Assembly: GCF_003952425.1 (NCBI RefSeq) | Contig: NZ_CP034449.1 | Span: 4,824,001 to 4,888,000 of the forward strand | DNA length: 64,000 bases | Direction of reading: 5' to 3' | From: Mesorhizobium sp. M2A.F.Ca.ET.046.03.2.1 | GTDB taxonomy: Bacteria; Pseudomonadota; Alphaproteobacteria; Rhizobiales; Rhizobiaceae | Notes under the pieces: generated by a model | Told to the model about the DNA's origin: nothing | The model's input: the letters and a program-made list of their open reading frames with translations, nothing else | The model's database searches: none | Part shown: positions 1-64,000 of the stretch, piece after piece | Layout of the letters: every line of letters starts with the position of its first letter | How positions within the stretch are numbered: position 1 is the first letter of the stretch | Translations under genes and position numbers: made by a program

Positions 1-84
1 GACGGAATTGCCCGGATCCTCGCTCAGCCGGTTGGCGAGAACGCAGCCGGCCGGGCCGGCGCCAACAATGATGTAGTCAGCCAT
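1..84 (-). CDS. GMC oxidoreductase, N-terminal fragment (cut by window edge)
   Basis: Only the first 28 codons lie in the window. They begin [20 protein letters not shown], which contains the GxGxxG dinucleotide-binding motif (VGAGPAG) followed by the A/C-V-L-A-N-R-L-S segment typical of choline-dehydrogenase-type GMC flavoproteins. The family oxidises alcohols using FAD. The ATG lies just 6 bp downstream of the stop of the adjacent SDR gene, so it is the last visible member of the minus-strand catabolic operon. Its substrate cannot be told from this fragment. The family call is inferred from the N-terminus alone. Confidence 0.75.
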
Positions 85-90
85 TGTTCC

Positions 91-852
91 TCACAAGCGT
101 GGCACCGAGAGCGCGCCGTCGACATCGATGACCGATCCGGTCGAAAAGCCGAATTTGCCGGAGGCGAGCGCCGCAACCACGGCGCCGATGTCGGCGGCTT
201 CGCCCCAGCGTTTTGCCGGCACCAGGCCGTCCTCGATCAGCGCGTCATATTTGGCGGAGACGCCAGCGGTCATATCGGTGCGGATGATGCCCGGCCGTAC
301 CTCGAACACGCCGATGTTCTCGGGCGCGAGCCGCAGCGCCAGATTCTTCACCCACATTGAAAGGCCGGCTTTGGAAATGCAGTAGTCGGCTCGTTCCGGC
401 GAAGCCATGTTGGCGCTGACTGAAGTGATGGTGATGATCGATCTGGCTGAGCCGGCAGATGCCGCCAGCATAGCCTTGGCGATGGCCTGGCTGAGGAACA
501 CCGTGCCGCGCAGATTGATATTCAGCGCGCGGTCGAAATTCTCCGGCTTAAGCTCCAGCAGGTCGCCGCGGACAACGGCGCCGATGCCGGCATTGTTGAC
601 CAGGCAATCGATGCGACCGAAGGCGCGCATGGCTGCCTCGACCAGTTTCGAATGGCCGGCGAGATCCGCGATGTCGCATTGGGCGTAAGTGAAATTCGCG
701 CCCCGCCCCACGATCGTGTCGGCAAGGCCGTCGGCAGGTCTCTCGGCAAGGTCGGCCACCAGAATGTCGAAGCCGGCATCCGCCAATGCCTCGGCGCAGG
801 CGAGCCCTATGCCGCGCGCGCCGCCGGTGACGATGGCTGCCGGGCGAGTCAT
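91..852 (-). CDS. Short-chain dehydrogenase/reductase (SDR), 3-ketoacyl-ACP reductase-like
   Basis: The 253-residue protein is a classical SDR, a cytoplasmic NAD(P)-dependent alcohol/ketone oxidoreductase. The cofactor motif TGGARGIG is at residues 9-16, NNAG at 86-89, the catalytic Ser at about 144, and the YxxxK pair at Tyr157 and Lys161 (YCISK). Length and motifs are full and intact. The ATG overlaps the stop of the upstream GMC oxidoreductase gene by 4 bp (ATGA), implying translational coupling in the sugar-uptake operon. It probably oxidises or reduces a hydroxyl group of the imported substrate or an intermediate, but which one is not visible. Many SDRs of this type are annotated 3-ketoacyl-ACP reductase by default; a lipid role is unlikely in this context. 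Confidence 0.9.
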   Translation of the reverse strand: MTRPAAIVTGGARGIGLACAEALADAGFDILVADLAERPADGLADTIVGRGANFTYAQCDIADLAGHSKLVEAAMRAFGRIDCLVNNAGIGAVVRGDLLELKPENFDRALNINLRGTVFLSQAIAKAMLAASAGSARSIITITSVSANMASPERADYCISKAGLSMWVKNLALRLAPENIGVFEVRPGIIRTDMTAGVSAKYDALIEDGLVPAKRWGEAADIGAVVAALASGKFGFSTGSVIDVDGALSVPRL

Positions 853-2351
853 GCCGCAAGCTCCGTCTTTCGAAGGTAATCAGCAACCCGCAGCGCCTGC
901 GCCGCGATCGACAGCGCCGGATTGACCGCGGCGGAGGTCGGCAGGAACCCGCCGTCGACGATGAACAGGTTCCGGTGATCCCAGGCGCGGCAGAAGGGGT
1001 CGAGCGGCGAGGTGGCCGGGTCGTTGCCCATCTTCACCGTGCCGCATTGGTGCGAGGGCGTGCGCTTGTCGAAGGGGCGCGACAGCACGATTGGATAGCC
1101 GCAGGCGCGCAGGTTCTCGCGCATCACCTTGGTCAGGCCTTCCAGCGACTGCATGTTGGAGCGCCGCCACTGCATGACGATCTCCTTGCCGTCGACCATG
1201 ATGCGGCTTTCGGGATCGGGCAGGTCCTCGCACATCAGGTACCAGTCGACGGCGTGGCCGGCCATGAAGTCGAGCACGAATTTCGGCATCGTCTTCACAT
1301 TGGCCTTGAGCATGTTGCCGTCGATCTTGCCGAGCAGTTGCACATTGCCGAGCGGCTTGCCGCCCTTGCCGTCCGACAGATAGTAGTCGTTGAGCATCAG
1401 CGTCTTCTGGTAGACGCTATTGTTGCGGCGGCGCGGATCGATCGCCAGCATGGCGCTCGAATTGTGGTTCATGAAATTGCGTCCGACCTGGTCGGAGCTG
1501 TTGGCGAGGCCTTTGCCTTTCGCCGAGGGCGAGCGCAGCAGGATGGCGGCCGAGTTGATCGCGCCGGCGGAGAGGATGACGAGCTTCGGCGACAGCGTCT
1601 TTTGCGCGCCGTTCTGGGTATAGTGGATGGCGGTGATCGTCTTGCCGTCCGGCGCGGTTTCGAGCCAGTCGACATGGGCGCCGGTTTCCAGGCGGATGTT
1701 CGGATCCGTCAGCGCCTCGGCCAGCGGGCCGGTCTGCGCGTCGATCTTGCCCTGGCCGGTGTTGGGGAAGGCGTCCCAGCCGGTCTTGCCTTCCTTCAGC
1801 CAGGTCTCGATGTCGACGCCGAGCGGCAGCGATGCCGGATGCAGACCGAGACCTTTCAACTCGGCGCGGGCGCGGGCGATCGGCGGCTCGTCCGGCACCG
1901 GCTTGAAGGGATAGGGGATTGAATGGAACGGCTCGGTCGGGTCTTCGCCGAGCGCGCCGCGCACGCGAAAGAGCTGCTCGGCCTTCGAATACCAGGGCTC
2001 GAACTCGTCATAGGAAAACGGCCAGGCCGGCGAGACGCCGCCGAAATGCTCGAGCTCGGAGAAATCCTCCTTGCGGTAGCGGATCAGGACGGCGCCGAAG
2101 AACTTCGAATTGCCGCCGACATAGTAGTAATTGCCGGGGTTGAAGGGCGCGCCTCCGGCCTCGCGCCACATCTCCTTCGGCCGGTAGTGCTCGTCCAGGA
2201 AAATCGATCGCGTCGAGCGCGCATGCGGTGTCGCGGGCAGCGGCTCGCCGCGCTCCAGGATGAGGATCGAGGCACCGCTGCCGGCCAAGCCGGAGGCGAT
2301 CGTGGCGCCGCCGATGCCGGAGCCGATGATGACGATATCCGCGTTTGTCAT
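849..2351 (-). CDS. GMC family oxidoreductase
   Basis: A 500-residue flavoprotein of the glucose-methanol-choline family. The N-terminus has the FAD motif GSGIGGAT (G10, G12, G15), followed by the ERG segment that binds the ribose. Near the C-terminus, His434 (PSHQCGTVKMG) and Asn477 (VNPALS) match the family's His/Asn active-site pair. No signal peptide or haem-binding motif is seen, so electrons probably leave the protein through a partner or to oxygen. The gene follows the ABC-transporter ATPase gene by 5 bp and overlaps the SDR start by 4 bp. The likely role is oxidation of a sugar or polyol hydroxyl brought in by the neighbouring importer; the substrate is inferred from context only. Confidence 0.88.
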   Translation of the reverse strand: MTNADIVIIGSGIGGATIASGLAGSGASILILERGEPLPATPHARSTRSIFLDEHYRPKEMWREAGGAPFNPGNYYYVGGNSKFFGAVLIRYRKEDFSELEHFGGVSPAWPFSYDEFEPWYSKAEQLFRVRGALGEDPTEPFHSIPYPFKPVPDEPPIARARAELKGLGLHPASLPLGVDIETWLKEGKTGWDAFPNTGQGKIDAQTGPLAEALTDPNIRLETGAHVDWLETAPDGKTITAIHYTQNGAQKTLSPKLVILSAGAINSAAILLRSPSAKGKGLANSSDQVGRNFMNHNSSAMLAIDPRRRNNSVYQKTLMLNDYYLSDGKGGKPLGNVQLLGKIDGNMLKANVKTMPKFVLDFMAGHAVDWYLMCEDLPDPESRIMVDGKEIVMQWRRSNMQSLEGLTKVMRENLRACGYPIVLSRPFDKRTPSHQCGTVKMGNDPATSPLDPFCRAWDHRNLFIVDGGFLPTSAAVNPALSIAAQALRVADYLRKTELAA

Positions 2352-2356
2352 AGCTT

Positions 2357-3472
2357 TTAAAGTATGCGCTTCTCGGTCGCCGGGTCGAAGAACACCGCCT
2401 TGCTGAGGTTGAAGGCCAAGGGCGTGCTGGTGCCGGGCTGGATCCTGGCATCGGCTCTCAGCCGCGCCACCACGCCCTTGCCGCCGAGATTGGTGACGGC
2501 GAAGGTGTCGGAGCCGGCCGGCTCCACCACCTCGATATGGCAGTCGGCGGTGGCGATGGCGGACCCGTTGCGTTCCGCGCCTTCCGGATCGGTCAGCGCT
2601 TCGGGACGGACACCGAAGATGACCTGCTTGTCCTTGAAGGCCGACAGACCGGCGGGCGCGCCGGGCATCGGCAGCACGATCGGCTGGCGCGACTCGCGGT
2701 CCAGCACCACCGAAAGGCCGGCGCCATTGCCGTCGATCTTGGCCGGGATCAGGTTCATCGCCGGCGAGCCCATGAAGTCGGCGACGAAGATGTTGGTCGG
2801 GTTGTTGTAGATCTCGGCCGGCGTGCCGAATTGCTGCACCTCGCCGTCGCGCATCACCGCGATCTTGGTCGCCAAGGTCATCGCCTCGATCTGGTCGTGC
2901 GTGACATAGACAATGGTCGTGCCGGTGGTGGCATGCAGGCGCTTGATCTCGATGCGCATGTCGACACGCAGCTTGGCGTCGAGGTTGGAGAGCGGCTCGT
3001 CGAACAGGAAGAGTTTCGGGTCGCGCACCAGCGCCCGGCCCATGGCGACGCGCTGGCGCTGGCCGCCGGAAAGCTGGCTGGGCTTGCGGTTGAGCAGGTG
3101 GCCGATCTGCAGGATCTTGGCGACCTTGTCGATCGCCGCCTGGCGCTCCGCCGCCGGCACGCCGCGCATCTCCATGCCGAAGGCGATGTTTCCGGCAACC
3201 GTCATGTTGGGGTAGAGCGCGTAGCTCTGGAACACCATGGCGATGTCGCGCTTCGAAGGGTGCAGATCGTTGATGGCGCGGCCATCGACGCGGATCTCGC
3301 CCTCGGTGATCTGCTCCAGACCGGCGATGGTGTTGAGCAGCGTGGATTTGCCGCAGCCGGACGGGCCGACCAGCACCAGGAAGCCGCCCTTTTCGAGCTC
3401 GACATTGATGCCCTTCAGGATCTCGACGCTCCCGAAGCGCTTCTTCAGCCCATCAATTTCCAGAAAAGCCAT
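2357..3472 (-). CDS. Carbohydrate ABC transporter ATP-binding protein (MalK/UgpC type)
   Basis: A 371-residue ABC ATPase that powers the sugar importer encoded next to it. Walker A is GPSGCGKST (residues 36-44), the signature is LSGGQRQR, and Walker B with the D-loop is LFLFDEPLSNLDAKL. The C-terminal 130 residues form the TOBE/OB extension typical of the CUT1 family (MalK, UgpC, MsmK), and the length fits that family. It lies 21 bp downstream of the inner permease gene, the usual order for a CUT1 operon. The TOBE region may take part in regulation as in MalK, but nothing here proves it. Confidence 0.95.
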   Translation of the reverse strand: MAFLEIDGLKKRFGSVEILKGINVELEKGGFLVLVGPSGCGKSTLLNTIAGLEQITEGEIRVDGRAINDLHPSKRDIAMVFQSYALYPNMTVAGNIAFGMEMRGVPAAERQAAIDKVAKILQIGHLLNRKPSQLSGGQRQRVAMGRALVRDPKLFLFDEPLSNLDAKLRVDMRIEIKRLHATTGTTIVYVTHDQIEAMTLATKIAVMRDGEVQQFGTPAEIYNNPTNIFVADFMGSPAMNLIPAKIDGNGAGLSVVLDRESRQPIVLPMPGAPAGLSAFKDKQVIFGVRPEALTDPEGAERNGSAIATADCHIEVVEPAGSDTFAVTNLGGKGVVARLRADARIQPGTSTPLAFNLSKAVFFDPATEKRIL

Positions 3473-3493
3473 GGTCGTTCCTTCCGAATGGGG

Positions 3494-4438
3494 TCAGCCC
3501 TTGACCGCGCCGGCCATCAGCCCGCGCACGAAATAGCGGCCGGCGACGACATAGACGATCAGGGTGGGGAGCGCGGCGATCATCGCCGCCGCCATGTTGA
3601 CATTGTATTCGACGACGCCGGTCGAGGTGTTGACGACATTGTTCAACGCCACAGTCATCGGCATCACGTCGCCGGAGCCGGCATAGGCGGAAGCGAACAG
3701 GAAGTCATTCCAGATGTTGGTGAACTGGTAGATCACCGTCACAACGATGATCGGCAGCGAATTGGGCAGCATGATGCGCCGGAAGATCTGGAAGAAGGAG
3801 GCGCCGTCGACCTGCGCCGCCTTGATCAACTCGGTCGGGAAGGCCTCGTAATAGTTGCGGAAGAAGAGCGTGGTGAAGCCCAGTCCATAGACGACGTGGA
3901 CGAAGACCAGGTTCACCGTCGAATTGCCGAGGCCGAAATTGAACCCTGTCGCGTTCTGCAGCGTGACGCCGAAGCGTCCGAGGCTGCCGAGGATCGTCGC
4001 CATCGGCAATAGCACCGACTGGAACGGGATGAAACAAGCAAACAGCATCATTGCGAAGACCAGCGTGTGGCCGCGGAAGCGCCATTTGGTCAACACATAG
4101 CCATTCAGCGCGCCAAGCAGCGTCGAGATCAGCACTGCCGGCACGACCATCTTGATGGAGTTCCAGAAATAGCCTTTCATGCCGACGCAGGTCAGACCCG
4201 AGCAAACTTCACTCCACGCCTTTATCCATGGTGCGAAAGTCGGCGCATGCGGCAGCGATAGCATGTTGCCGTTCTGGATCTCGTCCATGGTCTTGAACGA
4301 GGTCACCAGCATGACGAAGAGCGGCATCAGGTAGAAGATCGCGAACAGGGCCAGCAGGCCGTAGATGACGATGCGATTGATCGCCTTGCTGCTCAGGCCG
4401 CTCGAAGCCTGGCGGGCGGGTGAAGTGACGGCGCTCAT
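3494..4438 (-). CDS. Carbohydrate ABC transporter permease (MalG type)
   Basis: A 314-residue inner-membrane permease, second of the CUT1 pair. A first membrane helix lies near residues 25-47 (VIYGLLALFAIFYLMPLFVM) and several more follow. The cytoplasmic EAA loop that docks on the ATPase reads KAAQVDGASFFQIFRRIMLP. The start overlaps the stop of the upstream permease gene by 4 bp, so the two subunits are probably translated together to form the heterodimeric channel. The periplasmic loop CSGLTCVGMKG has two cysteines close together that could form a disulphide. The transported sugar is unknown. Confidence 0.94.
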   Translation of the reverse strand: MSAVTSPARQASSGLSSKAINRIVIYGLLALFAIFYLMPLFVMLVTSFKTMDEIQNGNMLSLPHAPTFAPWIKAWSEVCSGLTCVGMKGYFWNSIKMVVPAVLISTLLGALNGYVLTKWRFRGHTLVFAMMLFACFIPFQSVLLPMATILGSLGRFGVTLQNATGFNFGLGNSTVNLVFVHVVYGLGFTTLFFRNYYEAFPTELIKAAQVDGASFFQIFRRIMLPNSLPIIVVTVIYQFTNIWNDFLFASAYAGSGDVMPMTVALNNVVNTSTGVVEYNVNMAAAMIAALPTLIVYVVAGRYFVRGLMAGAVKG

Positions 4439-5394
4439 CGCGACTTCTCCCTGAGCTCGGAATAGAGATACGGAACAATGATGGCCGTGATGGTCATCAG
4501 CATGATCACGGCGCTGGCCGACCCGACCGCCATCTCGTTGCGCTTGAAGGTGAACTCATACATGAAATTGGACGGCAGCCAGGCCGAGCCGCCGGGGCCG
4601 CCGCTGGTCAGCGCGACGACCAAGTCATAGGACTTGATGGCCAGATGCGCGAGCACGATGAAGGCCGACAGGAACACCGGCCGCAGCAGCGGAATGACGA
4701 TGCGGCGGTAAAGCTGGAAGGTGGATGCGCCGTCGATCTGCGCCGCCTTCATGATCTCGCCGTCGATGCCGCGCAGGCCAGCCAGGAACATCGCCATGAT
4801 GAAGCCGGAAGCCTGCCAGACGCCGGCGATGACGACCGTGTAGATGACGAAATCCTTGTTCTTGATCCAGTCGAAATGGAAGCTCGTCCAGCCCCATTGG
4901 TGCAGCGTCTGCTCCAGCCCGAGGCCGGGATCGAGGAACCATTTCCAGGCGACGCCGGTGACGATGAAGGAGAGCGCCATGGGGTAGAGATAGATCGGCC
5001 GCAGCATGCCTTCGCCGCGGATCTTCTGGTCGAGAAGGATGGCCAGGAACAGGCCGAGCGCCAGGCAGATCAGGATATAGAGGAAGCCGAAAATGCCCAT
5101 ATTGGTGATCGAGGTGTACCAGCTCGACGGCGGATCGCTCTCGAAGGTCCAGCGCCACAGCCGCTGATAGGCGCGGGGACCGGTGATGGCGTAGGACGGG
5201 AAAGTCTTGGAATTGGTGAAGGACAGATAGATCGTCCACAGGATGAAGCCGTAGACGAAGACGATCGTCGCCGCGAAGCTCGGCGCCAGAACGATCTTCG
5301 GCAACAAATCCTGCAGCCGCGACCGTACCGACGCGCCGGGACGGGCGTCGTGCTCCGGTGTCAGCTTGATCTGGGTTTCGGCAACTGTGCTCAT
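4435..5394 (-). CDS. Carbohydrate ABC transporter permease (MalF type)
   Basis: A 319-residue inner-membrane permease. I chose the ATG at 5394 (MSTVAETQIKLT) because the open frame upstream of it codes for sequence unlike the family and runs into an intergenic stem-loop. The first membrane helix begins near residue 37 (IVLAPSFAATIVFVYGFILW), and the EAA motif is KAAQIDGASTFQLYRRIVIP. It pairs with the following permease gene through a 4-bp overlap. The 125-bp gap from the binding-protein gene carries a strong hairpin, which usually allows binding protein to be made in excess over the membrane subunits. Confidence 0.93.
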   Translation of the reverse strand: MSTVAETQIKLTPEHDARPGASVRSRLQDLLPKIVLAPSFAATIVFVYGFILWTIYLSFTNSKTFPSYAITGPRAYQRLWRWTFESDPPSSWYTSITNMGIFGFLYILICLALGLFLAILLDQKIRGEGMLRPIYLYPMALSFIVTGVAWKWFLDPGLGLEQTLHQWGWTSFHFDWIKNKDFVIYTVVIAGVWQASGFIMAMFLAGLRGIDGEIMKAAQIDGASTFQLYRRIVIPLLRPVFLSAFIVLAHLAIKSYDLVVALTSGGPGGSAWLPSNFMYEFTFKRNEMAVGSASAVIMLMTITAIIVPYLYSELREKSR

Positions 5395-5478
5395 CGGCTT
5401 GTCCAGTTCCGGTTGGTCGGAAACCGCCCGGCGCGAAAACGCACCAGGGTTGTCCCACACCTTTTGTCGACAGGAGAC

Positions 5479-5500
5479 CTCCCCCGCCGAAGCGGGGGAG
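5479..5500 (-). other. Intergenic stem-loop between binding-protein and permease genes
   Basis: A perfect 9-bp GC-rich stem (CTCCCCCGC / GCGGGGGAG) closes a CGAA tetraloop, 19 bp after the stop of the substrate-binding protein gene. There is no T-run behind it on the minus strand, so it is more likely an mRNA 3'-end stabiliser or partial terminator than a full terminator. Such hairpins often raise the amount of binding protein over permeases (known for malE-malF); that role here is inferred. Confidence 0.7.
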
Positions 5501-5519
5501 ACCTGAGTTCAAGCGATCC

Positions 5520-6773
5520 TTACTTGGCGTCGTCGATCGCCTTGACCAGCTCGGTCACGGCCTCGTCGGAGCTCTTGATCTGACCATGGACGAATTTCGA
5601 CACGACGTCCTTGTAGGCGTTGGCGACGGCGGGCGGAGCGCCGTAGCCCTGCGCCAGCGAGCCGAACAGCGTGCCGCCTTCGTTGGCCTTCTTCAGGTCG
5701 GCGATGCCCTTCTTGCCGCAAGCGTCGAAGTCGGTGTCCGGCACGTCGGTGCGGGCCGGGACCGAACCCTTCACCACGTTGAAGGCCGACTGGAAGCTTT
5801 TCGACAAGGTGGCGGTGGCCAGCGCGACCTGGGCGGCCTTGCGATCCTCCGGCACGTTGAACATGCCGAACATGTCGGAGTTGTAGATCACCGAGCCGTC
5901 GGTGCCCGGGAAGCGGTAGCAGAGGAAGTCGGTGTCAGGGGTCTTGTTGGCGGCGTGGAACTCGCCCTTGGCCCAGTCGCCCATGACCTGAACCAGCGCG
6001 TCGCCCTTGATGACCATGGCGGTGGCGAGGTTCCAGTCGCGGCCCGAGAAGTTCGGGTCCACATATTTGACGAGCTTGGCGAGGTTGTCGAACGACTTCT
6101 TCATCGTGTCGGACTTGAGCGAGTCCTCATCGAGGTCGTTCATCGCCTTCTTGTAGAACTCCGGCCCGCCGGTCGACAGCACGACGGAGTCGAACATGGT
6201 GGCCTCCTGCCAGTTCTGGCCGCCCAGGGCGAGCGGGATGACGCCCGCAGCCTTGGCCTTGTCGAGCAACGCCACGAAGTCGTCGAAGGTCTTCGGCTCG
6301 GTGCCGCCGATCTTGTCCATCACCGCCTTGTTGATCCACAGCCAGTTGACGGAGTGGACGTTGACCGGTGCGGCCACCCACTTGCCGTCATAGACCGAGA
6401 ATTTCTGCAGGGCGGCCGGAACCGACTTGTCCCAGCCTTCCTTCTTGGCGGTCTCGGTCAGGTCGCCCATGACGCCGGCGGCGGCATAGTCGAGCACGGT
6501 GTAGCCCAGCATCTGCGAGGCGGTCGGGTAGTTGCCGGCCGCGACCATCGCCTTCAGCGCGGTCATGGCGGCGTCGCCGCCGCCGCCGGCCACCGGCACG
6601 TCCTTCCAGGCAAAGCCTTCCTTGGCCAGATCCTGCTTCAGCACGTTCAGAGCTGCCGCTTCGCCGCCCGAGGTCCACCAATGCAGCATCTGCACTTCCT
6701 TGACGTCCGCGGCATGCGCCGAGAACGCAAAGCTCGTCGCAAGAGCCGTTCCGATAAACAGTTTGCGCAACAT
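5520..6773 (-). CDS. Sugar ABC transporter substrate-binding protein
   Basis: A 417-residue periplasmic binding protein of family 1 (MalE-like). It starts with a clear Sec signal peptide, [21 protein letters not shown], cleaved after AHA; the mature part then runs [18 protein letters not shown], with the HWWTSGGE segment usual for rhizobial and glucose/mannose-type CUT1 binding proteins. It catches the sugar and delivers it to the two permeases. A hairpin lies on each side of the gene in the transcript, consistent with separate control of its level. The ligand is not known; the neighbouring oxidases suggest a sugar, polyol or glycoside. Confidence 0.94.
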
Positions 6774-6802
6774 GTACTACCTCCCTTGTTGCATACACAT
6801 AA

Positions 6803-6820
6803 CCGGCGGGTGTCCGCCGG
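6803..6820 (-). other. Stem-loop between aldehyde dehydrogenase and binding-protein genes
   Basis: CCGGCGG and CCGCCGG form a perfect 7-bp stem with a 4-base loop in the 58-bp gap. There is no clear U-run after it. It could attenuate transcription from the regulator side or mark the 5' end of a separate transporter transcript. Confidence 0.5.
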
Positions 6821-6831
6821 CGTCTCCCAAC

Positions 6832-8346
6832 TCAGCCGACCCACCAACCGGTACGCTGGCCGCGATGAAACTGGATGGTCTTTTCCTCGGTATAATCCTC
6901 GACAGCGCGTTTGCCGAGTTCGCGTCCCAGACCGGACTGCTTGTAACCCCCGAAAGGCAGCTCTGGGTAACCTTCCATGAACGTGTTCACCCAGACCGTC
7001 CCCGAACGCACACCGCGCGCCACCGACATGCATGTGTCGATGCTGGCGCTCCACACCCCTGCAGACAAACCATAGGGCGTGTTGTTGGCAATGTGCAATG
7101 CCTTTTCAATCGTTTCAAAAGTGAGCACGGACAGCACCGGACCGAACACTTCCTCGCGCGCGATCGCCATGTCTTCCGTGACGTTACGGACGATAGTCGG
7201 ATCGAGATATTGGCCGGCGTTGGATTGAAGCCGGGTGCCGCCGGCGAAAACGCTGCCGCCGTCAGTTTGCGCCGCCGCAACATAGCCGGCTACCCTTTCC
7301 ATATGATCGGCCGAGATCATGGCGCCGACCTTGGTGCGGTTGTCGAGCGGATCGCCGACGCGGACCTTTTCAGCCAGCGCCTTGACTGCGCCAAGGAAGT
7401 CGTCGGCGATCGCCTCATGCACGATCAGGCGGCTGCCGGCATTGCAGCATTCGCCGGCGTTGAAGAAGCCGCCGAACACCGCGGCGTCCGCCGCCGCTTC
7501 GAGGTCGGCGTCGGGGAAGACGATCTGGCCGTTCTTGCCGCCGAGTTCCATCGAGACCTTCTTAAGCGAATTGGAGGCGGCGGCCATCGTCATCTTGCCG
7601 ACACGGGTCGAGCCGGTGAAGGAGACCATCTCGACCAGCGGATGGCTGACCATCGGCGCGCCGATATCCGAGCCGTAGCCGGCGAGGATGTTGACGGCGC
7701 CGGGGGGCAAGCCGGCTTCGAGCAGGATGTCGCCAAGCACGAAGGTCGAGGCCGACGTCATTTCGCTGGGCTTCACCACAGCCGTGCAGCCGGCGGCGAG
7801 CGCGAAGGGCAGTTTCTGGCTGACGATCAAGAAGGGGAAGTTCCACGGCGTGATGATCGAGACGACTCCGATCGGTTCGCGCAGCACCACGCCCAGCATA
7901 TCGTCGCCGAGATTGGCGTAGCTTTCGCCATGCAGCGTGCGGGCGAGCGAGGCGGCATAGCGCCAGATATCGACGGCGCCGCCGATCTCGCCGCGCGCCT
8001 GGGCGATCGGCTTGCCGGATTCCAGCGCGTCGAGCCGGGCGATCTGTTCCAGCCGGCTTTCTATCAGGTCGGCGGCCTTGAGCAGCACCGCGGCGCGCTC
8101 CGAGGCCTTCATGCGCGGCCAGGGTCCGGTTTCGAAGGCCCTGTGCGCGGCCTGCACAGCGGCCTCGACTTCCGCGGCGCCGGCCTGGGCATAGCGGGAC
8201 ACGACAAAACCATGGCCGGGGCTGGCGCGCTCGATGCTGCGGCCGTCGCTGGCGTCGACATGCTTGCCGCCGATCAAGAGCTTGTAGGGCTGCGGCGCCT
8301 GGGACGCTTCGGCCGGCATGGCAATGTTGAGCGGTGCGTTCATCAT
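6832..8346 (-). CDS. Aldehyde dehydrogenase (NAD(P)+-dependent)
   Basis: A 504-residue ALDH-superfamily enzyme that oxidises an aldehyde to the acid. Catalytic residues are visible: Asn169 (PWNF), Glu267 (MELGGKN) and the nucleophile Cys301 in FNAGECCNAGSR. Length is normal. Two ATG codons stand in tandem at the start (8346 and 8343). The gene follows the crotonase gene by 7 bp, so it belongs to the same transcript. In this pathway it would convert an aldehyde made by the alcohol oxidases or by an aldolase step into a carboxylate, which the neighbouring CoA-transferase could activate. That order of steps is inference. Confidence 0.93.
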   Translation of the reverse strand: MMNAPLNIAMPAEASQAPQPYKLLIGGKHVDASDGRSIERASPGHGFVVSRYAQAGAAEVEAAVQAAHRAFETGPWPRMKASERAAVLLKAADLIESRLEQIARLDALESGKPIAQARGEIGGAVDIWRYAASLARTLHGESYANLGDDMLGVVLREPIGVVSIITPWNFPFLIVSQKLPFALAAGCTAVVKPSEMTSASTFVLGDILLEAGLPPGAVNILAGYGSDIGAPMVSHPLVEMVSFTGSTRVGKMTMAAASNSLKKVSMELGGKNGQIVFPDADLEAAADAAVFGGFFNAGECCNAGSRLIVHEAIADDFLGAVKALAEKVRVGDPLDNRTKVGAMISADHMERVAGYVAAAQTDGGSVFAGGTRLQSNAGQYLDPTIVRNVTEDMAIAREEVFGPVLSVLTFETIEKALHIANNTPYGLSAGVWSASIDTCMSVARGVRSGTVWVNTFMEGYPELPFGGYKQSGLGRELGKRAVEDYTEEKTIQFHRGQRTGWWVG

Positions 8347-8353
8347 GTCTTCT

Positions 8354-9119
8354 CTAGGATCTCGAAAAGGCCGGCTTCTGCCTGGCCTTGAAGGCGCCGA
8401 CGCCGGCTTTGAGGTCGCCCGTCAGCGCAATGAAGCCGCTGGCCAGCGCCTCGGTCGCGGCTGCGTCTTCCTCGCCCTCGGCAACGCCGATCATCAGCTT
8501 GGCGGCCTCGGTCGCCAGCGGGCCGCGCTCGGCGATCTTTTCGGCCCAGCTTCTGGCTTCGTCGAAAGCCTTGCCGGTTTCGACCAGCCGGTCGACGATG
8601 CCGTCCGCCAGCGCGTCGGCCGCCAGGAAAATCTCGCCGCCAATCGCCATCCGGCGCACGATCTGTGCACCGAAGCGGCGCACGGCGCGTTGCGTGCCCG
8701 ACCATCCGGGAACGACGCCGATAGAGGTTTCGGGGAAGCCGAGTTTTATCTGCGTTTCGGCGACGCGGAAATCGCAAGCGGCCGCCAGCTCCAGCCCGCC
8801 ACCCAGCGCATGGCCGGACAGAACCGCGATGGTCGGTTGCCGGAGCCGCGCCAGCCGGTCGAAGACGCGGTGGCCATAGCGCACCCATTGCACCTGAAAA
8901 TCGGCGGCGCTCATCGCGCCCCAGGCTTCGACGTCGCCGCCGGCGCAAAAGCCCTTGCCTTCGCCACGGATGAGAACGGCGCGGACGCCCTCGGCCCGCT
9001 CCGCCTCGTCGAGCGCTGCTTCCAGGGCACGCAGCATCGGGATGTCGAGCGCGTTGAACTTTTCCGGCCGGCGCAGCGTGACGATGCCGATCGCGCCATC
9101 CTGCTCGAAAGTTACGAGT

Positions 9120-9127
<8 letters not shown>
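8354..9127 (-). CDS. Enoyl-CoA hydratase/isomerase family protein (crotonase fold)
   Basis: A 257-residue crotonase. The start at 9127 (MAELVTFEQDGAIGIVTLRR) is chosen because it aligns with the family and overlaps the CoA-transferase gene by 8 bp; the longer open frame upstream is shadow sequence. Oxyanion-hole segments CAGGD and GHALGGGLELAAACD are present, and both glutamates that activate water in true hydratases are kept (GGGLELA and FPETSIG). It acts on an acyl-CoA or possibly on a beta-dicarbonyl compound, as some crotonases do. Finding it inside a sugar-uptake operon next to a CoA-transferase is unusual. Confidence 0.9.
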
Positions 9128-12774
<3,647 letters not shown>

Positions 12775-12810
12775 CCTCGTTCCGTCCTCCACGGTTTTGA
12801 GCAAATTTTA

Positions 12811-12836
12811 TTGGAACGTTCTAATCACCGTTCCAA
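12811..12836. promoter_or_regulatory. LacI-type operator, regulator side
   Basis: TTGGAACGTTCTAA (12811-12824) is a near-perfect palindrome with the central CG pair typical of LacI/GalR operators. A further half-site CGTTCCAA (12829-12836) makes a second, wider inverted repeat with the left arm TTGGAACG, spaced by 10 bp. It lies 37 bp upstream of the regulator ATG, and matches the site near the opposite gene, so autoregulation by the adjacent LacI protein is likely. Confidence 0.78.
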
Positions 12837-12974
12837 ATCAGAGTCAATCGTGATTCCCGCGGGATTTGAAAAATTGATTGGTGCGGTTCAGAAGCCCATT
12901 AATGCGGGCGTTTCTCCACGGCGGGACTATGCCCTGACGGCTCGAATCCCAAGATCATAGAGCTTCTTGATTTA

Positions 12975-12988
12975 TTGGAACGTTCCAT
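12975..12988. promoter_or_regulatory. LacI-type operator, DUF993 side
   Basis: TTGGAACGTTCCAT contains the perfect 12-bp palindrome TGGAACGTTCCA (12976-12987). It sits 28 bp before the ATG of the DUF993 gene, where a bound repressor would block transcription. It shares 12 of 14 bases with the site 164 bp away on the regulator side; the two could be bridged in a loop. The ribosome-binding site GGGAGA follows at 13004-13009. Confidence 0.8.
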
Positions 12989-13015
12989 TTATAGGAGCCG
13001 CAACGGGAGAGTTCC

Positions 13016-14170
13016 ATGGACATCATCTTGCCTGCGGCAAACGGCGACCAGATCGGCTACCGGCTCGTCGGCAAGCCGGTCGAGCCGAGCAAGAACGCGC
13101 ATTTTTCGCGCATCGCCTATGCCGCCGCCCATGTCGTCGCCGACCCCATCGCCATGACCAATCCGTGGTCGCGGCCAGCGGTCGACTGGGACAAGACCAT
13201 GGCGTTCCGTCATCATCTGTGGCGGCTCGGCTTCCGCATCGCCGAGGCCATGGACACCTCTCAGCGCGGCATGGGTTTCGATTGGGCGAGCGCCAAGGAG
13301 TTGATCCGCCGCTCGGTCGCCGAGGCCAGAACAGTGCCGGGCGCCGACCTTGCTTCAGGGGCGGGGACCGATCACCTGGCGCCGGCGGCGGTCAAAACGC
13401 TCGACGACGTCATCGGCGCCTATGAGGAGCAGTTCGGCTTCATCGAAGGCGAGGGCGGCAAGGCGATCATGATGGCGAGCCGCGCGCTGGCGGCGGTGGC
13501 AAAAGGGCCGGACGATTATACCCGGGTCTACGACCGCATCCTGTCGCAGGCCTCCGGCAAGGTCATCCTGCACTGGCTCGGCGACATGTTCGATCCGGCG
13601 CTCAGGGGCTATTGGGGCAGCAGCGATTTCGACGCGGCACTGGATACGGTCGTCGCCATCATCGAGCGGCATGCAGACAAGGTCGAGGGCATCAAGATAT
13701 CGCTGCTCGATGCCGAGAAGGAAGTGCAGTTGCGCGACCGGCTGCCCGAGGGTGTCGTGATGTTCACCGGCGACGACTTCAACTATCCGGAGCTGATCGC
13801 CGGCGACGGCAGGCGGCATTCGCACGCGCTGCTCGGCATCTTCGACGCCATCGCGCCCGTGGCCAATGCCGCGCTGGCGAAGCTGGCTGAAGGCGACAAG
13901 GCCGGCTATGACGCGCTGATGGCGCCGACCGTGCCGCTGTCGCGAAAAATCTTCGAAGCGCCGACCGAATACTACAAGGCCGGCATCGTCTTCATGGCTT
14001 GGTTGAACGGGCATCAGGACCATTTCACCATGATCGGCGGCATGCAGTCGGCGCGCGGCATATGCCACTATGCGGACGTGTTCCGCCTAGCCGACCAGGC
14101 AGGCCTGCTGGCCGATCCCGATCTTGCCTCCGCCAGGATGAAGAGCCTGCTGGCGACGGCCGGCATCTGA
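13016..14170 (+). CDS. DUF993 family protein (DHDPS/class I aldolase-like)
   Basis: A 384-residue protein of the DUF993 family, which is grouped with the dihydrodipicolinate-synthase/N-acetylneuraminate-lyase superfamily. The segment VEGIKISLLD holds Lys227 at the place where that superfamily has its Schiff-base lysine, so a pyruvate- or ketose-type aldolase/lyase or dehydratase role is plausible. The ATG is 7 bp after GGGAGA. The gene is the first of the plus-strand arm and lies directly behind a LacI-type operator, so it is probably induced with the importer. The actual reaction is not established; the Schiff-base assignment is my alignment by eye. Confidence 0.85.
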   Translation: MDIILPAANGDQIGYRLVGKPVEPSKNAHFSRIAYAAAHVVADPIAMTNPWSRPAVDWDKTMAFRHHLWRLGFRIAEAMDTSQRGMGFDWASAKELIRRSVAEARTVPGADLASGAGTDHLAPAAVKTLDDVIGAYEEQFGFIEGEGGKAIMMASRALAAVAKGPDDYTRVYDRILSQASGKVILHWLGDMFDPALRGYWGSSDFDAALDTVVAIIERHADKVEGIKISLLDAEKEVQLRDRLPEGVVMFTGDDFNYPELIAGDGRRHSHALLGIFDAIAPVANAALAKLAEGDKAGYDALMAPTVPLSRKIFEAPTEYYKAGIVFMAWLNGHQDHFTMIGGMQSARGICHYADVFRLADQAGLLADPDLASARMKSLLATAGI

Positions 14171-14262
14171 ACCGATCGCCCGGCGGCGATTTGCGTTCCG
14201 CCGGCAAACCTGTATTCGCTTGCCAAAATCGCGTTGCACCAAGGCGGACTACGGGTGAGCAG

Positions 14263-14282
14263 ATGGAAGTTCCCGGCTTGAG
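14263..14282 (+). pseudogene. 5' fragment of IS-interrupted SDR gene
   Basis: ATGGAAGTTCCCGGCTTGAG codes MEVPGL plus two bases, then the IS begins. Joined to the sequence after the second target-site copy, the frame continues RGRVAVITAAGQNIG. This restores a 254-residue SDR, a normal family length, which supports this ATG as the original start, 92 bp after the DUF993 stop. Confidence 0.85.
14274..14282. repeat. Target-site duplication, left copy (9 bp)
   Basis: CGGCTTGAG directly abuts the left inverted repeat of the IS element and is repeated exactly at 15580-15588. A 9-bp duplication lies in the range known for IS4-family elements. Confidence 0.9.
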
Positions 14283-14301
14283 CAGGGCTGTCCGGGGAAA
14301 G
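14283..14301 (+). repeat. IS left terminal inverted repeat (19 bp)
   Basis: CAGGGCTGTCCGGGGAAAG matches the reverse complement of the right end at all 19 positions. Confidence 0.93.
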
Positions 14302-14396
14302 GTTCGGGTGAATCGAAATGCCGCATGTGCATGCCCCGTAAGACGGGGATTTTCCGTCTACCTTCTGGTTGTCGAGACTCAGAAAGGGAACGGGGC

Positions 14397-15560
14397 ATGC
14401 GCTTTACGCCTAGCATTCTTGGCAAGCTGGTTGAACCGATCAATCGTCGCCGCTTCCAGACGATTGTGGATAGCCATGACGGGGATGCGTATGACAAGTC
14501 GTTCAAGAGCTGGGACCATCTCGTGGTGTTGATCTATGCTCAGCTCAGCGGCGCGACGAGCCTTCGCAGCCTGCAAGCCGGCTGGAACGCCAACTGCCAG
14601 CACCATTACCACCTCGGCAGCGACCTGTTGCGGCGCTCGACCTTGTCGGACGCCAACCGGCGCCGCCCTGTAGCCGTCTTCGCCGAGACGTTCGCCCTGC
14701 TTGCAGGCCAACTCGACCGGCAGATGCGTCGCGAAGGCAGTGCCATGCTGCGGCTGATCGATTCCACGCCCATCCCGCTCGGCAAGCTTTGCGACTGGGC
14801 CAAGTCGAACGGCCGCATCCGCGGCATGAAGCTGCATATCGTCTATGATCCAGACAGCGACTGTCCGCGCGTCCTCGACATCACCGATGCCAACGTCAAC
14901 GACGCCCAGATCGGCCGCACCATCTCTATCGAAGACGGTGCGACCTACGTGTTCGACAAGGGTTACTGCCACTACGGCTGGTGGACGGCGATCGCGGCGG
15001 CGCAAGCCTTCTTCGTCACCCGGCCCAAAACCAACATGGGGCTCAAGCTGGTGTGCGATCGTCCCCTCGCAGCCATGCACGGCGATGGCTTCACCGTGCT
15101 TGAGGATGCCGAGGTGAGCTTTGCCAGCAAAGGCGATTCCAAACTGCCGATCCGCTTGCGTCGCATCATCGTGAAGCGAGACGAAGGCGACACCATCACG
15201 CTGCTGACCAACGATCTCGAGCGCTCGGCCGCCGACATAGCAGCCCTCTACAAGGGGCGCTGGCAGATTGAGCTCCTGTTCCGCTGGATCAAGCAGCACC
15301 TCAAGATCCGTAAGTTCCTCGGCAACAATGACAACGCCATCCGCCTGCAGCTCTTCGCCGCCATGATCGCCTATGCGCTGTTGCGCATTGCAGCGCGCGC
15401 ATATCGCGTTGCACTGCCGATCCTGCGCTTCACCGACCTGGTGACACGATGCCTGTTCGAGCGGCGCCACATCGCCGCCATCGACAAACCGCCGCCCGTC
15501 AATCCAAGTCGAAGGTACCCCCGCTGCTCTCCCGATCAGATGAGCCTCGACTATGTCTAA
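14397..15560 (+). CDS. IS4-family transposase (DDE)
   Basis: A 387-residue transposase. The N-terminal part (MRFTPSILGKLVEPINRR ... WDHLVVLIYAQLSGATSLRSL) is the DUF4372-type domain of IS4 elements. The DDE catalytic acids are visible: Asp in RLIDSTPIPLGK, Asp in YVFDKGYCHYGWW and Glu in YKGRWQIELLFRWIK, the last showing the Y-(2)-R-(3)-E-(6)-K signature of the family. The ATG at 14397 follows a purine-rich AAAGGGAACGGGG stretch and aligns with the family start; an upstream in-frame ATG is less likely. No frameshift or stop is seen, so the enzyme should be active. Confidence 0.95.
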   Translation: MRFTPSILGKLVEPINRRRFQTIVDSHDGDAYDKSFKSWDHLVVLIYAQLSGATSLRSLQAGWNANCQHHYHLGSDLLRRSTLSDANRRRPVAVFAETFALLAGQLDRQMRREGSAMLRLIDSTPIPLGKLCDWAKSNGRIRGMKLHIVYDPDSDCPRVLDITDANVNDAQIGRTISIEDGATYVFDKGYCHYGWWTAIAAAQAFFVTRPKTNMGLKLVCDRPLAAMHGDGFTVLEDAEVSFASKGDSKLPIRLRRIIVKRDEGDTITLLTNDLERSAADIAALYKGRWQIELLFRWIKQHLKIRKFLGNNDNAIRLQLFAAMIAYALLRIAARAYRVALPILRFTDLVTRCLFERRHIAAIDKPPPVNPSRRYPRCSPDQMSLDYV

Positions 15561-15579
15561 CTTTCCCCGGACAGCCCTG
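15561..15579 (-). repeat. IS right terminal inverted repeat (19 bp)
   Basis: CTTTCCCCGGACAGCCCTG is the exact inverse of the left end and begins at the base after the transposase stop codon. Confidence 0.93.
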
Positions 15580-15588
15580 CGGCTTGAG
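15580..15588. repeat. Target-site duplication, right copy (9 bp)
   Basis: CGGCTTGAG, identical to 14274-14282, marks the right-hand junction of the IS. Confidence 0.9.
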
Positions 15589-16333
15589 GGGGCGGGTGGC
15601 GGTCATTACCGCGGCCGGCCAGAACATCGGCAAGGCCGTCGCCCTGGCGTTCGCTCGAGCGGGGGCGCACATCGTGATTACCGGCGGCAGCGATCTGGCC
15701 AAGATCGAGGCCGTGGCGGATGAGGCGCGATCCTTAGGCGTCGAGGCGGTGGCCTCCGTCTGCGACGGCACCGACGAGACTGCCATGAACGCCTTGATCG
15801 AATGGGCGGTCGCGGAACTCGGCGGCGTCGACATCGCGGTATCCTGCGTCGGGATAGGACCGCATCAGCCGATCGCGGAGATCACCCTTCAGGACTGGCA
15901 GAAGGTGATGAACACCAATCTCGGATCGGCTTTCATCCTGACCCAGGCGGTGCTTCCGCACATGCGCAGGAGGAAGTATGGCCGCCTGCTTTACATGGCG
16001 GGCACGGACGCCCTTTTCCCGCTGGCAAACAGGGCGCATGTGGTCGCCGCGAAGCACGGCATGCACGGCCTGGCGAAGGCCGTGGCTCTGGAATGTGGGC
16101 CGGACGGGGTGACCGCCAACAGCATCGCGCCTGGATGGCTGGACACCGACCGAAACGCGGCGTGGTATCCCGATCTTGAGAAGACCTACGAGCATGTGAG
16201 AGCCACGGTGCCGCTCAGGACGTTGGGGACCGCCGAGGACGTCGCCAATGCCTGCCTCTATCTCGCATCGGACATGGGCAAGTTCGTCACCGGACATTTG
16301 TTGCACGTCAACGGCGGCGAGTTCATGGTGTAG
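15580..16333 (+). pseudogene. SDR family oxidoreductase, 3' part, interrupted by IS element
   Basis: This part codes for nearly all of an SDR: GLRGRVAVITAAGQNIGK supplies the cofactor loop and ASDMGKFVTGHLLHVNGGEF the usual C-terminal end. The first six codons lie on the other side of the IS; removing the IS and one duplication gives an uninterrupted 254-residue protein. The frame is open back into the right end of the IS, so a fused protein from an ATG at 15449, or a shorter one from a GTG at 15597, could still be made. The SDR is also atypical: the usual YxxxK reads VVAAK (no Tyr), the Ser site reads MAGTD and NNAG reads SCVG. It was probably the second gene of the DUF993 arm. Confidence 0.85.
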
Positions 16334-16362
16334 GACCGCAATCGGCAAGGGGGCGCGTCGGC

Positions 16363-16656
16363 GTGAAGGGATACTGGCTCATCGTCGGAACCGAGATTTC
16401 GGACCAGGAAGCGCAGGCCGAATATGCCCGGCTCTGGAAGCCGATCGGCGAAAAATACCAGGCACGCACCAACACGACAAAGCAGCCGCCGCTGCTCGTC
16501 GAGGCGCGTGACGCCAAGCGCATGGTGCTTGTGGAATTTCCGTCGCTGGACATTGCCAAGGCCTGCTACGCCGACCCGGCCTATGAGGAAGCCATGCGCT
16601 TCGCGCTGAAGGCGTCGAATCGTACGCTGGTGATGTTCGAAGGGGATCTGGGGTAG
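16363..16656 (+). CDS. DUF1330 domain-containing protein
   Basis: A small 97-residue protein with the DUF1330 ferredoxin-like alpha/beta fold: MKGYWLIVGTEISD at the start, KRMVLVEFPSLDIAKACYADPAYEEA in the middle and NRTLVMFEG near the end. It uses a GTG start at 16363 with AAGGGGG about 10 bp upstream. The gene follows the interrupted SDR by 29 bp and was probably co-transcribed with DUF993 and that SDR; the IS upstream may now reduce its expression. The function of the family is unknown, though members occur beside catabolic oxidoreductases. Confidence 0.85.
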   Translation: MKGYWLIVGTEISDQEAQAEYARLWKPIGEKYQARTNTTKQPPLLVEARDAKRMVLVEFPSLDIAKACYADPAYEEAMRFALKASNRTLVMFEGDLG

Positions 16657-16758
16657 AAAAGCGGATGGGCCGACGGGCTGCTCAGGCGAGAGAATTTTTC
16701 CCACTGAGGCAAAAAAGCCATGCCGACCGATGGGCGGCCCGCAACGATTCACGTGAGG

Positions 16759-17427
16759 TCAAAAGCGGTAGTTCAGGCTCAGCGAAACCGTATGGGTGCT
16801 AGGCTTGACGAATGTTGGGCCAACCAACACGCTGTCGTCTTCGAAATTATGATCCGAGAAATGCGCGTAGGCGTAATCAAGGCCGACAACCCATTTGTCA
16901 TTGAGCGCGTAATCTGCGCCAACACCGATCGTCCAGCCGGTATAAGTCCGGTCAAACTTCGTATCTCCAAAACCGAGAACGCTATATCCGGTATCGTGCA
17001 GGTGCAGGAAGGCCACGCCGCCCTTAACATAGGGGAGAAAATTGCCCATCGCGTATCCGGCCTTGGCGACGATATCGCCCTGCCAATCGGCAGCGGTCTC
17101 GAATGTTTCACTGTCGATCGTCGGCACGGTCTTCTTGTTGAACACGGCAACCAGACGGGCCTCCGCTCCAACAACGAAATTGTTGTCGAACTGGTACTGG
17201 TAGCCTACTTGGCCGCCAATCGATGCCGATGTGCTGTCGCCATCATATCCGCTGGGATCATCATTGGGAATCCTCACATCACCCTTGAGAAAATTGACCC
17301 CGGCCACTGCGCCAATATACGCGCCTGTCCAATTGTAGGACGAGGGCTCGACTGACAATGCGTCGGCGGCAAAGGCTGACGAACAAAACCCAACAAGCAT
17401 TGCCGATGTGAGTAGAGCCGTCCTCAT
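16759..17427 (-). CDS. Outer-membrane beta-barrel protein, Omp25/Omp31-like porin family
   Basis: I start the 222-residue protein at 17427, where MRTALLTSAMLVGFCSSAFA forms a Sec signal peptide; two in-frame ATGs up to 36 bp upstream would put charged residues in front of it. The mature part has SYNWTGAYIGAVAGVNF followed by alternating beta strands and ends HTVSLSLNYRF, with a terminal Phe as barrel-assembly signal. This is the eight-stranded OmpA-like barrel family of rhizobial and Brucella Omp25/Omp31 proteins. It stands alone, with no operon partner, so it is a general surface protein rather than part of the neighbouring catabolic locus. Confidence 0.9.
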   Translation of the reverse strand: MRTALLTSAMLVGFCSSAFAADALSVEPSSYNWTGAYIGAVAGVNFLKGDVRIPNDDPSGYDGDSTSASIGGQVGYQYQFDNNFVVGAEARLVAVFNKKTVPTIDSETFETAADWQGDIVAKAGYAMGNFLPYVKGGVAFLHLHDTGYSVLGFGDTKFDRTYTGWTIGVGADYALNDKWVVGLDYAYAHFSDHNFEDDSVLVGPTFVKPSTHTVSLSLNYRF

Positions 17428-17627
17428 AACCCGCCTATCGCTCCGGTCCGCCATTGCATCCATGGGTTGATAGCACGGGTTTCAGGGGTGCGCTGTAACA
17501 CAGCGGCAACAGTGGCGCTGGTGGATGCGTCCCGAGAGATTGCTTCCGACACCGTGAGCGTCGGACGCAACGAAAAACGGGGTTCCTGTGCCAGAAAGTG
17601 GCGGAGACGGCTAAGTTATTGAAAGGA

Positions 17628-17702
17628 TGGTGGGCGTGACAAGGATTGAACTTGTGACCCCTGCAATGTCAATGCAGTGCTCTCCCGCTGAGCTACACGC
17701 CC
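17628..17702 (-). tRNA. tRNA-Val (GAC)
   Basis: The complement folds into a standard cloverleaf of 75 bases with encoded CCA. Acceptor arms GGGCGTG and CACGCCC pair fully; the anticodon arm is CTGCA-TTGACAT-TGCAG with anticodon GAC; the T arm is ACAAG-TTCAATC-CTTGT. No integrated element adjoins its 3' end. Confidence 0.97.
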
Positions 17703-17778
17703 ATCCGACGCCGCGCATACACCACTTTTGATCCGGCACGTCAATAGCGGGAATGTGGAAAGACGGCTTCCGTTTGTC

Positions 17779-17803
17779 GCATCGGCGAAGCGCCTGCCGA
17801 TGC
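17779..17803 (-). terminator. Stem-loop downstream of cpdR
   Basis: GCATCGGC and GCCGATGC form a perfect 8-bp stem with a 9-base loop, 27 bp beyond the cpdR stop. There is no U-run on the minus strand, so an intrinsic terminator is possible but not firm. Confidence 0.4.
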
Positions 17804-17829
17804 AGGGCCCGATCCGGGCTGGAGGCGGC

Positions 17830-18195
17830 TCAGGCGGCCTGCAGCATCTTCTCGACCTCGTTAACGAGATCGCGCAGGTGGAAGGGCTTCGACAGCACCT
17901 TGGCGTCCTTGGGGGCCTTGGAATCGGGATTGAGCGCGACGGCAGCGAAGCCGGTGATGAACATCACCTTGAGGTCGGGATCGATCTCGGTGGCGCGGCG
18001 GGCAAGCTCGATGCCGTCCATCTCCGGCATGACGATGTCGGTCAGCAGCAGCGAGAAAGGCTCCTCGCGCAGCCGCTCATAGGCGCTGGCGCCATTGTCG
18101 AAATCGCTTACCTGGTAGCCGGCGCGTTCCAGCGCCTTGACGAGGAAGCGGCGCATATCGTCATCGTCTTCCGCCAGCAGAATGCGTGCCATCAT
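17830..18195 (-). CDS. cpdR: CpdR single-domain response regulator
   Basis: A 121-residue lone receiver domain. The acidic pocket is in ILLAEDDDDM, the phospho-acceptor Asp in LLLTDIVMPEMDG (residue 53 from the first of two tandem ATGs), and the Lys in VLSKPFHLRDLV. The sequence follows closely what I know of rhizobial CpdR, including the ITGFAAVALNPDS segment. In Caulobacter and Sinorhizobium, unphosphorylated CpdR guides ClpXP to degrade cell-cycle substrates, and the CckA-ChpT phosphorelay switches it off; in S. meliloti, CpdR1 is needed for bacteroid development. It is transcribed away from the N-formylglutamate amidohydrolase gene, an arrangement I recall from other rhizobia. Confidence 0.95.
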   Translation of the reverse strand: MMARILLAEDDDDMRRFLVKALERAGYQVSDFDNGASAYERLREEPFSLLLTDIVMPEMDGIELARRATEIDPDLKVMFITGFAAVALNPDSKAPKDAKVLSKPFHLRDLVNEVEKMLQAA

Positions 18196-18367
18196 GTCCC
18201 GTCCGAATCACCCGCCCCAAGCCTGCCGCCGGGCTAGGCCGTTAACCATCCTGTATATGAGATGGAGCCGGTAAACATCAAGTGAATGAAGGGCATGCCA
18301 GATGTGGTTCGCGGCGCGGTTTTGCCGCCTGAAATGCTGGACATGCCGCACGCAAGGTGGCAAGTTT

Positions 18368-18381
18368 TGCGTCATGACGCA
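18368..18381. promoter_or_regulatory. 14-bp perfect palindrome in cpdR/amidohydrolase divergent region
   Basis: TGCGTCATGACGCA reads the same on both strands. It lies 25 bp before the amidohydrolase start and 173 bp upstream of cpdR, a place for a dimeric regulator. I do not recognise a specific factor. Confidence 0.5.
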
Positions 18382-18405
18382 GTGCTTCATCCTGGTTCAT
18401 AAAAA

Positions 18406-19299
18406 TTGAAGACGGCAGCCGAGGATTTTTCGGTCGTTCCACCCTTCGAAATCCGATCGGGCGCCGAGCAGCGCGTCCCTTTCCTGTTCAACTCGCCGCA
18501 TAGCGGCCGCCACTATCCGGAGCGGTTCCTGGCCATGGCGCGGCTCGACCGCAACGCCATCCGCCGGTCGGAGGACTGCTATGTCGAGGAGCTGTTCGGC
18601 GGCGCCGTGCCGCTCGGCGCGCCGCTGCTGGCGGCGAACTTTCCGCGCGCTTATCTCGACGTCAACCGCGAGCCTTGGGAACTCGATCCGCGCATGTTCG
18701 CGGAGCCGGTGCCGTCCTTCTGCAATATCCGTTCGGCGCGTGTCGCCGGCGGGCTGGGCACCGTGCCGAAACTGGTCGGCGAGGGGCTCGACATCTATCC
18801 CGGCCGGCTGCCTTTGTCCGAGGCCGTCGCGCGCATCGAAGCGGTGTACAAACCTTACCACGAGACGCTGAAGCGGCTTTTGACCAGGACGCATGCCAGG
18901 TTCGGCTATGCCGTGCTTATCGACTGCCATTCGATGCCGGCCTCGATCCGCGTCGGCGACAATGGCGTTCGGCCCGACTTCATCATCGGCGACCGGTTCG
19001 GCATCTCGGCCTCGCCGGCGCTCACTGAGATGGCGATCAGCCTGCTTGTCGGCATGGGCTACACGGTCGCGCACAACAAGCCCTATGCCGGCGGCTTCAT
19101 CACCGAGCATTACGGCCGACCGGCGCGGCATCTGCATGCGCTGCAAATCGAGGTCAATCGCGGGCTTTACATGGACGAGCGGACGTTCCAGAAGTCGGCC
19201 GGCTTCGATGCCTTGGCTTGCGACCTGACCCGCTTCTCGGCCGATCTGATGTCGATGCCCGATCATCATTTCGTCGATTTGCCGCTCGCGGCCGAATGA
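18406..19299 (+). CDS. N-formylglutamate amidohydrolase family protein
   Basis: A 297-residue enzyme of the FGase family, which hydrolyses N-formyl-L-glutamate to formate and glutamate, the last step of one histidine-degradation route. Family blocks seen are FLFNSPHSGRHYP near the start, VLIDCHSMP in the middle and YAGGFITEHYGRP with HALQIEVNRGLYMDE near the end. An in-frame TAA lies one codon upstream, so the TTG at 18406 is the first possible start; no good ribosome-binding site precedes it. There are no other hut genes here, so the true substrate may differ. Its neighbours cpdR and hisN form an arrangement I recall from other rhizobia. Confidence 0.9.
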   Translation: MKTAAEDFSVVPPFEIRSGAEQRVPFLFNSPHSGRHYPERFLAMARLDRNAIRRSEDCYVEELFGGAVPLGAPLLAANFPRAYLDVNREPWELDPRMFAEPVPSFCNIRSARVAGGLGTVPKLVGEGLDIYPGRLPLSEAVARIEAVYKPYHETLKRLLTRTHARFGYAVLIDCHSMPASIRVGDNGVRPDFIIGDRFGISASPALTEMAISLLVGMGYTVAHNKPYAGGFITEHYGRPARHLHALQIEVNRGLYMDERTFQKSAGFDALACDLTRFSADLMSMPDHHFVDLPLAAE

Positions 19300-19324
19300 C
19301 GGCGCGCCCGAGTTCTTGATAAAC

Positions 19325-19368
19325 GCAATTCCGGATGGAAAACCGCGTCACGCTTTTCCTGGAATTGC
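19325..19368. repeat. Palindromic intergenic repeat, family A, copy 1
   Basis: GCAATTCC and GGAATTGC bound a 44-bp imperfect hairpin with inner GGAAAA/TTTTCC arms. A close copy lies at 21625-21667. Short dispersed hairpins like this are common between rhizobial genes. It sits directly behind the terminator of the sRNA on the opposite strand. Confidence 0.7.
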
Positions 19369-19370
19369 TC

Positions 19371-19456
19371 GAAAAAAAGACCGCATCGTTTTCACGACAC
19401 GGTCGAAGTCTAGGGAGGAAACGCCCAAGGAGGGCATGGACAGGAAAACCTGTCCG
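19371..19456 (-). ncRNA. mmgR: suhB/mmgR-family small RNA (alpha-r8)
   Basis: The minus strand codes a compact RNA of about 86 nt with three hairpins: GGACAGG-TTTT-CCTGTCC, then GCCCTCCTTGGGC, then a terminator stem GACCGTGTCG/CGATGCGGTC followed by seven Ts (19372-19378 on the plus strand). Between the second and third hairpins lies UUUCCUCCCU, an anti-Shine-Dalgarno-like stretch. The layout, and its position before an inositol-monophosphatase-family gene, match the suhB motif described in alphaproteobacteria; the Sinorhizobium member, MmgR, limits polyhydroxybutyrate granules. The 5' end is estimated from the promoter. The family name rests on memory of the motif and should be confirmed with a covariance model. 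Confidence 0.8.
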
Positions 19457-19462
19457 ACGACA

Positions 19463-19490
19463 AAATTATTGTGCGGCGCACAAATGTCAA
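19463..19490 (-). promoter_or_regulatory. Promoter of the small RNA
   Basis: On the minus strand a perfect -35 box TTGACA (19485-19490) is followed after 16 bp by TAATTT (19463-19468) as a -10-like box. Transcription would begin near 19456, just before the first hairpin. The spacer holds the palindrome TGTGCGCCGCACA. Confidence 0.72.
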
Positions 19491-19648
19491 TCGACAGCTG
19501 GATTTTTTAATTCAATATGATGTGGAAATTCCGCTTCGGCGGTTCAGTTGTGGCATTAAGGCAACATAAAGCGGGCGCCTGACCGGTATTCAGCGCGCCT
19601 GTTCTGCGAGAAAGAGCGGCTGGCAAGAGCCGCGATGGGGAGAGCGAC

Positions 19649-20422
19649 TTGGATATCAGCACCGATTTCATGCGGCGCATAGCGCATGCCGCCGCAGCGG
19701 AAACCTTGCCGCGCTTCCGCAGCCAGGGGGTGGTCGCCAACAAGGAGGCGGGAAGCTTCGACCCAGTCACGGAGGCCGATCGCGAAGCCGAGCGCGCGAT
19801 CCGGGCGCTGATCTCCGCCGAATATCCCGAGCACGGCATTCTCGGCGAAGAACATGGCAGCCAGAACATCACCAGCCGGCATGTCTGGGTGATCGACCCG
19901 ATCGACGGCACCCGCGCCTTCATTTCCGGCCTTCCGGTCTGGGGAACGCTGGTCGGGTTGACCGCCGACGGCGACGCGGTTGCCGGCATGATGTCGCAGC
20001 CCTTCACCGGCGAGCTGTTCTATGCCAACGCCTCCGGCTCGCACTATGAAGGACCGGGCGGCCCGCGCAGGCTCTCGACCCGCAAGACCACCGACCTCGC
20101 GCAAGCGACGCTGTTCACGACCACGCCGGCGCTTTTCAAGGGCGAAGCGCGCAAGCGCTACGACCAGTTCGAAACGAAAGTCCAACTCGCCCGCTACGGA
20201 ACCGACTGCTACGCCTTCGCCATGGTGGCGGCGGGCTGTGTCGACATCGTCGCCGATCCGGGCCTGAAGCCCTACGACATCGTCGCGCTGATCCCGATCA
20301 TCGAGAAGGCCGGCGGCGTCGTCACCACTTTCGAAGGGGCCCCGGCGGAGAAGGGCGGCGATATATTGGCTGCGGCGACGCCGGAGCTGCACGCCGCGGC
20401 AATGGCGGCGCTGCGCGGCTGA
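19649..20422 (+). CDS. hisN: Histidinol-phosphatase, inositol-monophosphatase family
   Basis: A 257-residue Mg-dependent phosphatase. The metal-binding motifs are ILGEEHG (Glu67/68) and WVIDPIDGTRAFISG (Asp83, Asp86). The GTRAFISGLPVWGTLVGL segment is typical of HisN-type histidinol-phosphate phosphatases rather than SuhB, so I place it in histidine synthesis. The start is TTG at 19649, seven bases after GGGGAG; this is the first good start in the frame. It lies downstream of the divergent sRNA. The stretch 19491-19648 holds only its promoter region, in which I see no clear regulatory motif. A general inositol-phosphatase activity remains possible. Confidence 0.88.
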   Translation: MDISTDFMRRIAHAAAAETLPRFRSQGVVANKEAGSFDPVTEADREAERAIRALISAEYPEHGILGEEHGSQNITSRHVWVIDPIDGTRAFISGLPVWGTLVGLTADGDAVAGMMSQPFTGELFYANASGSHYEGPGGPRRLSTRKTTDLAQATLFTTTPALFKGEARKRYDQFETKVQLARYGTDCYAFAMVAAGCVDIVADPGLKPYDIVALIPIIEKAGGVVTTFEGAPAEKGGDILAAATPELHAAAMAALRG

Positions 20423-20432
20423 TCGGGCGCGT

Positions 20433-21389
20433 TCAGGGAGCGTCGCCGGTGCCTGGAATGAAGGCATCGAAGGCGGCGAGCAACTGCTCGCGGTAGATGT
20501 CCCTCTCCTGCAGGATTTCGTGCTCGGCGCCGTCGATCATCAACAGCGAGCCGACGCGCAATTTCCTGGCATAGGCTTCCACGGCCTTGGTCGAGACCAC
20601 CCGGTCGGCGCCGGCGGCGACGATCAGCATCGGAACCTTGACCCTTGCCATGAAATCCGGATCGCTGACGGCTTCCGCGGCCGCGGCTGCGGCCTTCAGC
20701 CAGCGGATGGTCGGGCCGCCGAGCGCGAGCTGCGGCCAGGCCTCATAGATCCCGACATTGCGGCGGTAGCGCGCCGGGTCCGAGGTCACCTTGTTCACCT
20801 CGAAAGCCGGCGGCACTTTCGGGCGTGGACCGATCGCCGCGTAGAGCCAGCCGAGGCCAAGCGCGCAGAAGATCGCGCACACGCGCCGCACGGTGGCGAT
20901 CGAGACCGGCATGTCCGGCACCTCCAGAAAAGGCGCCAGCAGCACCATGCGCCGCACCCGATTGACCATGGACGGCGAGGCAAGCAGCGCAATCACCGCC
21001 CCGGTCGAGTGGGCGAGGATGTAATAGGGGCCGCGGCAGTCGGGCAGCACGATCTCTTCGAAAAATTGCTCCAGGTCGCGCGCATAGTCGCGGAAGCTGC
21101 GGACATGGCCGCGCTGGCGGTCGCGCAGCAGGCGGCTGGAATCGCCCTGGCCGCGCCAATCGAGGATGGCGACGCCGAAGCCGCGATCGGCGAGATTGCG
21201 GATGGTCTCGAAATATTTCTCGATGCACTCGTTGCGCCCGGTCAGCAGAACCACCGTGCCCAGCAGCGGGCGGGCGACGGCGGCAAAGACGCCGTAGCGG
21301 ATCTTCTTGCCGTCGGGCGTTGTGAAGAAGCCGCCCGCGGCATTCCGCGGCGCGGGATTGTCCTCGGTCAGATGGAAAAGATCCGTCAT
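20433..21389 (-). CDS. Alpha/beta hydrolase, lysophospholipase (PldB-like)
   Basis: A 318-residue serine hydrolase, started at 21389 (MTDLFHLTEDNPAP). It has the lysophospholipase/monoacylglycerol-lipase layout: VVLLTGRNECIEKYFETI, then ILDWRGQGDSSR, and the nucleophile elbow AHSTGA with catalytic Ser. The acid is probably the Asp of AAGADRVV and the base the His of DGAEHEIL near the C-terminus. No signal peptide is seen. It would hydrolyse lysophospholipids or similar esters at the membrane. It converges on hisN with 10 bp between the stops and appears to be transcribed alone. Confidence 0.9.
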   Translation of the reverse strand: MTDLFHLTEDNPAPRNAAGGFFTTPDGKKIRYGVFAAVARPLLGTVVLLTGRNECIEKYFETIRNLADRGFGVAILDWRGQGDSSRLLRDRQRGHVRSFRDYARDLEQFFEEIVLPDCRGPYYILAHSTGAVIALLASPSMVNRVRRMVLLAPFLEVPDMPVSIATVRRVCAIFCALGLGWLYAAIGPRPKVPPAFEVNKVTSDPARYRRNVGIYEAWPQLALGGPTIRWLKAAAAAAEAVSDPDFMARVKVPMLIVAAGADRVVSTKAVEAYARKLRVGSLLMIDGAEHEILQERDIYREQLLAAFDAFIPGTGDAP

Positions 21390-21506
21390 TCGGCGAGTCG
21401 CTGGTTGTTCTTTGCCCGAGCGGGCAAGGCGTCGGCATGGTGATAGACGGCCAGGCGGCAAAAGCAAAGGCGCCGCGAGGATTTACGCAACCGCCCTGAA
21501 ATGGGA

Positions 21507-21539
21507 AGGCCGGAAGTGCCTGCGGCGCACTTCCGGCCT
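21507..21539. other. Orphan 13-bp perfect stem-loop
   Basis: AGGCCGGAAGTGC and GCACTTCCGGCCT pair without a mismatch around a 7-base loop. It lies between two divergent genes, so it is not a 3' terminator of either. It could close a small RNA or lie in a 5' leader of the hydrolase. There is no clean U-run on either strand. Confidence 0.6.
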
Positions 21540-21624
21540 CTGTCGATCCGGGAGGAAGGGACGTTGCACCCGGTTCGGCCTCGGCGGCGCCGGGATCAAA
21601 GCACCGCTTGTCTCTTTGTCTTGC

Positions 21625-21667
21625 GCAATTCCGGTCGGAAAGCGCCTCGCGCTTCTCTTGGAATTGC
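21625..21667. repeat. Palindromic intergenic repeat, family A, copy 2
   Basis: The same GCAATTCC ... GGAATTGC arms as at 19325-19368, with a 43-bp span and a partly changed interior. Confidence 0.7.
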
Positions 21668-21768
21668 TCCAACTTGACCAAAGCCTAGTGCCGAGCGGCT
21701 GAACGGATGCCGAAGCTGCGGTTCATCCGCCGTTCATCAACATGGCGGTTTTGCGTCGATCAAAAAGC

Positions 21769-21797
21769 CTTGAAATGGCTTTCTCCGCTTCCCAAAT
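21769..21797 (+). promoter_or_regulatory. RpoH (sigma-32)-like heat-shock promoter
   Basis: CTTGAAA (21769-21775), a 15-bp spacer and CCCAAAT (21791-21797) fit the sigma-32 consensus CTTGAAA-N(11-15)-CCCATnT with one mismatch. It would start a leader of about 100 nt before the Hsp20 start codon, the length needed for the RNA thermometer. Confidence 0.65.
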
Positions 21798-21799
21798 GA

Positions 21800-21905
21800 A
21801 GTTTGCGGCAGCCGATTGTCGGGGTCGCTGGCCTATCCGGAACGCCTTTCGAGGGTTTCGTACCGGGTCACACGCAAACCATGTTGCTCAACAGGAGAAC
21901 ACCTC
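21800..21905 (+). promoter_or_regulatory. ROSE-type RNA thermometer
   Basis: Just before the Hsp20 ATG the leader has UUGCU (21884-21888), a CAAC loop, then AGGAG (21893-21897). Pairing UUGCU with AGGAG, including the G-G mismatch known from ROSE elements, would hide the ribosome-binding site at low temperature and release it on warming. Upstream, GGTTT and AAACC arms can form a second stem. ROSE elements are well known before rhizobial small heat-shock genes. The 5' limit is approximate. Confidence 0.78.
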
Positions 21906-22373
21906 ATGCGTCACGTTGATTTTTCCCCACTTTATCGTTCGACCGTCGGCTTCGACCGGCTGTTCACCATGCTCGATTCGCTCGGCCAGCCCGAGACCGC
22001 GCAGACCTATCCGCCCTATAACATCGAGCGCACCGGCGAGAACGCCTATCGCATCTCGATGGCCGTTGCCGGCTTCTCGGAAGACGAAATCTCGATTGAA
22101 GCCCACCGCAACGTGCTGACCGTCAAGGGCGAGCGCAAGGAAGAGGGCAATGGCGAGGGTTCCGAGCTGCTCTACCGAGGCATTGCCTCGCGCGCTTTCG
22201 AGCGCCGCTTCCAGCTCGCCGACCATGTCGAGGTCGAGGGCGCCACGCTGAAGAACGGCCTGCTCTTCGTCGACCTCAAGCGCAACATTCCCGAGGAGCT
22301 GAAGCCGCGCAAGATCGCGATTACCCAGTCTTCGGACAAGGCCAAGCAGATCGAGGCGAAAGCGACCGCGTAA
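21906..22373 (+). CDS. Small heat-shock protein, Hsp20/IbpA family
   Basis: A 155-residue alpha-crystallin-type holdase that keeps unfolding proteins soluble. The N-terminus MRHVDFSPLYRSTVGFDRLF is the rhizobial class A (IbpA-like) start; the alpha-crystallin domain spans about residues 35-125, with RISMAVAGFSEDEI and GLLFVDLKRNIPEE, and the IAI-type tail motif is seen as KIAITQ. The ATG at 21906 lies 8 bp after AGGAG. An RpoH-like promoter and a ROSE thermometer precede it, and an intrinsic terminator follows, so it is a single-gene heat-shock unit with two levels of temperature control. Confidence 0.95.
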   Translation: MRHVDFSPLYRSTVGFDRLFTMLDSLGQPETAQTYPPYNIERTGENAYRISMAVAGFSEDEISIEAHRNVLTVKGERKEEGNGEGSELLYRGIASRAFERRFQLADHVEVEGATLKNGLLFVDLKRNIPEELKPRKIAITQSSDKAKQIEAKATA

Positions 22374-22414
22374 TCCGCGGACTTTTCCAGACGACGTCTC
22401 CCTCCCGAGACGAA

Positions 22415-22440
22415 AGCGGCGCTGCGAGGCGCCGCTTTTT
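22415..22440 (+). terminator. Intrinsic terminator of hsp20
   Basis: AGCGGCGC and GCGCCGCT form an 8-bp stem with a 6-base loop, followed by a five-base T-run (22436-22440), 42 bp after the hsp20 stop. Confidence 0.88.
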
Positions 22441-22560
22441 ATTGGGTGCGCCCGCCTACGGGCCTTTCTGACCTCTTTTGAAGCTGCGGCGGAGCATGAA
22501 GGCCCCTGGTGAACCAGCCTCATCGTCGAGCCGAGCGGCGGCTTGGTCATGGCAGGACGC

Positions 22561-23610
22561 TCAGCCGAGCAATTGGCCCAGGCGGTCGATCTCCTCGGTC
22601 GTGGTCGCGAAGCTGGCGACGAAGCGGTAGATCGCTTCATTGTCGCCGAGATGGCCGTCGAATCCTGAAGGCACGCCCCATTCATGGAATTTGCCGCCAG
22701 CCGCCCGCAGCCTTTCAGCCGTGGCGCTGTCGAGGACCGCGAAGACCTCGTTGGCTTGCGGCAGCCAGGCGAGCCTGCCCGTCGGCGCGTCCTCGATCGT
22801 CTCGGCCAGACGCGCTGCCATTTGATTGGCGTGCCCGGCCATCCTCAGCCACAGGTCGTCGGTGAAATAGGCTTCGAACTGGGCCGAGATGAAGCGCGCC
22901 TTGGAGAAGGTCTGCCCGGCGCGCTGACGGTGCAGGCGCAGGTCCTTACTGACATCCGGATTGAGGATCAGCACCGCGTCGGCCATCCAGCAGCCATTCT
23001 TGGTGGCGCCGAAGGAGATGACGTCGACGCCGCTCTTCCAGGTCATTTCGGCCGGGCTGATGCTAGTCGCGGCAATCGCATTGGCGAAGCGCGCGCCGTC
23101 CATGTGCAGCGGCAGCTTGTGGCGGCGGCTGACCTCGGCGATCGCCTTGACGTCGTCGACGCTATAGACCGTGCCGACCTCGGTCGCTTGGGTGATGGTG
23201 ACCGCCATCGGCTGACCGGCGGGAGCCAGATCCTGCGAATAGCGCTTGATAGCCCGGTCGAGCGCTTCCGGATTGATGCGCCCCAGCGGCCCGGGAACCG
23301 GCGCCATGCGCGCGCCGCCGGTGTAGAAACCCATCGCGCCGAACTCGTCGACATTCATATGCGCTTCGGAGTGGCAAAGCGCGATGCCGCCGATACGGTT
23401 CAACGCGGCCATCGAAAGCGCGTTCGCCGCGGTGCCGGTCGCGGCGAAGAAGACTTGCACCTCCCGCTCGAAAATCTCGTTGAAGCGGCGATAGACGGCC
23501 CGGTCCAGATCGCCGTCGCCATAGGCGACAGCGGATCCGTCGGCATGGCGCGACAGATTGGCCGAAATGTCGGGATGGACGCCCGCCCAGTTGTCGGAAG
23601 CAAAGAACAT
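22561..23610 (-). CDS. ltaE: Low-specificity L-threonine aldolase
   Basis: A 349-residue PLP enzyme of the beta-eliminating lyase family that cleaves L-threonine or L-allo-threonine to glycine and acetaldehyde. The start MFFASDNWAGVHPDI at 23610 matches the family. PLP ligands are Asp171 (HMDGARFANA) and Lys204 (SFGATKNGCW). The ORF can be read 72 bp further upstream, but that part does not look like the family. It is transcribed divergently from gltB across a 490-bp gap and has no operon partner here. Confidence 0.93.
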   Translation of the reverse strand: MFFASDNWAGVHPDISANLSRHADGSAVAYGDGDLDRAVYRRFNEIFEREVQVFFAATGTAANALSMAALNRIGGIALCHSEAHMNVDEFGAMGFYTGGARMAPVPGPLGRINPEALDRAIKRYSQDLAPAGQPMAVTITQATEVGTVYSVDDVKAIAEVSRRHKLPLHMDGARFANAIAATSISPAEMTWKSGVDVISFGATKNGCWMADAVLILNPDVSKDLRLHRQRAGQTFSKARFISAQFEAYFTDDLWLRMAGHANQMAARLAETIEDAPTGRLAWLPQANEVFAVLDSATAERLRAAGGKFHEWGVPSGFDGHLGDNEAIYRFVASFATTTEEIDRLGQLLG

Positions 23611-24100
23611 CGAGAGATCCGTATCGTGATTACCAAAAGCGGCGGGACTTGACCGCTTAGGCGGGAGAAGCGCAAGGGCCAATCACCGGCAAAGCGGTGA
23701 AGCCAGCGCCTAGCCTCGAAAGACCCGGATCGAAGCTTGCGTTGCCGGTACTCGTCACGAAATTTTGTGTCGCGTCACGCCCAAGTTTTTTGTGAATCGG
23801 TCTTGTATGGTCCCCTGATTTCTGCCATAAAAATTTAGGACAGTAGTGCTGTCTTATTTTGTCGCACAAAACAGGCTGGACTGGCGTATCATTGCTGCCA
23901 TTCCGGCCATTGTCGCGAGCGGCGGGTAGACGGCCCGGCTCTGGCCTGTACGATACCGGATGCGAACCGGGCGTATAGCCGTATGGTTCGATGGATTTCG
24001 CAAGACGTGCAGCAAGGATCAAGGGGAAGCCTTGTGCTTCCCAAGGCAAGCCAGCGCCCTGAGACAGTCGGGGCCAAGGTGGAGAACGGAGGATAGGACG
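23611..24100. other. Long divergent intergenic region ltaE/gltB
   Basis: It contains a 15-bp palindrome (listed separately), a small GACAG-TAGTG-CTGTC hairpin followed by TTATTTT near 23839-23860, AT-rich stretches fit for promoters, and GGAGG before gltB. I see no gene in it; reading frames that run through it belong to no recognisable protein. Confidence 0.65.
23857..23871. promoter_or_regulatory. Palindrome upstream of gltB
   Basis: TTTTGT-CGC-ACAAAA is a perfect inverted repeat with a 3-bp centre, 230 bp before the gltB start. Its size and A/T arms fit a dimeric regulator such as an Lrp- or LysR-type factor, but the factor is not identifiable. Confidence 0.45.
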
Positions 24101-28837
<4,737 letters not shown>

Positions 28838-28848
28838 GCATCGGGCAT

Positions 28849-28872
28849 GGCCGGAAAGATGACTTTCCGGCC
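28849..28872 (+). other. Stem-loop in the gltB-gltD gap
   Basis: GGCCGGAAAG-ATGA-CTTTCCGGCC is a perfect 10-bp stem with a 4-base loop, 11 bp after the gltB stop. No T-run follows, so it may protect the gltB message end or reduce read-through into gltD rather than terminate fully. Confidence 0.65.
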
Positions 28873-28901
28873 GGCATCCTCACCAACAATCCTGACCCCG
28901 A

Positions 28902-28944
28902 GAGCATGACCCCGCAAAGTGGGAACTCGGCGAAGGTCATGCTC
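28902..28944. repeat. Palindromic intergenic repeat, family B, copy 1
   Basis: GAGCATGAC and GTCATGCTC bound a 43-bp hairpin-like element, related to the one at 39052-39099. It lies between gltB and gltD. Confidence 0.65.
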
Positions 28945-29028
28945 CAGCAAGGTGCGGTTGCCATGGCGGCCTTATGGGGTTAACGGGTGCGCGACAAAAG
29001 CGTGCCTTCGGACAGCAGGGACTGGACT

Positions 29029-30483
29029 ATGGGCAAGGTAACAGGCTTCCTCGAGATCGACCGGCAGGTGCACAAGTACCAGCCGGCCTCCGACCGCATC
29101 CGGCATTTCCGCGAATTCACGCTGCCGATGTCGGACAAGGAGGTCGAGAAACAGGCCGCGCGCTGCATGGATTGCGGCATTCCGTTCTGCCATGGGCCGA
29201 CCGGCTGCCCAATCCACAACCAGATCCCGGACTGGAACGATCTCGTCTACAATGGCGACTGGGATAGCGCGATCCGCAACCTGCATTCGACCAACAATTT
29301 CCCGGAATTCACCGGCCGCATCTGCCCGGCGCCCTGCGAGGAAGCCTGCACGCTGAACCTCGAAGACATTCCGGTCGCCATCAAGACGGTCGAGCAGGCG
29401 ATCGCCGACAAGGCCTATGAGACCGGCCATATCCGGCCCTATCCGCCCGAGAAGAAGACCGGCAAGCGTGTCGCCGTGATCGGCTCCGGCCCGTCCGGCA
29501 TGGCGGCCGCCCAGCAGCTCGGCCGCGCCGGGCACGACGTGCATGTCTATGAGCGCGAAAGCCGCCCCGGCGGCCTCATGCGCTACGGCATCCCCGACTT
29601 CAAGATCGAGAAGCACTATATCGACCGGCGCATCGAGCAGATGCAGGGCGAGGGCGTGACCTTCCATTGCGGCGTCAATGTCGGCGTCGACACGAAGGTG
29701 GCCGATCTGCTCGAGGAATATGACGCCGTGCTCTATTGCGGCGGCTCGGAAACGCCGCGTCCGGCCGGCATTCCAGGGGCCGATCTCAGCGGCGTCTACG
29801 ACGCCATGCCTTATCTGGTGCAGCAGAACCGCCGCGTCGGCGGCGAGCCGATCCAGTCGGTTGCCTGGCCCTCACACCCGATCATCGCCGGCGGCCAGCA
29901 TGTGGTCGTGGTCGGTGGCGGCGACACCGCGTCCGACTGCATCGGCACCGCCTTCCGCCAGGGCGCGGTGCGCGTGACGCAGCTCGACATCCGTCCGCAG
30001 CCGCCGGAGAAGGAAGACAAGCTCTCAGTATGGCCCTATTGGGCGACCAAGATGCGCACGTCCTCCTCGCAGGCCGAGGGCGCCGAGCGCGAATTCCAGG
30101 TGGCGACGCTCGAATTCATCGGCGAGGACGGCCAGTTGACCGGCGTGCGCTGCTGTGAGGTGGACGAGAAGCGCAAGCCGATCGCCGGCAGCGAATTCGT
30201 CATCCGCGCCGACCTCGCCTTCATCGCCATCGGCTTTGCCGGCCCGGCGGGCGACAGCCTGATGAAGGAGCTGGACGGCAAGATCAAGGTCGTTACCGAC
30301 AGCCGCCGCTCAAAGAATGTCGAGGCGAACGACAGCGATTACAGGACGAGCGTCGACAAGCTCTATGCCGCGGGCGACGTGCGCCGCGGCCAGTCGCTGG
30401 TGGTCTGGGCGATCCGCGAGGGCCGCCAGGCGGCGCGCTCGATCGACGAAGCGTTGATGGGATCGACGGTTCTTCCGCGCTGA
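29029..30483 (+). CDS. gltD: Glutamate synthase, small subunit
   Basis: A 484-residue FAD/iron-sulphur protein that passes electrons from NADPH to GltB. Started at the ATG at 29029 ([20 protein letters not shown]); a GTG 42 bp upstream is less likely. N-terminal cysteines [12 protein letters not shown] and CPAPCEEAC bind two 4Fe-4S clusters. FAD binding is shown by [15 protein letters not shown] and NADPH binding by [16 protein letters not shown]. The C-terminal [22 protein letters not shown] is typical. It forms an operon-like pair with gltB, although the 191-bp gap has a hairpin and a repeat that could uncouple their levels. Confidence 0.97.
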
Positions 30484-30625
30484 GACCGTTTTAAAATTCT
30501 ACTCCTACGGTCAACTGCCGGCGTTTTCTGCGCTTCCGGTGCTCACGTACGTCAACGTACGCTCCGGTCCGGTTCTCGAAAACACCACCATCTGACTCGC
30601 AGGAGCGAATTTCTAAAACGGTCTC
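30482..30625. repeat. 144-bp palindromic element (family C), MITE-like
   Basis: The ends GAGACCGTTTT (30482) and AAAACGGTCTC (30625) are inverse copies, and the similarity runs inward with few gaps: ...AATTCTACTCCTACGG faces CGCAGGAGCGAATT..., and the core has CACGTACGT facing ACGTACGCT. The whole element can fold into one long hairpin. It lies exactly between two convergent stops, overlapping the gltD stop by two bases, and may act as a two-way terminator. It has no coding capacity. Confidence 0.75.
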
Positions 30626-30637
30626 CGAGCCGATGAG

Positions 30638-31870
30638 CTACTGATTGACGCCCGCCGCCGTATCGGGCTGAGCGGCGGCGGTCGGCTTCGGCGGCCAGGA
30701 AAAATCGTCGGCGCGGCCGGGTGAGGCGGCCGGCGCCTTGCCTTCCAGGATCAGCTTTTCGCCGGGCAGGTTCGGATCGGCCCTGGCAGGCTGCGCGGCA
30801 CCCAGCAGTTCAGTGCCGCCGTCGAGCGCGGGATCGCCGAGCAGCATCGGCGCGGTGCGGTCGACGATGATGGGCGCGGCGGCCGGCTTCGGCGCCTCGA
30901 CCGGAGCGCCGGCCGGCGCCGACACGGTGGTGATGCTTCCCGGCGCCGCCAGTCCGAGGATCTTGGCCAGCGGCTTTTCCGTGTAGAAGGCGAGCTTGCG
31001 CTTGCCGGCCTTGGTGACGTTGATGCCGTCGTCGGAGCGCAGGCGCACCGGCTGGCCGTTGATGTCGGGGCCGGAGGTGACGAAAGCGCCGTTCTCATCG
31101 ACGAAGCCGTCCCAGACATCGACGAACTCGCCGCCATTGCTTTGGGCGACCGAGTGATAGATGTCGTTGAAGGCGAGCATGTCGGAATTCATCTTCGACA
31201 CACCGAAAGCCGGCATGCCGACCCACAGGAATGGCACCTTGGTCTCCTGAAGAGCCTTGCCCAGCGCATCGGTGCGGCGCTCATATTCCTTGGTCCAGTT
31301 CTCCGAGCGCGGCTGCTCGCGCACTTCGCCGACCTTCATCTGCTGCCGGTCGTTGGAGCCCAGCATGACGATCACGACCGCCGGTTTCTCGGTCTCGATC
31401 AGCGATTTTATCTGGGCCGGCCAATTGTAGACGTCGTCGCGAACGAAGCCGGAGGAACCGTTGGAGCGGGCGACGATCCTGACGGCGGGATTGTCGGCAA
31501 AGGCCGTGTCCAGCCCCTCCGCAAGCCCGCTCGCCAGAAAATCGCCGACCACCAGGACGACGCGAGCATCGTTGGTCTTCTCGACGATCGGCGTTTCGGG
31601 CTCCGCCGGCGGGCGTGGCTTGGATTTCTTCTTGGGTTTCGGCCTTGGCTGGACTTCGACGGGCGGCTCGATGCGTTCGCTGCGGCGGGGAAACAGAAGG
31701 TCGCGCAGCGACCAGCCGCGGCTTTCCTCCTGCGCGAACGCAGGGGCGTGGAACACGCCGGCGGCGGTGACGACAAGCACGGCAAGGGCGAGAATCAGGA
31801 TCGGCGCCCGGCGAATACCCTGCCTGATACGCGCGACCGAAACCAAACACCTCTCCATCCCTTGGCGCAT
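30638..31870 (-). CDS. DUF459 (SGNH-hydrolase-like) exported protein
   Basis: A 410-residue protein with an N-terminal membrane helix or uncleaved signal (about residues 22-46), a basic proline-rich linker (residues 68-95), an SGNH-type domain (about 102-310) and a Pro/Ala-rich tail. SGNH blocks can be followed: GDFLASGL (109-116) in place of GDSL, GSSGF (block II), GSND (171-174, block III) and DDGINVT (280-286) in place of DxxH. The nucleophile Ser is Phe111 and the catalytic His is Asn284, so hydrolysis by the usual triad is not possible. It may bind glycan or lipid in the periplasm instead. It is transcribed alone. Confidence 0.85.
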   Translation of the reverse strand: MRQGMERCLVSVARIRQGIRRAPILILALAVLVVTAAGVFHAPAFAQEESRGWSLRDLLFPRRSERIEPPVEVQPRPKPKKKSKPRPPAEPETPIVEKTNDARVVLVVGDFLASGLAEGLDTAFADNPAVRIVARSNGSSGFVRDDVYNWPAQIKSLIETEKPAVVIVMLGSNDRQQMKVGEVREQPRSENWTKEYERRTDALGKALQETKVPFLWVGMPAFGVSKMNSDMLAFNDIYHSVAQSNGGEFVDVWDGFVDENGAFVTSGPDINGQPVRLRSDDGINVTKAGKRKLAFYTEKPLAKILGLAAPGSITTVSAPAGAPVEAPKPAAAPIIVDRTAPMLLGDPALDGGTELLGAAQPARADPNLPGEKLILEGKAPAASPGRADDFSWPPKPTAAAQPDTAAGVNQ

Positions 31871-31952
31871 GACCAGGCAAACGCGGGAAAGTCATGCGCA
31901 AGCCGAAGCGCTACCGCATCCTTGCCGTCTTTGAAAGGATGCCTGGCGCCCT

Positions 31953-32055
31953 AAAGTGCGTCGCGCTGAAATGGATTCAGTCGACGCGCTTTAAGTCTTT
32001 GTTTTGATGCATGTCGTTCCCCCAAAACCGCTGCGCACTTTTGGGCGACATGCAT
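31953..32055. repeat. Bipartite palindromic intergenic repeat
   Basis: Two hairpins stand side by side: AAAGTGCGTCGCGCTGAA facing TTCAGTCGACGCGCTTT (31953-31993), and ATGCATGTCG facing CGACATGCAT (32007-32055) with inner CCCCCAAAA/TTTTGGG arms. The second has the layout of the family B elements at 28902 and 39052 but a different arm sequence. I recall close relatives between many Mesorhizobium genes, but the count cannot be made here. Confidence 0.65.
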
Positions 32056-32068
32056 TAGAGCGGCTCTG

Positions 32069-33289
32069 CTACCGCTTGCGGAGCCATTTGAGCACTTCCA
32101 GGCTCGGATAGCCATCCTGGGTCAGGCCAACCTTTGCCTGGTAGGCCATGATGGCGGCCTTCGAGCCGTCGCCGATCTTGCCGTCGAACTTGCCGTCGTA
32201 ATAGCCGTGCTCGGAAAGCCGCTTCTGCAGCTCCTGCCGCTCCTCGAAGCTGAGCTTGGTGAAGGGCCGCTGCCAGTCCTGCACCAGGCCGGTGCCGCCG
32301 GCGATCTCATCGGCCAGAAGCCCGACGGCCAAAGCGTATTTGTCGGCATTGTTGTAGGCCTTGATCACCGAGAAATTCCGGATCATCAGGAAGGCGGGGC
32401 CGCCCCGGCCGTCCGGCACTTTCAGCGTCGCCTTGTCGGTCAGGTTCTTGAACGGCTTGCCGCTGGCCCTGACGACGCCGAGCGCCTGCCACTGCGCGAT
32501 CGTCTTTGCGCCGCCGGGCAGCTTGCTGGCCGGTATGGTGACCTCATAGCCCCAGGTCTTGCCGGCTTGCCAGCCGTTCTTCTTGAGCAGATTGGCGGAA
32601 GTCGCCAGCGCGTCGGGGATCGAATTCCAGATATCGCGCCTGCCGTTGCCGTCCATGTCGACCGCATAGCGCTGATAGCTGGTCGGGATGAACTGGGTCT
32701 GGCCCATCGCGCCGGCCCAGGAGCCCATCAGATGGCTCTCGTCGATGTCGCCGCTCTGCAGGATTTTCAGCGCCGCGATCAGCTGGGTGCTGGCATATTT
32801 CGAGCGCTTGGGATCGCCATAGGCAAGGGTGGCCAGCGAACGGATGACGTTGCGCATGATGTCGTCGCGCTTGAGCGTCTCGCCATAATTCGATTCCATC
32901 GACCAGATGGCCAGAAGGATGTTGCGGTCGACGCCGAACCGCGCCTCGATGCGGTCGAGCCATGGCTTCCATTTGCGTGCCATCGCCTGGCCGTTGGCGA
33001 CCGCCTGGTCGTGCACGCGGTTGTCGAAATAGTCCCAGGCGGGCGCGGTGAATTCGGGCTGGGTGCGGGCTTTTTCCAGCACGACCGGGTCGGGCTCGAT
33101 GCCTCTCATGGACTGATCGTAGACAGCGCCCGAAACGCCGCCCGCCACCGCGGTGGCGCGGAAGCCCGCGACCCACTGGCGGAACCCGGCATCGGCGAAA
33201 GCGGGTCCGGCGGGCATCAGCAGGGCCAAGGTCAGGCCGGCTGCGGTCGCCAGTGCCGTCAGGCGCCTCGCGGTGTTGCGAACGGACAT
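32069..33289 (-). CDS. Lytic murein transglycosylase (MltB/SLT_2 family) with peptidoglycan-binding domain
   Basis: A 406-residue periplasmic enzyme that cuts peptidoglycan glycan strands to give 1,6-anhydro-muropeptides. I start it at the second of two tandem ATGs (33289), five bases after GGAGG; a signal peptide follows (ARRLTALATAAGLTLALLMP ... AFA). The catalytic Glu is in IWSMESNYGE, and MGQTQFIPTSY is the family's substrate-binding block. The C-terminal 60 residues are a PG_binding_1 domain (LQKRLSEHGYYDGKFDGKIG ... YPSLEVLKWL). It is monocistronic and faces away from galU. Confidence 0.93.
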   Translation of the reverse strand: MSVRNTARRLTALATAAGLTLALLMPAGPAFADAGFRQWVAGFRATAVAGGVSGAVYDQSMRGIEPDPVVLEKARTQPEFTAPAWDYFDNRVHDQAVANGQAMARKWKPWLDRIEARFGVDRNILLAIWSMESNYGETLKRDDIMRNVIRSLATLAYGDPKRSKYASTQLIAALKILQSGDIDESHLMGSWAGAMGQTQFIPTSYQRYAVDMDGNGRRDIWNSIPDALATSANLLKKNGWQAGKTWGYEVTIPASKLPGGAKTIAQWQALGVVRASGKPFKNLTDKATLKVPDGRGGPAFLMIRNFSVIKAYNNADKYALAVGLLADEIAGGTGLVQDWQRPFTKLSFEERQELQKRLSEHGYYDGKFDGKIGDGSKAAIMAYQAKVGLTQDGYPSLEVLKWLRKR

Positions 33290-33511
33290 CATTTCCTCCT
33301 TCGTCAAATCAGGAAGGATCATTCAACGCCGAACCGGGTTAGTATTTAGTTTACCATAGGCGCCGCCGGGAACGAAAAGAGGTGTCGCGGCTTCTAGCTC
33401 TCACATTCAACCTGGACGTCCGATAGCCCAACATTCCGGCGTGAAAATGTTTGGGGGGATTGCGGAGCGTGCCGCCGAGCGGATAATTGGCCGAAAAGCA
33501 GGGGTGTCAGC

Positions 33512-34417
33512 ATGAAGCGCGTTCGCAAGGCAGTTTTCCCGGTCGCCGGCCTCGGCACGCGGTTCCTTCCGGCCACCAAGGCCATCCCGAAGGAAATGCT
33601 GACCGTCGTCGACCGGCCGGTCATCCAATATGTGGTCGACGAGGCGCGCGAGGCCGGCATCGAGCATTTCATCTTCGTGACCGGGCGCAACAAGGCGGTC
33701 ATCGAGGACCATTTCGACGTCCAGTTCGAGCTCTACGACACGCTCGCCCAGCGCGGCAAGGACGACCAGCTCGCCCGCCTGCAGCGGCTGCAGCCGGCGC
33801 CGGGACAGACGAGCTTCACGCGCCAGCAGGTGCCGATGGGCCTCGGCCACGCCGTCTGGTGCGCCCGCGAGCTGGTCGGTGACGAGCCCTTCGCGCTGCT
33901 TCTGCCGGACATGATCATGCAGTCGGAAAAGAGCTGCATGAAAAGTATGGTCGAGCTCTATGCCGAGACCGGCAACAACATCGTCGCCGTGCAGGAATGC
34001 GACCCAGCGGAAGCGCACAAATACGGCATTGTCGGGCGCGGCGAGGACACGCATCACGGTTTCCGCATCACCGGCATGGTGGAAAAGCCGAAACAGGGCA
34101 CCGCCCCCTCCAATCTTTACATCAACGGCCGCTACATCCTGCAGCCGGAAATCTTCGGCATCCTGGAAAGCCAGGAACGCGGCGCCGGCAACGAGATCCA
34201 GCTGACCGACGCGATGCTGAAGCTAGAGAAGAAGCAGCCCTTCTACGGCTACCACTATAAGGGCCGCACTTTCGACTGCGGCTCGCCGGAAGGGTTCGTC
34301 GAGGCCAATGTCGCCTTCGCGCTGTGGCGCAGCGACATGAACGCAAGCATGGCCGGCGTCATCCGCACGCTGCTGGACGAGGTGCGGCCGGTGGAGCGCC
34401 GCGGCGCCGCGTTCTAG
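33512..34417 (+). CDS. galU: UTP-glucose-1-phosphate uridylyltransferase
   Basis: A 301-residue nucleotidyltransferase that makes UDP-glucose for exopolysaccharide, cyclic glucan and LPS synthesis. The nucleotide-binding start is [38 protein letters not shown] and FALLLPDMI follow, and the sugar-phosphate region includes [20 protein letters not shown]. Length and motifs are normal. It converges with the outer-membrane barrel gene with 52 bp between. Together with the barrel and the arabinose-5-phosphate isomerase it forms a small envelope-polysaccharide neighbourhood. Confidence 0.96.
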
Positions 34418-34469
34418 CCTCTCGGAACCCCTGAATCTCGGCATAGGCTTGGGCCATTGCCGCTACTCT

Positions 34470-36260
34470 TCAGCGCTGGACCTTCAGACCAAGATAGACG
34501 CTGTTGGCCGTATAGTCGCGTCCAGGCAGGTTGCTGGTCAGCTTCTCCGTCCGCATCCTCGTGGTGAGGCCGGCATAGCGGTTGAGCCACCAGGTCAGTC
34601 CGGCTTCGGCGCTCAGGATCAGGTCGTGGCCGTCGGAGCCGGTGTAATCGCGCCAATCGAGGCCAAGCGCCGAGTTCGCCGTCAGGTTGGCGCGGATCTG
34701 ACGCTCGCCGGTCAAACGACCGGAGTAGAGGATATCGCCGCTCTCGCCGGCCGTCGTTGTCGTCTCGACGTTGGTCTTGCCGGTGAGGCCGATGGTGGTG
34801 CCGCGCTCGGGGGACCATTTGAGGTCGGCGTTGATGCTCGGCCCTGCCACCGCCGGCAGGCGGCTGTCGTCGATCGCCTCGCGCAGCCAGCCGACGGCGA
34901 ATTCGCCTGAAAGTTTCTCGCCCATGTCGAGCTCGAGGCCGGCACGCGCGCCAAGCCTGGTCGAGGACCGCTCGAAGCCGTCGGTGTCGACGCGCAGGTC
35001 ATAGATGCGCCGCCCGGCCTCGACTTCCGTGAAGGGCGTCAGCGCCGGTGAAATCTGATAGCCGGTGCGCAAGGTGGCCGTGTAGAGCGTGTTGTCGCGA
35101 TCCTTCTGCGAAATGCTGGTTCCATCCGAGAGCTCGGCGTCGCCGTAAAAATCATGGGAGACCGAGCCGGTCAGCGCATAACGCATCTTGCCGACACTTT
35201 TTTCGATGCCGAGGCTGCCGTCCACAGTCTGGCGCAGCGGCTGCTGGGTGACACCGGCGATCGCATCTGGCGAGGAGGCCGATTCCGGCGCTGCCTCGTA
35301 GCCGAGCTTGGCGATGGCGCGCAGCTCGTTGTCGAGATCGACATTGAGCTGGCCCTCGATGCGGCCCTGCGCATCGTTGATCTTTTGGCCCGAGACGGTG
35401 TTGCGGAACTGGCCGTAACCGGTGATCAGAGCCGAATTCTCGCGCCAGTCGGAGGTCGCGGTGAAACGCAGCGCTGTCTCCGACAGGACGGCCGATTTGC
35501 CAGTGCTGCTGGAATCGGCGTTCGACGTGGCGGTGAAGCCTTGCTCCAGCGTCGGACGGAAGACAAAGGTGCCGATCCTTACGCCGGGAGCGGCGAAGGG
35601 ATCTTCCTCCGGCTTGGCCTTCTGTCCATCGATCGATCCGGTACGCTCCTGGCCCGGGTCGAGCTTCTGCTTGTCGACGCTGTCGATGGTGACGGCGCGG
35701 CGGTTGCCGCCGTCGCCGGCAGTCGCTGCAGCATCGGCCTGATCACCGGTGGCGGCGGTTGCGGCGGTGGTCGTGTTGTCGGTTGCCTCGCCCGCCTTCT
35801 TCTTGGTCTTTTTCTTATCGGCAGTCTTGGTGCTGGCCTTCGTGTCGGCCTTGGCGTCCTGCGTGCGCTGCCTTGCCGTCGAAGGCCGGCGCGGCTTTGC
35901 CGGCGCCGTGTCGGCCAGCGGGTCGTTGGCTGCCGGCGGCTGGTCGAAGATGCTGTCCGACGCACCAGCCGTCTGGTCGTCATCCGGAACCGCGCCTGGG
36001 CTTGCCGGCTGATAGGTTGTCGGCGCCGTGTCCTGGACGGCGGCGGGAGCGTTCTGATCCTGCGATCCTTGCGCCCGCAACTGCCTGGCCTTGCGCTGCT
36101 GGTCGGCAAGTATGGCCGATTCGGAAACCTCGCCGCGCAGTTCGGTTTCCTGCGAAAATGCAGGCGCCGGGCGCAGCAAGGCAAGCGCGCTTGCCGTCAG
36201 CAGTGCTGCAACGGCAATGCCCCTTCGACCGATTTTCGTTTCAGGCTGGCCCCCGGACAT
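34470..36260 (-). CDS. Large outer-membrane beta-barrel protein (putative BBP2-type porin)
   Basis: A 596-residue exported protein. It starts at ATG 36260 (a GTG 9 bp upstream is possible); GIAVAALLTASALALLRPAPAFS is the signal peptide. Residues 40-220 are low-complexity and rich in Ala, Asp, Gln, Thr and Lys, with a basic block KTADKKKTKKKAGE. From about residue 225 (APGVRIGTFVFRPTLEQGF) it forms repeated amphipathic strands to the C-terminus, VYLGLKVQR, as in the putative beta-barrel porin 2 family linked to exopolysaccharide export. A role in polysaccharide secretion fits its neighbours galU and kdsD but is inferred. Confidence 0.8.
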   Translation of the reverse strand: MSGGQPETKIGRRGIAVAALLTASALALLRPAPAFSQETELRGEVSESAILADQQRKARQLRAQGSQDQNAPAAVQDTAPTTYQPASPGAVPDDDQTAGASDSIFDQPPAANDPLADTAPAKPRRPSTARQRTQDAKADTKASTKTADKKKTKKKAGEATDNTTTAATAATGDQADAAATAGDGGNRRAVTIDSVDKQKLDPGQERTGSIDGQKAKPEEDPFAAPGVRIGTFVFRPTLEQGFTATSNADSSSTGKSAVLSETALRFTATSDWRENSALITGYGQFRNTVSGQKINDAQGRIEGQLNVDLDNELRAIAKLGYEAAPESASSPDAIAGVTQQPLRQTVDGSLGIEKSVGKMRYALTGSVSHDFYGDAELSDGTSISQKDRDNTLYTATLRTGYQISPALTPFTEVEAGRRIYDLRVDTDGFERSSTRLGARAGLELDMGEKLSGEFAVGWLREAIDDSRLPAVAGPSINADLKWSPERGTTIGLTGKTNVETTTTAGESGDILYSGRLTGERQIRANLTANSALGLDWRDYTGSDGHDLILSAEAGLTWWLNRYAGLTTRMRTEKLTSNLPGRDYTANSVYLGLKVQR

Positions 36261-36399
36261 CGTCACCACTGCTTGCGCGGCGCGGTTGCGCCATACTTAC
36301 CGAACCGTAAATGCGGATGGTTAACGGAGGGTTGAGACTGACTGCCTGGGTTGCCCGCAAACGAGGGCAAACGGCAATTCCGTTGGACAGGCGGGCGAC

Positions 36400-37422
36400 A
36401 TGGCGCTAATGGCTTCTGCCATGCATGCGGGGTCCCCAGAAAGAAAGCAGCCGGACAGGCAGGCTGCGATCGAATCGGCGCTGAGAACGGTGGCGACGGA
36501 GCAGGCCGGCATGGCGGCCCTGGCCGCCGCACTCGCAGATGGGCTGGCCGAGCCCTTCGCGGCGGCCATCGACCTGATTTCGCGGATCGCGGGCCGCGTC
36601 ATCGTCACCGGCGTCGGCAAGAGCGGCCATATCGGCTCCAAGATCGCCGCGACGCTGGCCTCGACCGGCACGCCGGCCTTTTTCGTCCATCCGGCGGAGG
36701 CCAATCACGGCGATCTCGGCATGATCGCCCGTGACGACGCCATCATCGCCATGTCGTGGTCGGGCGAAACCAAGGAACTGATGGGCATCGTCGCCTATTC
36801 CAGGCGCTTTTCCATTCCCCTGATCGCCATCACCTCGGGCGAGAACTCTGCACTGGCGCGAGCGGCGGACGTGGTCTTGCTGCTGCCGATCGTGCCGGAG
36901 GCCTGTCCGCACGGGCTGGCGCCGACGACGTCGACGCTTCTGCAACTCGTCATGGGCGATGCGCTGGCGATCGCGCTGCTCGAGGCGCGTGGCTTCACAT
37001 CCGATCACTTCCGAACCTTGCACCCCGGCGGGCAGCTTGGCGCCAATCTGACCCTGGTTTCGGAGATCATGCGGACCGGCGATCAGGTGCCGCTTGCTTT
37101 GCTCGGCACCAAGATGCCGGAAGCGGTGATGACGCTCTCGCAAAAGAAAGTTGGCTGTGTCTGCATCGTCGATGCCAGCGGCAAACTGGTCGGGATCGTC
37201 ACCGACGGCGACGTCGCACGCAATCTGCATCGCAATCTCGCCGACGTCACCGTCGATGAGGTGATGACCCGCACCCCCAAGACGATCGATCCGCAGACGC
37301 TAGCGGGCACGGCGATCGCCATGCTCAACGAGCACAATATCGGCGCGCTGGTCGTGATCAAAAACAAAATGCCGGTGGGCGTGGTTCACTTCCACGACCT
37401 GCTGCGCATCGGCGCAGCTTAA
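36400..37422 (+). CDS. kdsD: Arabinose-5-phosphate isomerase, KpsF/GutQ family
   Basis: A 340-residue enzyme that converts ribulose-5-phosphate to arabinose-5-phosphate, the first step of Kdo synthesis for LPS. It has an N-terminal SIS sugar-isomerase domain (VIVTGVGKSGHIGSKIAATLASTGTP and MSWSGETKEL; the catalytic His is probably that of FRTLHPGGQLG) followed by two CBS domains (from about residue 215, KMPEAVMTLSQKKVGC ... VVHFHDLLRIG). Length is slightly above that of E. coli KdsD because of an N-terminal extension of 15-20 residues; a later ATG (MHAG) could be used. It is divergent from the outer-membrane barrel gene. Confidence 0.93.
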   Translation: MALMASAMHAGSPERKQPDRQAAIESALRTVATEQAGMAALAAALADGLAEPFAAAIDLISRIAGRVIVTGVGKSGHIGSKIAATLASTGTPAFFVHPAEANHGDLGMIARDDAIIAMSWSGETKELMGIVAYSRRFSIPLIAITSGENSALARAADVVLLLPIVPEACPHGLAPTTSTLLQLVMGDALAIALLEARGFTSDHFRTLHPGGQLGANLTLVSEIMRTGDQVPLALLGTKMPEAVMTLSQKKVGCVCIVDASGKLVGIVTDGDVARNLHRNLADVTVDEVMTRTPKTIDPQTLAGTAIAMLNEHNIGALVVIKNKMPVGVVHFHDLLRIGAA

Positions 37423-37471
37423 CGCGTGAGATTTCAGGCCGAATCGGCCCGATATTTTGATCTGTCTCGGC

Positions 37472-37936
37472 TCAGATTGCCTCGACAGTCAGCTCCAGAT
37501 CGGTATCCGCCGCCCCGGTCACGCGCACCTGCGCGCCGACCGGCAGGTCGGGACCGGAGACGCGCCACAGCGTGTCGCCGAGCCGGATGCGGCCGCGGCC
37601 GTTCTTGATCGGCTCGGCCAACGTTGCCGTGCGGCCGACCATCTGCGCGCCGCGGCGGTTGAGCAGCGGCTGGTCGACGCTGCCTTGCCGGCTGACGGCG
37701 ATCTGCCGACCGACATAGGCGGAGATCACGGCCAGCACGAGGAAGGCCAGGACCTGGACCTGCCAGGTCCAGAACGCCGCGTCCCAGATCGCCAGCGACA
37801 CCGCGCCGACGATCAGCGCCGCGATGCCGATCCACAGCATGAACACGCCTGGCGCCACGACTTCCATCACCAGGAGCACGATGCCGAGAACCATCCAGTT
37901 CCACGGGCCGAGTTCCGAAACGATGCGGTCGATCAT
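37472..37936 (-). CDS. NfeD family membrane protein
   Basis: A 154-residue short-type NfeD protein. Three or four membrane helices fill residues 10-75 (MVLGIVLLVMEVVAPGVFML, IAALIVGAVSLAIW, QVLAFLVLAVISAYV), and the C-terminal part from about residue 90 (GRTATLAEPIKNGRGRIRLG) is an OB-fold domain. It follows qmcA by 26 bp, and NfeD proteins usually act with the SPFH protein coded next to them in membrane microdomain organisation or quality control. GGGAGA lies before the ATG. Confidence 0.92.
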   Translation of the reverse strand: MIDRIVSELGPWNWMVLGIVLLVMEVVAPGVFMLWIGIAALIVGAVSLAIWDAAFWTWQVQVLAFLVLAVISAYVGRQIAVSRQGSVDQPLLNRRGAQMVGRTATLAEPIKNGRGRIRLGDTLWRVSGPDLPVGAQVRVTGAADTDLELTVEAI

Positions 37937-37962
37937 TGACGGTCTCCCACAGAGTTAGATGA

Positions 37963-38913
37963 TCAGCCGTCGGTCTGCCGCACGATCGGCGGGCGCGAAC
38001 CCTGGCGCGGCGTGCCCGATGGGGTATCGCCCTTGAAGACTTCGCGGGCGATCTCGCCGATGCCGCCGAGCGAACCGATCAGCGACGAGGCCTCGAACGG
38101 CATCAGCACGATCTTGTTGTTGCTCGACGAACCGATCTTGGCCAAGGCCTCGGTGTATTTCTGCGCGACGAAGTAGTTGATCGCCTGCACATCGCCCTTG
38201 GCGATGGCTTCCGACACGACCTGCGTCGCCTTCGCTTCGGCCTCAGCCGAGCGCTCGCGCGCCTCGGCGTCGCGAAAAGCGGCTTCCCTGCGGCCCTCGG
38301 CTTCAAGGATCTGCGATTGCTTGAGGCCTTCGGCGGCCAGGATCTGGGCGCGCTTGTCGCGCTCGGCCATCATCTGGCGGCCCATCGATTCCACGAGATT
38401 GGCTGGCGGGTTGATGTCCTTGATCTCGACGCGGGTGATCTTGATGCCCCACGGATGCGCCGCCTCGTCCACGACGCGCAGGAGGCGCTCGTTGATCGCG
38501 TCGCGATTGGAAAGCAATTCGTCGAGGTCCATCGAGCCCATGACGGTACGGATGTTGGTCATGGTGAGGTTGAGGATGGCGTTCTGGAGACCTGCGACCT
38601 GATAGGCCGCCTGGGCGGCGTTCAGCACCTGGTAGAAGGCGACGCCGTCGACCCCGACGATGGCATTGTCGCGGGTGATGATCTCCTGCGTCGGGACGTC
38701 GAGCACCTGCTCCATCATGTTCATCTTGGCGCCGACGCGCTCGAAGATCGGGTTGATGATGTTGAGGCCGGGTGTCAGCGTCTTGGTGTAACGGCCGAAG
38801 CGCTCCACCGTGTAGTTGTAGCCTTGCGGCACCGTCCTGATGCCCTTGAAAAGCAGAATGATGACCAGGAAAACAAGAACAATGATGGCAATATCGAAAC
38901 CGCTAAAGCCCAT
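37963..38913 (-). CDS. qmcA: SPFH/stomatin-like membrane protein (QmcA)
   Basis: A 316-residue protein with an N-terminal membrane helix ([18 protein letters not shown]) and an SPFH band-7 domain ([19 protein letters not shown] ... [18 protein letters not shown]), then a coiled-coil rich in Ala/Glu and a short Pro/Gly tail. It forms oligomeric rings in the inner membrane that shield membrane proteins from, or present them to, FtsH-type proteases. It is the first gene of a qmcA-nfeD operon. GGGAG lies nine bases before the ATG. Confidence 0.94.
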
Positions 38914-38989
38914 TTCGCTTCTCCCTCAAAGGCGGCGACCTCACGGAATCACTTAAGTGTGTTTCCGCAACGTTACAATCAGGTGATCG

Positions 38990-39040
38990 CCAGAGCCGGA
39001 TGATTTCAGGCCGGATCGACCTGAAATCATCCGGCTCTGG
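38990..39040. repeat. Perfect 21-bp inverted repeat
   Basis: Arms 38990-39010 (CCAGAGCCGGATGATTTCAGG) and 39020-39040 pair at every position around a 9-base loop. It lies between the qmcA start and the hemH stop, so a strong two-way hairpin ending hemH transcription before qmcA's promoter is possible; no T-run is seen. Confidence 0.8.
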
Positions 39041-39051
39041 GTCAATAGAAA

Positions 39052-39099
39052 GAGCATGATGTGATCCGAAAACCGCTCACACTTTTCGGCATCATGCTC
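39052..39099. repeat. Palindromic intergenic repeat, family B, copy 2
   Basis: GAGCATGATG and CATCATGCTC flank inner CCGAAAA/TTTTCGG arms, a 48-bp hairpin. It is related to 28902-28944 and stands 11 bp from the 21-bp inverted repeat. Confidence 0.72.
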
Positions 39100-39155
39100 G
39101 GATATCGGTTAGCGGCGGGTTTTGCGCACCGTTTCGAGTCTGTCGGTGAAGCCGG

Positions 39156-40220
39156 TCACACCCAGCCGGAAAGCTCGCGCCGGACCAGCGCCTCGATGAC
39201 CGCCATGCCCTCGGCGCTATCATTGAGGCAGGGGATATGGGCGAAGTTCTTGCCGCCGGCGTGATGGAAGGTTTCGGCCGCCTCGCGGCCGATCTCGTCC
39301 AGGGTCTCGATGCAGTCGACGGAGAAGCCCGGATTGACGACGGCGATGGATTTCACGCCGTCCTTGGCCAGTTTCTCGACCGTGACATCGGTGTAGGGCT
39401 GCAGCCATTCCTGCGCGCCGAAACGCGATTGGAAGGTGGTGATGAGCTTCTTCTCGTCCCAGCCGAGCCTTTCCCGCAGCAGCCGCGTCGTCTTGAGACA
39501 GTGGCAATGGTAGGGGTCGCCCTTCTCGAAATACGGCTTCGGGATGCCGTGATAGGACGCGATAACGACCTCGGGCTTGAAGTCCAACGTCTCAAGATGC
39601 CGCTCGATCGAGTGAGCGAGAGCCTCGATGTAGACCGGTTCATCGTAATAGGGCGGCACGCTGCGGATCGCCGGCGCGTTTCTGATCTTCATCAGCGCGC
39701 GGAACAACTGGTCGTTGGCGGTCGCCGTCGTCGTTGCCGAATATTGCGGATATACCGGGAAGGACAGGATACGGTCGCAGCCCTGCTCGACCAGTTTTTG
39801 CGCGATGCTTGCGGTCGAAGGATTGCCGTAGCGCATCGCCCAGTCGACCACGACGTTCGACTGATCGGCGAGGGCACTGGCGAGCTTCTCTGCCTGGGAA
39901 CGGGTGAAAGTGCGCAGCGGCGACTCGTTCTTCTCCCGGTTCCAGATTCGGGCATAGTTGGCGCCGGACTTTTTCGGCCGGGTCGTCAAAACCAGGCCGT
40001 AAAGGATCGGGTACCAGATCGCCTTGTTGAGCTCGATGACGCGCGGGTCGGAGAGGAATTCCCTGAGATACCGCCACATCGGCGCGAATTCGATTCCGTC
40101 GGGTGTGCCGAGATTGATCAGCATGACGCCGACCTTGCCCTGCTTCACCGCCGGGTGGCCGGCAGGCAGCGGACCAGCGGTCTTCGCGGTCTTGACATCG
40201 GTGGGGCTGGCAAGCGTCAT
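39156..40220 (-). CDS. hemH: Ferrochelatase
   Basis: A 354-residue enzyme that inserts Fe2+ into protoporphyrin IX, the last step of protohaem synthesis. Family blocks: GVMLINLGTPDGIEFAPMWRYL near the start, LSFPVYPQYSATTTAT, the metal-binding His in IASYHGIPKPYFEKGDPYHCHC, and the conserved Glu in VDCIETLDEIG. The ATG at 40220 is used; a TTG codon directly before it is less likely. No 2Fe-2S cysteine tail is present. It appears to be monocistronic. Confidence 0.96.
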   Translation of the reverse strand: MTLASPTDVKTAKTAGPLPAGHPAVKQGKVGVMLINLGTPDGIEFAPMWRYLREFLSDPRVIELNKAIWYPILYGLVLTTRPKKSGANYARIWNREKNESPLRTFTRSQAEKLASALADQSNVVVDWAMRYGNPSTASIAQKLVEQGCDRILSFPVYPQYSATTTATANDQLFRALMKIRNAPAIRSVPPYYDEPVYIEALAHSIERHLETLDFKPEVVIASYHGIPKPYFEKGDPYHCHCLKTTRLLRERLGWDEKKLITTFQSRFGAQEWLQPYTDVTVEKLAKDGVKSIAVVNPGFSVDCIETLDEIGREAAETFHHAGGKNFAHIPCLNDSAEGMAVIEALVRRELSGWV

Positions 40221-40318
40221 CAACGGTCTCCGGTAGCGCCGCGGAAACTAGCGATGCCCTGCCGGTTTTCAATGCTGCGTCTGGCCGCACCTTACCGTGT
40301 TTGGCACCGGAAAAGGAA

Positions 40319-40342
40319 CACCCGCCCGTTTCCGGGCGGGTG
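40319..40342 (-). terminator. Intrinsic terminator of the 5'-nucleotidase gene
   Basis: CACCCGCCCG and CGGGCGGGTG form a 10-bp stem with a 4-base loop, followed on the minus strand by TTCCTTTT, 22 bp after the stop codon. Confidence 0.82.
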
Positions 40343-40363
40343 CCACGAATTCCGGGCTGCCGC

Positions 40364-42418
40364 TTACTTCGCCGCCGGCGGAATGGTCAGCGTCGCGCCA
40401 AGCGGCAGGCGACGCGGCTTGAAGTCCTTGTTGGCCTCGGAGATGAGCTTCCACTTGGTGGCGTCGCCATAGGCTTTCCTGGCCAGGTCCCAATAGGTAT
40501 CGCCGGCGGCGATGGTATGGCTGGTGTCCGCCGGCTTGGTTTCAGCGGGCTTGGCCGGCTCGGCGGCGGGAGCAGGCGATGCCGGGACGGCCTCGGCAGG
40601 CTTTGCCGGTTCCGCCGCCGGCGCCGTCTCAGCCGGCTTCGCGGTCTCGGCGGGAGCCGCCGGAGCGGTTTCAGCCGGAACGGCCGGAGGTGTGCCGGCA
40701 ATGTCGCTGGAGCCGGAAGGCATAGCCGGCATGGCAGGCTCGGCGTTCGCCGGAGCGGTTTCAGCAGGCGGTTCCGCGGGCTTGGCCGGCTCAGCCGCCG
40801 CCGTCGGCGCCGCGATCTCGGTGATGCGGCCGTCGAGCTTGGGCGTGTAGGGCCGATGCGCGCCGAGATAGTCGGCCACGACCTGCTCCAGGCCGGGGCC
40901 GTAGTCATAGGCGTCCTTGGCCCCCTCGGCGAAGACCTTGTAGCCGTCGCCGCCCTGGCGGACATAGTTGTTGGTGGCGACCAGATATTGCTTGTCGGGA
41001 TTGATCGGCGCCCAGGCGCCGTTCTCCATCACTTCGACCGATTTGACGCGGCCGGCATTGGGCGCGACCGACTTGTCGAAGGAATATTTCAGCCCTGCGA
41101 CCTGCGGGAAGCGGCCGGCGCCGTCCTCGACCTGGCTGAGGCCGCTTTCGAGGCCCGCGACCAGGTCCTTGCCCGAAATCTTGAAGGTCGCCAGCGTGTT
41201 CTGGAACGGCAGCACGGTCAGCACCTCGCCCATCGTCACCGTGCCCTGGTCGATCGAGGCGCGCAGGCCGCCGCCGTTCGAGATGACGATCTCGACGCCC
41301 TGACCCTTGGTGCGGTCGAGAATGGCGTCGGAGACGAGATTGCCCATCTCGCATTCGCGCGCGCGGCAATTCTCGCGGCTGCCATCGATCGCCTTGGTGG
41401 TCTCGGCCACTTCCTTGTTCTTCAGCGCCTCGATCGGCGCGCCGAGCTCCTTGATGCGGGCAAGGACAGTGGGATCGGGCGTGATCGACTTGTCGAGATA
41501 GATCGGGGCGCCGCTGGCTTCCTTGACCACGCCGTTGTCGTCGAACACGACCTTGAACTCGCCGAGATATTTCGAATAGGACGCCGCCTGCACCACCGGC
41601 ACCTTGGAACCGTCCGGGTTATCGACCATGGTCGGGTAGGGGCCTTCGGCCTTCGGGTCGGTGTTGGACAGGAGCGTGTGGCTGTGGCCGCCGACCACCA
41701 CGTCGATCCCCGGGATCTTGGCGATCACGTCGCGTTCTCGCCTGTAGCCGATGTGGGTGACCGCGATGATCTTGTTGATGCCTTGCGCCTTGAGCTTCTC
41801 GACGTCGGCCGTGATCGATTTGACGTCATCGGCGATGGCGATGTTCGGGCCGGGCGAGGCGAGTTCCGGCGTGTCGTTGGTGACGGCGCCGATGATGCCG
41901 ATCTTCTGGCCGCCGACCTCGACGACGATCGAGGACTTGATCTTGCCCGACGCGCCGGACTTGTCGTTGGGCATGACATTCGCGCTGACGATCGGAAACT
42001 TAGCCTTGTCGAGGTAAGGCACCAGTGCTGTCTCGCCGTCGTCGAATTCGTGGTTGCCGAGCGTCACCGCGTCGGGCTTGATCTGGTTGAGGAACTCCTC
42101 CTCTACTGCACCCTTGTAAGTGGTGTAGAAGAGCGAGCCCTGGAAGCTGTCGCCGGCATTGAGCAGCAGCACGTTCTGCCCTTCGAGCTTCTTGCGCTCC
42201 CCAGCGATCGCGGTGATCAGCCGGCCGGCGCCGCCGATGCATTCGCCCTTGGTCTCCTCTTCGGCGGAACAGGTCGACTCGTATTTGTTGTTGCCTTCGA
42301 TGCGGCTGTGCCAGTCGTTGAAATGCAGGATGTTCAGCGTGTAGTCGGCAAAGGACACGCCGGCCGACAGGCCAAGCGTCGAAGCGGAAAGGGCTAGGAT
42401 GGCGGCAATCTTCTTCAT
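40364..42418 (-). CDS. Periplasmic 5'-nucleotidase/2',3'-cyclic phosphodiesterase with C-terminal LysM domain
   Basis: A 684-residue exported metallophosphoesterase. The ATG at 42418 follows GGGAGACGAAG and opens a signal peptide (MKKIAAILALSASTLGLSAG, cleaved near SFA). Metal-binding blocks: ILHFNDWHSRIE, LLNAGDSFQGSLFY, TLGNHEFDDGE and VVGGHSHTLL. The 5'-nucleotidase C-terminal domain contains NGGGLRASIDQGTVT and NNYVRQGGDGYKVF. From about residue 515 a linker of more than 100 residues rich in Pro, Ala and Glu leads to a LysM domain (HTIAAGDTYWDLARKAYGDA) that should hold the enzyme on peptidoglycan. It releases nucleosides and phosphate from nucleotides. Confidence 0.93.
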   Translation of the reverse strand: MKKIAAILALSASTLGLSAGVSFADYTLNILHFNDWHSRIEGNNKYESTCSAEEETKGECIGGAGRLITAIAGERKKLEGQNVLLLNAGDSFQGSLFYTTYKGAVEEEFLNQIKPDAVTLGNHEFDDGETALVPYLDKAKFPIVSANVMPNDKSGASGKIKSSIVVEVGGQKIGIIGAVTNDTPELASPGPNIAIADDVKSITADVEKLKAQGINKIIAVTHIGYRRERDVIAKIPGIDVVVGGHSHTLLSNTDPKAEGPYPTMVDNPDGSKVPVVQAASYSKYLGEFKVVFDDNGVVKEASGAPIYLDKSITPDPTVLARIKELGAPIEALKNKEVAETTKAIDGSRENCRARECEMGNLVSDAILDRTKGQGVEIVISNGGGLRASIDQGTVTMGEVLTVLPFQNTLATFKISGKDLVAGLESGLSQVEDGAGRFPQVAGLKYSFDKSVAPNAGRVKSVEVMENGAWAPINPDKQYLVATNNYVRQGGDGYKVFAEGAKDAYDYGPGLEQVVADYLGAHRPYTPKLDGRITEIAAPTAAAEPAKPAEPPAETAPANAEPAMPAMPSGSSDIAGTPPAVPAETAPAAPAETAKPAETAPAAEPAKPAEAVPASPAPAAEPAKPAETKPADTSHTIAAGDTYWDLARKAYGDATKWKLISEANKDFKPRRLPLGATLTIPPAAK

Positions 42419-42554
42419 CTTCGTCTCCCGGATAAGCTGACTTCGACAGTGCTTAACGCCTTCGCTTGACTGGAAAATAACAGTCAGCCTCGGGTCATGT
42501 TCACATCGGGTCCCGGCCGATGCAAGCACAAATCGGGGAGATGTTTGCCGGCAC

Positions 42555-42589
42555 AAAAAAGGACGGCGGTTTGCGCCGCCGTCCTTTTT
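42555..42589. terminator. Bidirectional intrinsic terminator, omp10 3' end
   Basis: GGACGGCGG (42561-42569) and CCGCCGTCC (42576-42584) form a 9-bp stem, with six As on the left and five Ts on the right, so it can stop transcription from either side. It ends the omp10 transcript, 19 bp beyond the stop. Confidence 0.9.
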
Positions 42590-42608
42590 GGATGGATGTC
42601 TGCGAGCC

Positions 42609-42983
42609 TCAGGCCCGGCGCGTCAGCACGAAATTCTGGCCGCTGGCGCTGGTGCAGTTGAGCTGGCTGATCGAGACCATCAGGCAGTTGAAGCTGACCG
42701 GCGTCTGGCGGATCAGCGAGGTGCCGTGGATCTCGACCGAGGTCGGTCCGGTCAAGGTGTAGCTGCCTTCCGACAGCTTCTGGCCGGTGTCAGTGGCAAC
42801 GGTGGTGAAGCTGCCAGCCGCGAAGGTCGACAGGCCGGTGCCCTTGGCGTCGATCCAGTTGCCCTCGACGCCCTTCGGCGCAGCTGCGCCCGGTGGTTCC
42901 GATGGGCCGGTGGTGGTGCAGGCGGCCGCAGCCAGCAGGCTTGCCGCGGCGCCTGCCGAAAGCAGTTTGCGCGCAATGGTCAT
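42609..42983 (-). CDS. omp10: Outer-membrane lipoprotein Omp10 homologue
   Basis: A 124-residue lipoprotein: MTIARKLLSAGAAASLLAAAAC ends in a lipobox, with Cys22 as the lipid-bearing residue, followed by TTTGPSEPPG. The mature part resembles Brucella Omp10, with GVEGNWIDAKG, LSEGSYTLTGPTSVEIH and SISQLNCTSASGQNFVLTRR. Omp10 belongs to the AprI/Inh beta-barrel protease-inhibitor-like fold and is a surface antigen in Brucella; its biochemical role is unknown. It follows homospermidine synthase by 87 bp with a hairpin between, and has its own terminator. Confidence 0.88.
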   Translation of the reverse strand: MTIARKLLSAGAAASLLAAAACTTTGPSEPPGAAAPKGVEGNWIDAKGTGLSTFAAGSFTTVATDTGQKLSEGSYTLTGPTSVEIHGTSLIRQTPVSFNCLMVSISQLNCTSASGQNFVLTRRA

Positions 42984-43016
42984 TCTTGAAAATCCTCTCC
43001 TCAGTCCGCACCCTCT

Positions 43017-43041
43017 CAATCGCCCGATTTCCGGGCGATTG
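43017..43041 (-). other. Stem-loop between hss and omp10
   Basis: CAATCGCCCG and CGGGCGATTG make a perfect 10-bp stem with a 5-base loop, 29 bp after the hss stop. No U-run follows, so termination may be partial. Confidence 0.6.
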
Positions 43042-43070
43042 CAAGGCGCTGCCACTGGTCAGTCCCGGCT

Positions 43071-44516
43071 CTATCGGACCAGAATGTTGCGGAACTGCCA
43101 CGGGTCGTCCTTGTCCAGGTCCTCCGGGAAGAGGCCCGGGCGGTTGTCCAGAGGAGTCCAGTCGGTATAGTAGCCCCTGACCGGCTCGAGATAAGGCGAC
43201 TGCACTTCGAGGCAGCGCCGGTAGTCCATCTCGTCGGCTTCCACGATGCCGGCCGCCGGGTTCTCAAGCGCCCAGACCATGCCGGCGAGCACCGCCGAGG
43301 TGACCTGCAGGCCGGTGGCGTTCTGGTAAGGGGCGAGCTTGCGCGCCTCGGCCAGCGACAACTGCGAACCGTACCAGTAGGCGTTCTTGTCGTGGCCGTA
43401 GAGCAGCACGCCGAGCTCGTCGACGCCGTCGACCAGCTCGTTCTCGTCCAGCACGTGGTGGACCGGCTGCGGCTTGCCGGCGGCGCCGAACATCTCGTCC
43501 AGCGACAGCAAGGCGTCGTTGCAGGGATGATAGGCGTAATGGCAGGTCGGACGGTATTGGACCTTGCCCTTCTTCGAGCGCACGGTGAAGAAGTCGGCGA
43601 TCGAGATCGACTCGTTATGGGTCACCAGCAGGCCGTATTGCGCGCCCGGCGTCGGGCACCAGCTGCGAACGCGCGTGTTGGCGCCGGGCTGCTCCAGATA
43701 GATCGCCGCCTTGGAGCCGTGCTTGTGCTTCTTGCCATTCTTCGGCATCCAGTTTTCATGCGTGCCCCAGCCGAGCTCGGCCGGCTGCAGGCCCTCCGAG
43801 ATGAAGCCTTCGACCGACCAGGTGTTCCAGAACACGTTCATCGGCTTTGGCTTCTTGGTGCGCTGGGTGTCGCGCTCGGCGATGTGGATACCCTTGACGC
43901 CGGCCTTCTTCATCAGCCTGGCCCAGCCCTCGCGATCTTCCTGGGCGGGCTCCGAAAACTCGAGCCCGAGATCGGTGGCGAGGTTGACCAGCGCCTTCTT
44001 GACGAACCACGAGACCATGCCGGGATTGGCGCCGCAGGTGGAGACCGCCGTCGGGCCGCCGGGCTTGTCCTGCTTTTCCTTGATCATCGCCTCGCGCAGC
44101 GCGTAGTTGGTGCGGCTGGCATTGTCGGCCTCGGCGTCGAAATAGAAGCCCAGCCACGGCTCGACGACGGTGTCGATGTAAAGCACGCCGAGCTTGCGGC
44201 ACAATTTCATCAGGTCGACCGAACCGGTGTCGACCGACAGGTTGACGCAAAAGCCCTGGCCGCCGCCATTGGTCAGAAGCGGCGTCAGCAGCTTCTTGTA
44301 ATTCTTCTCGGTCACAGCGTCCTGCATGAAGGCGATGCCGCGCTCGTCAAGCAGCTTGCGGTCGGTGTCGAGAGGGTCGATGACCGTCATGCGCGACTTG
44401 TCGAACTTGAAATGGCGTTCGATCAGCGGCAGCGTTCCCCGCCCGATCGAGCCGAAGCCGATCATCACGACGGGACCGGTGATTTCACCGTAAACGGGCC
44501 AGTTTTCATTCGCCAT
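43071..44516 (-). CDS. hss: Homospermidine synthase
   Basis: A 481-residue NAD-dependent enzyme that joins two putrescines, or putrescine and spermidine, to make sym-homospermidine, a main polyamine of many rhizobia. I use the ATG at 44516 (MANENWPVYGEITGPVVMIG) because GGAGTG lies upstream and the Rossmann motif GFGSIGRG follows directly. The saccharopine-dehydrogenase-like domain includes VSTCGANPGMVSWFVKKAL. C-terminal blocks such as HHVLDENELVDGVDELGVLL and CLEVQSPYLEPVRGYYTDW are typical. It stands upstream of omp10 on the same strand. Confidence 0.96.
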   Translation of the reverse strand: MANENWPVYGEITGPVVMIGFGSIGRGTLPLIERHFKFDKSRMTVIDPLDTDRKLLDERGIAFMQDAVTEKNYKKLLTPLLTNGGGQGFCVNLSVDTGSVDLMKLCRKLGVLYIDTVVEPWLGFYFDAEADNASRTNYALREAMIKEKQDKPGGPTAVSTCGANPGMVSWFVKKALVNLATDLGLEFSEPAQEDREGWARLMKKAGVKGIHIAERDTQRTKKPKPMNVFWNTWSVEGFISEGLQPAELGWGTHENWMPKNGKKHKHGSKAAIYLEQPGANTRVRSWCPTPGAQYGLLVTHNESISIADFFTVRSKKGKVQYRPTCHYAYHPCNDALLSLDEMFGAAGKPQPVHHVLDENELVDGVDELGVLLYGHDKNAYWYGSQLSLAEARKLAPYQNATGLQVTSAVLAGMVWALENPAAGIVEADEMDYRRCLEVQSPYLEPVRGYYTDWTPLDNRPGLFPEDLDKDDPWQFRNILVR

Positions 44517-44648
44517 TTTTTCGCACACTCCTTCAAACACGCGCAAAACCGGGCGCCTTTGGCCCGACGGCCAAGCGCTACACCACAGATCATTGTCATA
44601 AACCAGCGAAAAGCGCCAACCGCCGGCTAGGCCGTTCTGGGCGTGTGG

Positions 44649-45599
44649 TTAAGCCGATCCGGCCATGCGGCCGAGGAGTGCAACCAGCCGGTCGCGGTCG
44701 GCAGTCAGGCCCTTGTAGTCGAGCTGTTGCTGGTCGAGGGCCAGGAGCTGCTCCGCGAAGGAGGCCGCCAATGTCGCCCGGTCCGGATGGTCAGCGAGCA
44801 GCTTGAGCGGATCGAGGTGGATGCGGATGGTGAAGAGGATGTCGCGCGACACTGGAAGCTTGCGCAGCGTCTGGCGTTCGACGCGGATGAAGGCGTGGGC
44901 GTTGACGTCGCCGTCCGGAAAGCGGCTCGGGCGGTTCGTGGCGCGGTCGATGCGCTCGACATTGGAAAGCGGATGGTAGAGCCTGTCATCGGCCTGGATC
45001 GACCAGTTGAAGCGCTCGACCGCCTGGCCCTGCAGGCCGTCGAACATGCGGTTGATGAGCTCAGCCGGCCGAGTGCCTGGTCCGAAGCCGGGCACCGGTT
45101 CGTGGATCTCCTGCAGCGGCTTGCCGAATTTTTCCCGCAGCGACCACGATGAAGGGAAGCATAGCGAGCCGGCAGCCAACCGCCAGCCGCGTTCGTCGCG
45201 GCGCATCAGGATCAGGTCTTCCTGGACAAGCAGCGAGGCCCTTGCCAGCGGTGCCTCGCGCAAGGCAGGAGGCAGCCGGTCGGTCATACCCTCGAACCCG
45301 ACCGGCTCGACGTCGGCTCCGTTGCGGTGGTGGGTTACGGGATGCGCGGCTTCGAGATGGGCGACGAGCAGGTCGAGCACTTCGCGCTGAGCGTCACGGG
45401 TGCAGTCTTCCTCGACAAAGACCCTTTCCGGAATTTCCGCGTAGAGCCGCTGCTTTTCGGCGAGATGGGGCAGCAGGAACTCGTCGACCTCGATCCAGCG
45501 GTCGAAGTCGAGCGGCTTCAGCCCGATGCTGAAGAGCTTCGAGGACCCGTCATAGGGTGTATGGGTCGGGTGGCGGATGCCTGTTTGGGTGTTATCCAG
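44649..45599 (-). CDS. DUF3445 haem-dependent oxidative N-demethylase-like protein, probable CTG start
   Basis: The conserved protein begins before any ATG, GTG or TTG in the frame. Reading back from the GTG at 45380 the frame gives HTPYDGSS, IGLKPLDFDRWIEVDE and ERVFVEEDCTRDAQRE, all typical of the DUF3445 family, up to the pabC stop at 45618. The only sensible start is CTG at 45599, seven bases after GGAG (45607-45610). This gives 316 residues (MDNTQTGIRHPTHTPYDGSS...). Family members are related to the haem-binding alpha subunit of dimethylamine mono-oxygenase. It is the third gene of the pabB-pabC transcript, 18 bp after pabC. The substrate is unknown. Confidence 0.83.
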   Translation of the reverse strand: MDNTQTGIRHPTHTPYDGSSKLFSIGLKPLDFDRWIEVDEFLLPHLAEKQRLYAEIPERVFVEEDCTRDAQREVLDLLVAHLEAAHPVTHHRNGADVEPVGFEGMTDRLPPALREAPLARASLLVQEDLILMRRDERGWRLAAGSLCFPSSWSLREKFGKPLQEIHEPVPGFGPGTRPAELINRMFDGLQGQAVERFNWSIQADDRLYHPLSNVERIDRATNRPSRFPDGDVNAHAFIRVERQTLRKLPVSRDILFTIRIHLDPLKLLADHPDRATLAASFAEQLLALDQQQLDYKGLTADRDRLVALLGRMAGSA

Positions 45600-45617
45600 T
45601 TTGTGTCTCCAGCGTGG

Positions 45618-46280
45618 TCAGCCAAGCCGCGCCGGGATCAGTCCGCGCAGCGAGTTGCCGACGAAGATCGCCTTCGCCGCCTTCAGGTCGTCGAAGCTGT
45701 AGATCGCTTCCACGGCGCGGCCTTCGTCCAGAAGCTCGCCGCGCAATATTCCAGGCAAAAGGCCGCAGTCGAGGCGGGGCGTGGCGAGCGGACCGTTGCC
45801 CAAATCGGCGAAGAGATTGGTGATCGTGCCCTCACAGATCTCGCCGCGCTCGTTGGCTAAAAGCACTTCGTCGGCGCGCGTGGCGAGATATTCCGCGCGG
45901 GCATGCGTGTAGACCTGACGCAGGCTGGTCTTGTGGCGCAGCATCGTGTTGGTGGAATCGAGACGGATCCGCGCCAACTGCAGCCGCCAGACCTTGTCCA
46001 CGGGCAGCGGTTCATAGGCTTGAGCGGCAGCCGTCGCTTCGCCATTGCGCCGCAAGGCAAGGCGCACGCGCAAGGCAATCCCGTGTCCGTTGACGGTGTT
46101 CGACAGCACTTCGCCGATCCGTTCGGGATCGCAGGCGAAGCCGAGCTCGGCGGCGGACGCATAAAGCCTGGCGAGATGGCGCTCGAAGCGCAGGAAGCCT
46201 GAACCCGGCTCCCAGCGCATGGTCTCGATCAGCTCGAAGCCGGCACCGTTCCCGTCGCGAAGCGCGCTTTCAACAGACAC
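45618..46280 (-). CDS. pabC: Aminodeoxychorismate lyase-like class IV aminotransferase
   Basis: A 220-residue PLP enzyme. The open frame extends far into pabB, but the class IV fold starts at GFELIETMRWEPGSGF, so I use the GTG at 46280 with AGGAG nine bases upstream; the gene then overlaps the end of pabB by 52 bp. The PLP lysine is probably that of LRHKTSLRQVY, and EVLLANERGEICEGTITNLFADL is the family's second conserved block. It would turn 4-amino-4-deoxychorismate into p-aminobenzoate plus pyruvate for folate. A D-amino-acid or branched-chain role is less likely next to pabB. Confidence 0.88.
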   Translation of the reverse strand: MSVESALRDGNGAGFELIETMRWEPGSGFLRFERHLARLYASAAELGFACDPERIGEVLSNTVNGHGIALRVRLALRRNGEATAAAQAYEPLPVDKVWRLQLARIRLDSTNTMLRHKTSLRQVYTHARAEYLATRADEVLLANERGEICEGTITNLFADLGNGPLATPRLDCGLLPGILRGELLDEGRAVEAIYSFDDLKAAKAIFVGNSLRGLIPARLG

Positions 46281-47374
46281 TCCCGATACTCCTCCTCGGC
46301 TGTGGAATCGAAGACGACGCCGCCGCCGACATTGTAGACGGCCTCGCCGTCGGCAAAGAGCGAGATGGTGCGGATCGCCACCGAAAAACGCATCCTGCCG
46401 GCCGGCGCGATCCAGCCGATGGCGCCGCAATAGACGTCGCGCGGCGCGTCTTCCAGCTCGTGCAGGATTTCCATGGCGCGGATTTTCGGCGCGCCGGTGA
46501 TCGAGCCGCAAGGAAACAGCGCGGCGAAGACCTGGCGGATGCCGATATCGGGCAGCAGCTTCGCCCGCACACGGCTCACCATCTGGTGCACCGTCGGATA
46601 GGTCTCGATGCGGAACAGTTCCGGCACCTCCAGTGTGCCGACCTCGCTGATCAGCGAGATGTCGTTGCGCAGCAAATCGACGATCATCCGGTTCTCGGCC
46701 TGGTTCTTCTCGTCGTTGCGCAGGAAGGCTTTCAGCCGGGCATCCTCGGCCTTGGTCGCGCCGCGCGGCGCGGTGCCCTTCATCGGATGCGTCTCGATCA
46801 TGCCGTCGGCGTCGATCCGGAAGAACAGTTCGGGCGAGCGCGACAGGACGATCGGATCGCCGAGCGAGATCAGCGCGCCGTATTTGACCGGCTGGCGCTC
46901 GGTCAGCGCGTCGAAGGCGGCAAGCGGATCGCCGGACCATTGCGCGCGGACCGGGAAGGTGAGGTTGCCCTGATAGCAGTCACCCTTGCGGATGTGGTTG
47001 TGAAGGCGCGCGAAGCGGCCGGCATAGTCCTCGGCGGACCACGTTGCCCTGGCATCGAAGATCGGGCCGTTGCTGGCGGACGCCCGCGATTGCGGGACCT
47101 CTTGCTCGTCGGGCGCATCGAAGACGCCGAGACAGACCAGCGGCGCGCGGCGGCCTTCGGGCAGCAGCGGCACCAGTTTAGGCTCGAGCAGGTAGCCGGC
47201 CTCGTAGGAGAAATAGCCTGCCAGCCATTTGCCGGCGTCGGAAGCAGCCTGGGCTCGCTCGAGCGCCGGCGCGAACTCCTCCGCAGTGCGCGCGAGAATG
47301 ATCTCGTGCGGCCGGTCGAACACCAGCTGACGCGCGCTCTCGTCATTGCGGAATATGGCTGCGGGCAGGGGCAT
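46229..47374 (-). CDS. pabB: Aminodeoxychorismate synthase component I
   Basis: A 381-residue chorismate-binding enzyme that aminates chorismate at C4 in p-aminobenzoate synthesis. The short N-terminal region is followed by the chorismate-binding fold: KGDCYQGNLTFPVRAQW, SRSPELFFRID, HPMKGTAPRGATKAED, NRMIVDLLRNDISLIS and FPCGSITGAPKIRAMEIL. The Met-Lys-Gly-Thr block (MKGTAPRG) is characteristic of PabB-type enzymes. It begins the pabB-pabC-DUF3445 operon. No pabA partner is seen nearby, so the glutamine amidotransferase must be coded elsewhere. Confidence 0.94.
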   Translation of the reverse strand: MPLPAAIFRNDESARQLVFDRPHEIILARTAEEFAPALERAQAASDAGKWLAGYFSYEAGYLLEPKLVPLLPEGRRAPLVCLGVFDAPDEQEVPQSRASASNGPIFDARATWSAEDYAGRFARLHNHIRKGDCYQGNLTFPVRAQWSGDPLAAFDALTERQPVKYGALISLGDPIVLSRSPELFFRIDADGMIETHPMKGTAPRGATKAEDARLKAFLRNDEKNQAENRMIVDLLRNDISLISEVGTLEVPELFRIETYPTVHQMVSRVRAKLLPDIGIRQVFAALFPCGSITGAPKIRAMEILHELEDAPRDVYCGAIGWIAPAGRMRFSVAIRTISLFADGEAVYNVGGGVVFDSTAEEEYRECLLKARFATGTVPASS

Positions 47375-47472
47375 GAGCCTCGGAAGCGGACAATTCAGTC
47401 GACCGGTCTATATGGGGGCCCGGGGACGCGCAATCGAGGGAACGGCGTCGAGCGACGCAAAGGCGGCTGGCC

Positions 47473-47502
47473 AAAATAAAGACGGCGCCCCATGCGGGCG
47501 CC
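47473..47502 (-). terminator. Intrinsic terminator of the H1-like membrane protein gene
   Basis: GGCGCCC (47484-47490) and GGGCGCC (47496-47502) form a 7-bp stem with a 5-base loop; on the minus strand it is followed by GTCTTTATTTT. It stands 21 bp after the gene's stop. Confidence 0.85.
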
Positions 47503-47523
47503 TCGTACCAACCAGACGGATAT

Positions 47524-48216
47524 TCAGGTGTTGCTTACGGTACCGGCTGTCGGGAACTGGCGCGCGAACCCGGCCTCGTCGCCGGCGGCCAGTAATTTCG
47601 CCTGCTCGATCCATTTCTCGCGCGCGATGCGGCCGTCGAAATTGAGCACCTCCTCGATGCGTTTGACGTCGGCGTCGGTCCAGGCTGCGATCTGGGCGTA
47701 GGTGGTGACGCCCTGGCCCTTGAGCAGCGTTTCGTTGACCGGGCCGATGCCGATGAGGCGACGCAGATTGTCGGCTTTGCCGGCCGCGGCCTTCGGCGCG
47801 GCAGCTTTCTTGGCGGGAGCCGTCTTCTTCGGCGCGGCTGCCCTGGCCGCGGGCTTCGCTGCCGCGGTTTTCGCGGCCGCCGGCTTCTTCGCGGCGGCGG
47901 GCTTCGCCGGAGCGGCCTTCGCGCTCACCGGGGTCGACACGAGCGCCGCTGGCGCCGGCGTGGCGGCCTTGTCGGCGCCGGCCTTGGCGGCAGGCGCGTT
48001 ACGCAGCCGGCTTTCGAGATTGGCGCGGGCACTGCCGCAGGCATCGAGCTCGCCCTTGAGCCGGTCGTTATCGGCGCGCAGCCTGTCGCGCTCGCTTCGG
48101 GTGCGGTCGAGATCGCCACGCAGACTGTCGAGCTCGCCGCGCAGGCGGCCCCAGATGAACCAGCCAGCCAGGATACCCACAACGAACGCCAGGAGCATGT
48201 AGAAGAAAGTGCTCAT
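47524..48216 (-). CDS. Membrane-anchored coiled-coil protein with Ala/Lys/Pro-rich linker and helix-hairpin-helix tail
   Basis: A 230-residue protein in three parts. Residues 1-24 (MSTFFYMLLAFVVGILAGWF) form a membrane anchor. Residues 25-70 are a heptad-like coiled coil rich in Arg, Asp and Leu. Residues 75-150 are an AKP-rich stretch (AAPAKPAAAKKPAAAKTAAA) like histone H1 or AlgP tails. The last 75 residues, from NLRRLIGIGPVNETLLKGQGV, look like the helix-hairpin-helix domain found at the C-terminus of alphaproteobacterial NuoE-like proteins. Basic linker plus HhH suggests DNA or RNA binding at the membrane. The function is unknown. Confidence 0.8.
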   Translation of the reverse strand: MSTFFYMLLAFVVGILAGWFIWGRLRGELDSLRGDLDRTRSERDRLRADNDRLKGELDACGSARANLESRLRNAPAAKAGADKAATPAPAALVSTPVSAKAAPAKPAAAKKPAAAKTAAAKPAARAAAPKKTAPAKKAAAPKAAAGKADNLRRLIGIGPVNETLLKGQGVTTYAQIAAWTDADVKRIEEVLNFDGRIAREKWIEQAKLLAAGDEAGFARQFPTAGTVSNT

Positions 48217-48567
48217 TTCCCTCTCCAGTCCGGTCCGTCGGCCGCGGCTGGGAGGGCACGCTTGCCGTCAAGAATCGTCAAAGGTTCCGTGTTCGGTGGA
48301 ACCGCCGGCTTCAATCGAGCCATCGGCGTTCGGTCTTGTCCGGACCGACGGCCATCATCGCATTCGCCGTAGCGGAGCGGCAGGCATCTCTGGCCTGCGC
48401 GATGCGTCCAGCTGAGCTTGAGGCCGGACGCTATCATATGGCTCGTCGAAAGCCAGTTGAAAATGCGCCGGAGAGTTATTCAAGAACAGCTATTTAGGGC
48501 AAGAATAGAGTCCGGCTAATATGCGTCTCGGCTAAACTATAGCTATCGATGCACGCTTCGTTGCTGT
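48217..48567. other. Intergenic region without a recognised gene
   Basis: It lies between the 5' end of the H1-like gene and the 3' end of pepF. A small hairpin GGTTCC...GGAACC is visible near 48273-48293 and the last 100 bp are A/T-richer. I see no ORF with a ribosome-binding site and no known RNA motif. Confidence 0.55.
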
Positions 48568-50406
48568 TCACTTGTCCAGCGCCTCCAACTCGTCGATCAG
48601 CGAACCGATCACGCCAAGGCCGATCTGCCAGAACGCGGGATCGGTGGCGTCGAGGCCGAAGGGAGCCAGGAGTTCGGAGTGATGCTTGGTGCCGCCGGCG
48701 CGCAGCATCTCGAAATACTTCTCCTGAAATCCCCGCTCGGCGTTCTGGTAGACGGCGTAGAGCGAGTTCACCAGGCAGTCGCCGAAGGCATAGGCATAGA
48801 CATAGAAGGGCGAATGGATGAAGTGCGGGATATAGGTCCAGAAGACCTCGTAGCCGTCGCGCAGCTTGATCGCCGGTCCCAGGCTTTCGGCCTGCACCTC
48901 CAGCCAGAATTCGCCCAACCTGTCCGAGGTCAGCTCGCCGTTCTTGCGCTCGGTATGCACCTTGCGCTCGAACTCGTAGAAGGCGATCTGGCGCACGACC
49001 GTGTTGATCATGTCCTCGACCTTCTGAGCGAGCATGGCCTTGCGCTCGCGTCTGTCACTGGTCTGTTCGAGCAGCGAGCGGAAGGTCAGCATCTCGCCGA
49101 AGACGGAGGCGGTCTCGGCCAGCGTCAGCGGCGTCGAGGCCATCAGCGCGCCCTGGCCCGCGGCCAGCACCTGGTGCACGCCATGACCGAGCTCATGCGC
49201 CAGCGTCATCACGTCGCGCGGCTTGCCCATATAGTTGAGCAGCACGTAAGGATGCGCCGACGGCACCGTCGGGTGGGCGAAGGCGCCGGGCGACTTGCCC
49301 GGCCGCACCGGCGCGTCGATCCATCTGCGATCGAAAAAGCCGCGCGCGATTTCTGCCATGTCGGGCGAGAAGCGCTTGTAGGCGGAGAGCACCGTGTCCC
49401 TGGCGTCGTCCCAGCGGATCACCGCCTTCGGCGTCTCCGGCAGCGGCGCGTTGCGGTCCCAGTGGTTCATCACCTCCATGCCGAGCCAGCGCGCCTTCAT
49501 CGCATAGTAGCGGTGCGACAGCCGCGGATAGGCCTCGCGCACTGCCGCGGCCAGCGCGTCGACCACGTCGCGCTCGACGCGGTTGGCGAGGTGGCGCGAG
49601 TCGGCGATATCCTGGAAGCCGCGCCAGCGGTCGGAGATTTCCTTGTCCTTGGCCAGCGTGTTGGTGATGAGGGTGAAGGTGCGCAGGTTCTTGCGGAACG
49701 TGGCGGCCAGCGCCTCGGAGGCGCGGCGGCGCACCTCGCCATTCGAATCCTGCAGCCGGTTGAGCGCCGGCTCAAGCGTCAGCTCCTCGCCGTCGACGTC
49801 GAAGCGCAGATCGGTCATCGTCTCGTCGAACAGGCGGTTCCAGGCGCCGCGCCCGGTGACCGACTTCTCGTGGAACAATTGCTCCACGCGATCCTCGAGC
49901 TGGTAGGGTTTGTCCTTCCTGAGGTCGAGCACCCAGGGCCGGTAGTGGCCGAAGGCCTTGTCGGCGGCCAGAGCGCTTTCGATCGCCGCATCGTCGATCA
50001 GGTTGAGCTCGAGCGCGAAGAACAGAAGATGGGCGCTCGCGTCCGTCATCTTTTCCTGGACGTCACCATAGAGCTTGGCGCGCTGCGGATCGGCGGTGTT
50101 GCCGGCATAGACGAGGCCGGCATAGGAGACGATGCGGCCGATCAGTTCCTCGAGCGCCTCATAGGCTTGCAGCGCCTCGCCCAGCCGGCCGGCGCCGCCG
50201 CGCCCGGCTTCCGTGGCCAGCGTGCCTTTCCAGCGGGTCTCGAAGGCGATGGCGTCGCTGGCCGCTTTGGCGATGTCGCGCTTCAATTCGGGCGCTTCCA
50301 TGCCGGAATAGAGATCGGCGAGATTCCACTCCGGCAGATCGCCAAGCTCCGCCGCGCCGTGTCCGGACGCTGGCGCCGCAAGCCGATGACCAAATTCCAT
50401 GCGCAT
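48568..50406 (-). CDS. pepF: Oligoendopeptidase F (M3 family)
   Basis: A 612-residue zinc metallopeptidase that degrades short peptides in the cytoplasm. The zinc site is HELGH (residues 404-408, in TLAHELGHGVHQVLA), with the third ligand Glu probably in LAETASVFGEML. The start at 50406 (MRMEFGHRLAAP) is chosen because AAGG lies eight bases before it; the longer form would need a TTG. The pepF/M3 N-terminal domain spans about residues 110-180. Length is normal for the family, and the gene has no operon partner. Confidence 0.95.
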   Translation of the reverse strand: MRMEFGHRLAAPASGHGAAELGDLPEWNLADLYSGMEAPELKRDIAKAASDAIAFETRWKGTLATEAGRGGAGRLGEALQAYEALEELIGRIVSYAGLVYAGNTADPQRAKLYGDVQEKMTDASAHLLFFALELNLIDDAAIESALAADKAFGHYRPWVLDLRKDKPYQLEDRVEQLFHEKSVTGRGAWNRLFDETMTDLRFDVDGEELTLEPALNRLQDSNGEVRRRASEALAATFRKNLRTFTLITNTLAKDKEISDRWRGFQDIADSRHLANRVERDVVDALAAAVREAYPRLSHRYYAMKARWLGMEVMNHWDRNAPLPETPKAVIRWDDARDTVLSAYKRFSPDMAEIARGFFDRRWIDAPVRPGKSPGAFAHPTVPSAHPYVLLNYMGKPRDVMTLAHELGHGVHQVLAAGQGALMASTPLTLAETASVFGEMLTFRSLLEQTSDRRERKAMLAQKVEDMINTVVRQIAFYEFERKVHTERKNGELTSDRLGEFWLEVQAESLGPAIKLRDGYEVFWTYIPHFIHSPFYVYAYAFGDCLVNSLYAVYQNAERGFQEKYFEMLRAGGTKHHSELLAPFGLDATDPAFWQIGLGVIGSLIDELEALDK

Positions 50407-50562
50407 CAGCAATACCTTCTTTGAATCGGTGCCAAATCAGAGGGAAGGAGGAAGCCGGTCAAATCCTAAGGAATTCGTTCACCGGGTTTTTTGAAACCTT
50501 ATTTAGAACCCTGTGCCAAGATGATCCATGGGGATTTTCTCGGGCGGAAAACTCAAACAGTC

Positions 50563-52110
50563 ATGACAGGTTCCATACTCATAGTCGATGACGATCCGGT
50601 GCAGCGCAGGCTGGTCGAGACCGCGCTGACCAAGTTCGGGCACACCGCGATCGTCACCGATAGCGGCGAGGCCGGCCTCGACGTGCTCGACGGGCCGAAC
50701 GCGCGCGAGGTCTCCGTCGTCATTCTCGACCTTGTCATGCCCGGCCTAGGCGGCATCGGTGTGCTGAAGGCGATGCGCGAGCGCGGCATCAACATTCCCG
50801 TCATCGTGCAGACGGCGCAGGGGGGCATCGAGACGGTCGTTTCGGCGATGCGGCACGGCGCCTTCGACTTCGTCGTCAAGCCGGCGTCGCCCTACCGGCT
50901 GCAGACCGCGATCTCCAACGCGCTCAAGGTGGAAGCCGTCGAGGACGAGATGAAGCGCGCGTCGCGGCGACGCGGCGGCGGCCATCTCACCTTCAAGGAC
51001 ATGATCACGCGCAGCCCGGCAATGGACCGGGTGATCCGCCTCGGGCAGAAGGCGGCGGCGTCCAACATCCCGATCCTGATCGAGGGCGAATCCGGCGTCG
51101 GCAAGGAACTGGTGGCGCGCGCCATTCAGGGCAGCAGCGATCGCCGTTCGAAGCCGTTCGTCACCGTAAATTGCGGCGCCATCCCGGACAATCTCGTCGA
51201 ATCGATCCTGTTCGGCCACGAGAAGGGGTCCTTCACCGGCGCTACCGAGAAGCATACGGGCAAATTCGTCGAGGCGAATTCCGGCACGCTGTTCCTCGAC
51301 GAGATCGGCGATCTGCCGCTCGACGTCCAGGTCAAGCTGCTGCGCGCCGTGCAGGAGGGCGAGGTCGATCCGGTCGGCGGCCGCTCGACCGTCAAGGTCG
51401 ACATCCGCCTGATCTCGGCCACGCACCGCAACCTTCTGCAGCAGGTCAAGGACGGCAAGTTCCGCGAGGACCTGTTCTACCGGCTGAACGTCTATCCGAT
51501 CTTCGTGCCGCCGCTGCGCGACCGCCGCGACGACATTCCCTATCTGGTCCGGCACTTCATGGAAAAGGTCGCGCCGGCCGATCCGCGCCGGCGCCTTGCC
51601 GGCATATCGGCGCCAGCGCTTGCGATGCTGCAGGCCTATGACTGGCCGGGCAACATCCGCCAACTGGAGAATGCAGTCTTCCGCGCGTCGGTGCTTGCCG
51701 AGGGCGACGTGCTGACCGAGGAGGAGTTCCCGCAGATCCGGGCCCAGGTGGAAGGCACGGTCGATCTCGCAGCGGAAACGACATCCACCGTCGCCGAAAC
51801 GGTCGAGGGTGCGTCCAATCCGGCGGATGAGGCGATTGCCGAGAAAATGGGGTCCGCCTTTGCCGACGGCGAGTCACCGGCGCGGCCGCAGCCGCGGTTC
51901 GGAACGCTTCGGGCGCTGGACGAGCGCGGCAATGTACGGGCGCTGGCCGATGTCGAGCTCGAGATGATCAAGCTGGCGATCGATCATTATAATGGCCAGA
52001 TGAGCGAAGTCGCGCGCCGTTTGGGCATCGGCCGTTCAACCCTCTACCGCAAGTTGAAGGAATATGGCATTGATCCCGAAGCTGGTCGCGTGGACCGGCT
52101 TGCCTCGTGA
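50563..52110 (+). CDS. Sigma-54-dependent response regulator (NtrC-like)
   Basis: A 515-residue regulator with three domains. The receiver (MTGSILIVDDDPVQRRLVET; acceptor Asp56 in VVILDLVMPG) is followed by an AAA+ sigma-54 activator domain with Walker A GESGVGKE, the sigma-54 loop GSFTGA (222-227, normally GAFTGA) and Walker B GTLFLDEIGDL. A Fis-type helix-turn-helix ends the protein (MSEVARRLGIGRSTLYRKLKEYG). An acidic linker of about 100 residues lies between AAA+ and HTH. The start could also be an ATG 42 bp upstream. No histidine kinase is adjacent. The targets are unknown. Confidence 0.93.
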   Translation: MTGSILIVDDDPVQRRLVETALTKFGHTAIVTDSGEAGLDVLDGPNAREVSVVILDLVMPGLGGIGVLKAMRERGINIPVIVQTAQGGIETVVSAMRHGAFDFVVKPASPYRLQTAISNALKVEAVEDEMKRASRRRGGGHLTFKDMITRSPAMDRVIRLGQKAAASNIPILIEGESGVGKELVARAIQGSSDRRSKPFVTVNCGAIPDNLVESILFGHEKGSFTGATEKHTGKFVEANSGTLFLDEIGDLPLDVQVKLLRAVQEGEVDPVGGRSTVKVDIRLISATHRNLLQQVKDGKFREDLFYRLNVYPIFVPPLRDRRDDIPYLVRHFMEKVAPADPRRRLAGISAPALAMLQAYDWPGNIRQLENAVFRASVLAEGDVLTEEEFPQIRAQVEGTVDLAAETTSTVAETVEGASNPADEAIAEKMGSAFADGESPARPQPRFGTLRALDERGNVRALADVELEMIKLAIDHYNGQMSEVARRLGIGRSTLYRKLKEYGIDPEAGRVDRLAS

Positions 52111-52487
52111 CAGGCAGGCCTCGAACAGCTTGCGCGCCTAAAATCCGAGTCAAATTGTCGCTTTTGACGTGAAAACGCAGGGTTTTCAGCGGTTGGCGTT
52201 GCCGAGGATCACGCATTAACGCTAACGGTAACAGATCGTGTTCTGGCCGGGGCCGGATTCTTGATCTAAACCAGCGGTTTACCACGAAATGCTGTGCATC
52301 ATTTTTGACGGGATATCGCCACGGTGTTACCGCATTTCGGCTTCAATAAACGATGATTAACCATTAGGATCGATATTCGGATGTGAAAACGACGCATCCG
52401 TTTGGTCAAATCCGGGGACAAACGGCAGCCTGAAAGCCAGTTGATTTGAACAAAGTCGAACGACACACAAACGGGCGGCATTTTCAC
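52111..52487. other. Intergenic region upstream of the DUF882 gene
   Basis: The region is A/T-richer than its surroundings, with several TTAA-containing words (for example CATTAACGC near 52213 and GATTAACCATTAGG near 52355), suited to promoters. No complete CtrA box, sigma-54 (-24/-12) promoter or hairpin terminator is seen, and no gene. Confidence 0.55.
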
Positions 52488-54347
52488 ATGAGCGTCTGGC
52501 CGAGGTGGCTGACGTTTGTGATTTTGGCTGTCGGGTTTCTGTCCGCGGCAATGTCGGGCGCCAGGGCTGAGGTTCGTACGCTCAAGCTCTATCACCTGCA
52601 CACGCACGAGAAGGCCGAGATCGTCTACAAGCGCAATGGCCGCTACGATCCGGAAGGCCTGCGCAAGATCAACATCATCCTGCGTGACTGGCGCCGCAAC
52701 GAGCCGACGAAGATGGACCCGCGGCTGCTCGACCTCGTCTGGGAAGCTTATCGCGAAGCCGGCGCGACCGACTACATCCAGGTCGTCTGCGGCTATCGTT
52801 CGCCGTCGACCAACGCGATGCTGCGTTCGCGCAGCCGCGGCGTCGCCGAGAAAAGCCAGCACATGCTCGGCAAGGCGATGGACTTCTACATTCCCGGCGT
52901 GCCTTTGAAGAAGCTGCGCAACATTGGCCTCAAGATGCAGGGCGGCGGCGTCGGCTACTACCCGACCTCCGGCTCACCCTTCGTCCATATGGATGTCGGC
53001 AATGTGCGCCACTGGCCGGGCATCAGCCGCCAGGAACTGGTCAGCCTGTTCCCGAACGGCAAGACGCTGCATGTGCCGAGCGACGGGCGTCCGCTGCCTG
53101 GCTATGAGCAGGCGCTGGCCGCCTATCAGGCGCGCAAGGGCGCCGGCACCCCGAACATCGAACTGGCCAGCGCCGGCGGCTCGACCAAGCGGTCCGGCGG
53201 ATTGCTTGCCGCCTTGTTCGGCGGTGGCGCCGACGAGGCCGATGACGCGGCCGATGAAAGCGCTCCGGCGCCTCAGCAGAAAGCCGTGAAGCAGGTTCAG
53301 GTCGCGAGCGCCGCGACGGCCCGCAACAGCAACCTCCCGGGTATCGCGATCGTTTCGCCGAAGGATGCCAAGCGCGCCAACGTCCCGCAGATCGCGGATG
53401 ACAGCGCCGACGATCAGCAGCAGCCGCAGCAGGATACGCCCGAGACGATCATCGCGGCGCTGCCGCCCAAGGAAGTCCCGCTGCCCGACTTCGCGCCGCG
53501 TCCGAAGGTCGATGTCGGCCAGCAGGCGCCACAGAATGTGCCGTTTGCCGTGGCGGATGCCTCGGCGACGACCGAGCAGGTGGTTTCGACGGCGCAGACG
53601 CCCTTGCCTGACAAGGTTCCGTTCGGCGCCGCCAGCGCGGCCGAGGCCGCTGGCACCGATCCGGCGCAGGTGGCGGTCAACAACATCCCGCTTCCGACCT
53701 GGCGCCCAGATCGCTCGACGCCGGCCGAATTGGCGTCGAAGGATAAGAACGTGCTTCTGGCGCTGGCCGAAACGGCTTCGCAGGACAAGAGCGCGACCGA
53801 CGCGTTCTCCGTGCTGCCGACCGCCCGGCCGCAGCCCGGCAAGCAGGATGAGGTCAAGGCCCTTCTCGAACAGGCCAACGCGACCGTCGAGGCTGGCGGC
53901 GCCGGCGCCGAATACCAGCTTGCGTCGCTGACGCAGCCGGAGCCGCGCTCGGCGTTCAACGATCCGTCGAGGGCCGATGCTGCCTCGCCACGCCAGGCCA
54001 TCGCCGCCCTTCCGGCAGGCAGCGATCCCACGAATGCGATCGGCGCCGGCGTGAAGACGACGGCCAAGGAAGGCAGAGCGTCGTCGCGCGACCTCAAGCC
54101 GGGACCGAAGGCCGTGGTGGTGGCGGCAGCGCCGCAGGCCGCGCGCTGGGCGCTGGGCAGCGGCGTGAACATTGCTTCGGTTTCCGATCCGACGACGGCG
54201 CCGCGCTATGCCTACAACATCGTGCATACGCCACCGAGCGAAGTGTACACCGCCGGCTTCCAAACGAGTGGCGAGATGCAAGATGCCAGCCGTTTCAGCG
54301 GCAATGCGGTGAAGTTCCTCTCGGTCGCCCGTTTCCAGACGAAGTAG
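52488..54347 (+). CDS. DUF882 (M15/YcbK-like) exported protein with long disordered tail
   Basis: A 619-residue exported protein. The signal sequence is MSVWPRWLTFVILAVGFLSAAMSGARA. Residues 28-200 are a DUF882/peptidase M15 domain: VVCGYRSPSTNAMLR, then SQHMLGKAMDFYIPG (His and Asp zinc ligands) and GSPFVHMDVGNVRHWPG (second His). E. coli relatives include MepK (YcbK), a murein DD/LD-endopeptidase. The remaining 400 or so residues are low in complexity, rich in Ala, Pro, Asp and Gln, with PLPDFAPRPK- and PLPTWRPDR-type repeats. It probably acts in the cell wall. A terminator follows. Confidence 0.88.
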   Translation: MSVWPRWLTFVILAVGFLSAAMSGARAEVRTLKLYHLHTHEKAEIVYKRNGRYDPEGLRKINIILRDWRRNEPTKMDPRLLDLVWEAYREAGATDYIQVVCGYRSPSTNAMLRSRSRGVAEKSQHMLGKAMDFYIPGVPLKKLRNIGLKMQGGGVGYYPTSGSPFVHMDVGNVRHWPGISRQELVSLFPNGKTLHVPSDGRPLPGYEQALAAYQARKGAGTPNIELASAGGSTKRSGGLLAALFGGGADEADDAADESAPAPQQKAVKQVQVASAATARNSNLPGIAIVSPKDAKRANVPQIADDSADDQQQPQQDTPETIIAALPPKEVPLPDFAPRPKVDVGQQAPQNVPFAVADASATTEQVVSTAQTPLPDKVPFGAASAAEAAGTDPAQVAVNNIPLPTWRPDRSTPAELASKDKNVLLALAETASQDKSATDAFSVLPTARPQPGKQDEVKALLEQANATVEAGGAGAEYQLASLTQPEPRSAFNDPSRADAASPRQAIAALPAGSDPTNAIGAGVKTTAKEGRASSRDLKPGPKAVVVAAAPQAARWALGSGVNIASVSDPTTAPRYAYNIVHTPPSEVYTAGFQTSGEMQDASRFSGNAVKFLSVARFQTK

Positions 54348-54370
54348 CCATTTGAGAGACACCGAAGAGA

Positions 54371-54405
54371 AGCCGCGCTGGACTTGAAGCGCGGCTTTTG
54401 TTTTT
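54371..54405 (+). terminator. Intrinsic terminator of the DUF882 gene
   Basis: AGCCGCGC (54371-54378) and GCGCGGCT (54389-54396) form an 8-bp stem, followed by TTTGTTTTT, 24 bp after the stop codon. Confidence 0.88.
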
Positions 54406-54429
54406 CATGTCGCGCCCAGACCGTCAGCC

Positions 54430-54503
54430 TCCCGCTTCGTCTAATGGTAGGACAGCGCCCTTTGAAGGCGTGAATCGTGGTTCGAATCCATGAGCGGGAA
54501 CCA
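54430..54503 (+). tRNA. tRNA-Gln (UUG)
   Basis: A 74-base cloverleaf with encoded CCA. Acceptor arms TCCCGCT/AGCGGGA pair fully; the anticodon arm is GCGCC-CTTTGAA-GGCGT with anticodon TTG; the T arm contains GGTTCGAATCC. No integrase or attachment site is seen next to it. Confidence 0.97.
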
Positions 54504-54595
54504 GTCATCGGTTGGCGTTATCTGGCATTGCGCAAGCTGCATCGGCTTGAACTTCCCGTGAGGAGGTGGGCGCCCAGCCGGCCGTATTTTAATGT

Positions 54596-55489
54596 TCAGT
54601 CGATTTCCAGCGCGGCCGCTTCGCCCATGGCCAGAAGCCGCGCGGCGTCACGCGCCGGAGGCAGCCCGAACTGGCGCGCATATTCGCGGCTGAACTGGGA
54701 GGCGCTTTCGTAGCCGACGGTGAAAGCAACCTGCGCCGCGCTGCCCGGTTGGGCAATCAGCAGATGGCGCGCTTCCAAAAGGCGGAGCTGCTTCTGATAC
54801 TGGATCGGGCTCATCGCGGTCGCCGCCTTGAAATGGCGATGAAAGGCGGCGTTGCTCATATGCGAGAGCTCGGCCAGCTGCGTCACATCGATCGGCTCGT
54901 TGTAATGCGACCGGATCCAGGCGGTGGCGCGGCGGATCTGCGACAGGCGGCCATCGGCGCGCGCGAGCTGGCGCAGCTTTTCGCCCTGCGGGCCTTGCAA
55001 GAGCCTGAACGCGATCTCGCGTTCGAGCATGGGCGCGAGAACCGGAATCTCTTCCGGCCGATCGAGCAGCCGCAGCAGCCGTCGCCAGGCGTCGAGCAAG
55101 TCGTCATCGGCCGGGTTGGTGACGAAGCTGTCGCCGTCTATCGCCGGTCGATGGTCGATAAGCAGCCCGGCGATCAGCTCGATATCGATGGCGAAGGCGA
55201 GAGCCATGTAGGGACAGGCTCTGCTGGCTTCGATCAACTGGCTGGTGGCGGGCGCCTCCACCGCGTAGACGAAATAGCTGCCGGCGCTGTAGGCAAGCGT
55301 GCGGTCGCCGATCAGCACCGTTTTGGTCCCCTGCAGGACCAGAAGCGCGGTCGGCTGGCAGAGCTCGGGCAGCGGCGGCGTCGGAAGCTCGCTGCGGCCG
55401 ATGGTGACGCGCGGAATGGCCGTCTTCGTCCGCCGCCCCCGCGCGTGGCGCCCGGCCATGGCGACCAATTCCTGCAATATGTCACTCAT
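54596..55489 (-). CDS. AraC family transcriptional regulator
   Basis: A 297-residue regulator. The N-terminal half is an AraC_N cupin-like effector domain (PTALLVLQGTKTVLIGDRTLAY ... SYFVYAVEAPATSQL). The C-terminal half holds two helix-turn-helix motifs: IDVTQLAELSHMSNAAFHRHFK and AQVAFTVGYESASQFSREYARQFG. The start at 55489 (MSDILQELVAMAGRHARG) follows GGAAAG. It is transcribed divergently from an SDR gene across 155 bp; regulators of this subgroup commonly control such an adjacent oxidoreductase gene. Confidence 0.92.
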   Translation of the reverse strand: MSDILQELVAMAGRHARGRRTKTAIPRVTIGRSELPTPPLPELCQPTALLVLQGTKTVLIGDRTLAYSAGSYFVYAVEAPATSQLIEASRACPYMALAFAIDIELIAGLLIDHRPAIDGDSFVTNPADDDLLDAWRRLLRLLDRPEEIPVLAPMLEREIAFRLLQGPQGEKLRQLARADGRLSQIRRATAWIRSHYNEPIDVTQLAELSHMSNAAFHRHFKAATAMSPIQYQKQLRLLEARHLLIAQPGSAAQVAFTVGYESASQFSREYARQFGLPPARDAARLLAMGEAAALEID

Positions 55490-55644
55490 CTTTCCAGCAT
55501 TGCCGATCCATCGCGGCCAAGCAACCAAGCGAGGCGCTGACGCGCCCGCGAAGACACGAACCTGAGAGGATTAGGCAAGAGGCTGAGAGCTTTTGGCGCG
55601 CGAAGCGAGCCGGTTCACGTCATCTCTGGGTCATCGAAGGAGAC

Positions 55645-56400
55645 ATGGACATGACGACGAGAAAGAACGCGCTGGTGACCGGCGCCAACAAGGGCATCGG
55701 TCGTGAGACCGTCCGGCGGCTGGCGGCACTGGATTACAAGGTGTGGCTCGGCGCGCGCGACGCCGAACGTGGCGAGACCGCGGCGCAGGCATTGCGTGAT
55801 GAGGGGTTTGATGTCGAGTGGCTCGCGCTCGATGTCGCCATCGACGACAGCGTGGCGGCCGCGGCCAAGACTGTCGCAGCGCGGGCGCCCGGCCTGGATG
55901 TGCTGGTCAACAATGCCGGCATCGCACCCGGCTATGTCGAGGCGCTGGCCCCGGACGGTCGCTATCAGCCACCGCCGAGCCAGGAGCACATCGCGGACAT
56001 GAAAGCTACCTATGACGTCAACGTCTTCGGGTCGGTGCGGGTCACCCAGGCATTCCTGCCGCTGCTCCTGGCATCTCCCGCCGCCCGCATCGTCATGGTG
56101 AGCAGCTATCTCGGATCGCTGGCGCGCGCGTCCGGCAACAGCCAGTCGCCCAACGTCATGGGTTATGGCAGCTCGAAGACCGCGCTCAACGCCATTTCGC
56201 TCGCCTTCGCCAGGGAACTTGCGCCGCACGGCATCATGGTCAATGCCGCCGCTCCCGGCTACACCGCGACGGACCTCAACGCCCACAGAGGCGGCCGCAC
56301 GGTGCAGCAGGCGGTCGAGATCATCGTGCGGCTGGCGACGCTGGAGCCTGGTGGACCGACAGGCGGTTACTTCGATGAGAACGGCCCGCTGCCCTGGTAA
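55645..56400 (+). CDS. SDR family oxidoreductase (carbonyl-reductase-like)
   Basis: A 251-residue classical SDR with all key motifs: TGANKGIG near residue 12, NNAG, catalytic Ser in VSSYLG and YGSSK. The insert of about 20 residues after NNAG (PGYVEALAPDGRYQPPPSQE) and the overall pattern fit plant/animal-type carbonyl reductases that reduce small carbonyl compounds with NADPH. GGAG lies eight bases before the ATG. Placed divergent to an AraC regulator, it is probably induced by a reactive carbonyl or a small molecule sensed by that regulator. Confidence 0.9.
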   Translation: MDMTTRKNALVTGANKGIGRETVRRLAALDYKVWLGARDAERGETAAQALRDEGFDVEWLALDVAIDDSVAAAAKTVAARAPGLDVLVNNAGIAPGYVEALAPDGRYQPPPSQEHIADMKATYDVNVFGSVRVTQAFLPLLLASPAARIVMVSSYLGSLARASGNSQSPNVMGYGSSKTALNAISLAFARELAPHGIMVNAAAPGYTATDLNAHRGGRTVQQAVEIIVRLATLEPGGPTGGYFDENGPLPW

Positions 56401-56405
56401 GTTGA

Positions 56406-57044
56406 TTACTTCTTGAGCTTGCTCGCGTCACGCGCCAGCGCTTCGATCTCGTCCCACTTGCCGGCCTTGATGAGATCGTCGGGCGCCACCCAGGAGCCGC
56501 CGACGCAGATGACGTTGGGCAGGCTCAGATAGTCGGCGGCGTTCTTGGCCATTATGCCGCCGGTCGGGCAGAATTTCACGTCCGCCAGCGGCGAGGCGAA
56601 AGCTTTCAGCGAAGCGATGCCGCCGGACTGCTCGGCCGGGAAGAACTTCAGGAAGCGCAGGCCGGCTTCGCGCGCGGCCATGATCTCGCCGGGCGTGATC
56701 GCGCCGGGCAGCAGCGGCACGGGGCTGTCCTTGGCCGCCTCGAGAAGCTGGCTGGTGATGCCGGGGCTGACGATGAATGTCGAGCCGGCGCGGGCTGCTT
56801 CTTCGAACTGCCTGGCATCGAGGATGGTGCCGGCGCCGACAATCGCGTCCTCGACCTCGGCCGCGACGCGTCGGATCGCTTCCAGCGCGTCGGCGGTGCG
56901 CAGTGTGATCTCGATGGCCCGCAACCCGCCGCGCGACAAAGCGCGAGCGAGCGGCACGGCATCGGCGACATTGGCGATCTTGAGCACCGGGATGACCGGC
57001 TGACCGTTGAGGAGCGACAGGAGCTTTTCGGTCTTGCTGGTCAT
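56406..57044 (-). CDS. eda: KDPG/KHG aldolase (2-dehydro-3-deoxy-phosphogluconate aldolase)
   Basis: A 212-residue class I aldolase that splits KDPG to pyruvate and glyceraldehyde-3-phosphate in the Entner-Doudoroff pathway. The start at 57044 follows GGAGACCAGCAC. Catalytic Glu is in IEITLRTADAL, and the Schiff-base Lys is in LKFFPAEQSGG (FFPAE is the family signature); GAGTILDARQ and PTGGI complete the phosphate site. No edd, zwf or pgl gene is adjacent. It ends 6 bp after the convergent SDR gene. Confidence 0.95.
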   Translation of the reverse strand: MTSKTEKLLSLLNGQPVIPVLKIANVADAVPLARALSRGGLRAIEITLRTADALEAIRRVAAEVEDAIVGAGTILDARQFEEAARAGSTFIVSPGITSQLLEAAKDSPVPLLPGAITPGEIMAAREAGLRFLKFFPAEQSGGIASLKAFASPLADVKFCPTGGIMAKNAADYLSLPNVICVGGSWVAPDDLIKAGKWDEIEALARDASKLKK

Positions 57045-57193
57045 GTGCTGGTCTCCGTTTCTATGTTTTAAACCGATTAGCAGAAGGGTCCGTCCAAGTC
57101 CACGAAGCCCGGCGTGTCGCGATGCCGCGCGGCGGATCGTGCGTCGCCTGAACTTCCTTTGCCTTGAAACCGCTTTGACCACAGTCTAGTGGC

Positions 57194-58129
57194 ATGGCCA
57201 TGACGACAACCAAGGAATTTCAGCCCATCCAGGTCGCCGCGCTTTACAAATTCGCGCGGCTCGACGGATACGAGGCCCTGCGCGCGCCGCTCGCCGCCTT
57301 CTGTTGCGGGCGCGGCATCAAGGGCACACTGCTTCTGGCGCATGAAGGCATCAATGGCACCGTTGCCGGCAGCGAGGAAGCGATTGCCGCGCTTGTGGAC
57401 CATCTGCAGGCCATCGAAGGCCTTGCCGGGCTGGAAGTCAAATACAGCAGCGCCGCCGAGATGCCGTTCCACCGCATGAAGGTGCGGCTGAAGCGGGAGA
57501 TCGTCACCATGGGCGTCGAGGATATCGATCCGGCAACCAGCGCCGGCACCTATGTCGCGCCGGCCAACTGGAATGCGCTGATCTCGGACGCCGACACCGT
57601 CGTCATCGACACGCGCAACGCCTATGAAGTCTCGCTCGGCACCTTCACGGGCGCGGTCGACCCGAGGACCTCCAGCTTCCGCGAGTTCCCGGCCTGGGTG
57701 GAAGAGCACCGTGAAGAGCTCGAAGGCCGCAAAGTGGCGATGTTCTGCACCGGCGGCATTCGCTGCGAGAAGGCGACAGCCTATGTGAAGTCGCTCGGCC
57801 TCAAGAACGTCTTCCATCTCAAGGGCGGTATCTTGAAATATCTCGAAGAGGTGCCGGCCGAAGAGAGCCTGTGGCAGGGCGAGTGTTTTGTGTTCGACGA
57901 GCGGGTGTCCGTCTCGCATGGCCTGACCGAGGGCGAGGCGGAGCTCTGCCGCGCCTGCCGGCATCCGCTGACGGTCGAGGACCGGCTGTCGCCGAAATAC
58001 GCGACCGGCGTTTCATGCCCGCATTGTTTCGAAACGCGGTCCGATGCGGACCGCGAGCGCTACGCCGAACGCCACCGTCAGGTCGAACTTGCGCAGGCGC
58101 GCGGCGGCAAGCGCCATATCGGCAGCTAA
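57194..58129 (+). CDS. trhO: tRNA uridine(34) hydroxylase TrhO, rhodanese-domain protein
   Basis: A 311-residue protein of the TrhO (YceA) family, which hydroxylates wobble uridine to ho5U in some tRNAs. An N-terminal acylphosphatase-like domain ([20 protein letters not shown] ... [14 protein letters not shown]) precedes a rhodanese domain with active Cys185 in [13 protein letters not shown]-terminal cysteine-rich tail (CRACRHPL ... GVSCPHCF) completes the usual layout. A second ATG lies two codons on. No partner gene is evident. Confidence 0.94.
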
Positions 58130-58241
58130 AGCCTCACGCGCAAAACCTGCTCCGTCATTGTAATGTCAAACCGCGGGGCCTACCTGTTGCCGGTCCGAAA
58201 CCATGCCCGCCCATTCGGCCGGGCCAATTCTGGAGGCATTG

Positions 58242-58973
58242 ATGCTCGACCCCAAGAAGCTGCTCGACGACCTTCTCGGATCGCAGATTCCCGGCACGGG
58301 CTCGACCGTTCGCGACAAGGCGGGGCAGGCGGCGCAGATGGCGAAGGACAATCCGCTGGCTGCCGGAGCGCTTGCCGCCGTGCTGCTCGGCACCGGCACC
58401 GGACGGCAGGTGACGGGCGCGGCCATCAAGCTCGGCGGCCTGGCGGCGATCGGCGGCCTCGCCTACAAGGCCTATCAGAATTACAAGGCCGGCAACGAGC
58501 CGGCGCAGGCGCCCGCGTCCGGCGAGCCTGAACTGCTCCCGCCGCCGGCCGATACCGCTTTCGATCCTGCACAGGCACCGCAAGGCGAGGCCGAGTTCAC
58601 GCTGACGCTGGTCCGAGCGATGATCTCGGCGGCGAAGGCCGATGGCCATATCGACGACGAAGAGCGCAAGAAGATCGCCGACAAGCTCAAGCTCGCCGGC
58701 ATCGGCGCGGAAGCGGAAAAGTTCCTGCTTGCCGAGCTCGAAAGGCCACTCGATCTCGACACGCTGGTCGCCGGCGCCAAGACCGATGCGCAGAAGCTGG
58801 AACTCTACACCGCCTCGCGTCTGACCATCGATCCCGACACGCGCGCCGAGCGCGGCTATCTCGACCTGCTTGCCGGTCGGCTCGGCCTGCCGGATGCCCT
58901 GGTCGATCATGTCGAGGCGACTGTCTCGGCGGCAAAGGTGCCGGCCGGCAGCGCGCCTAGCTCGCCGTGGTGA
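58242..58973 (+). CDS. DUF533 (TerB-like) family protein
   Basis: A 243-residue protein. The ATG at 58242 lies after GGAGG and is preferred to one 39 bp upstream. The N-terminal part (MLDPKKLLDDLLGSQIPGTG) is followed by a short hydrophobic stretch (LAAGALAAVLLGTGTG ... AIKLGGLAAIGGLAYKAYQN) that may touch the membrane. The C-terminal 120 residues are a helical TerB-like domain (LVRAMISAAKADGHIDDEERKKI), with acidic residues that could bind metal. E. coli YebE is the best-known relative, and its function is unknown. It stands alone. Confidence 0.88.
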   Translation: MLDPKKLLDDLLGSQIPGTGSTVRDKAGQAAQMAKDNPLAAGALAAVLLGTGTGRQVTGAAIKLGGLAAIGGLAYKAYQNYKAGNEPAQAPASGEPELLPPPADTAFDPAQAPQGEAEFTLTLVRAMISAAKADGHIDDEERKKIADKLKLAGIGAEAEKFLLAELERPLDLDTLVAGAKTDAQKLELYTASRLTIDPDTRAERGYLDLLAGRLGLPDALVDHVEATVSAAKVPAGSAPSSPW

Positions 58974-59014
58974 ACCATGTTGGTAAACGCCGCTGCGCAC
59001 CGCCTTGCCGGTCG

Positions 59015-59029
59015 TTAATCCCTCGTTAA
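59015..59029. promoter_or_regulatory. CtrA-type box
   Basis: TTAATCCCTCGTTAA matches the full CtrA consensus TTAA-N7-TTAA. It lies in the gap before the SDR gene at 59214, 185 bp from its ATG and 42 bp after the DUF533 gene. CtrA is the cell-cycle master regulator of alphaproteobacteria; the link to this gene is inferred. Confidence 0.5.
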
Positions 59030-59213
59030 CTCAGCAAGCGCATCATTCTAATCAGTCGGACCGGCTTTTCCTCCTCCCAAGCGCGGTTCAGATCGGGGCG
59101 GTCGCCAATGGCCGCCCTTTTTGTTGGCCTCTTGTTTGTCGCCAATAGCGGCTTGCCATGATCCCCGGCATTTGCGATGCCACGTCTTTCCGAGCATGAC
59201 CGGGAGGACGACG

Positions 59214-59975
59214 ATGACCGCCATAGCAGAGAAGACCGCCATCGTTACCGGAGCCGGCACCGGCATCGGCAAGAGCGTCGCCACCGCGCTGCTCCAGGCA
59301 GGCTGGAACACGGTGTTCTGCGGCCGGCGCAAGACGGTGCTGGAAGAGGCGATCGCCGATGCGGGCAAGACGCAAGCCAAGGCATTGGCAGTCGCCTGCG
59401 ACATCAGCAAGGCGGCGGAAGTCGACGACATGTTCGAGACCGTGCTCGAGGCCTTCGGCCGCGTCGACCTGCTCTTCAACAATGCCGGCATGGGCTACAA
59501 GTCGACGCTGATCGACGAGATCCCGGTCGAGGTCTGGAACGATGTCGTCGGCGTCAACCTCACCGGCGCGTTCCTGTGCGCGCGCGCCGCCTTCGGCGCC
59601 ATGCGGAGGCAGAAGCCGATGGGCGGCCGTATCATCAACAACGGCTCAGTGTCGGCCTATGCGCCGCGCCCGGGTTCCGTGCCCTATACGGCGACCAAGC
59701 ACGCCATCACCGGTCTCACCAAGACGCTGGCGCTCGACGGCCGGCCCTTCGACATCGCCTGCGGCCAGATCGATATCGGCAATGCGCTGACCGAGATGGC
59801 GCAGCCGATGACGGTGGGCGTGCCGCAGGCCAATGGCTCGATCGCCGCCGAGGCGGTGATGGACGTGCAACGCGTCGCCGACGCGGTGCTGCATATGGCC
59901 AGCCTGCCGCTCGACGCCAACGTGCTGTTCATGACGGTGATGGCGACGAAGATGCCGTTTGTCGGGCGCGGATAA
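59214..59975 (+). CDS. SDR family oxidoreductase
   Basis: A 253-residue classical SDR. The start at 59214 follows GGGAGG by about eight bases. Motifs are intact: TGAGTGIG near residue 12, NNAG, Ser in NNGSVSA and YTATK. The ADG/RPFDIACGQIDIGNAL segment and the VAVLVM-like end (DANVLFMTVMATKMPFVGRG) resemble rhizobial SDRs of unknown substrate. It is convergent with the aminotransferase gene, 12 bp apart. No pathway partner is visible. Confidence 0.9.
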   Translation: MTAIAEKTAIVTGAGTGIGKSVATALLQAGWNTVFCGRRKTVLEEAIADAGKTQAKALAVACDISKAAEVDDMFETVLEAFGRVDLLFNNAGMGYKSTLIDEIPVEVWNDVVGVNLTGAFLCARAAFGAMRRQKPMGGRIINNGSVSAYAPRPGSVPYTATKHAITGLTKTLALDGRPFDIACGQIDIGNALTEMAQPMTVGVPQANGSIAAEAVMDVQRVADAVLHMASLPLDANVLFMTVMATKMPFVGRG

Positions 59976-59987
59976 GCGCCTGACGGC

Positions 59988-61172
59988 TCACTTCTTTAGA
60001 AATGCCTCGATCCGCTCCAGCGCGCGCAGGATGTTCTCCTCGGAATTGGCGTAGGAAAGCCGGATATAGCCTTCGCCGAGCACGCCGAAATCGGGGCCGC
60101 CGATCAGCGCCACGCCGGCATCCTCCAGCAGCGCCGAGGCGAGCTTCTTGGCCTTCCAGCCGGTCTTCGACACGTTGGGGAAGGCGTAGAAGGCGCCCTT
60201 CGGCGTGATGCAGGAGATGCCGGGGAGCGCGTTCAGGCCCTCGACGACGATTTTCCTGCGGTTGTCGAAGGCGCGCATCATCTTCTCGACATCGTCCTGC
60301 GGACCGTCGATCGCGGCGATGCCGGCAAACTGGCTCGGCGCGTTGACGCAAGACCAGCAATTGACGGCCAGCTTGCGCACCTTGTCGTAGAGATGGGCGC
60401 CCTTGTCGCCGTTCGGCCAGATCGACCAGCCCATGCGCCAGCCGGTCATCGCCCAGGTCTTCGACCAGCCGTTGAGCACGATCAGCCTGTCGCGGATTTC
60501 GGGGAAGTTGAGCAGGGAGCAGTGCTTCTCGCCATCATAGGTCATGACGTCGTAGATCTCGTCGGACATGACGGCGACCTCAGGATGCTTGTCCAGGCCC
60601 TTGACCAGCTTCTCGATCTCGGCGCGCGGCGTGACGCCGCCGGTCGGATTGGCGGGTGAGTTGAGGATGAGCAGCCTGGTCCGGGGCGTGATCAGCGCCA
60701 GCGTCTCGTCGGCCGAGAAGGCAAAGCCGTTCTCCTCGCGGATCGGCACCGGCACCGGCGTGGCGCCGGTGAACTCGATCATCGAGCGGTAGATCGGAAA
60801 GCCGGGATCGGGGTAGAGGATCTCAGTACCCGGTTCGCCGAACATCAGGATCGCGGCGAACATGGTCGGCTTGCCGCCGGGCAGGATCATCACATTCTCA
60901 GGCGACACCTCGACGCCGGTGGTGGTCAGCGTGCGGCGCACGACGGCCTCGCGGGTGGCGAGCAGCCCGTTTGCCGGCGTGTAGCCGTGGTGGCCGTCGC
61001 GCAGCGCCTTGATCGCCGCCTCGACGATGTGCTGCGGCGTCTTGAAGTCGGGCTGGCCGATGCCGAGATTGATGATGTCGCGGCCCTGATGGGCAAGCGC
61101 GGTGGCCCTGGCCAGCACCGCGAAGGCATTTTCCTCGCCAAGGCGGTCGATGGCCGCGATCGTGTGGAGCAT
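59988..61172 (-). CDS. Class I/II pyridoxal-phosphate aminotransferase
   Basis: A 394-residue fold-type I aminotransferase. The start at 61172 (MLHTIAAIDRLGEENAFAVL) follows GGGACGGGAAAA. Substrate and PLP motifs: NLGIGQPDFKTPQHI, NSPANPTGGVTPRAEI, Asp in MSDEIYDVM, the PLP Lys in LNGWSKTWAMTGWRMGW, and the carboxylate-binding Arg in YIRLSYANSEENI. The SWSCVNAPSQFAG-type segment is usual in AspC/Ala-type transaminases; the amino-acid substrate cannot be fixed. It is divergent from the GNAT gene across 82 bp. Confidence 0.93.
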   Translation of the reverse strand: MLHTIAAIDRLGEENAFAVLARATALAHQGRDIINLGIGQPDFKTPQHIVEAAIKALRDGHHGYTPANGLLATREAVVRRTLTTTGVEVSPENVMILPGGKPTMFAAILMFGEPGTEILYPDPGFPIYRSMIEFTGATPVPVPIREENGFAFSADETLALITPRTRLLILNSPANPTGGVTPRAEIEKLVKGLDKHPEVAVMSDEIYDVMTYDGEKHCSLLNFPEIRDRLIVLNGWSKTWAMTGWRMGWSIWPNGDKGAHLYDKVRKLAVNCWSCVNAPSQFAGIAAIDGPQDDVEKMMRAFDNRRKIVVEGLNALPGISCITPKGAFYAFPNVSKTGWKAKKLASALLEDAGVALIGGPDFGVLGEGYIRLSYANSEENILRALERIEAFLKK

Positions 61173-61254
61173 TTTTCCCGTCCCTGTGGTTCTTTCTGTG
61201 AGCGAGCGTTTTTGTGACCGTCCGCTGGGAAAAGTCAACGGATTGGAGTGGTCG

Positions 61255-61941
61255 GTGTCGGAAGATCTGAAGAATTGGCAGCCGCGCCCACGGCCGGAAC
61301 GCAAGGCGATCGAGGGACGCACAGTCAGGCTCGAGCCGCTGAGCGCGGCAAAGCACGGCGACGGCCTCTACGAGGCCTCGTCGGTTTCGGATGTCGGCGG
61401 ACGTTTCGCCTGGCTGCCCGACTACCCGCCGGAGACCCGCGCCGCCTTCCAGCCGTGGCTCGACAAGGCGGAAGCGAGCGAGGATCCGCTGTTCTTCACC
61501 GTCATCGACAAGGCGAGCGGCAAGATCGCCGGGCGCCAGACGCTGATGCGCATCGACGTCGCCAACGGCGTCGGGGAAATCGGCAACATCTACTGGGGTC
61601 CACTGATCTCGCGCAAGCCGGCGGCGACCGAGGCGCAGTTCATGTTTGCGAAATATCTCTTCGACGATCTCGGCTATCGCCGCTACGAGTGGAAGTGCAA
61701 CAACCGCAACGAGCCCTCGAAGCGCGCTGCCGAGCGCTTCGGCTTCAAGTTCGAAGGCATCTTCCGCCAGCACCTTGTGGTCAAAGGTGAAAACCGCGAT
61801 ACGGCGTGGTATTCAATCATCGACAAGGAGTGGCCGGCCTTGCGCAAAGCCTATGAGGGCTGGCTCGATCCAGCGAATTTCGATGACGAAGGCGGCCAGA
61901 AGCGGCGGCTTGAGGATTTTCGCGCCGACTTCGGAGGGTAA
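61255..61941 (+). CDS. GNAT family N-acetyltransferase (RimJ/RimL type)
   Basis: A 228-residue acetyltransferase. The most likely start is GTG at 61255, six bases after GGAG; a TTG 12 bp upstream is in frame too. The RimJ/RimL-like fold is shown by EGRTVRLEPLSAAKHGDGLY near the start, GKIAGRQTLMRIDVANGVGEIGNIYW and the CoA-binding part, here less glycine-rich than usual (FDDLGYRRYEWKCNNRNEPSKRAAERFGF). It transfers an acetyl group to a protein N-terminus or small amine. It is followed after 13 bp by the CDF exporter gene, so the two may share a transcript. Confidence 0.88.
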   Translation: MSEDLKNWQPRPRPERKAIEGRTVRLEPLSAAKHGDGLYEASSVSDVGGRFAWLPDYPPETRAAFQPWLDKAEASEDPLFFTVIDKASGKIAGRQTLMRIDVANGVGEIGNIYWGPLISRKPAATEAQFMFAKYLFDDLGYRRYEWKCNNRNEPSKRAAERFGFKFEGIFRQHLVVKGENRDTAWYSIIDKEWPALRKAYEGWLDPANFDDEGGQKRRLEDFRADFGG

Positions 61942-61954
61942 CAGGAGTTTGACG

Positions 61955-62944
61955 ATGGCGCACGGTTCGCATGATCACGGTTCCGCCGGTCATAGCCACG
62001 GCGCTGGGCATGTGCATGGCTCGACCGACAAGAAACGGGTGCTGATCGCGGCCTGCCTGACCGGCGGCTTCATGGTCGCCGAGGCGCTCGGCGGGCTGCT
62101 CACCGGATCGCTGGCGCTGCTCGCGGACGCCGGCCATATGCTTGCCGATTCGATCGCGCTCGGTCTTGCCTGGTATGCCTTCCATCTCGCCGGACGCCCG
62201 GCCACCGGCCGTCTGACCTATGGCTTCGGCCGGGTGAAGACGCTGGTCGCCTACACCAACGGCATCGCCATCTTCGTCATCGCGCTCTGGATCGTCTACG
62301 AGGCCTGGGGGCGGCTGATGAACCCGGCGCCCGTGCTTGGCGGGCCGATGCTGGTGGTGGCGGTGGCAGGCCTGCTGGTCAACATCGCCTCCTTCTTCGT
62401 GCTGCATGGCGGCGACCGCGAGAGCCTGAACATGCGCGGCGCGATCCTGCATGTGCTGGGCGACCTGCTCGGCTCCACCGCGGCAATCGCGGCAGCCCTC
62501 ATCATCCTGGCAACCGGCTGGACGCCGATCGATCCTGTCCTCTCCGTCCTAGTGTCGCTGCTCATCCTGTCGACGGCATGGTCGCTGATGCGCGAGGCGG
62601 CGCATGTCCTGCTCGAAGGCGTGCCGGCAAGCCTCGATCGCGATATGATCGCCAAGGACATCGAAGGCGCGGTCAAGGGCGTGCGCGAGGTGCATCATAT
62701 GCATGTCTGGTCGCTCGACGGCACCTCCAACATGGCGACGCTGCATGCCTGCCTGAATGACGGCGTCGATCCGCATGTGGCGGTGAGCGCCATCAAGAAA
62801 CGGCTTGCCGCCAAGCACGGCATCGATCATGCCACCGTCGAACCGGAATTCGGGCAATGCGCCGACAGTCATGACGAGCATGGCCATCACCATGATCGCG
62901 ATCATACGCATGGCGCGCCTGCCGATCGCCGGCACTATCACTGA
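61955..62944 (+). CDS. Cation diffusion facilitator (CDF) metal exporter
   Basis: A 329-residue inner-membrane antiporter that expels Zn2+, Co2+ or related ions. The N-terminus is His-rich (MAHGSHDHGSAGHSHGAGHV), and so is the C-terminus (HDEHGHHHDRDHTHG). Six membrane helices occupy residues 30-215, with the metal-site Asp pair in LLADAGHMLADSIALGLAW (HxxxD) and a second such motif in GDLLGSTAAIAAALII. A cytoplasmic ferredoxin-like domain follows. AGGAG lies before the ATG. Zinc is the commonest substrate of this branch, but cobalt (DmeF-like) is equally possible. Confidence 0.94.
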   Translation: MAHGSHDHGSAGHSHGAGHVHGSTDKKRVLIAACLTGGFMVAEALGGLLTGSLALLADAGHMLADSIALGLAWYAFHLAGRPATGRLTYGFGRVKTLVAYTNGIAIFVIALWIVYEAWGRLMNPAPVLGGPMLVVAVAGLLVNIASFFVLHGGDRESLNMRGAILHVLGDLLGSTAAIAAALIILATGWTPIDPVLSVLVSLLILSTAWSLMREAAHVLLEGVPASLDRDMIAKDIEGAVKGVREVHHMHVWSLDGTSNMATLHACLNDGVDPHVAVSAIKKRLAAKHGIDHATVEPEFGQCADSHDEHGHHHDRDHTHGAPADRRHYH

Positions 62945-62987
62945 TCAGGATTATGCCTAACAGCCTCGAAGCCAGGAAAGTCTGCTG

Positions 62988-63194
62988 ATGGATCGTGACA
63001 CACGCAACGCGGCGATTGCCGCGGCTGTGATACTGCTCGTGTTCGGTCTCGCCGCCTATTTCCTGCCGGCCATCATGCTGGCCGCGGGCAAGGTGTCGAC
63101 GGTGCTGGCGGCCGTCATCGCGGTGGTCTTCATGGTCGGGCTGTTCGTCGTCCTATGGCTGCGCGGACGCAGCCAACGCAAGAAAGGTCTCTGA
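62988..63194 (+). CDS. Small two-helix membrane protein, hypothetical
   Basis: A 68-residue protein with two hydrophobic helices (AAIAAAVILLVFGLAAYFLP and VLAAVIAVVFMVGLFVVLWL) joined by a short turn, then a basic end RGRSQRKKGL that should face the cytoplasm. I do not recognise a family. It lies 43 bp after the CDF gene and 2 bp before the denD-like gene, so it is co-transcribed with one or both. Confidence 0.7.
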   Translation: MDRDTRNAAIAAAVILLVFGLAAYFLPAIMLAAGKVSTVLAAVIAVVFMVGLFVVLWLRGRSQRKKGL

Positions 63195-63196
63195 AG

Positions 63197-64000
63197 ATGA
63201 GAATTCTGATCACGGGCGCGGCCGGCATGGTGGGCCGCAAGCTTATAGCGCGGCTGGCCAAGGACAGCGCCTTGCGCGGGCGCAAGATCACGGCGCTCGA
63301 CCTGCATGACATCGTGGCGCCGCAGCCGCCGGCGCTCACAGGCGTCGATGTCTCGATCCACACCGGCGATCTATCCGCGCCCGGCGCCATGGCGGCCCTC
63401 GTGGCTCCGCGCCCGGACGTGATCTTCCACCTGGCGGGCATCGTCTCGGGCGAAGCGGAAGCCAATTTCGATCTCGGCTACCGGGTCAATCTCGACGGCA
63501 CGCGCGCGCTGTTCGACGCGGTGCGGCTGGCGGCCTTCGCGCCGCGCCTCGTGTTCACCTCGTCGATCGCGGTCTTCGGCGCGCCCTTTCCGGATGTCAT
63601 TCCGGACGAGTTCCATCCGACGCCGCTCACCTCATACGGCACGCAGAAGCAGATGAGCGAAGCGCTGCTCGCCGACTACACGCGGCGCGGCTTTTTCGAC
63701 GGCATCGGCATCCGGCTGCCGACGATCTGCGTGCGCCCCGGCAAGCCGAACAAGGCAGCCTCCAGCTTTTTCTCAGGCATCATCCGCGAGCCGCTCGCCG
63801 GGCAGGAGGCGATCCTGCCGGTGCCGCGCTCAGTGCTGCACACCCATGCCAGCCCGCGCTCGGCGGTCAATTTCCTGATCCATGCGGCCGAAATCGACGG
63901 CGACAAGGTCGGACCGCGTCGCAACCTCACCATGCCCGGAGTCGCCGTCACCGTCGGCGAGCAGATCGAGGCGCTGGAGCGCATTGCCGGCGCCGAAGTC
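63197..64000 (+). CDS. denD: NAD-dependent epimerase/dehydrogenase, D-erythronate dehydrogenase-like (cut by window edge)
   Basis: The first 268 codons are present and the frame is open at the window end. The Rossmann motif is MRILITGAAGMVGRKLI (GxxGxxG), with FHLAGIVSGEAEANFDLGYRVNLDGT in the middle and the catalytic YxxxK in SYGTQKQMSEALLADYTRRG. These blocks fit the extended-SDR family DenD, which oxidises D-erythronate to 2-oxo-tetronate. Other den genes (denK, otnC, otnI) would be expected downstream, outside the window. The DenD name is from overall resemblance and is less certain than the epimerase fold. Confidence 0.82.
   Translation, partial: MRILITGAAGMVGRKLIARLAKDSALRGRKITALDLHDIVAPQPPALTGVDVSIHTGDLSAPGAMAALVAPRPDVIFHLAGIVSGEAEANFDLGYRVNLDGTRALFDAVRLAAFAPRLVFTSSIAVFGAPFPDVIPDEFHPTPLTSYGTQKQMSEALLADYTRRGFFDGIGIRLPTICVRPGKPNKAASSFFSGIIREPLAGQEAILPVPRSVLHTHASPRSAVNFLIHAAEIDGDKVGPRRNLTMPGVAVTVGEQIEALERIAGAEV

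Follow-up and report, generated by a model that had tools for sequence, protein, structure and literature searches.

The question raised by this locus is what a Mesorhizobium host, a nitrogen-fixing soil bacterium, breaks down with genes that link, under one LacI-type regulator, a sugar importer, CoA chemistry and enzymes for the flavin- and NAD(P)-dependent oxidation of a cyclic polyol or sugar. The first-pass annotation, made from the DNA letters alone, had proposed this coupling and knew of no described pathway with such a gene set. Our analysis supports the coupling, and no such pathway was found in the open-licence literature searched, to which most subscription journals do not belong. 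Within that literature, searches on SMc and SMa gene numbers, DUF993, 1,5-anhydro-D-fructose reductase (AFR), levoglucosan, the gene set and the glucose-binding protein turned up no paper on such a pathway among those listed, 20 of 2,146 in one search, and none under the name DUF993.

Gene content of the locus

The window is the whole stretch of 64,000 nucleotides that was analyzed, and the features of interest lie near its start:

1..84, minus, first 84 bases of GMC2, a GMC oxidoreductase of the choline dehydrogenase/CapO type; body outside the window
91..852, minus, SDR1, NF009386 (PRK12745) family; NCBIfam 365 bits, cut-off 250
849..2351, minus, GMC1, 500-residue GMC oxidoreductase of the sugar-ring type; Pfam GMC
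2357..3472, minus, CUT1 importer ATPase, MalK/UgpC-type; domain and family profile matches
3494..4438, minus, importer permease; BPD_transp_1
4435..5460, minus, importer permease; BPD_transp_1
5520..6773, minus, importer sugar-binding protein; 549 bits to 4R2B
6832..8346, minus, aldehyde dehydrogenase (ALDH); Aldedh 559 bits
8354..9127, minus, enoyl-CoA hydratase-type crotonase (ECH), ATG at 9127; domain match and solved relatives
9120..10721, minus, fused family I CoA-transferase, YdiF/FadX type, TTG start; YdiF 364 bits
10718..11734, minus, AFR orthologue (Gfo/Idh/MocA), ATG at 11734
11731..12774, minus, LacI-family regulator, probable ATG at 12774
12811..12824, operator-like palindrome TTGGAACGTTCTAA, LacI side; bases kept in at least 95% of 81 aligned sequences
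12975..12988, operator-like palindrome TTGGAACGTTCCAT, DUF993 side; bases kept in at least 95% of 81 aligned sequences
13016..14170, plus, DUF993 protein, DHDPS-fold lyase candidate; Pfam 615 bits

The minus-strand run from 91 to 12774, with LacI at 11731-12774, has the gene order that had been described. The reported overlaps are also present, with 4 bp shared at SDR1/GMC1, permease/permease, CoA-transferase/AFR and AFR/LacI and 8 bp at ECH/CoA-transferase, and the largest intergenic gap in the run is 59 bp. A search for sigma-70 promoters gave none in positions 1-14300 of the window, where 1.7 were expected. Both of the proposed GMC oxidoreductases exist, but only GMC1 is whole in the window; GMC2, which was also compared with the sequences of its solved relatives, is complete in the adjoining stretch L003 (16456-18084, minus strand, 542 residues, GMC_oxred_N 183 bits), and a Dabb gene follows it, again outside the window. 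The conserved gene set extends beyond the window to include the remainder of GMC2 and this Dabb protein.

On the divergent arm, which had been read as DUF993, a second SDR (SDR2) and a DUF1330 protein, the DUF993 assignment holds, whereas the other two lie outside the conserved system. The 5' end of SDR2 is interrupted by an insertion sequence at 14282-15580 with perfect 20-bp inverted repeats and an 8-bp flanking repeat, GGCTTGAG; at another locus (L005) SDR2 is intact and adjoins DUF993. Among 80 Mesorhizobium stretches (E<=1e-10) SDR2 occurs in 8, DUF1330 in 14 and the transposase in none, and DUF1330 is absent from 40 stretches around AFR (E<=1e-8); on these counts both SDR2 and DUF1330 were rejected as members.

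A conserved gene set around AFR

As judged by alignment, the Gfo/Idh protein is a full-length orthologue of AFR, with 471 bits to 2GLX and 463 bits to 4KOA over about 330 residues (66% identity to 4KOA); the next family, glucose-fructose oxidoreductase, reaches 114 bits. AFR is the one enzyme of the set that is already known, and the remaining genes may be the missing aerobic anhydrosugar pathway. AFR occurs in 116 of 394 Rhizobiaceae genomes. At the 40 AFR loci compared, the 20-kb stretch includes the CoA-transferase in 39 cases, GMC1 in 37 and DUF993 in 35, and the crotonase accompanies the CoA-transferase in 38. The CoA-transferase directly adjoins AFR in 38 of these loci, among them L219, which has an AFR with 98% identity to 4KOA; the two genes of L252 are some 2 kb apart. 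The Mesorhizobium sample, the best 80 of 448 loci chosen by DUF993, has LacI in 80, the CoA-transferase in 79, the crotonase in 78 and AFR in 69, the missing CoA-transferase and crotonase genes being contig ends. AFR and GMC1 lie within 15 kb of each other in 31 of 35 plasmid records (11 of them near-identical Bradyrhizobium), and the pair also turns up in stretches of Bradyrhizobium and Arthrobacter for which no CoA gene is listed. The co-occurrence in the Mesorhizobium loci is far from chance.

Separate transcription and regulation of the CoA genes and the importer, which would speak against the first-pass annotation, is indicated in some relatives but not in the window. In 11 of 34 loci of the type studied here, the gap between ALDH and the binding protein exceeds 900 bp, and 10 of these 11 carry a second, divergent LacI.

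The palindrome TTGGAACGTTCCAA is present in 39 of the 40 AFR loci when two mismatches are allowed, either in the LacI/DUF993 interval or before AFR, and where it precedes AFR, DUF993 and LacI mostly stand at the end of the same gene run. Two copies of TTGGAACGTTCYAW exist in the whole 7.37 Mb genome, both at the LacI/DUF993 locus. A lax scan of the window (three mismatches) gave 2 matches against 1.4 expected, a count that carries no weight by itself; the case for the palindrome rests on its conservation and on the genome-wide scan. A conserved palindrome at the promoters of both regulator and target, as found here, is the predicted operator of a LacI regulon. From the spread of AFR, the genes that co-occur with it and the shared palindrome, we conclude that a real, widespread regulon surrounds AFR.

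Of the 80 Mesorhizobium loci, 10 lack AFR although their contigs extend far enough to show it. In six of these genomes nothing AFR-like is found at E<=1e-60 and in the other four the only matches are paralogues of 42-43%, while GMC1 is still present in seven of the loci and the other three stretches stop before its position. AFR is thus dispensable in some relatives, and the main substrate may be something other than an anhydrosugar.

Candidate substrate and route of breakdown

The reading that we favor, tentatively and at a little less than even confidence, is that a LacI regulon conserved in Rhizobiaceae imports a glucose-like cyclic polyol and oxidizes it aerobically; the likeliest substrate is a 1,5-anhydrohexitol, namely 1,5-anhydroglucitol, anhydromannitol or anhydrofructose. 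The compound would be broken down to two C3 units, one glycerate and the other passing through a 3-hydroxypropionyl/acryloyl-type CoA; here we infer the substrate, the carbons oxidized by GMC1 and GMC2, the DUF993 reaction, the CoA steps and both C3 products. The gene identities, AFR orthology, synteny, the palindrome common to these loci, the fold of DUF993 and the hydratase residues, by contrast, are seen in the sequences. The CUT1 importer would take up the ring compound and GMC1 would oxidize a ring hydroxyl, at C2 to give 1,5-anhydrofructose or at C3; as a side entry, AFR would turn the 2-keto form into the manno compound by reduction. After further oxidation by SDR1 and GMC2, DUF993 might form a Schiff base on lysine 227 and split the keto compound into two C3 pieces, from which ALDH, with GMC2, would form acids. 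One acid, glycerate, would go to glycerate kinase, and the other would receive CoA from the CoA-transferase, after which the crotonase would remove water, turning a 3-hydroxypropionyl-type CoA into an acryloyl-type one.

Two clues suggest a ring substrate resembling glucose: the AFR orthologue and the fact that a relative of the binding protein has glucose bound. By sequence, the binding protein is nearest to glucose- and galactose-bound structures, one of which, 4R2B, is titled 'with bound glucose'; the structure model of the protein is poor (mean pLDDT 39), and its fold match served only to supply titles for entries already found by sequence. The solved relatives of GMC1 are led by FAD glucose dehydrogenase (113 bits), followed by fructose dehydrogenase (84 bits). 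These same relatives would suit glucose itself, a glucoside or an alpha-glucan fragment, with GMC1 oxidizing the ring, AFR acting only on 2-keto-sugars (osones) that arise in the process, compounds which it also reduces, and the CoA branch serving another oxidation product. This reading, which we consider rather unlikely, also accommodates the dispensability of AFR. By its gene number, SMc04396 is presumably the binding protein of the S. meliloti counterpart operon. Its induction by dextrin, described in the available text of PMC4960864, again fits a glucan. However, ordinary glucose use requires no CoA-transferase, crotonase or DUF993, a glycoside hydrolase is absent among the operon genes scanned, and the AFR-GMC1 pairing is kept across phyla.

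DUF993 is a TIM barrel of the DHDPS type, a fold shared with KDG aldolase, NAL and DHDPS, and this is consistent with its earlier designation as a candidate C-C lyase; the solved structure of the family, 4DNH, is titled hypothetical protein. As would be expected of a Schiff-base lysine in the DHDPS/NAL superfamily, K227 lies on strand 6 (223-229) and is kept in 79 of 79 aligned rows, some of which duplicate genomes, and it is nearly invariant in a separate 37-row alignment. DHDPS/NAL enzymes have a catalytic tyrosine on strand 5, and DUF993 has an invariant H186-W187 on or at that strand. Glycerate kinase adjoins AFR/CoA-type genes (L149, L156, L157, L219, L238, L116), a second type of module (L123, L152, L154, L164, L166) and a Gfo-DUF993-isomerase set (L167). 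DUF993 is thereby linked with glycerate kinase in three genetic contexts, CoA genes being present in two, and this makes its function testable. Only 2 of the 40 AFR stretches, a set in which many pieces stop shortly past GMC2, contain the kinase. The 80 Mesorhizobium stretches all lack it, though towards the importer they extend no farther than the ATPase or GMC1; in the genome studied the kinase is encoded elsewhere, away from the locus.

The second module (L004 in the same genome, S. meliloti pSymA, Paracoccus, Janthinobacterium) resembles the locus in its CoA-transferase (70% identical), DUF993 (57%), ALDH (49%), SDR (40%) and GMC2-type GMC (50-54% among tested pairs), in having ECH and, in several cases, in its glycerate kinase. 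It differs in having a CUT2 importer where the stretch shows one, aldo/keto reductases, an XI-like protein (in none of the 40 AFR stretches) and an acyl-CoA dehydrogenase, in some cases with ETF, and AFR and GMC1 were not seen in it. The best match of this dehydrogenase among 23 families is acryloyl-CoA reductase (AcrC; 376.5 bits, below the NCBIfam cut-off of 640), ETF genes end the same gene run in pSymA, and the 40 AFR stretches gave no match to the dehydrogenase.

The fold of DUF993 and its lysine would also serve a sugar acid, which we regard as improbable. GMC2 and ALDH would then make an aldonic-type acid and the CoA-transferase its thioester; the crotonase, which has both catalytic glutamates, would remove the beta-hydroxyl to give a 2-keto-3-deoxy acyl-CoA, and once the CoA had passed to the next acid, DUF993 would split the 2-keto-3-deoxy acid into pyruvate and glyceraldehyde, the latter going to glycerate. 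Such a route accounts for glycerate kinase and ALDH, but it requires an aldonyl-CoA dehydratase, of which we know no described example, it gives the acyl-CoA dehydrogenase and ETF of the second module no role, and DUF993 has His-Trp on or at strand 5, the strand on which KDG aldolase, NAL and DHDPS have a tyrosine.

The CoA-transferase is a fused alpha-beta chain that matches YdiF over 517 residues and FadX less well (349 bits, below the cut-off of 750), and it has the 11-residue motif that we take to be the family I active-site Glu motif. The crotonase keeps the catalytic-type E116 and E136 (counted from 9136), in GLELA and FPET and 20 residues apart, which align with those of solved hydratases; the protein is closest to enoyl-CoA hydratases, and its nearest solved chain is 3-hydroxypropionyl-CoA dehydratase. 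The earlier scheme, in which ring hydroxyls are oxidized to a diketone that the crotonase cuts in the manner of 6-oxocamphor hydrolase before the acids are activated, is very improbable and was rejected: since both hydratase glutamates are kept, diketone cleavage by this protein is unlikely, and its neighbor is the CoA-transferase. R. etli and Shinella make a diketone intermediate conceivable, since in them a ThDP enzyme accompanies the importer-GMC1-GMC2 front end; its matches include the diketone hydrolase IolD (305 bits, below the cut-off of 715), and acetolactate synthase models score higher.

Returning to the 1,5-anhydrohexitol, we count in its favor AFR orthology, the CoA-transferase/AFR synteny, the AFR-GMC1 pairing, the palindrome, the glucose-bound relative of the binding protein, the glycerate kinase neighbors, the closeness of ECH to 3-hydroxypropionyl-CoA dehydratase, the AcrC match, the pSymA ETF genes and a gap noted in a recent review (below). 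Against it we count the Mesorhizobium loci without AFR, the CoA-free published route, the dextrin induction of SMc04396, the AcrC match being below its cut-off and absent from AFR stretches, and the scarcity of glycerate kinase. We could not devise a chemically clean conversion of an anhydrohexitol into glycerate and 3-hydroxypropionate with these enzymes alone, nor one consistent carbon map that ends in glycerate and a 3-hydroxy acid. Of the mechanisms considered on paper (ring-intact retro-aldol, elimination at C1-O or C5-O, CoA-assisted ether cleavage), none accommodates every gene. It is possible, though on balance doubtful, that this is an undescribed aerobic 1,5-anhydrohexitol route in which two flavoproteins oxidize the ring, the step after AFR falls to GMC1 or GMC2, DUF993 acts as a new sugar lyase by way of a Schiff base and one C3 product passes through a 3-hydroxypropionyl/acryloyl-type CoA. 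If true, this would be the first function for the DUF993 family.

Comparison with known systems

The nearest known system is the AFR route of 1,5-anhydrofructose catabolism in Sinorhizobium morelense, reportedly described by Kuhn et al. in 2006, to which the locus is linked by the AFR orthologue in its operon, by its aerobic setting and by a host in the Rhizobiaceae. According to the available text of a 2025 review (PMC12441222), aerobic Rhizobiaceae convert 1,5-anhydrofructose via AFR to 1,5-anhydromannitol, which goes to mannose by C1 oxygenation. The route needs no CoA step, and a P450-like enzyme is named for it. The review gives the enzyme after AFR as unidentified and says that no comparable oxidative pathway for 1,5-anhydroglucitol has been described. 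AFR here stands instead among GMC, CoA and DUF993 genes, and no P450-like oxygenase accompanies it among the operon genes scanned. The same text states that 1,5-anhydroglucitol is harmful in two inherited neutropenias, and that a probiotic lowering it in the intestine has little prospect of success unless an aerobic enzyme is discovered (PMC12441222). The locus supplies a handful of candidate genes for the enzyme after AFR or for an aerobic 1,5-anhydroglucitol route, in rhizobia that are tractable. Gut bacteria, possibly acting on the same substrate class, break down 1,5-anhydroglucitol anaerobically through a PTS, phosphorylation and a glycyl radical enzyme, YbiW/PflD, as far as the review text goes (PMC12441222), in place of which the locus has an importer, flavoproteins and CoA enzymes.

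The levoglucosan pathway, given as LgdA-LgdB1-LgdB2-LgdC in the available text of PMC10066097, shares with the locus an ABC importer, a Gfo/Idh oxidoreductase and keto-sugar chemistry on an anhydrosugar, and differs in that our Gfo protein is not LgdA, that none of the 40 AFR stretches has an XI-like protein and that CoA enzymes and GMC oxidoreductases are added. This pathway was rejected, with the Gfo protein scoring 88.7 bits against LgdA (NF052479, cut-off 650), as was the C-glycoside pathway, whose DgpA chains reach at most 73 bits compared to 471 bits for AFR. The oxidative deoxyribose pathway, in which a sugar acid is linked to CoA transfer and glycerate, is alike in these respects, but its beta-keto acid cleavage enzyme is DUF849, a different family from the DUF993 found here.

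The AFR operon and its conserved gene set

The first base of the window is position 4824001 on a single contig of 7.37 Mb. It falls within a minus-strand run of genes that overlap by 4-8 bp at five junctions and are otherwise no more than 59 bp apart.

Features of the locus (window coordinates unless stated)
91-852, minus: operon SDR (SDR1)
849-2351, minus: GMC oxidoreductase (GMC1)
2357-6773, minus: CUT1 importer (binding protein, two permeases, ATPase)
6832-8346, minus: aldehyde dehydrogenase (ALDH)
8354-9127, minus: crotonase (ECH)
9120-10721, minus: fused CoA-transferase
10718-11734, minus: Gfo/Idh protein, orthologue of 1,5-anhydro-D-fructose reductase (AFR)
11731-12774, minus: LacI regulator
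13016-14170, divergent from the minus-strand run: DUF993 protein
14282-15580: IS element (DDE_Tnp_1/DUF4372), perfect 20-bp inverted repeats, 8-bp flanking repeat
L003 (same genome) 16456-18084, beyond the window, after SDR1: body of the second GMC oxidoreductase (GMC2)
genome 4822140-4822445, beyond the window, after GMC2: Dabb protein

The Gfo protein scored 471 and 463 bits against two solved AFRs; the next family reached 114 bits. With 4KOA, a solved AFR, as query, matches were found in 116 of 394 Rhizobiaceae genomes (E<=1e-90), the protein of the window's genome being 66% identical. We sampled 40 matches across the whole identity range and read the surrounding stretches of up to 20 kb, counting genes at E<=1e-8 and scoring short contigs as misses. 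The CoA-transferase was present in 39/40, ECH in 38/40, GMC2 in 36/40 and DUF993 in 35/40, while ALDH, the binding protein, both permeases, the ATPase, GMC1 and SDR were each found in 37/40; these counts include distant importer, ALDH and GMC matches in L258, a different locus without CoA-transferase, ECH, GMC1, SDR1, DUF993 or palindrome. AFR directly adjoins the CoA-transferase in 38 of the 40 stretches, and L219 has the complete gene order with an AFR 98% identical to 4KOA; the operon therefore includes the gene of a characterised enzyme. The cluster described in the first-pass annotation is thus real and reaches wider than could be seen there: the gene set is a conserved AFR regulon.

The nearest loci, the best 80 of 448 picked by DUF993, belong to Mesorhizobium or unclassified relatives. 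The same annotation had placed a second SDR (SDR2) and a DUF1330 protein in the divergent arm, and we no longer count either as a member, as among these 80 stretches SDR2 occurs in 8 and DUF1330 in 14, and DUF1330 in 0/40 AFR stretches. Neither an SDR nor a DUF1330 gene is listed directly behind DUF993 in S. meliloti Ak57, Rhizobium sp. SL42 or R. daejeonense. The IS element interrupts SDR2 at its 5' end; in L005 SDR2 is intact and adjoins DUF993. The window's transposase was found in 0 of the 80.

Palindrome and regulation

Two copies of the palindrome TTGGAACGTTCCAA, at 12811 and 12975, lie between LacI and DUF993 with one mismatch each, and both are kept across 81 aligned sequences. In the window alone, at three mismatches, the two palindrome matches are no more than chance. 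The sequence TTGGAACGTTCYAW has exactly two genomic copies, both at this locus (reversed control, 0). With up to two mismatches the palindrome is found at 39/40 AFR loci, in at least two copies at 35, and at none after one mononucleotide shuffle per locus. At lower-identity AFR loci it precedes AFR, and at most of these DUF993, with LacI where the stretch reaches, ends the same gene run as AFR, which ties DUF993 to the system.

The CoA genes had been read as bound to the importer. The ALDH-binding protein gap exceeds 900 bp in 11 of 34 loci of the window's AFR/CUT1 type, 10 of these 11 carry a second, divergent LacI there, and L220, L223 and L224 have an exact palindrome also before GMC2. This arrangement suggests that some of the relatives regulate the importer, GMC1 and SDR1 separately from the CoA genes, which appear to stay with AFR and DUF993 and, in L220, L223 and L224, also with GMC2.

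In S. meliloti, we take SMc04390-04392 to be GMC2-SDR1-GMC1. One PhaR/AniA table groups these genes, annotated there as L-sorbose dehydrogenase, SDR and dehydrogenase, with SMc04132 (DUF993, PDB 4DNH) and SMc04133, which hints that these loci are connected with PHB/CoA state (PMC12542648).

The two parts in other gene settings

In 31/35 plasmid records, including 11 near-identical Bradyrhizobium ones, at most 15 kb separates AFR from GMC1 (60 of 88 GMC1 records listed). Bradyrhizobium and Arthrobacter likewise have stretches with both genes and no CoA gene listed, the plasmid gene tables being incomplete. R. etli and Shinella have the importer, GMC1 (54-56%) and GMC2 (48-49%) next to a ThDP enzyme gene and a HisD-like one instead. 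These stretches (L259, R. etli CIAT 652 pC; L260, Shinella HZN7) keep the importer-GMC1-GMC2 front end with the CoA genes replaced, the ThDP enzyme belonging to the acetolactate synthase family and its HisD-like partner being a dehydrogenase.

The CoA part (GMC2-type GMC, ALDH, CoA-transferase, ECH, SDR and DUF993) recurs with an XI-like protein and an acyl-CoA dehydrogenase in L004 of the same genome (CUT2 importer), on S. meliloti pSymA (CUT2 importer, ETF) and in Paracoccus, Sagittula and Janthinobacterium. L004 (genome 1558000-1577000) encodes a CUT2 importer, ALDH, GMC, AKRs, ECH, XI-like protein, SDR and acyl-CoA dehydrogenase; its CoA-transferase and DUF993 are 70% and 57% identical to the window's, and the S. 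meliloti pSymA and Janthinobacterium modules are similar. On the Sagittula sp. P11 plasmid (L161) the CoA/DUF993 module stands beside genes for a degradative HMG-CoA reductase, a TRAP importer and a 3-keto-5-aminohexanoate cleavage protein.

DUF993 is present in 35/385 genomes of the class Alphaproteobacteria. In 24 of 34 DUF993 stretches drawn from elsewhere in the Alphaproteobacteria, DUF993 is preceded by a Gfo gene and followed by an XI-like one; just two of the 34 (L123, L124) show the CoA-transferase. On a Streptomyces sp. NBC_00557 plasmid (L158) DUF993 directly precedes the gene of a type I polyketide synthase, and genes for AMP-binding and malonyltransferase proteins are close by, a setting from which DUF993 may have a role in biosynthesis too.

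Substrate and products

An anhydrohexitol is a tentative candidate for the substrate, its chances a little short of even. In its favour are AFR in the operon, the AFR-GMC1 pairing, the close match of the binding protein to a structure with glucose bound and, as stated in a review, the isolation of S. morelense on 1,5-anhydrofructose (PMC12441222). Against it, AFR is missing in 10 of the 80 Mesorhizobium loci (best 80 of 448), and in 6 of those genomes an AFR-like gene was not found at E<=1e-60. At the ten loci (L035, L037, L047, L049, L050, L052, L061, L068, L080, L081) AFR is absent between CoA-transferase and LacI, and the remaining operon is retained to the extent that the contigs cover it. 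By gene numbers, SMc04396 is the probable S. meliloti counterpart of the window's binding protein. We also count against an anhydrohexitol the statement that SMc04396 is dextrin-induced (PMC4960864).

Glycerate kinase adjoins these genes in L149, L156, L157, L219, L238 and L116, and it is found in L123, L152, L154, L164 and L166, which carry the second kind of DUF993/CoA module, and in the Gfo-DUF993-isomerase set of L167. It was detected in only 2/40 AFR and 0/80 Mesorhizobium stretches, though many of these stop short of its possible place; the single copy in the window's genome lies elsewhere. Both hydratase glutamates are present in the crotonase, so that its proposed role in cutting a diketone falls; among solved proteins it is nearest to 3-hydroxypropionyl-CoA dehydratase. 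The reading of DUF993 as a lyase stands. The acyl-CoA dehydrogenase of the second module scored highest, below the cut-off, against acryloyl-CoA reductase. Together, the glycerate kinase neighbours, the crotonase's relative and the reductase match suggest that the products would be two C3 units, glycerate and a 3-hydroxypropionyl- or acryloyl-type CoA. Our literature searches did not find a described pathway for this gene set, and we regard it as a new variation on known sugar catabolism.
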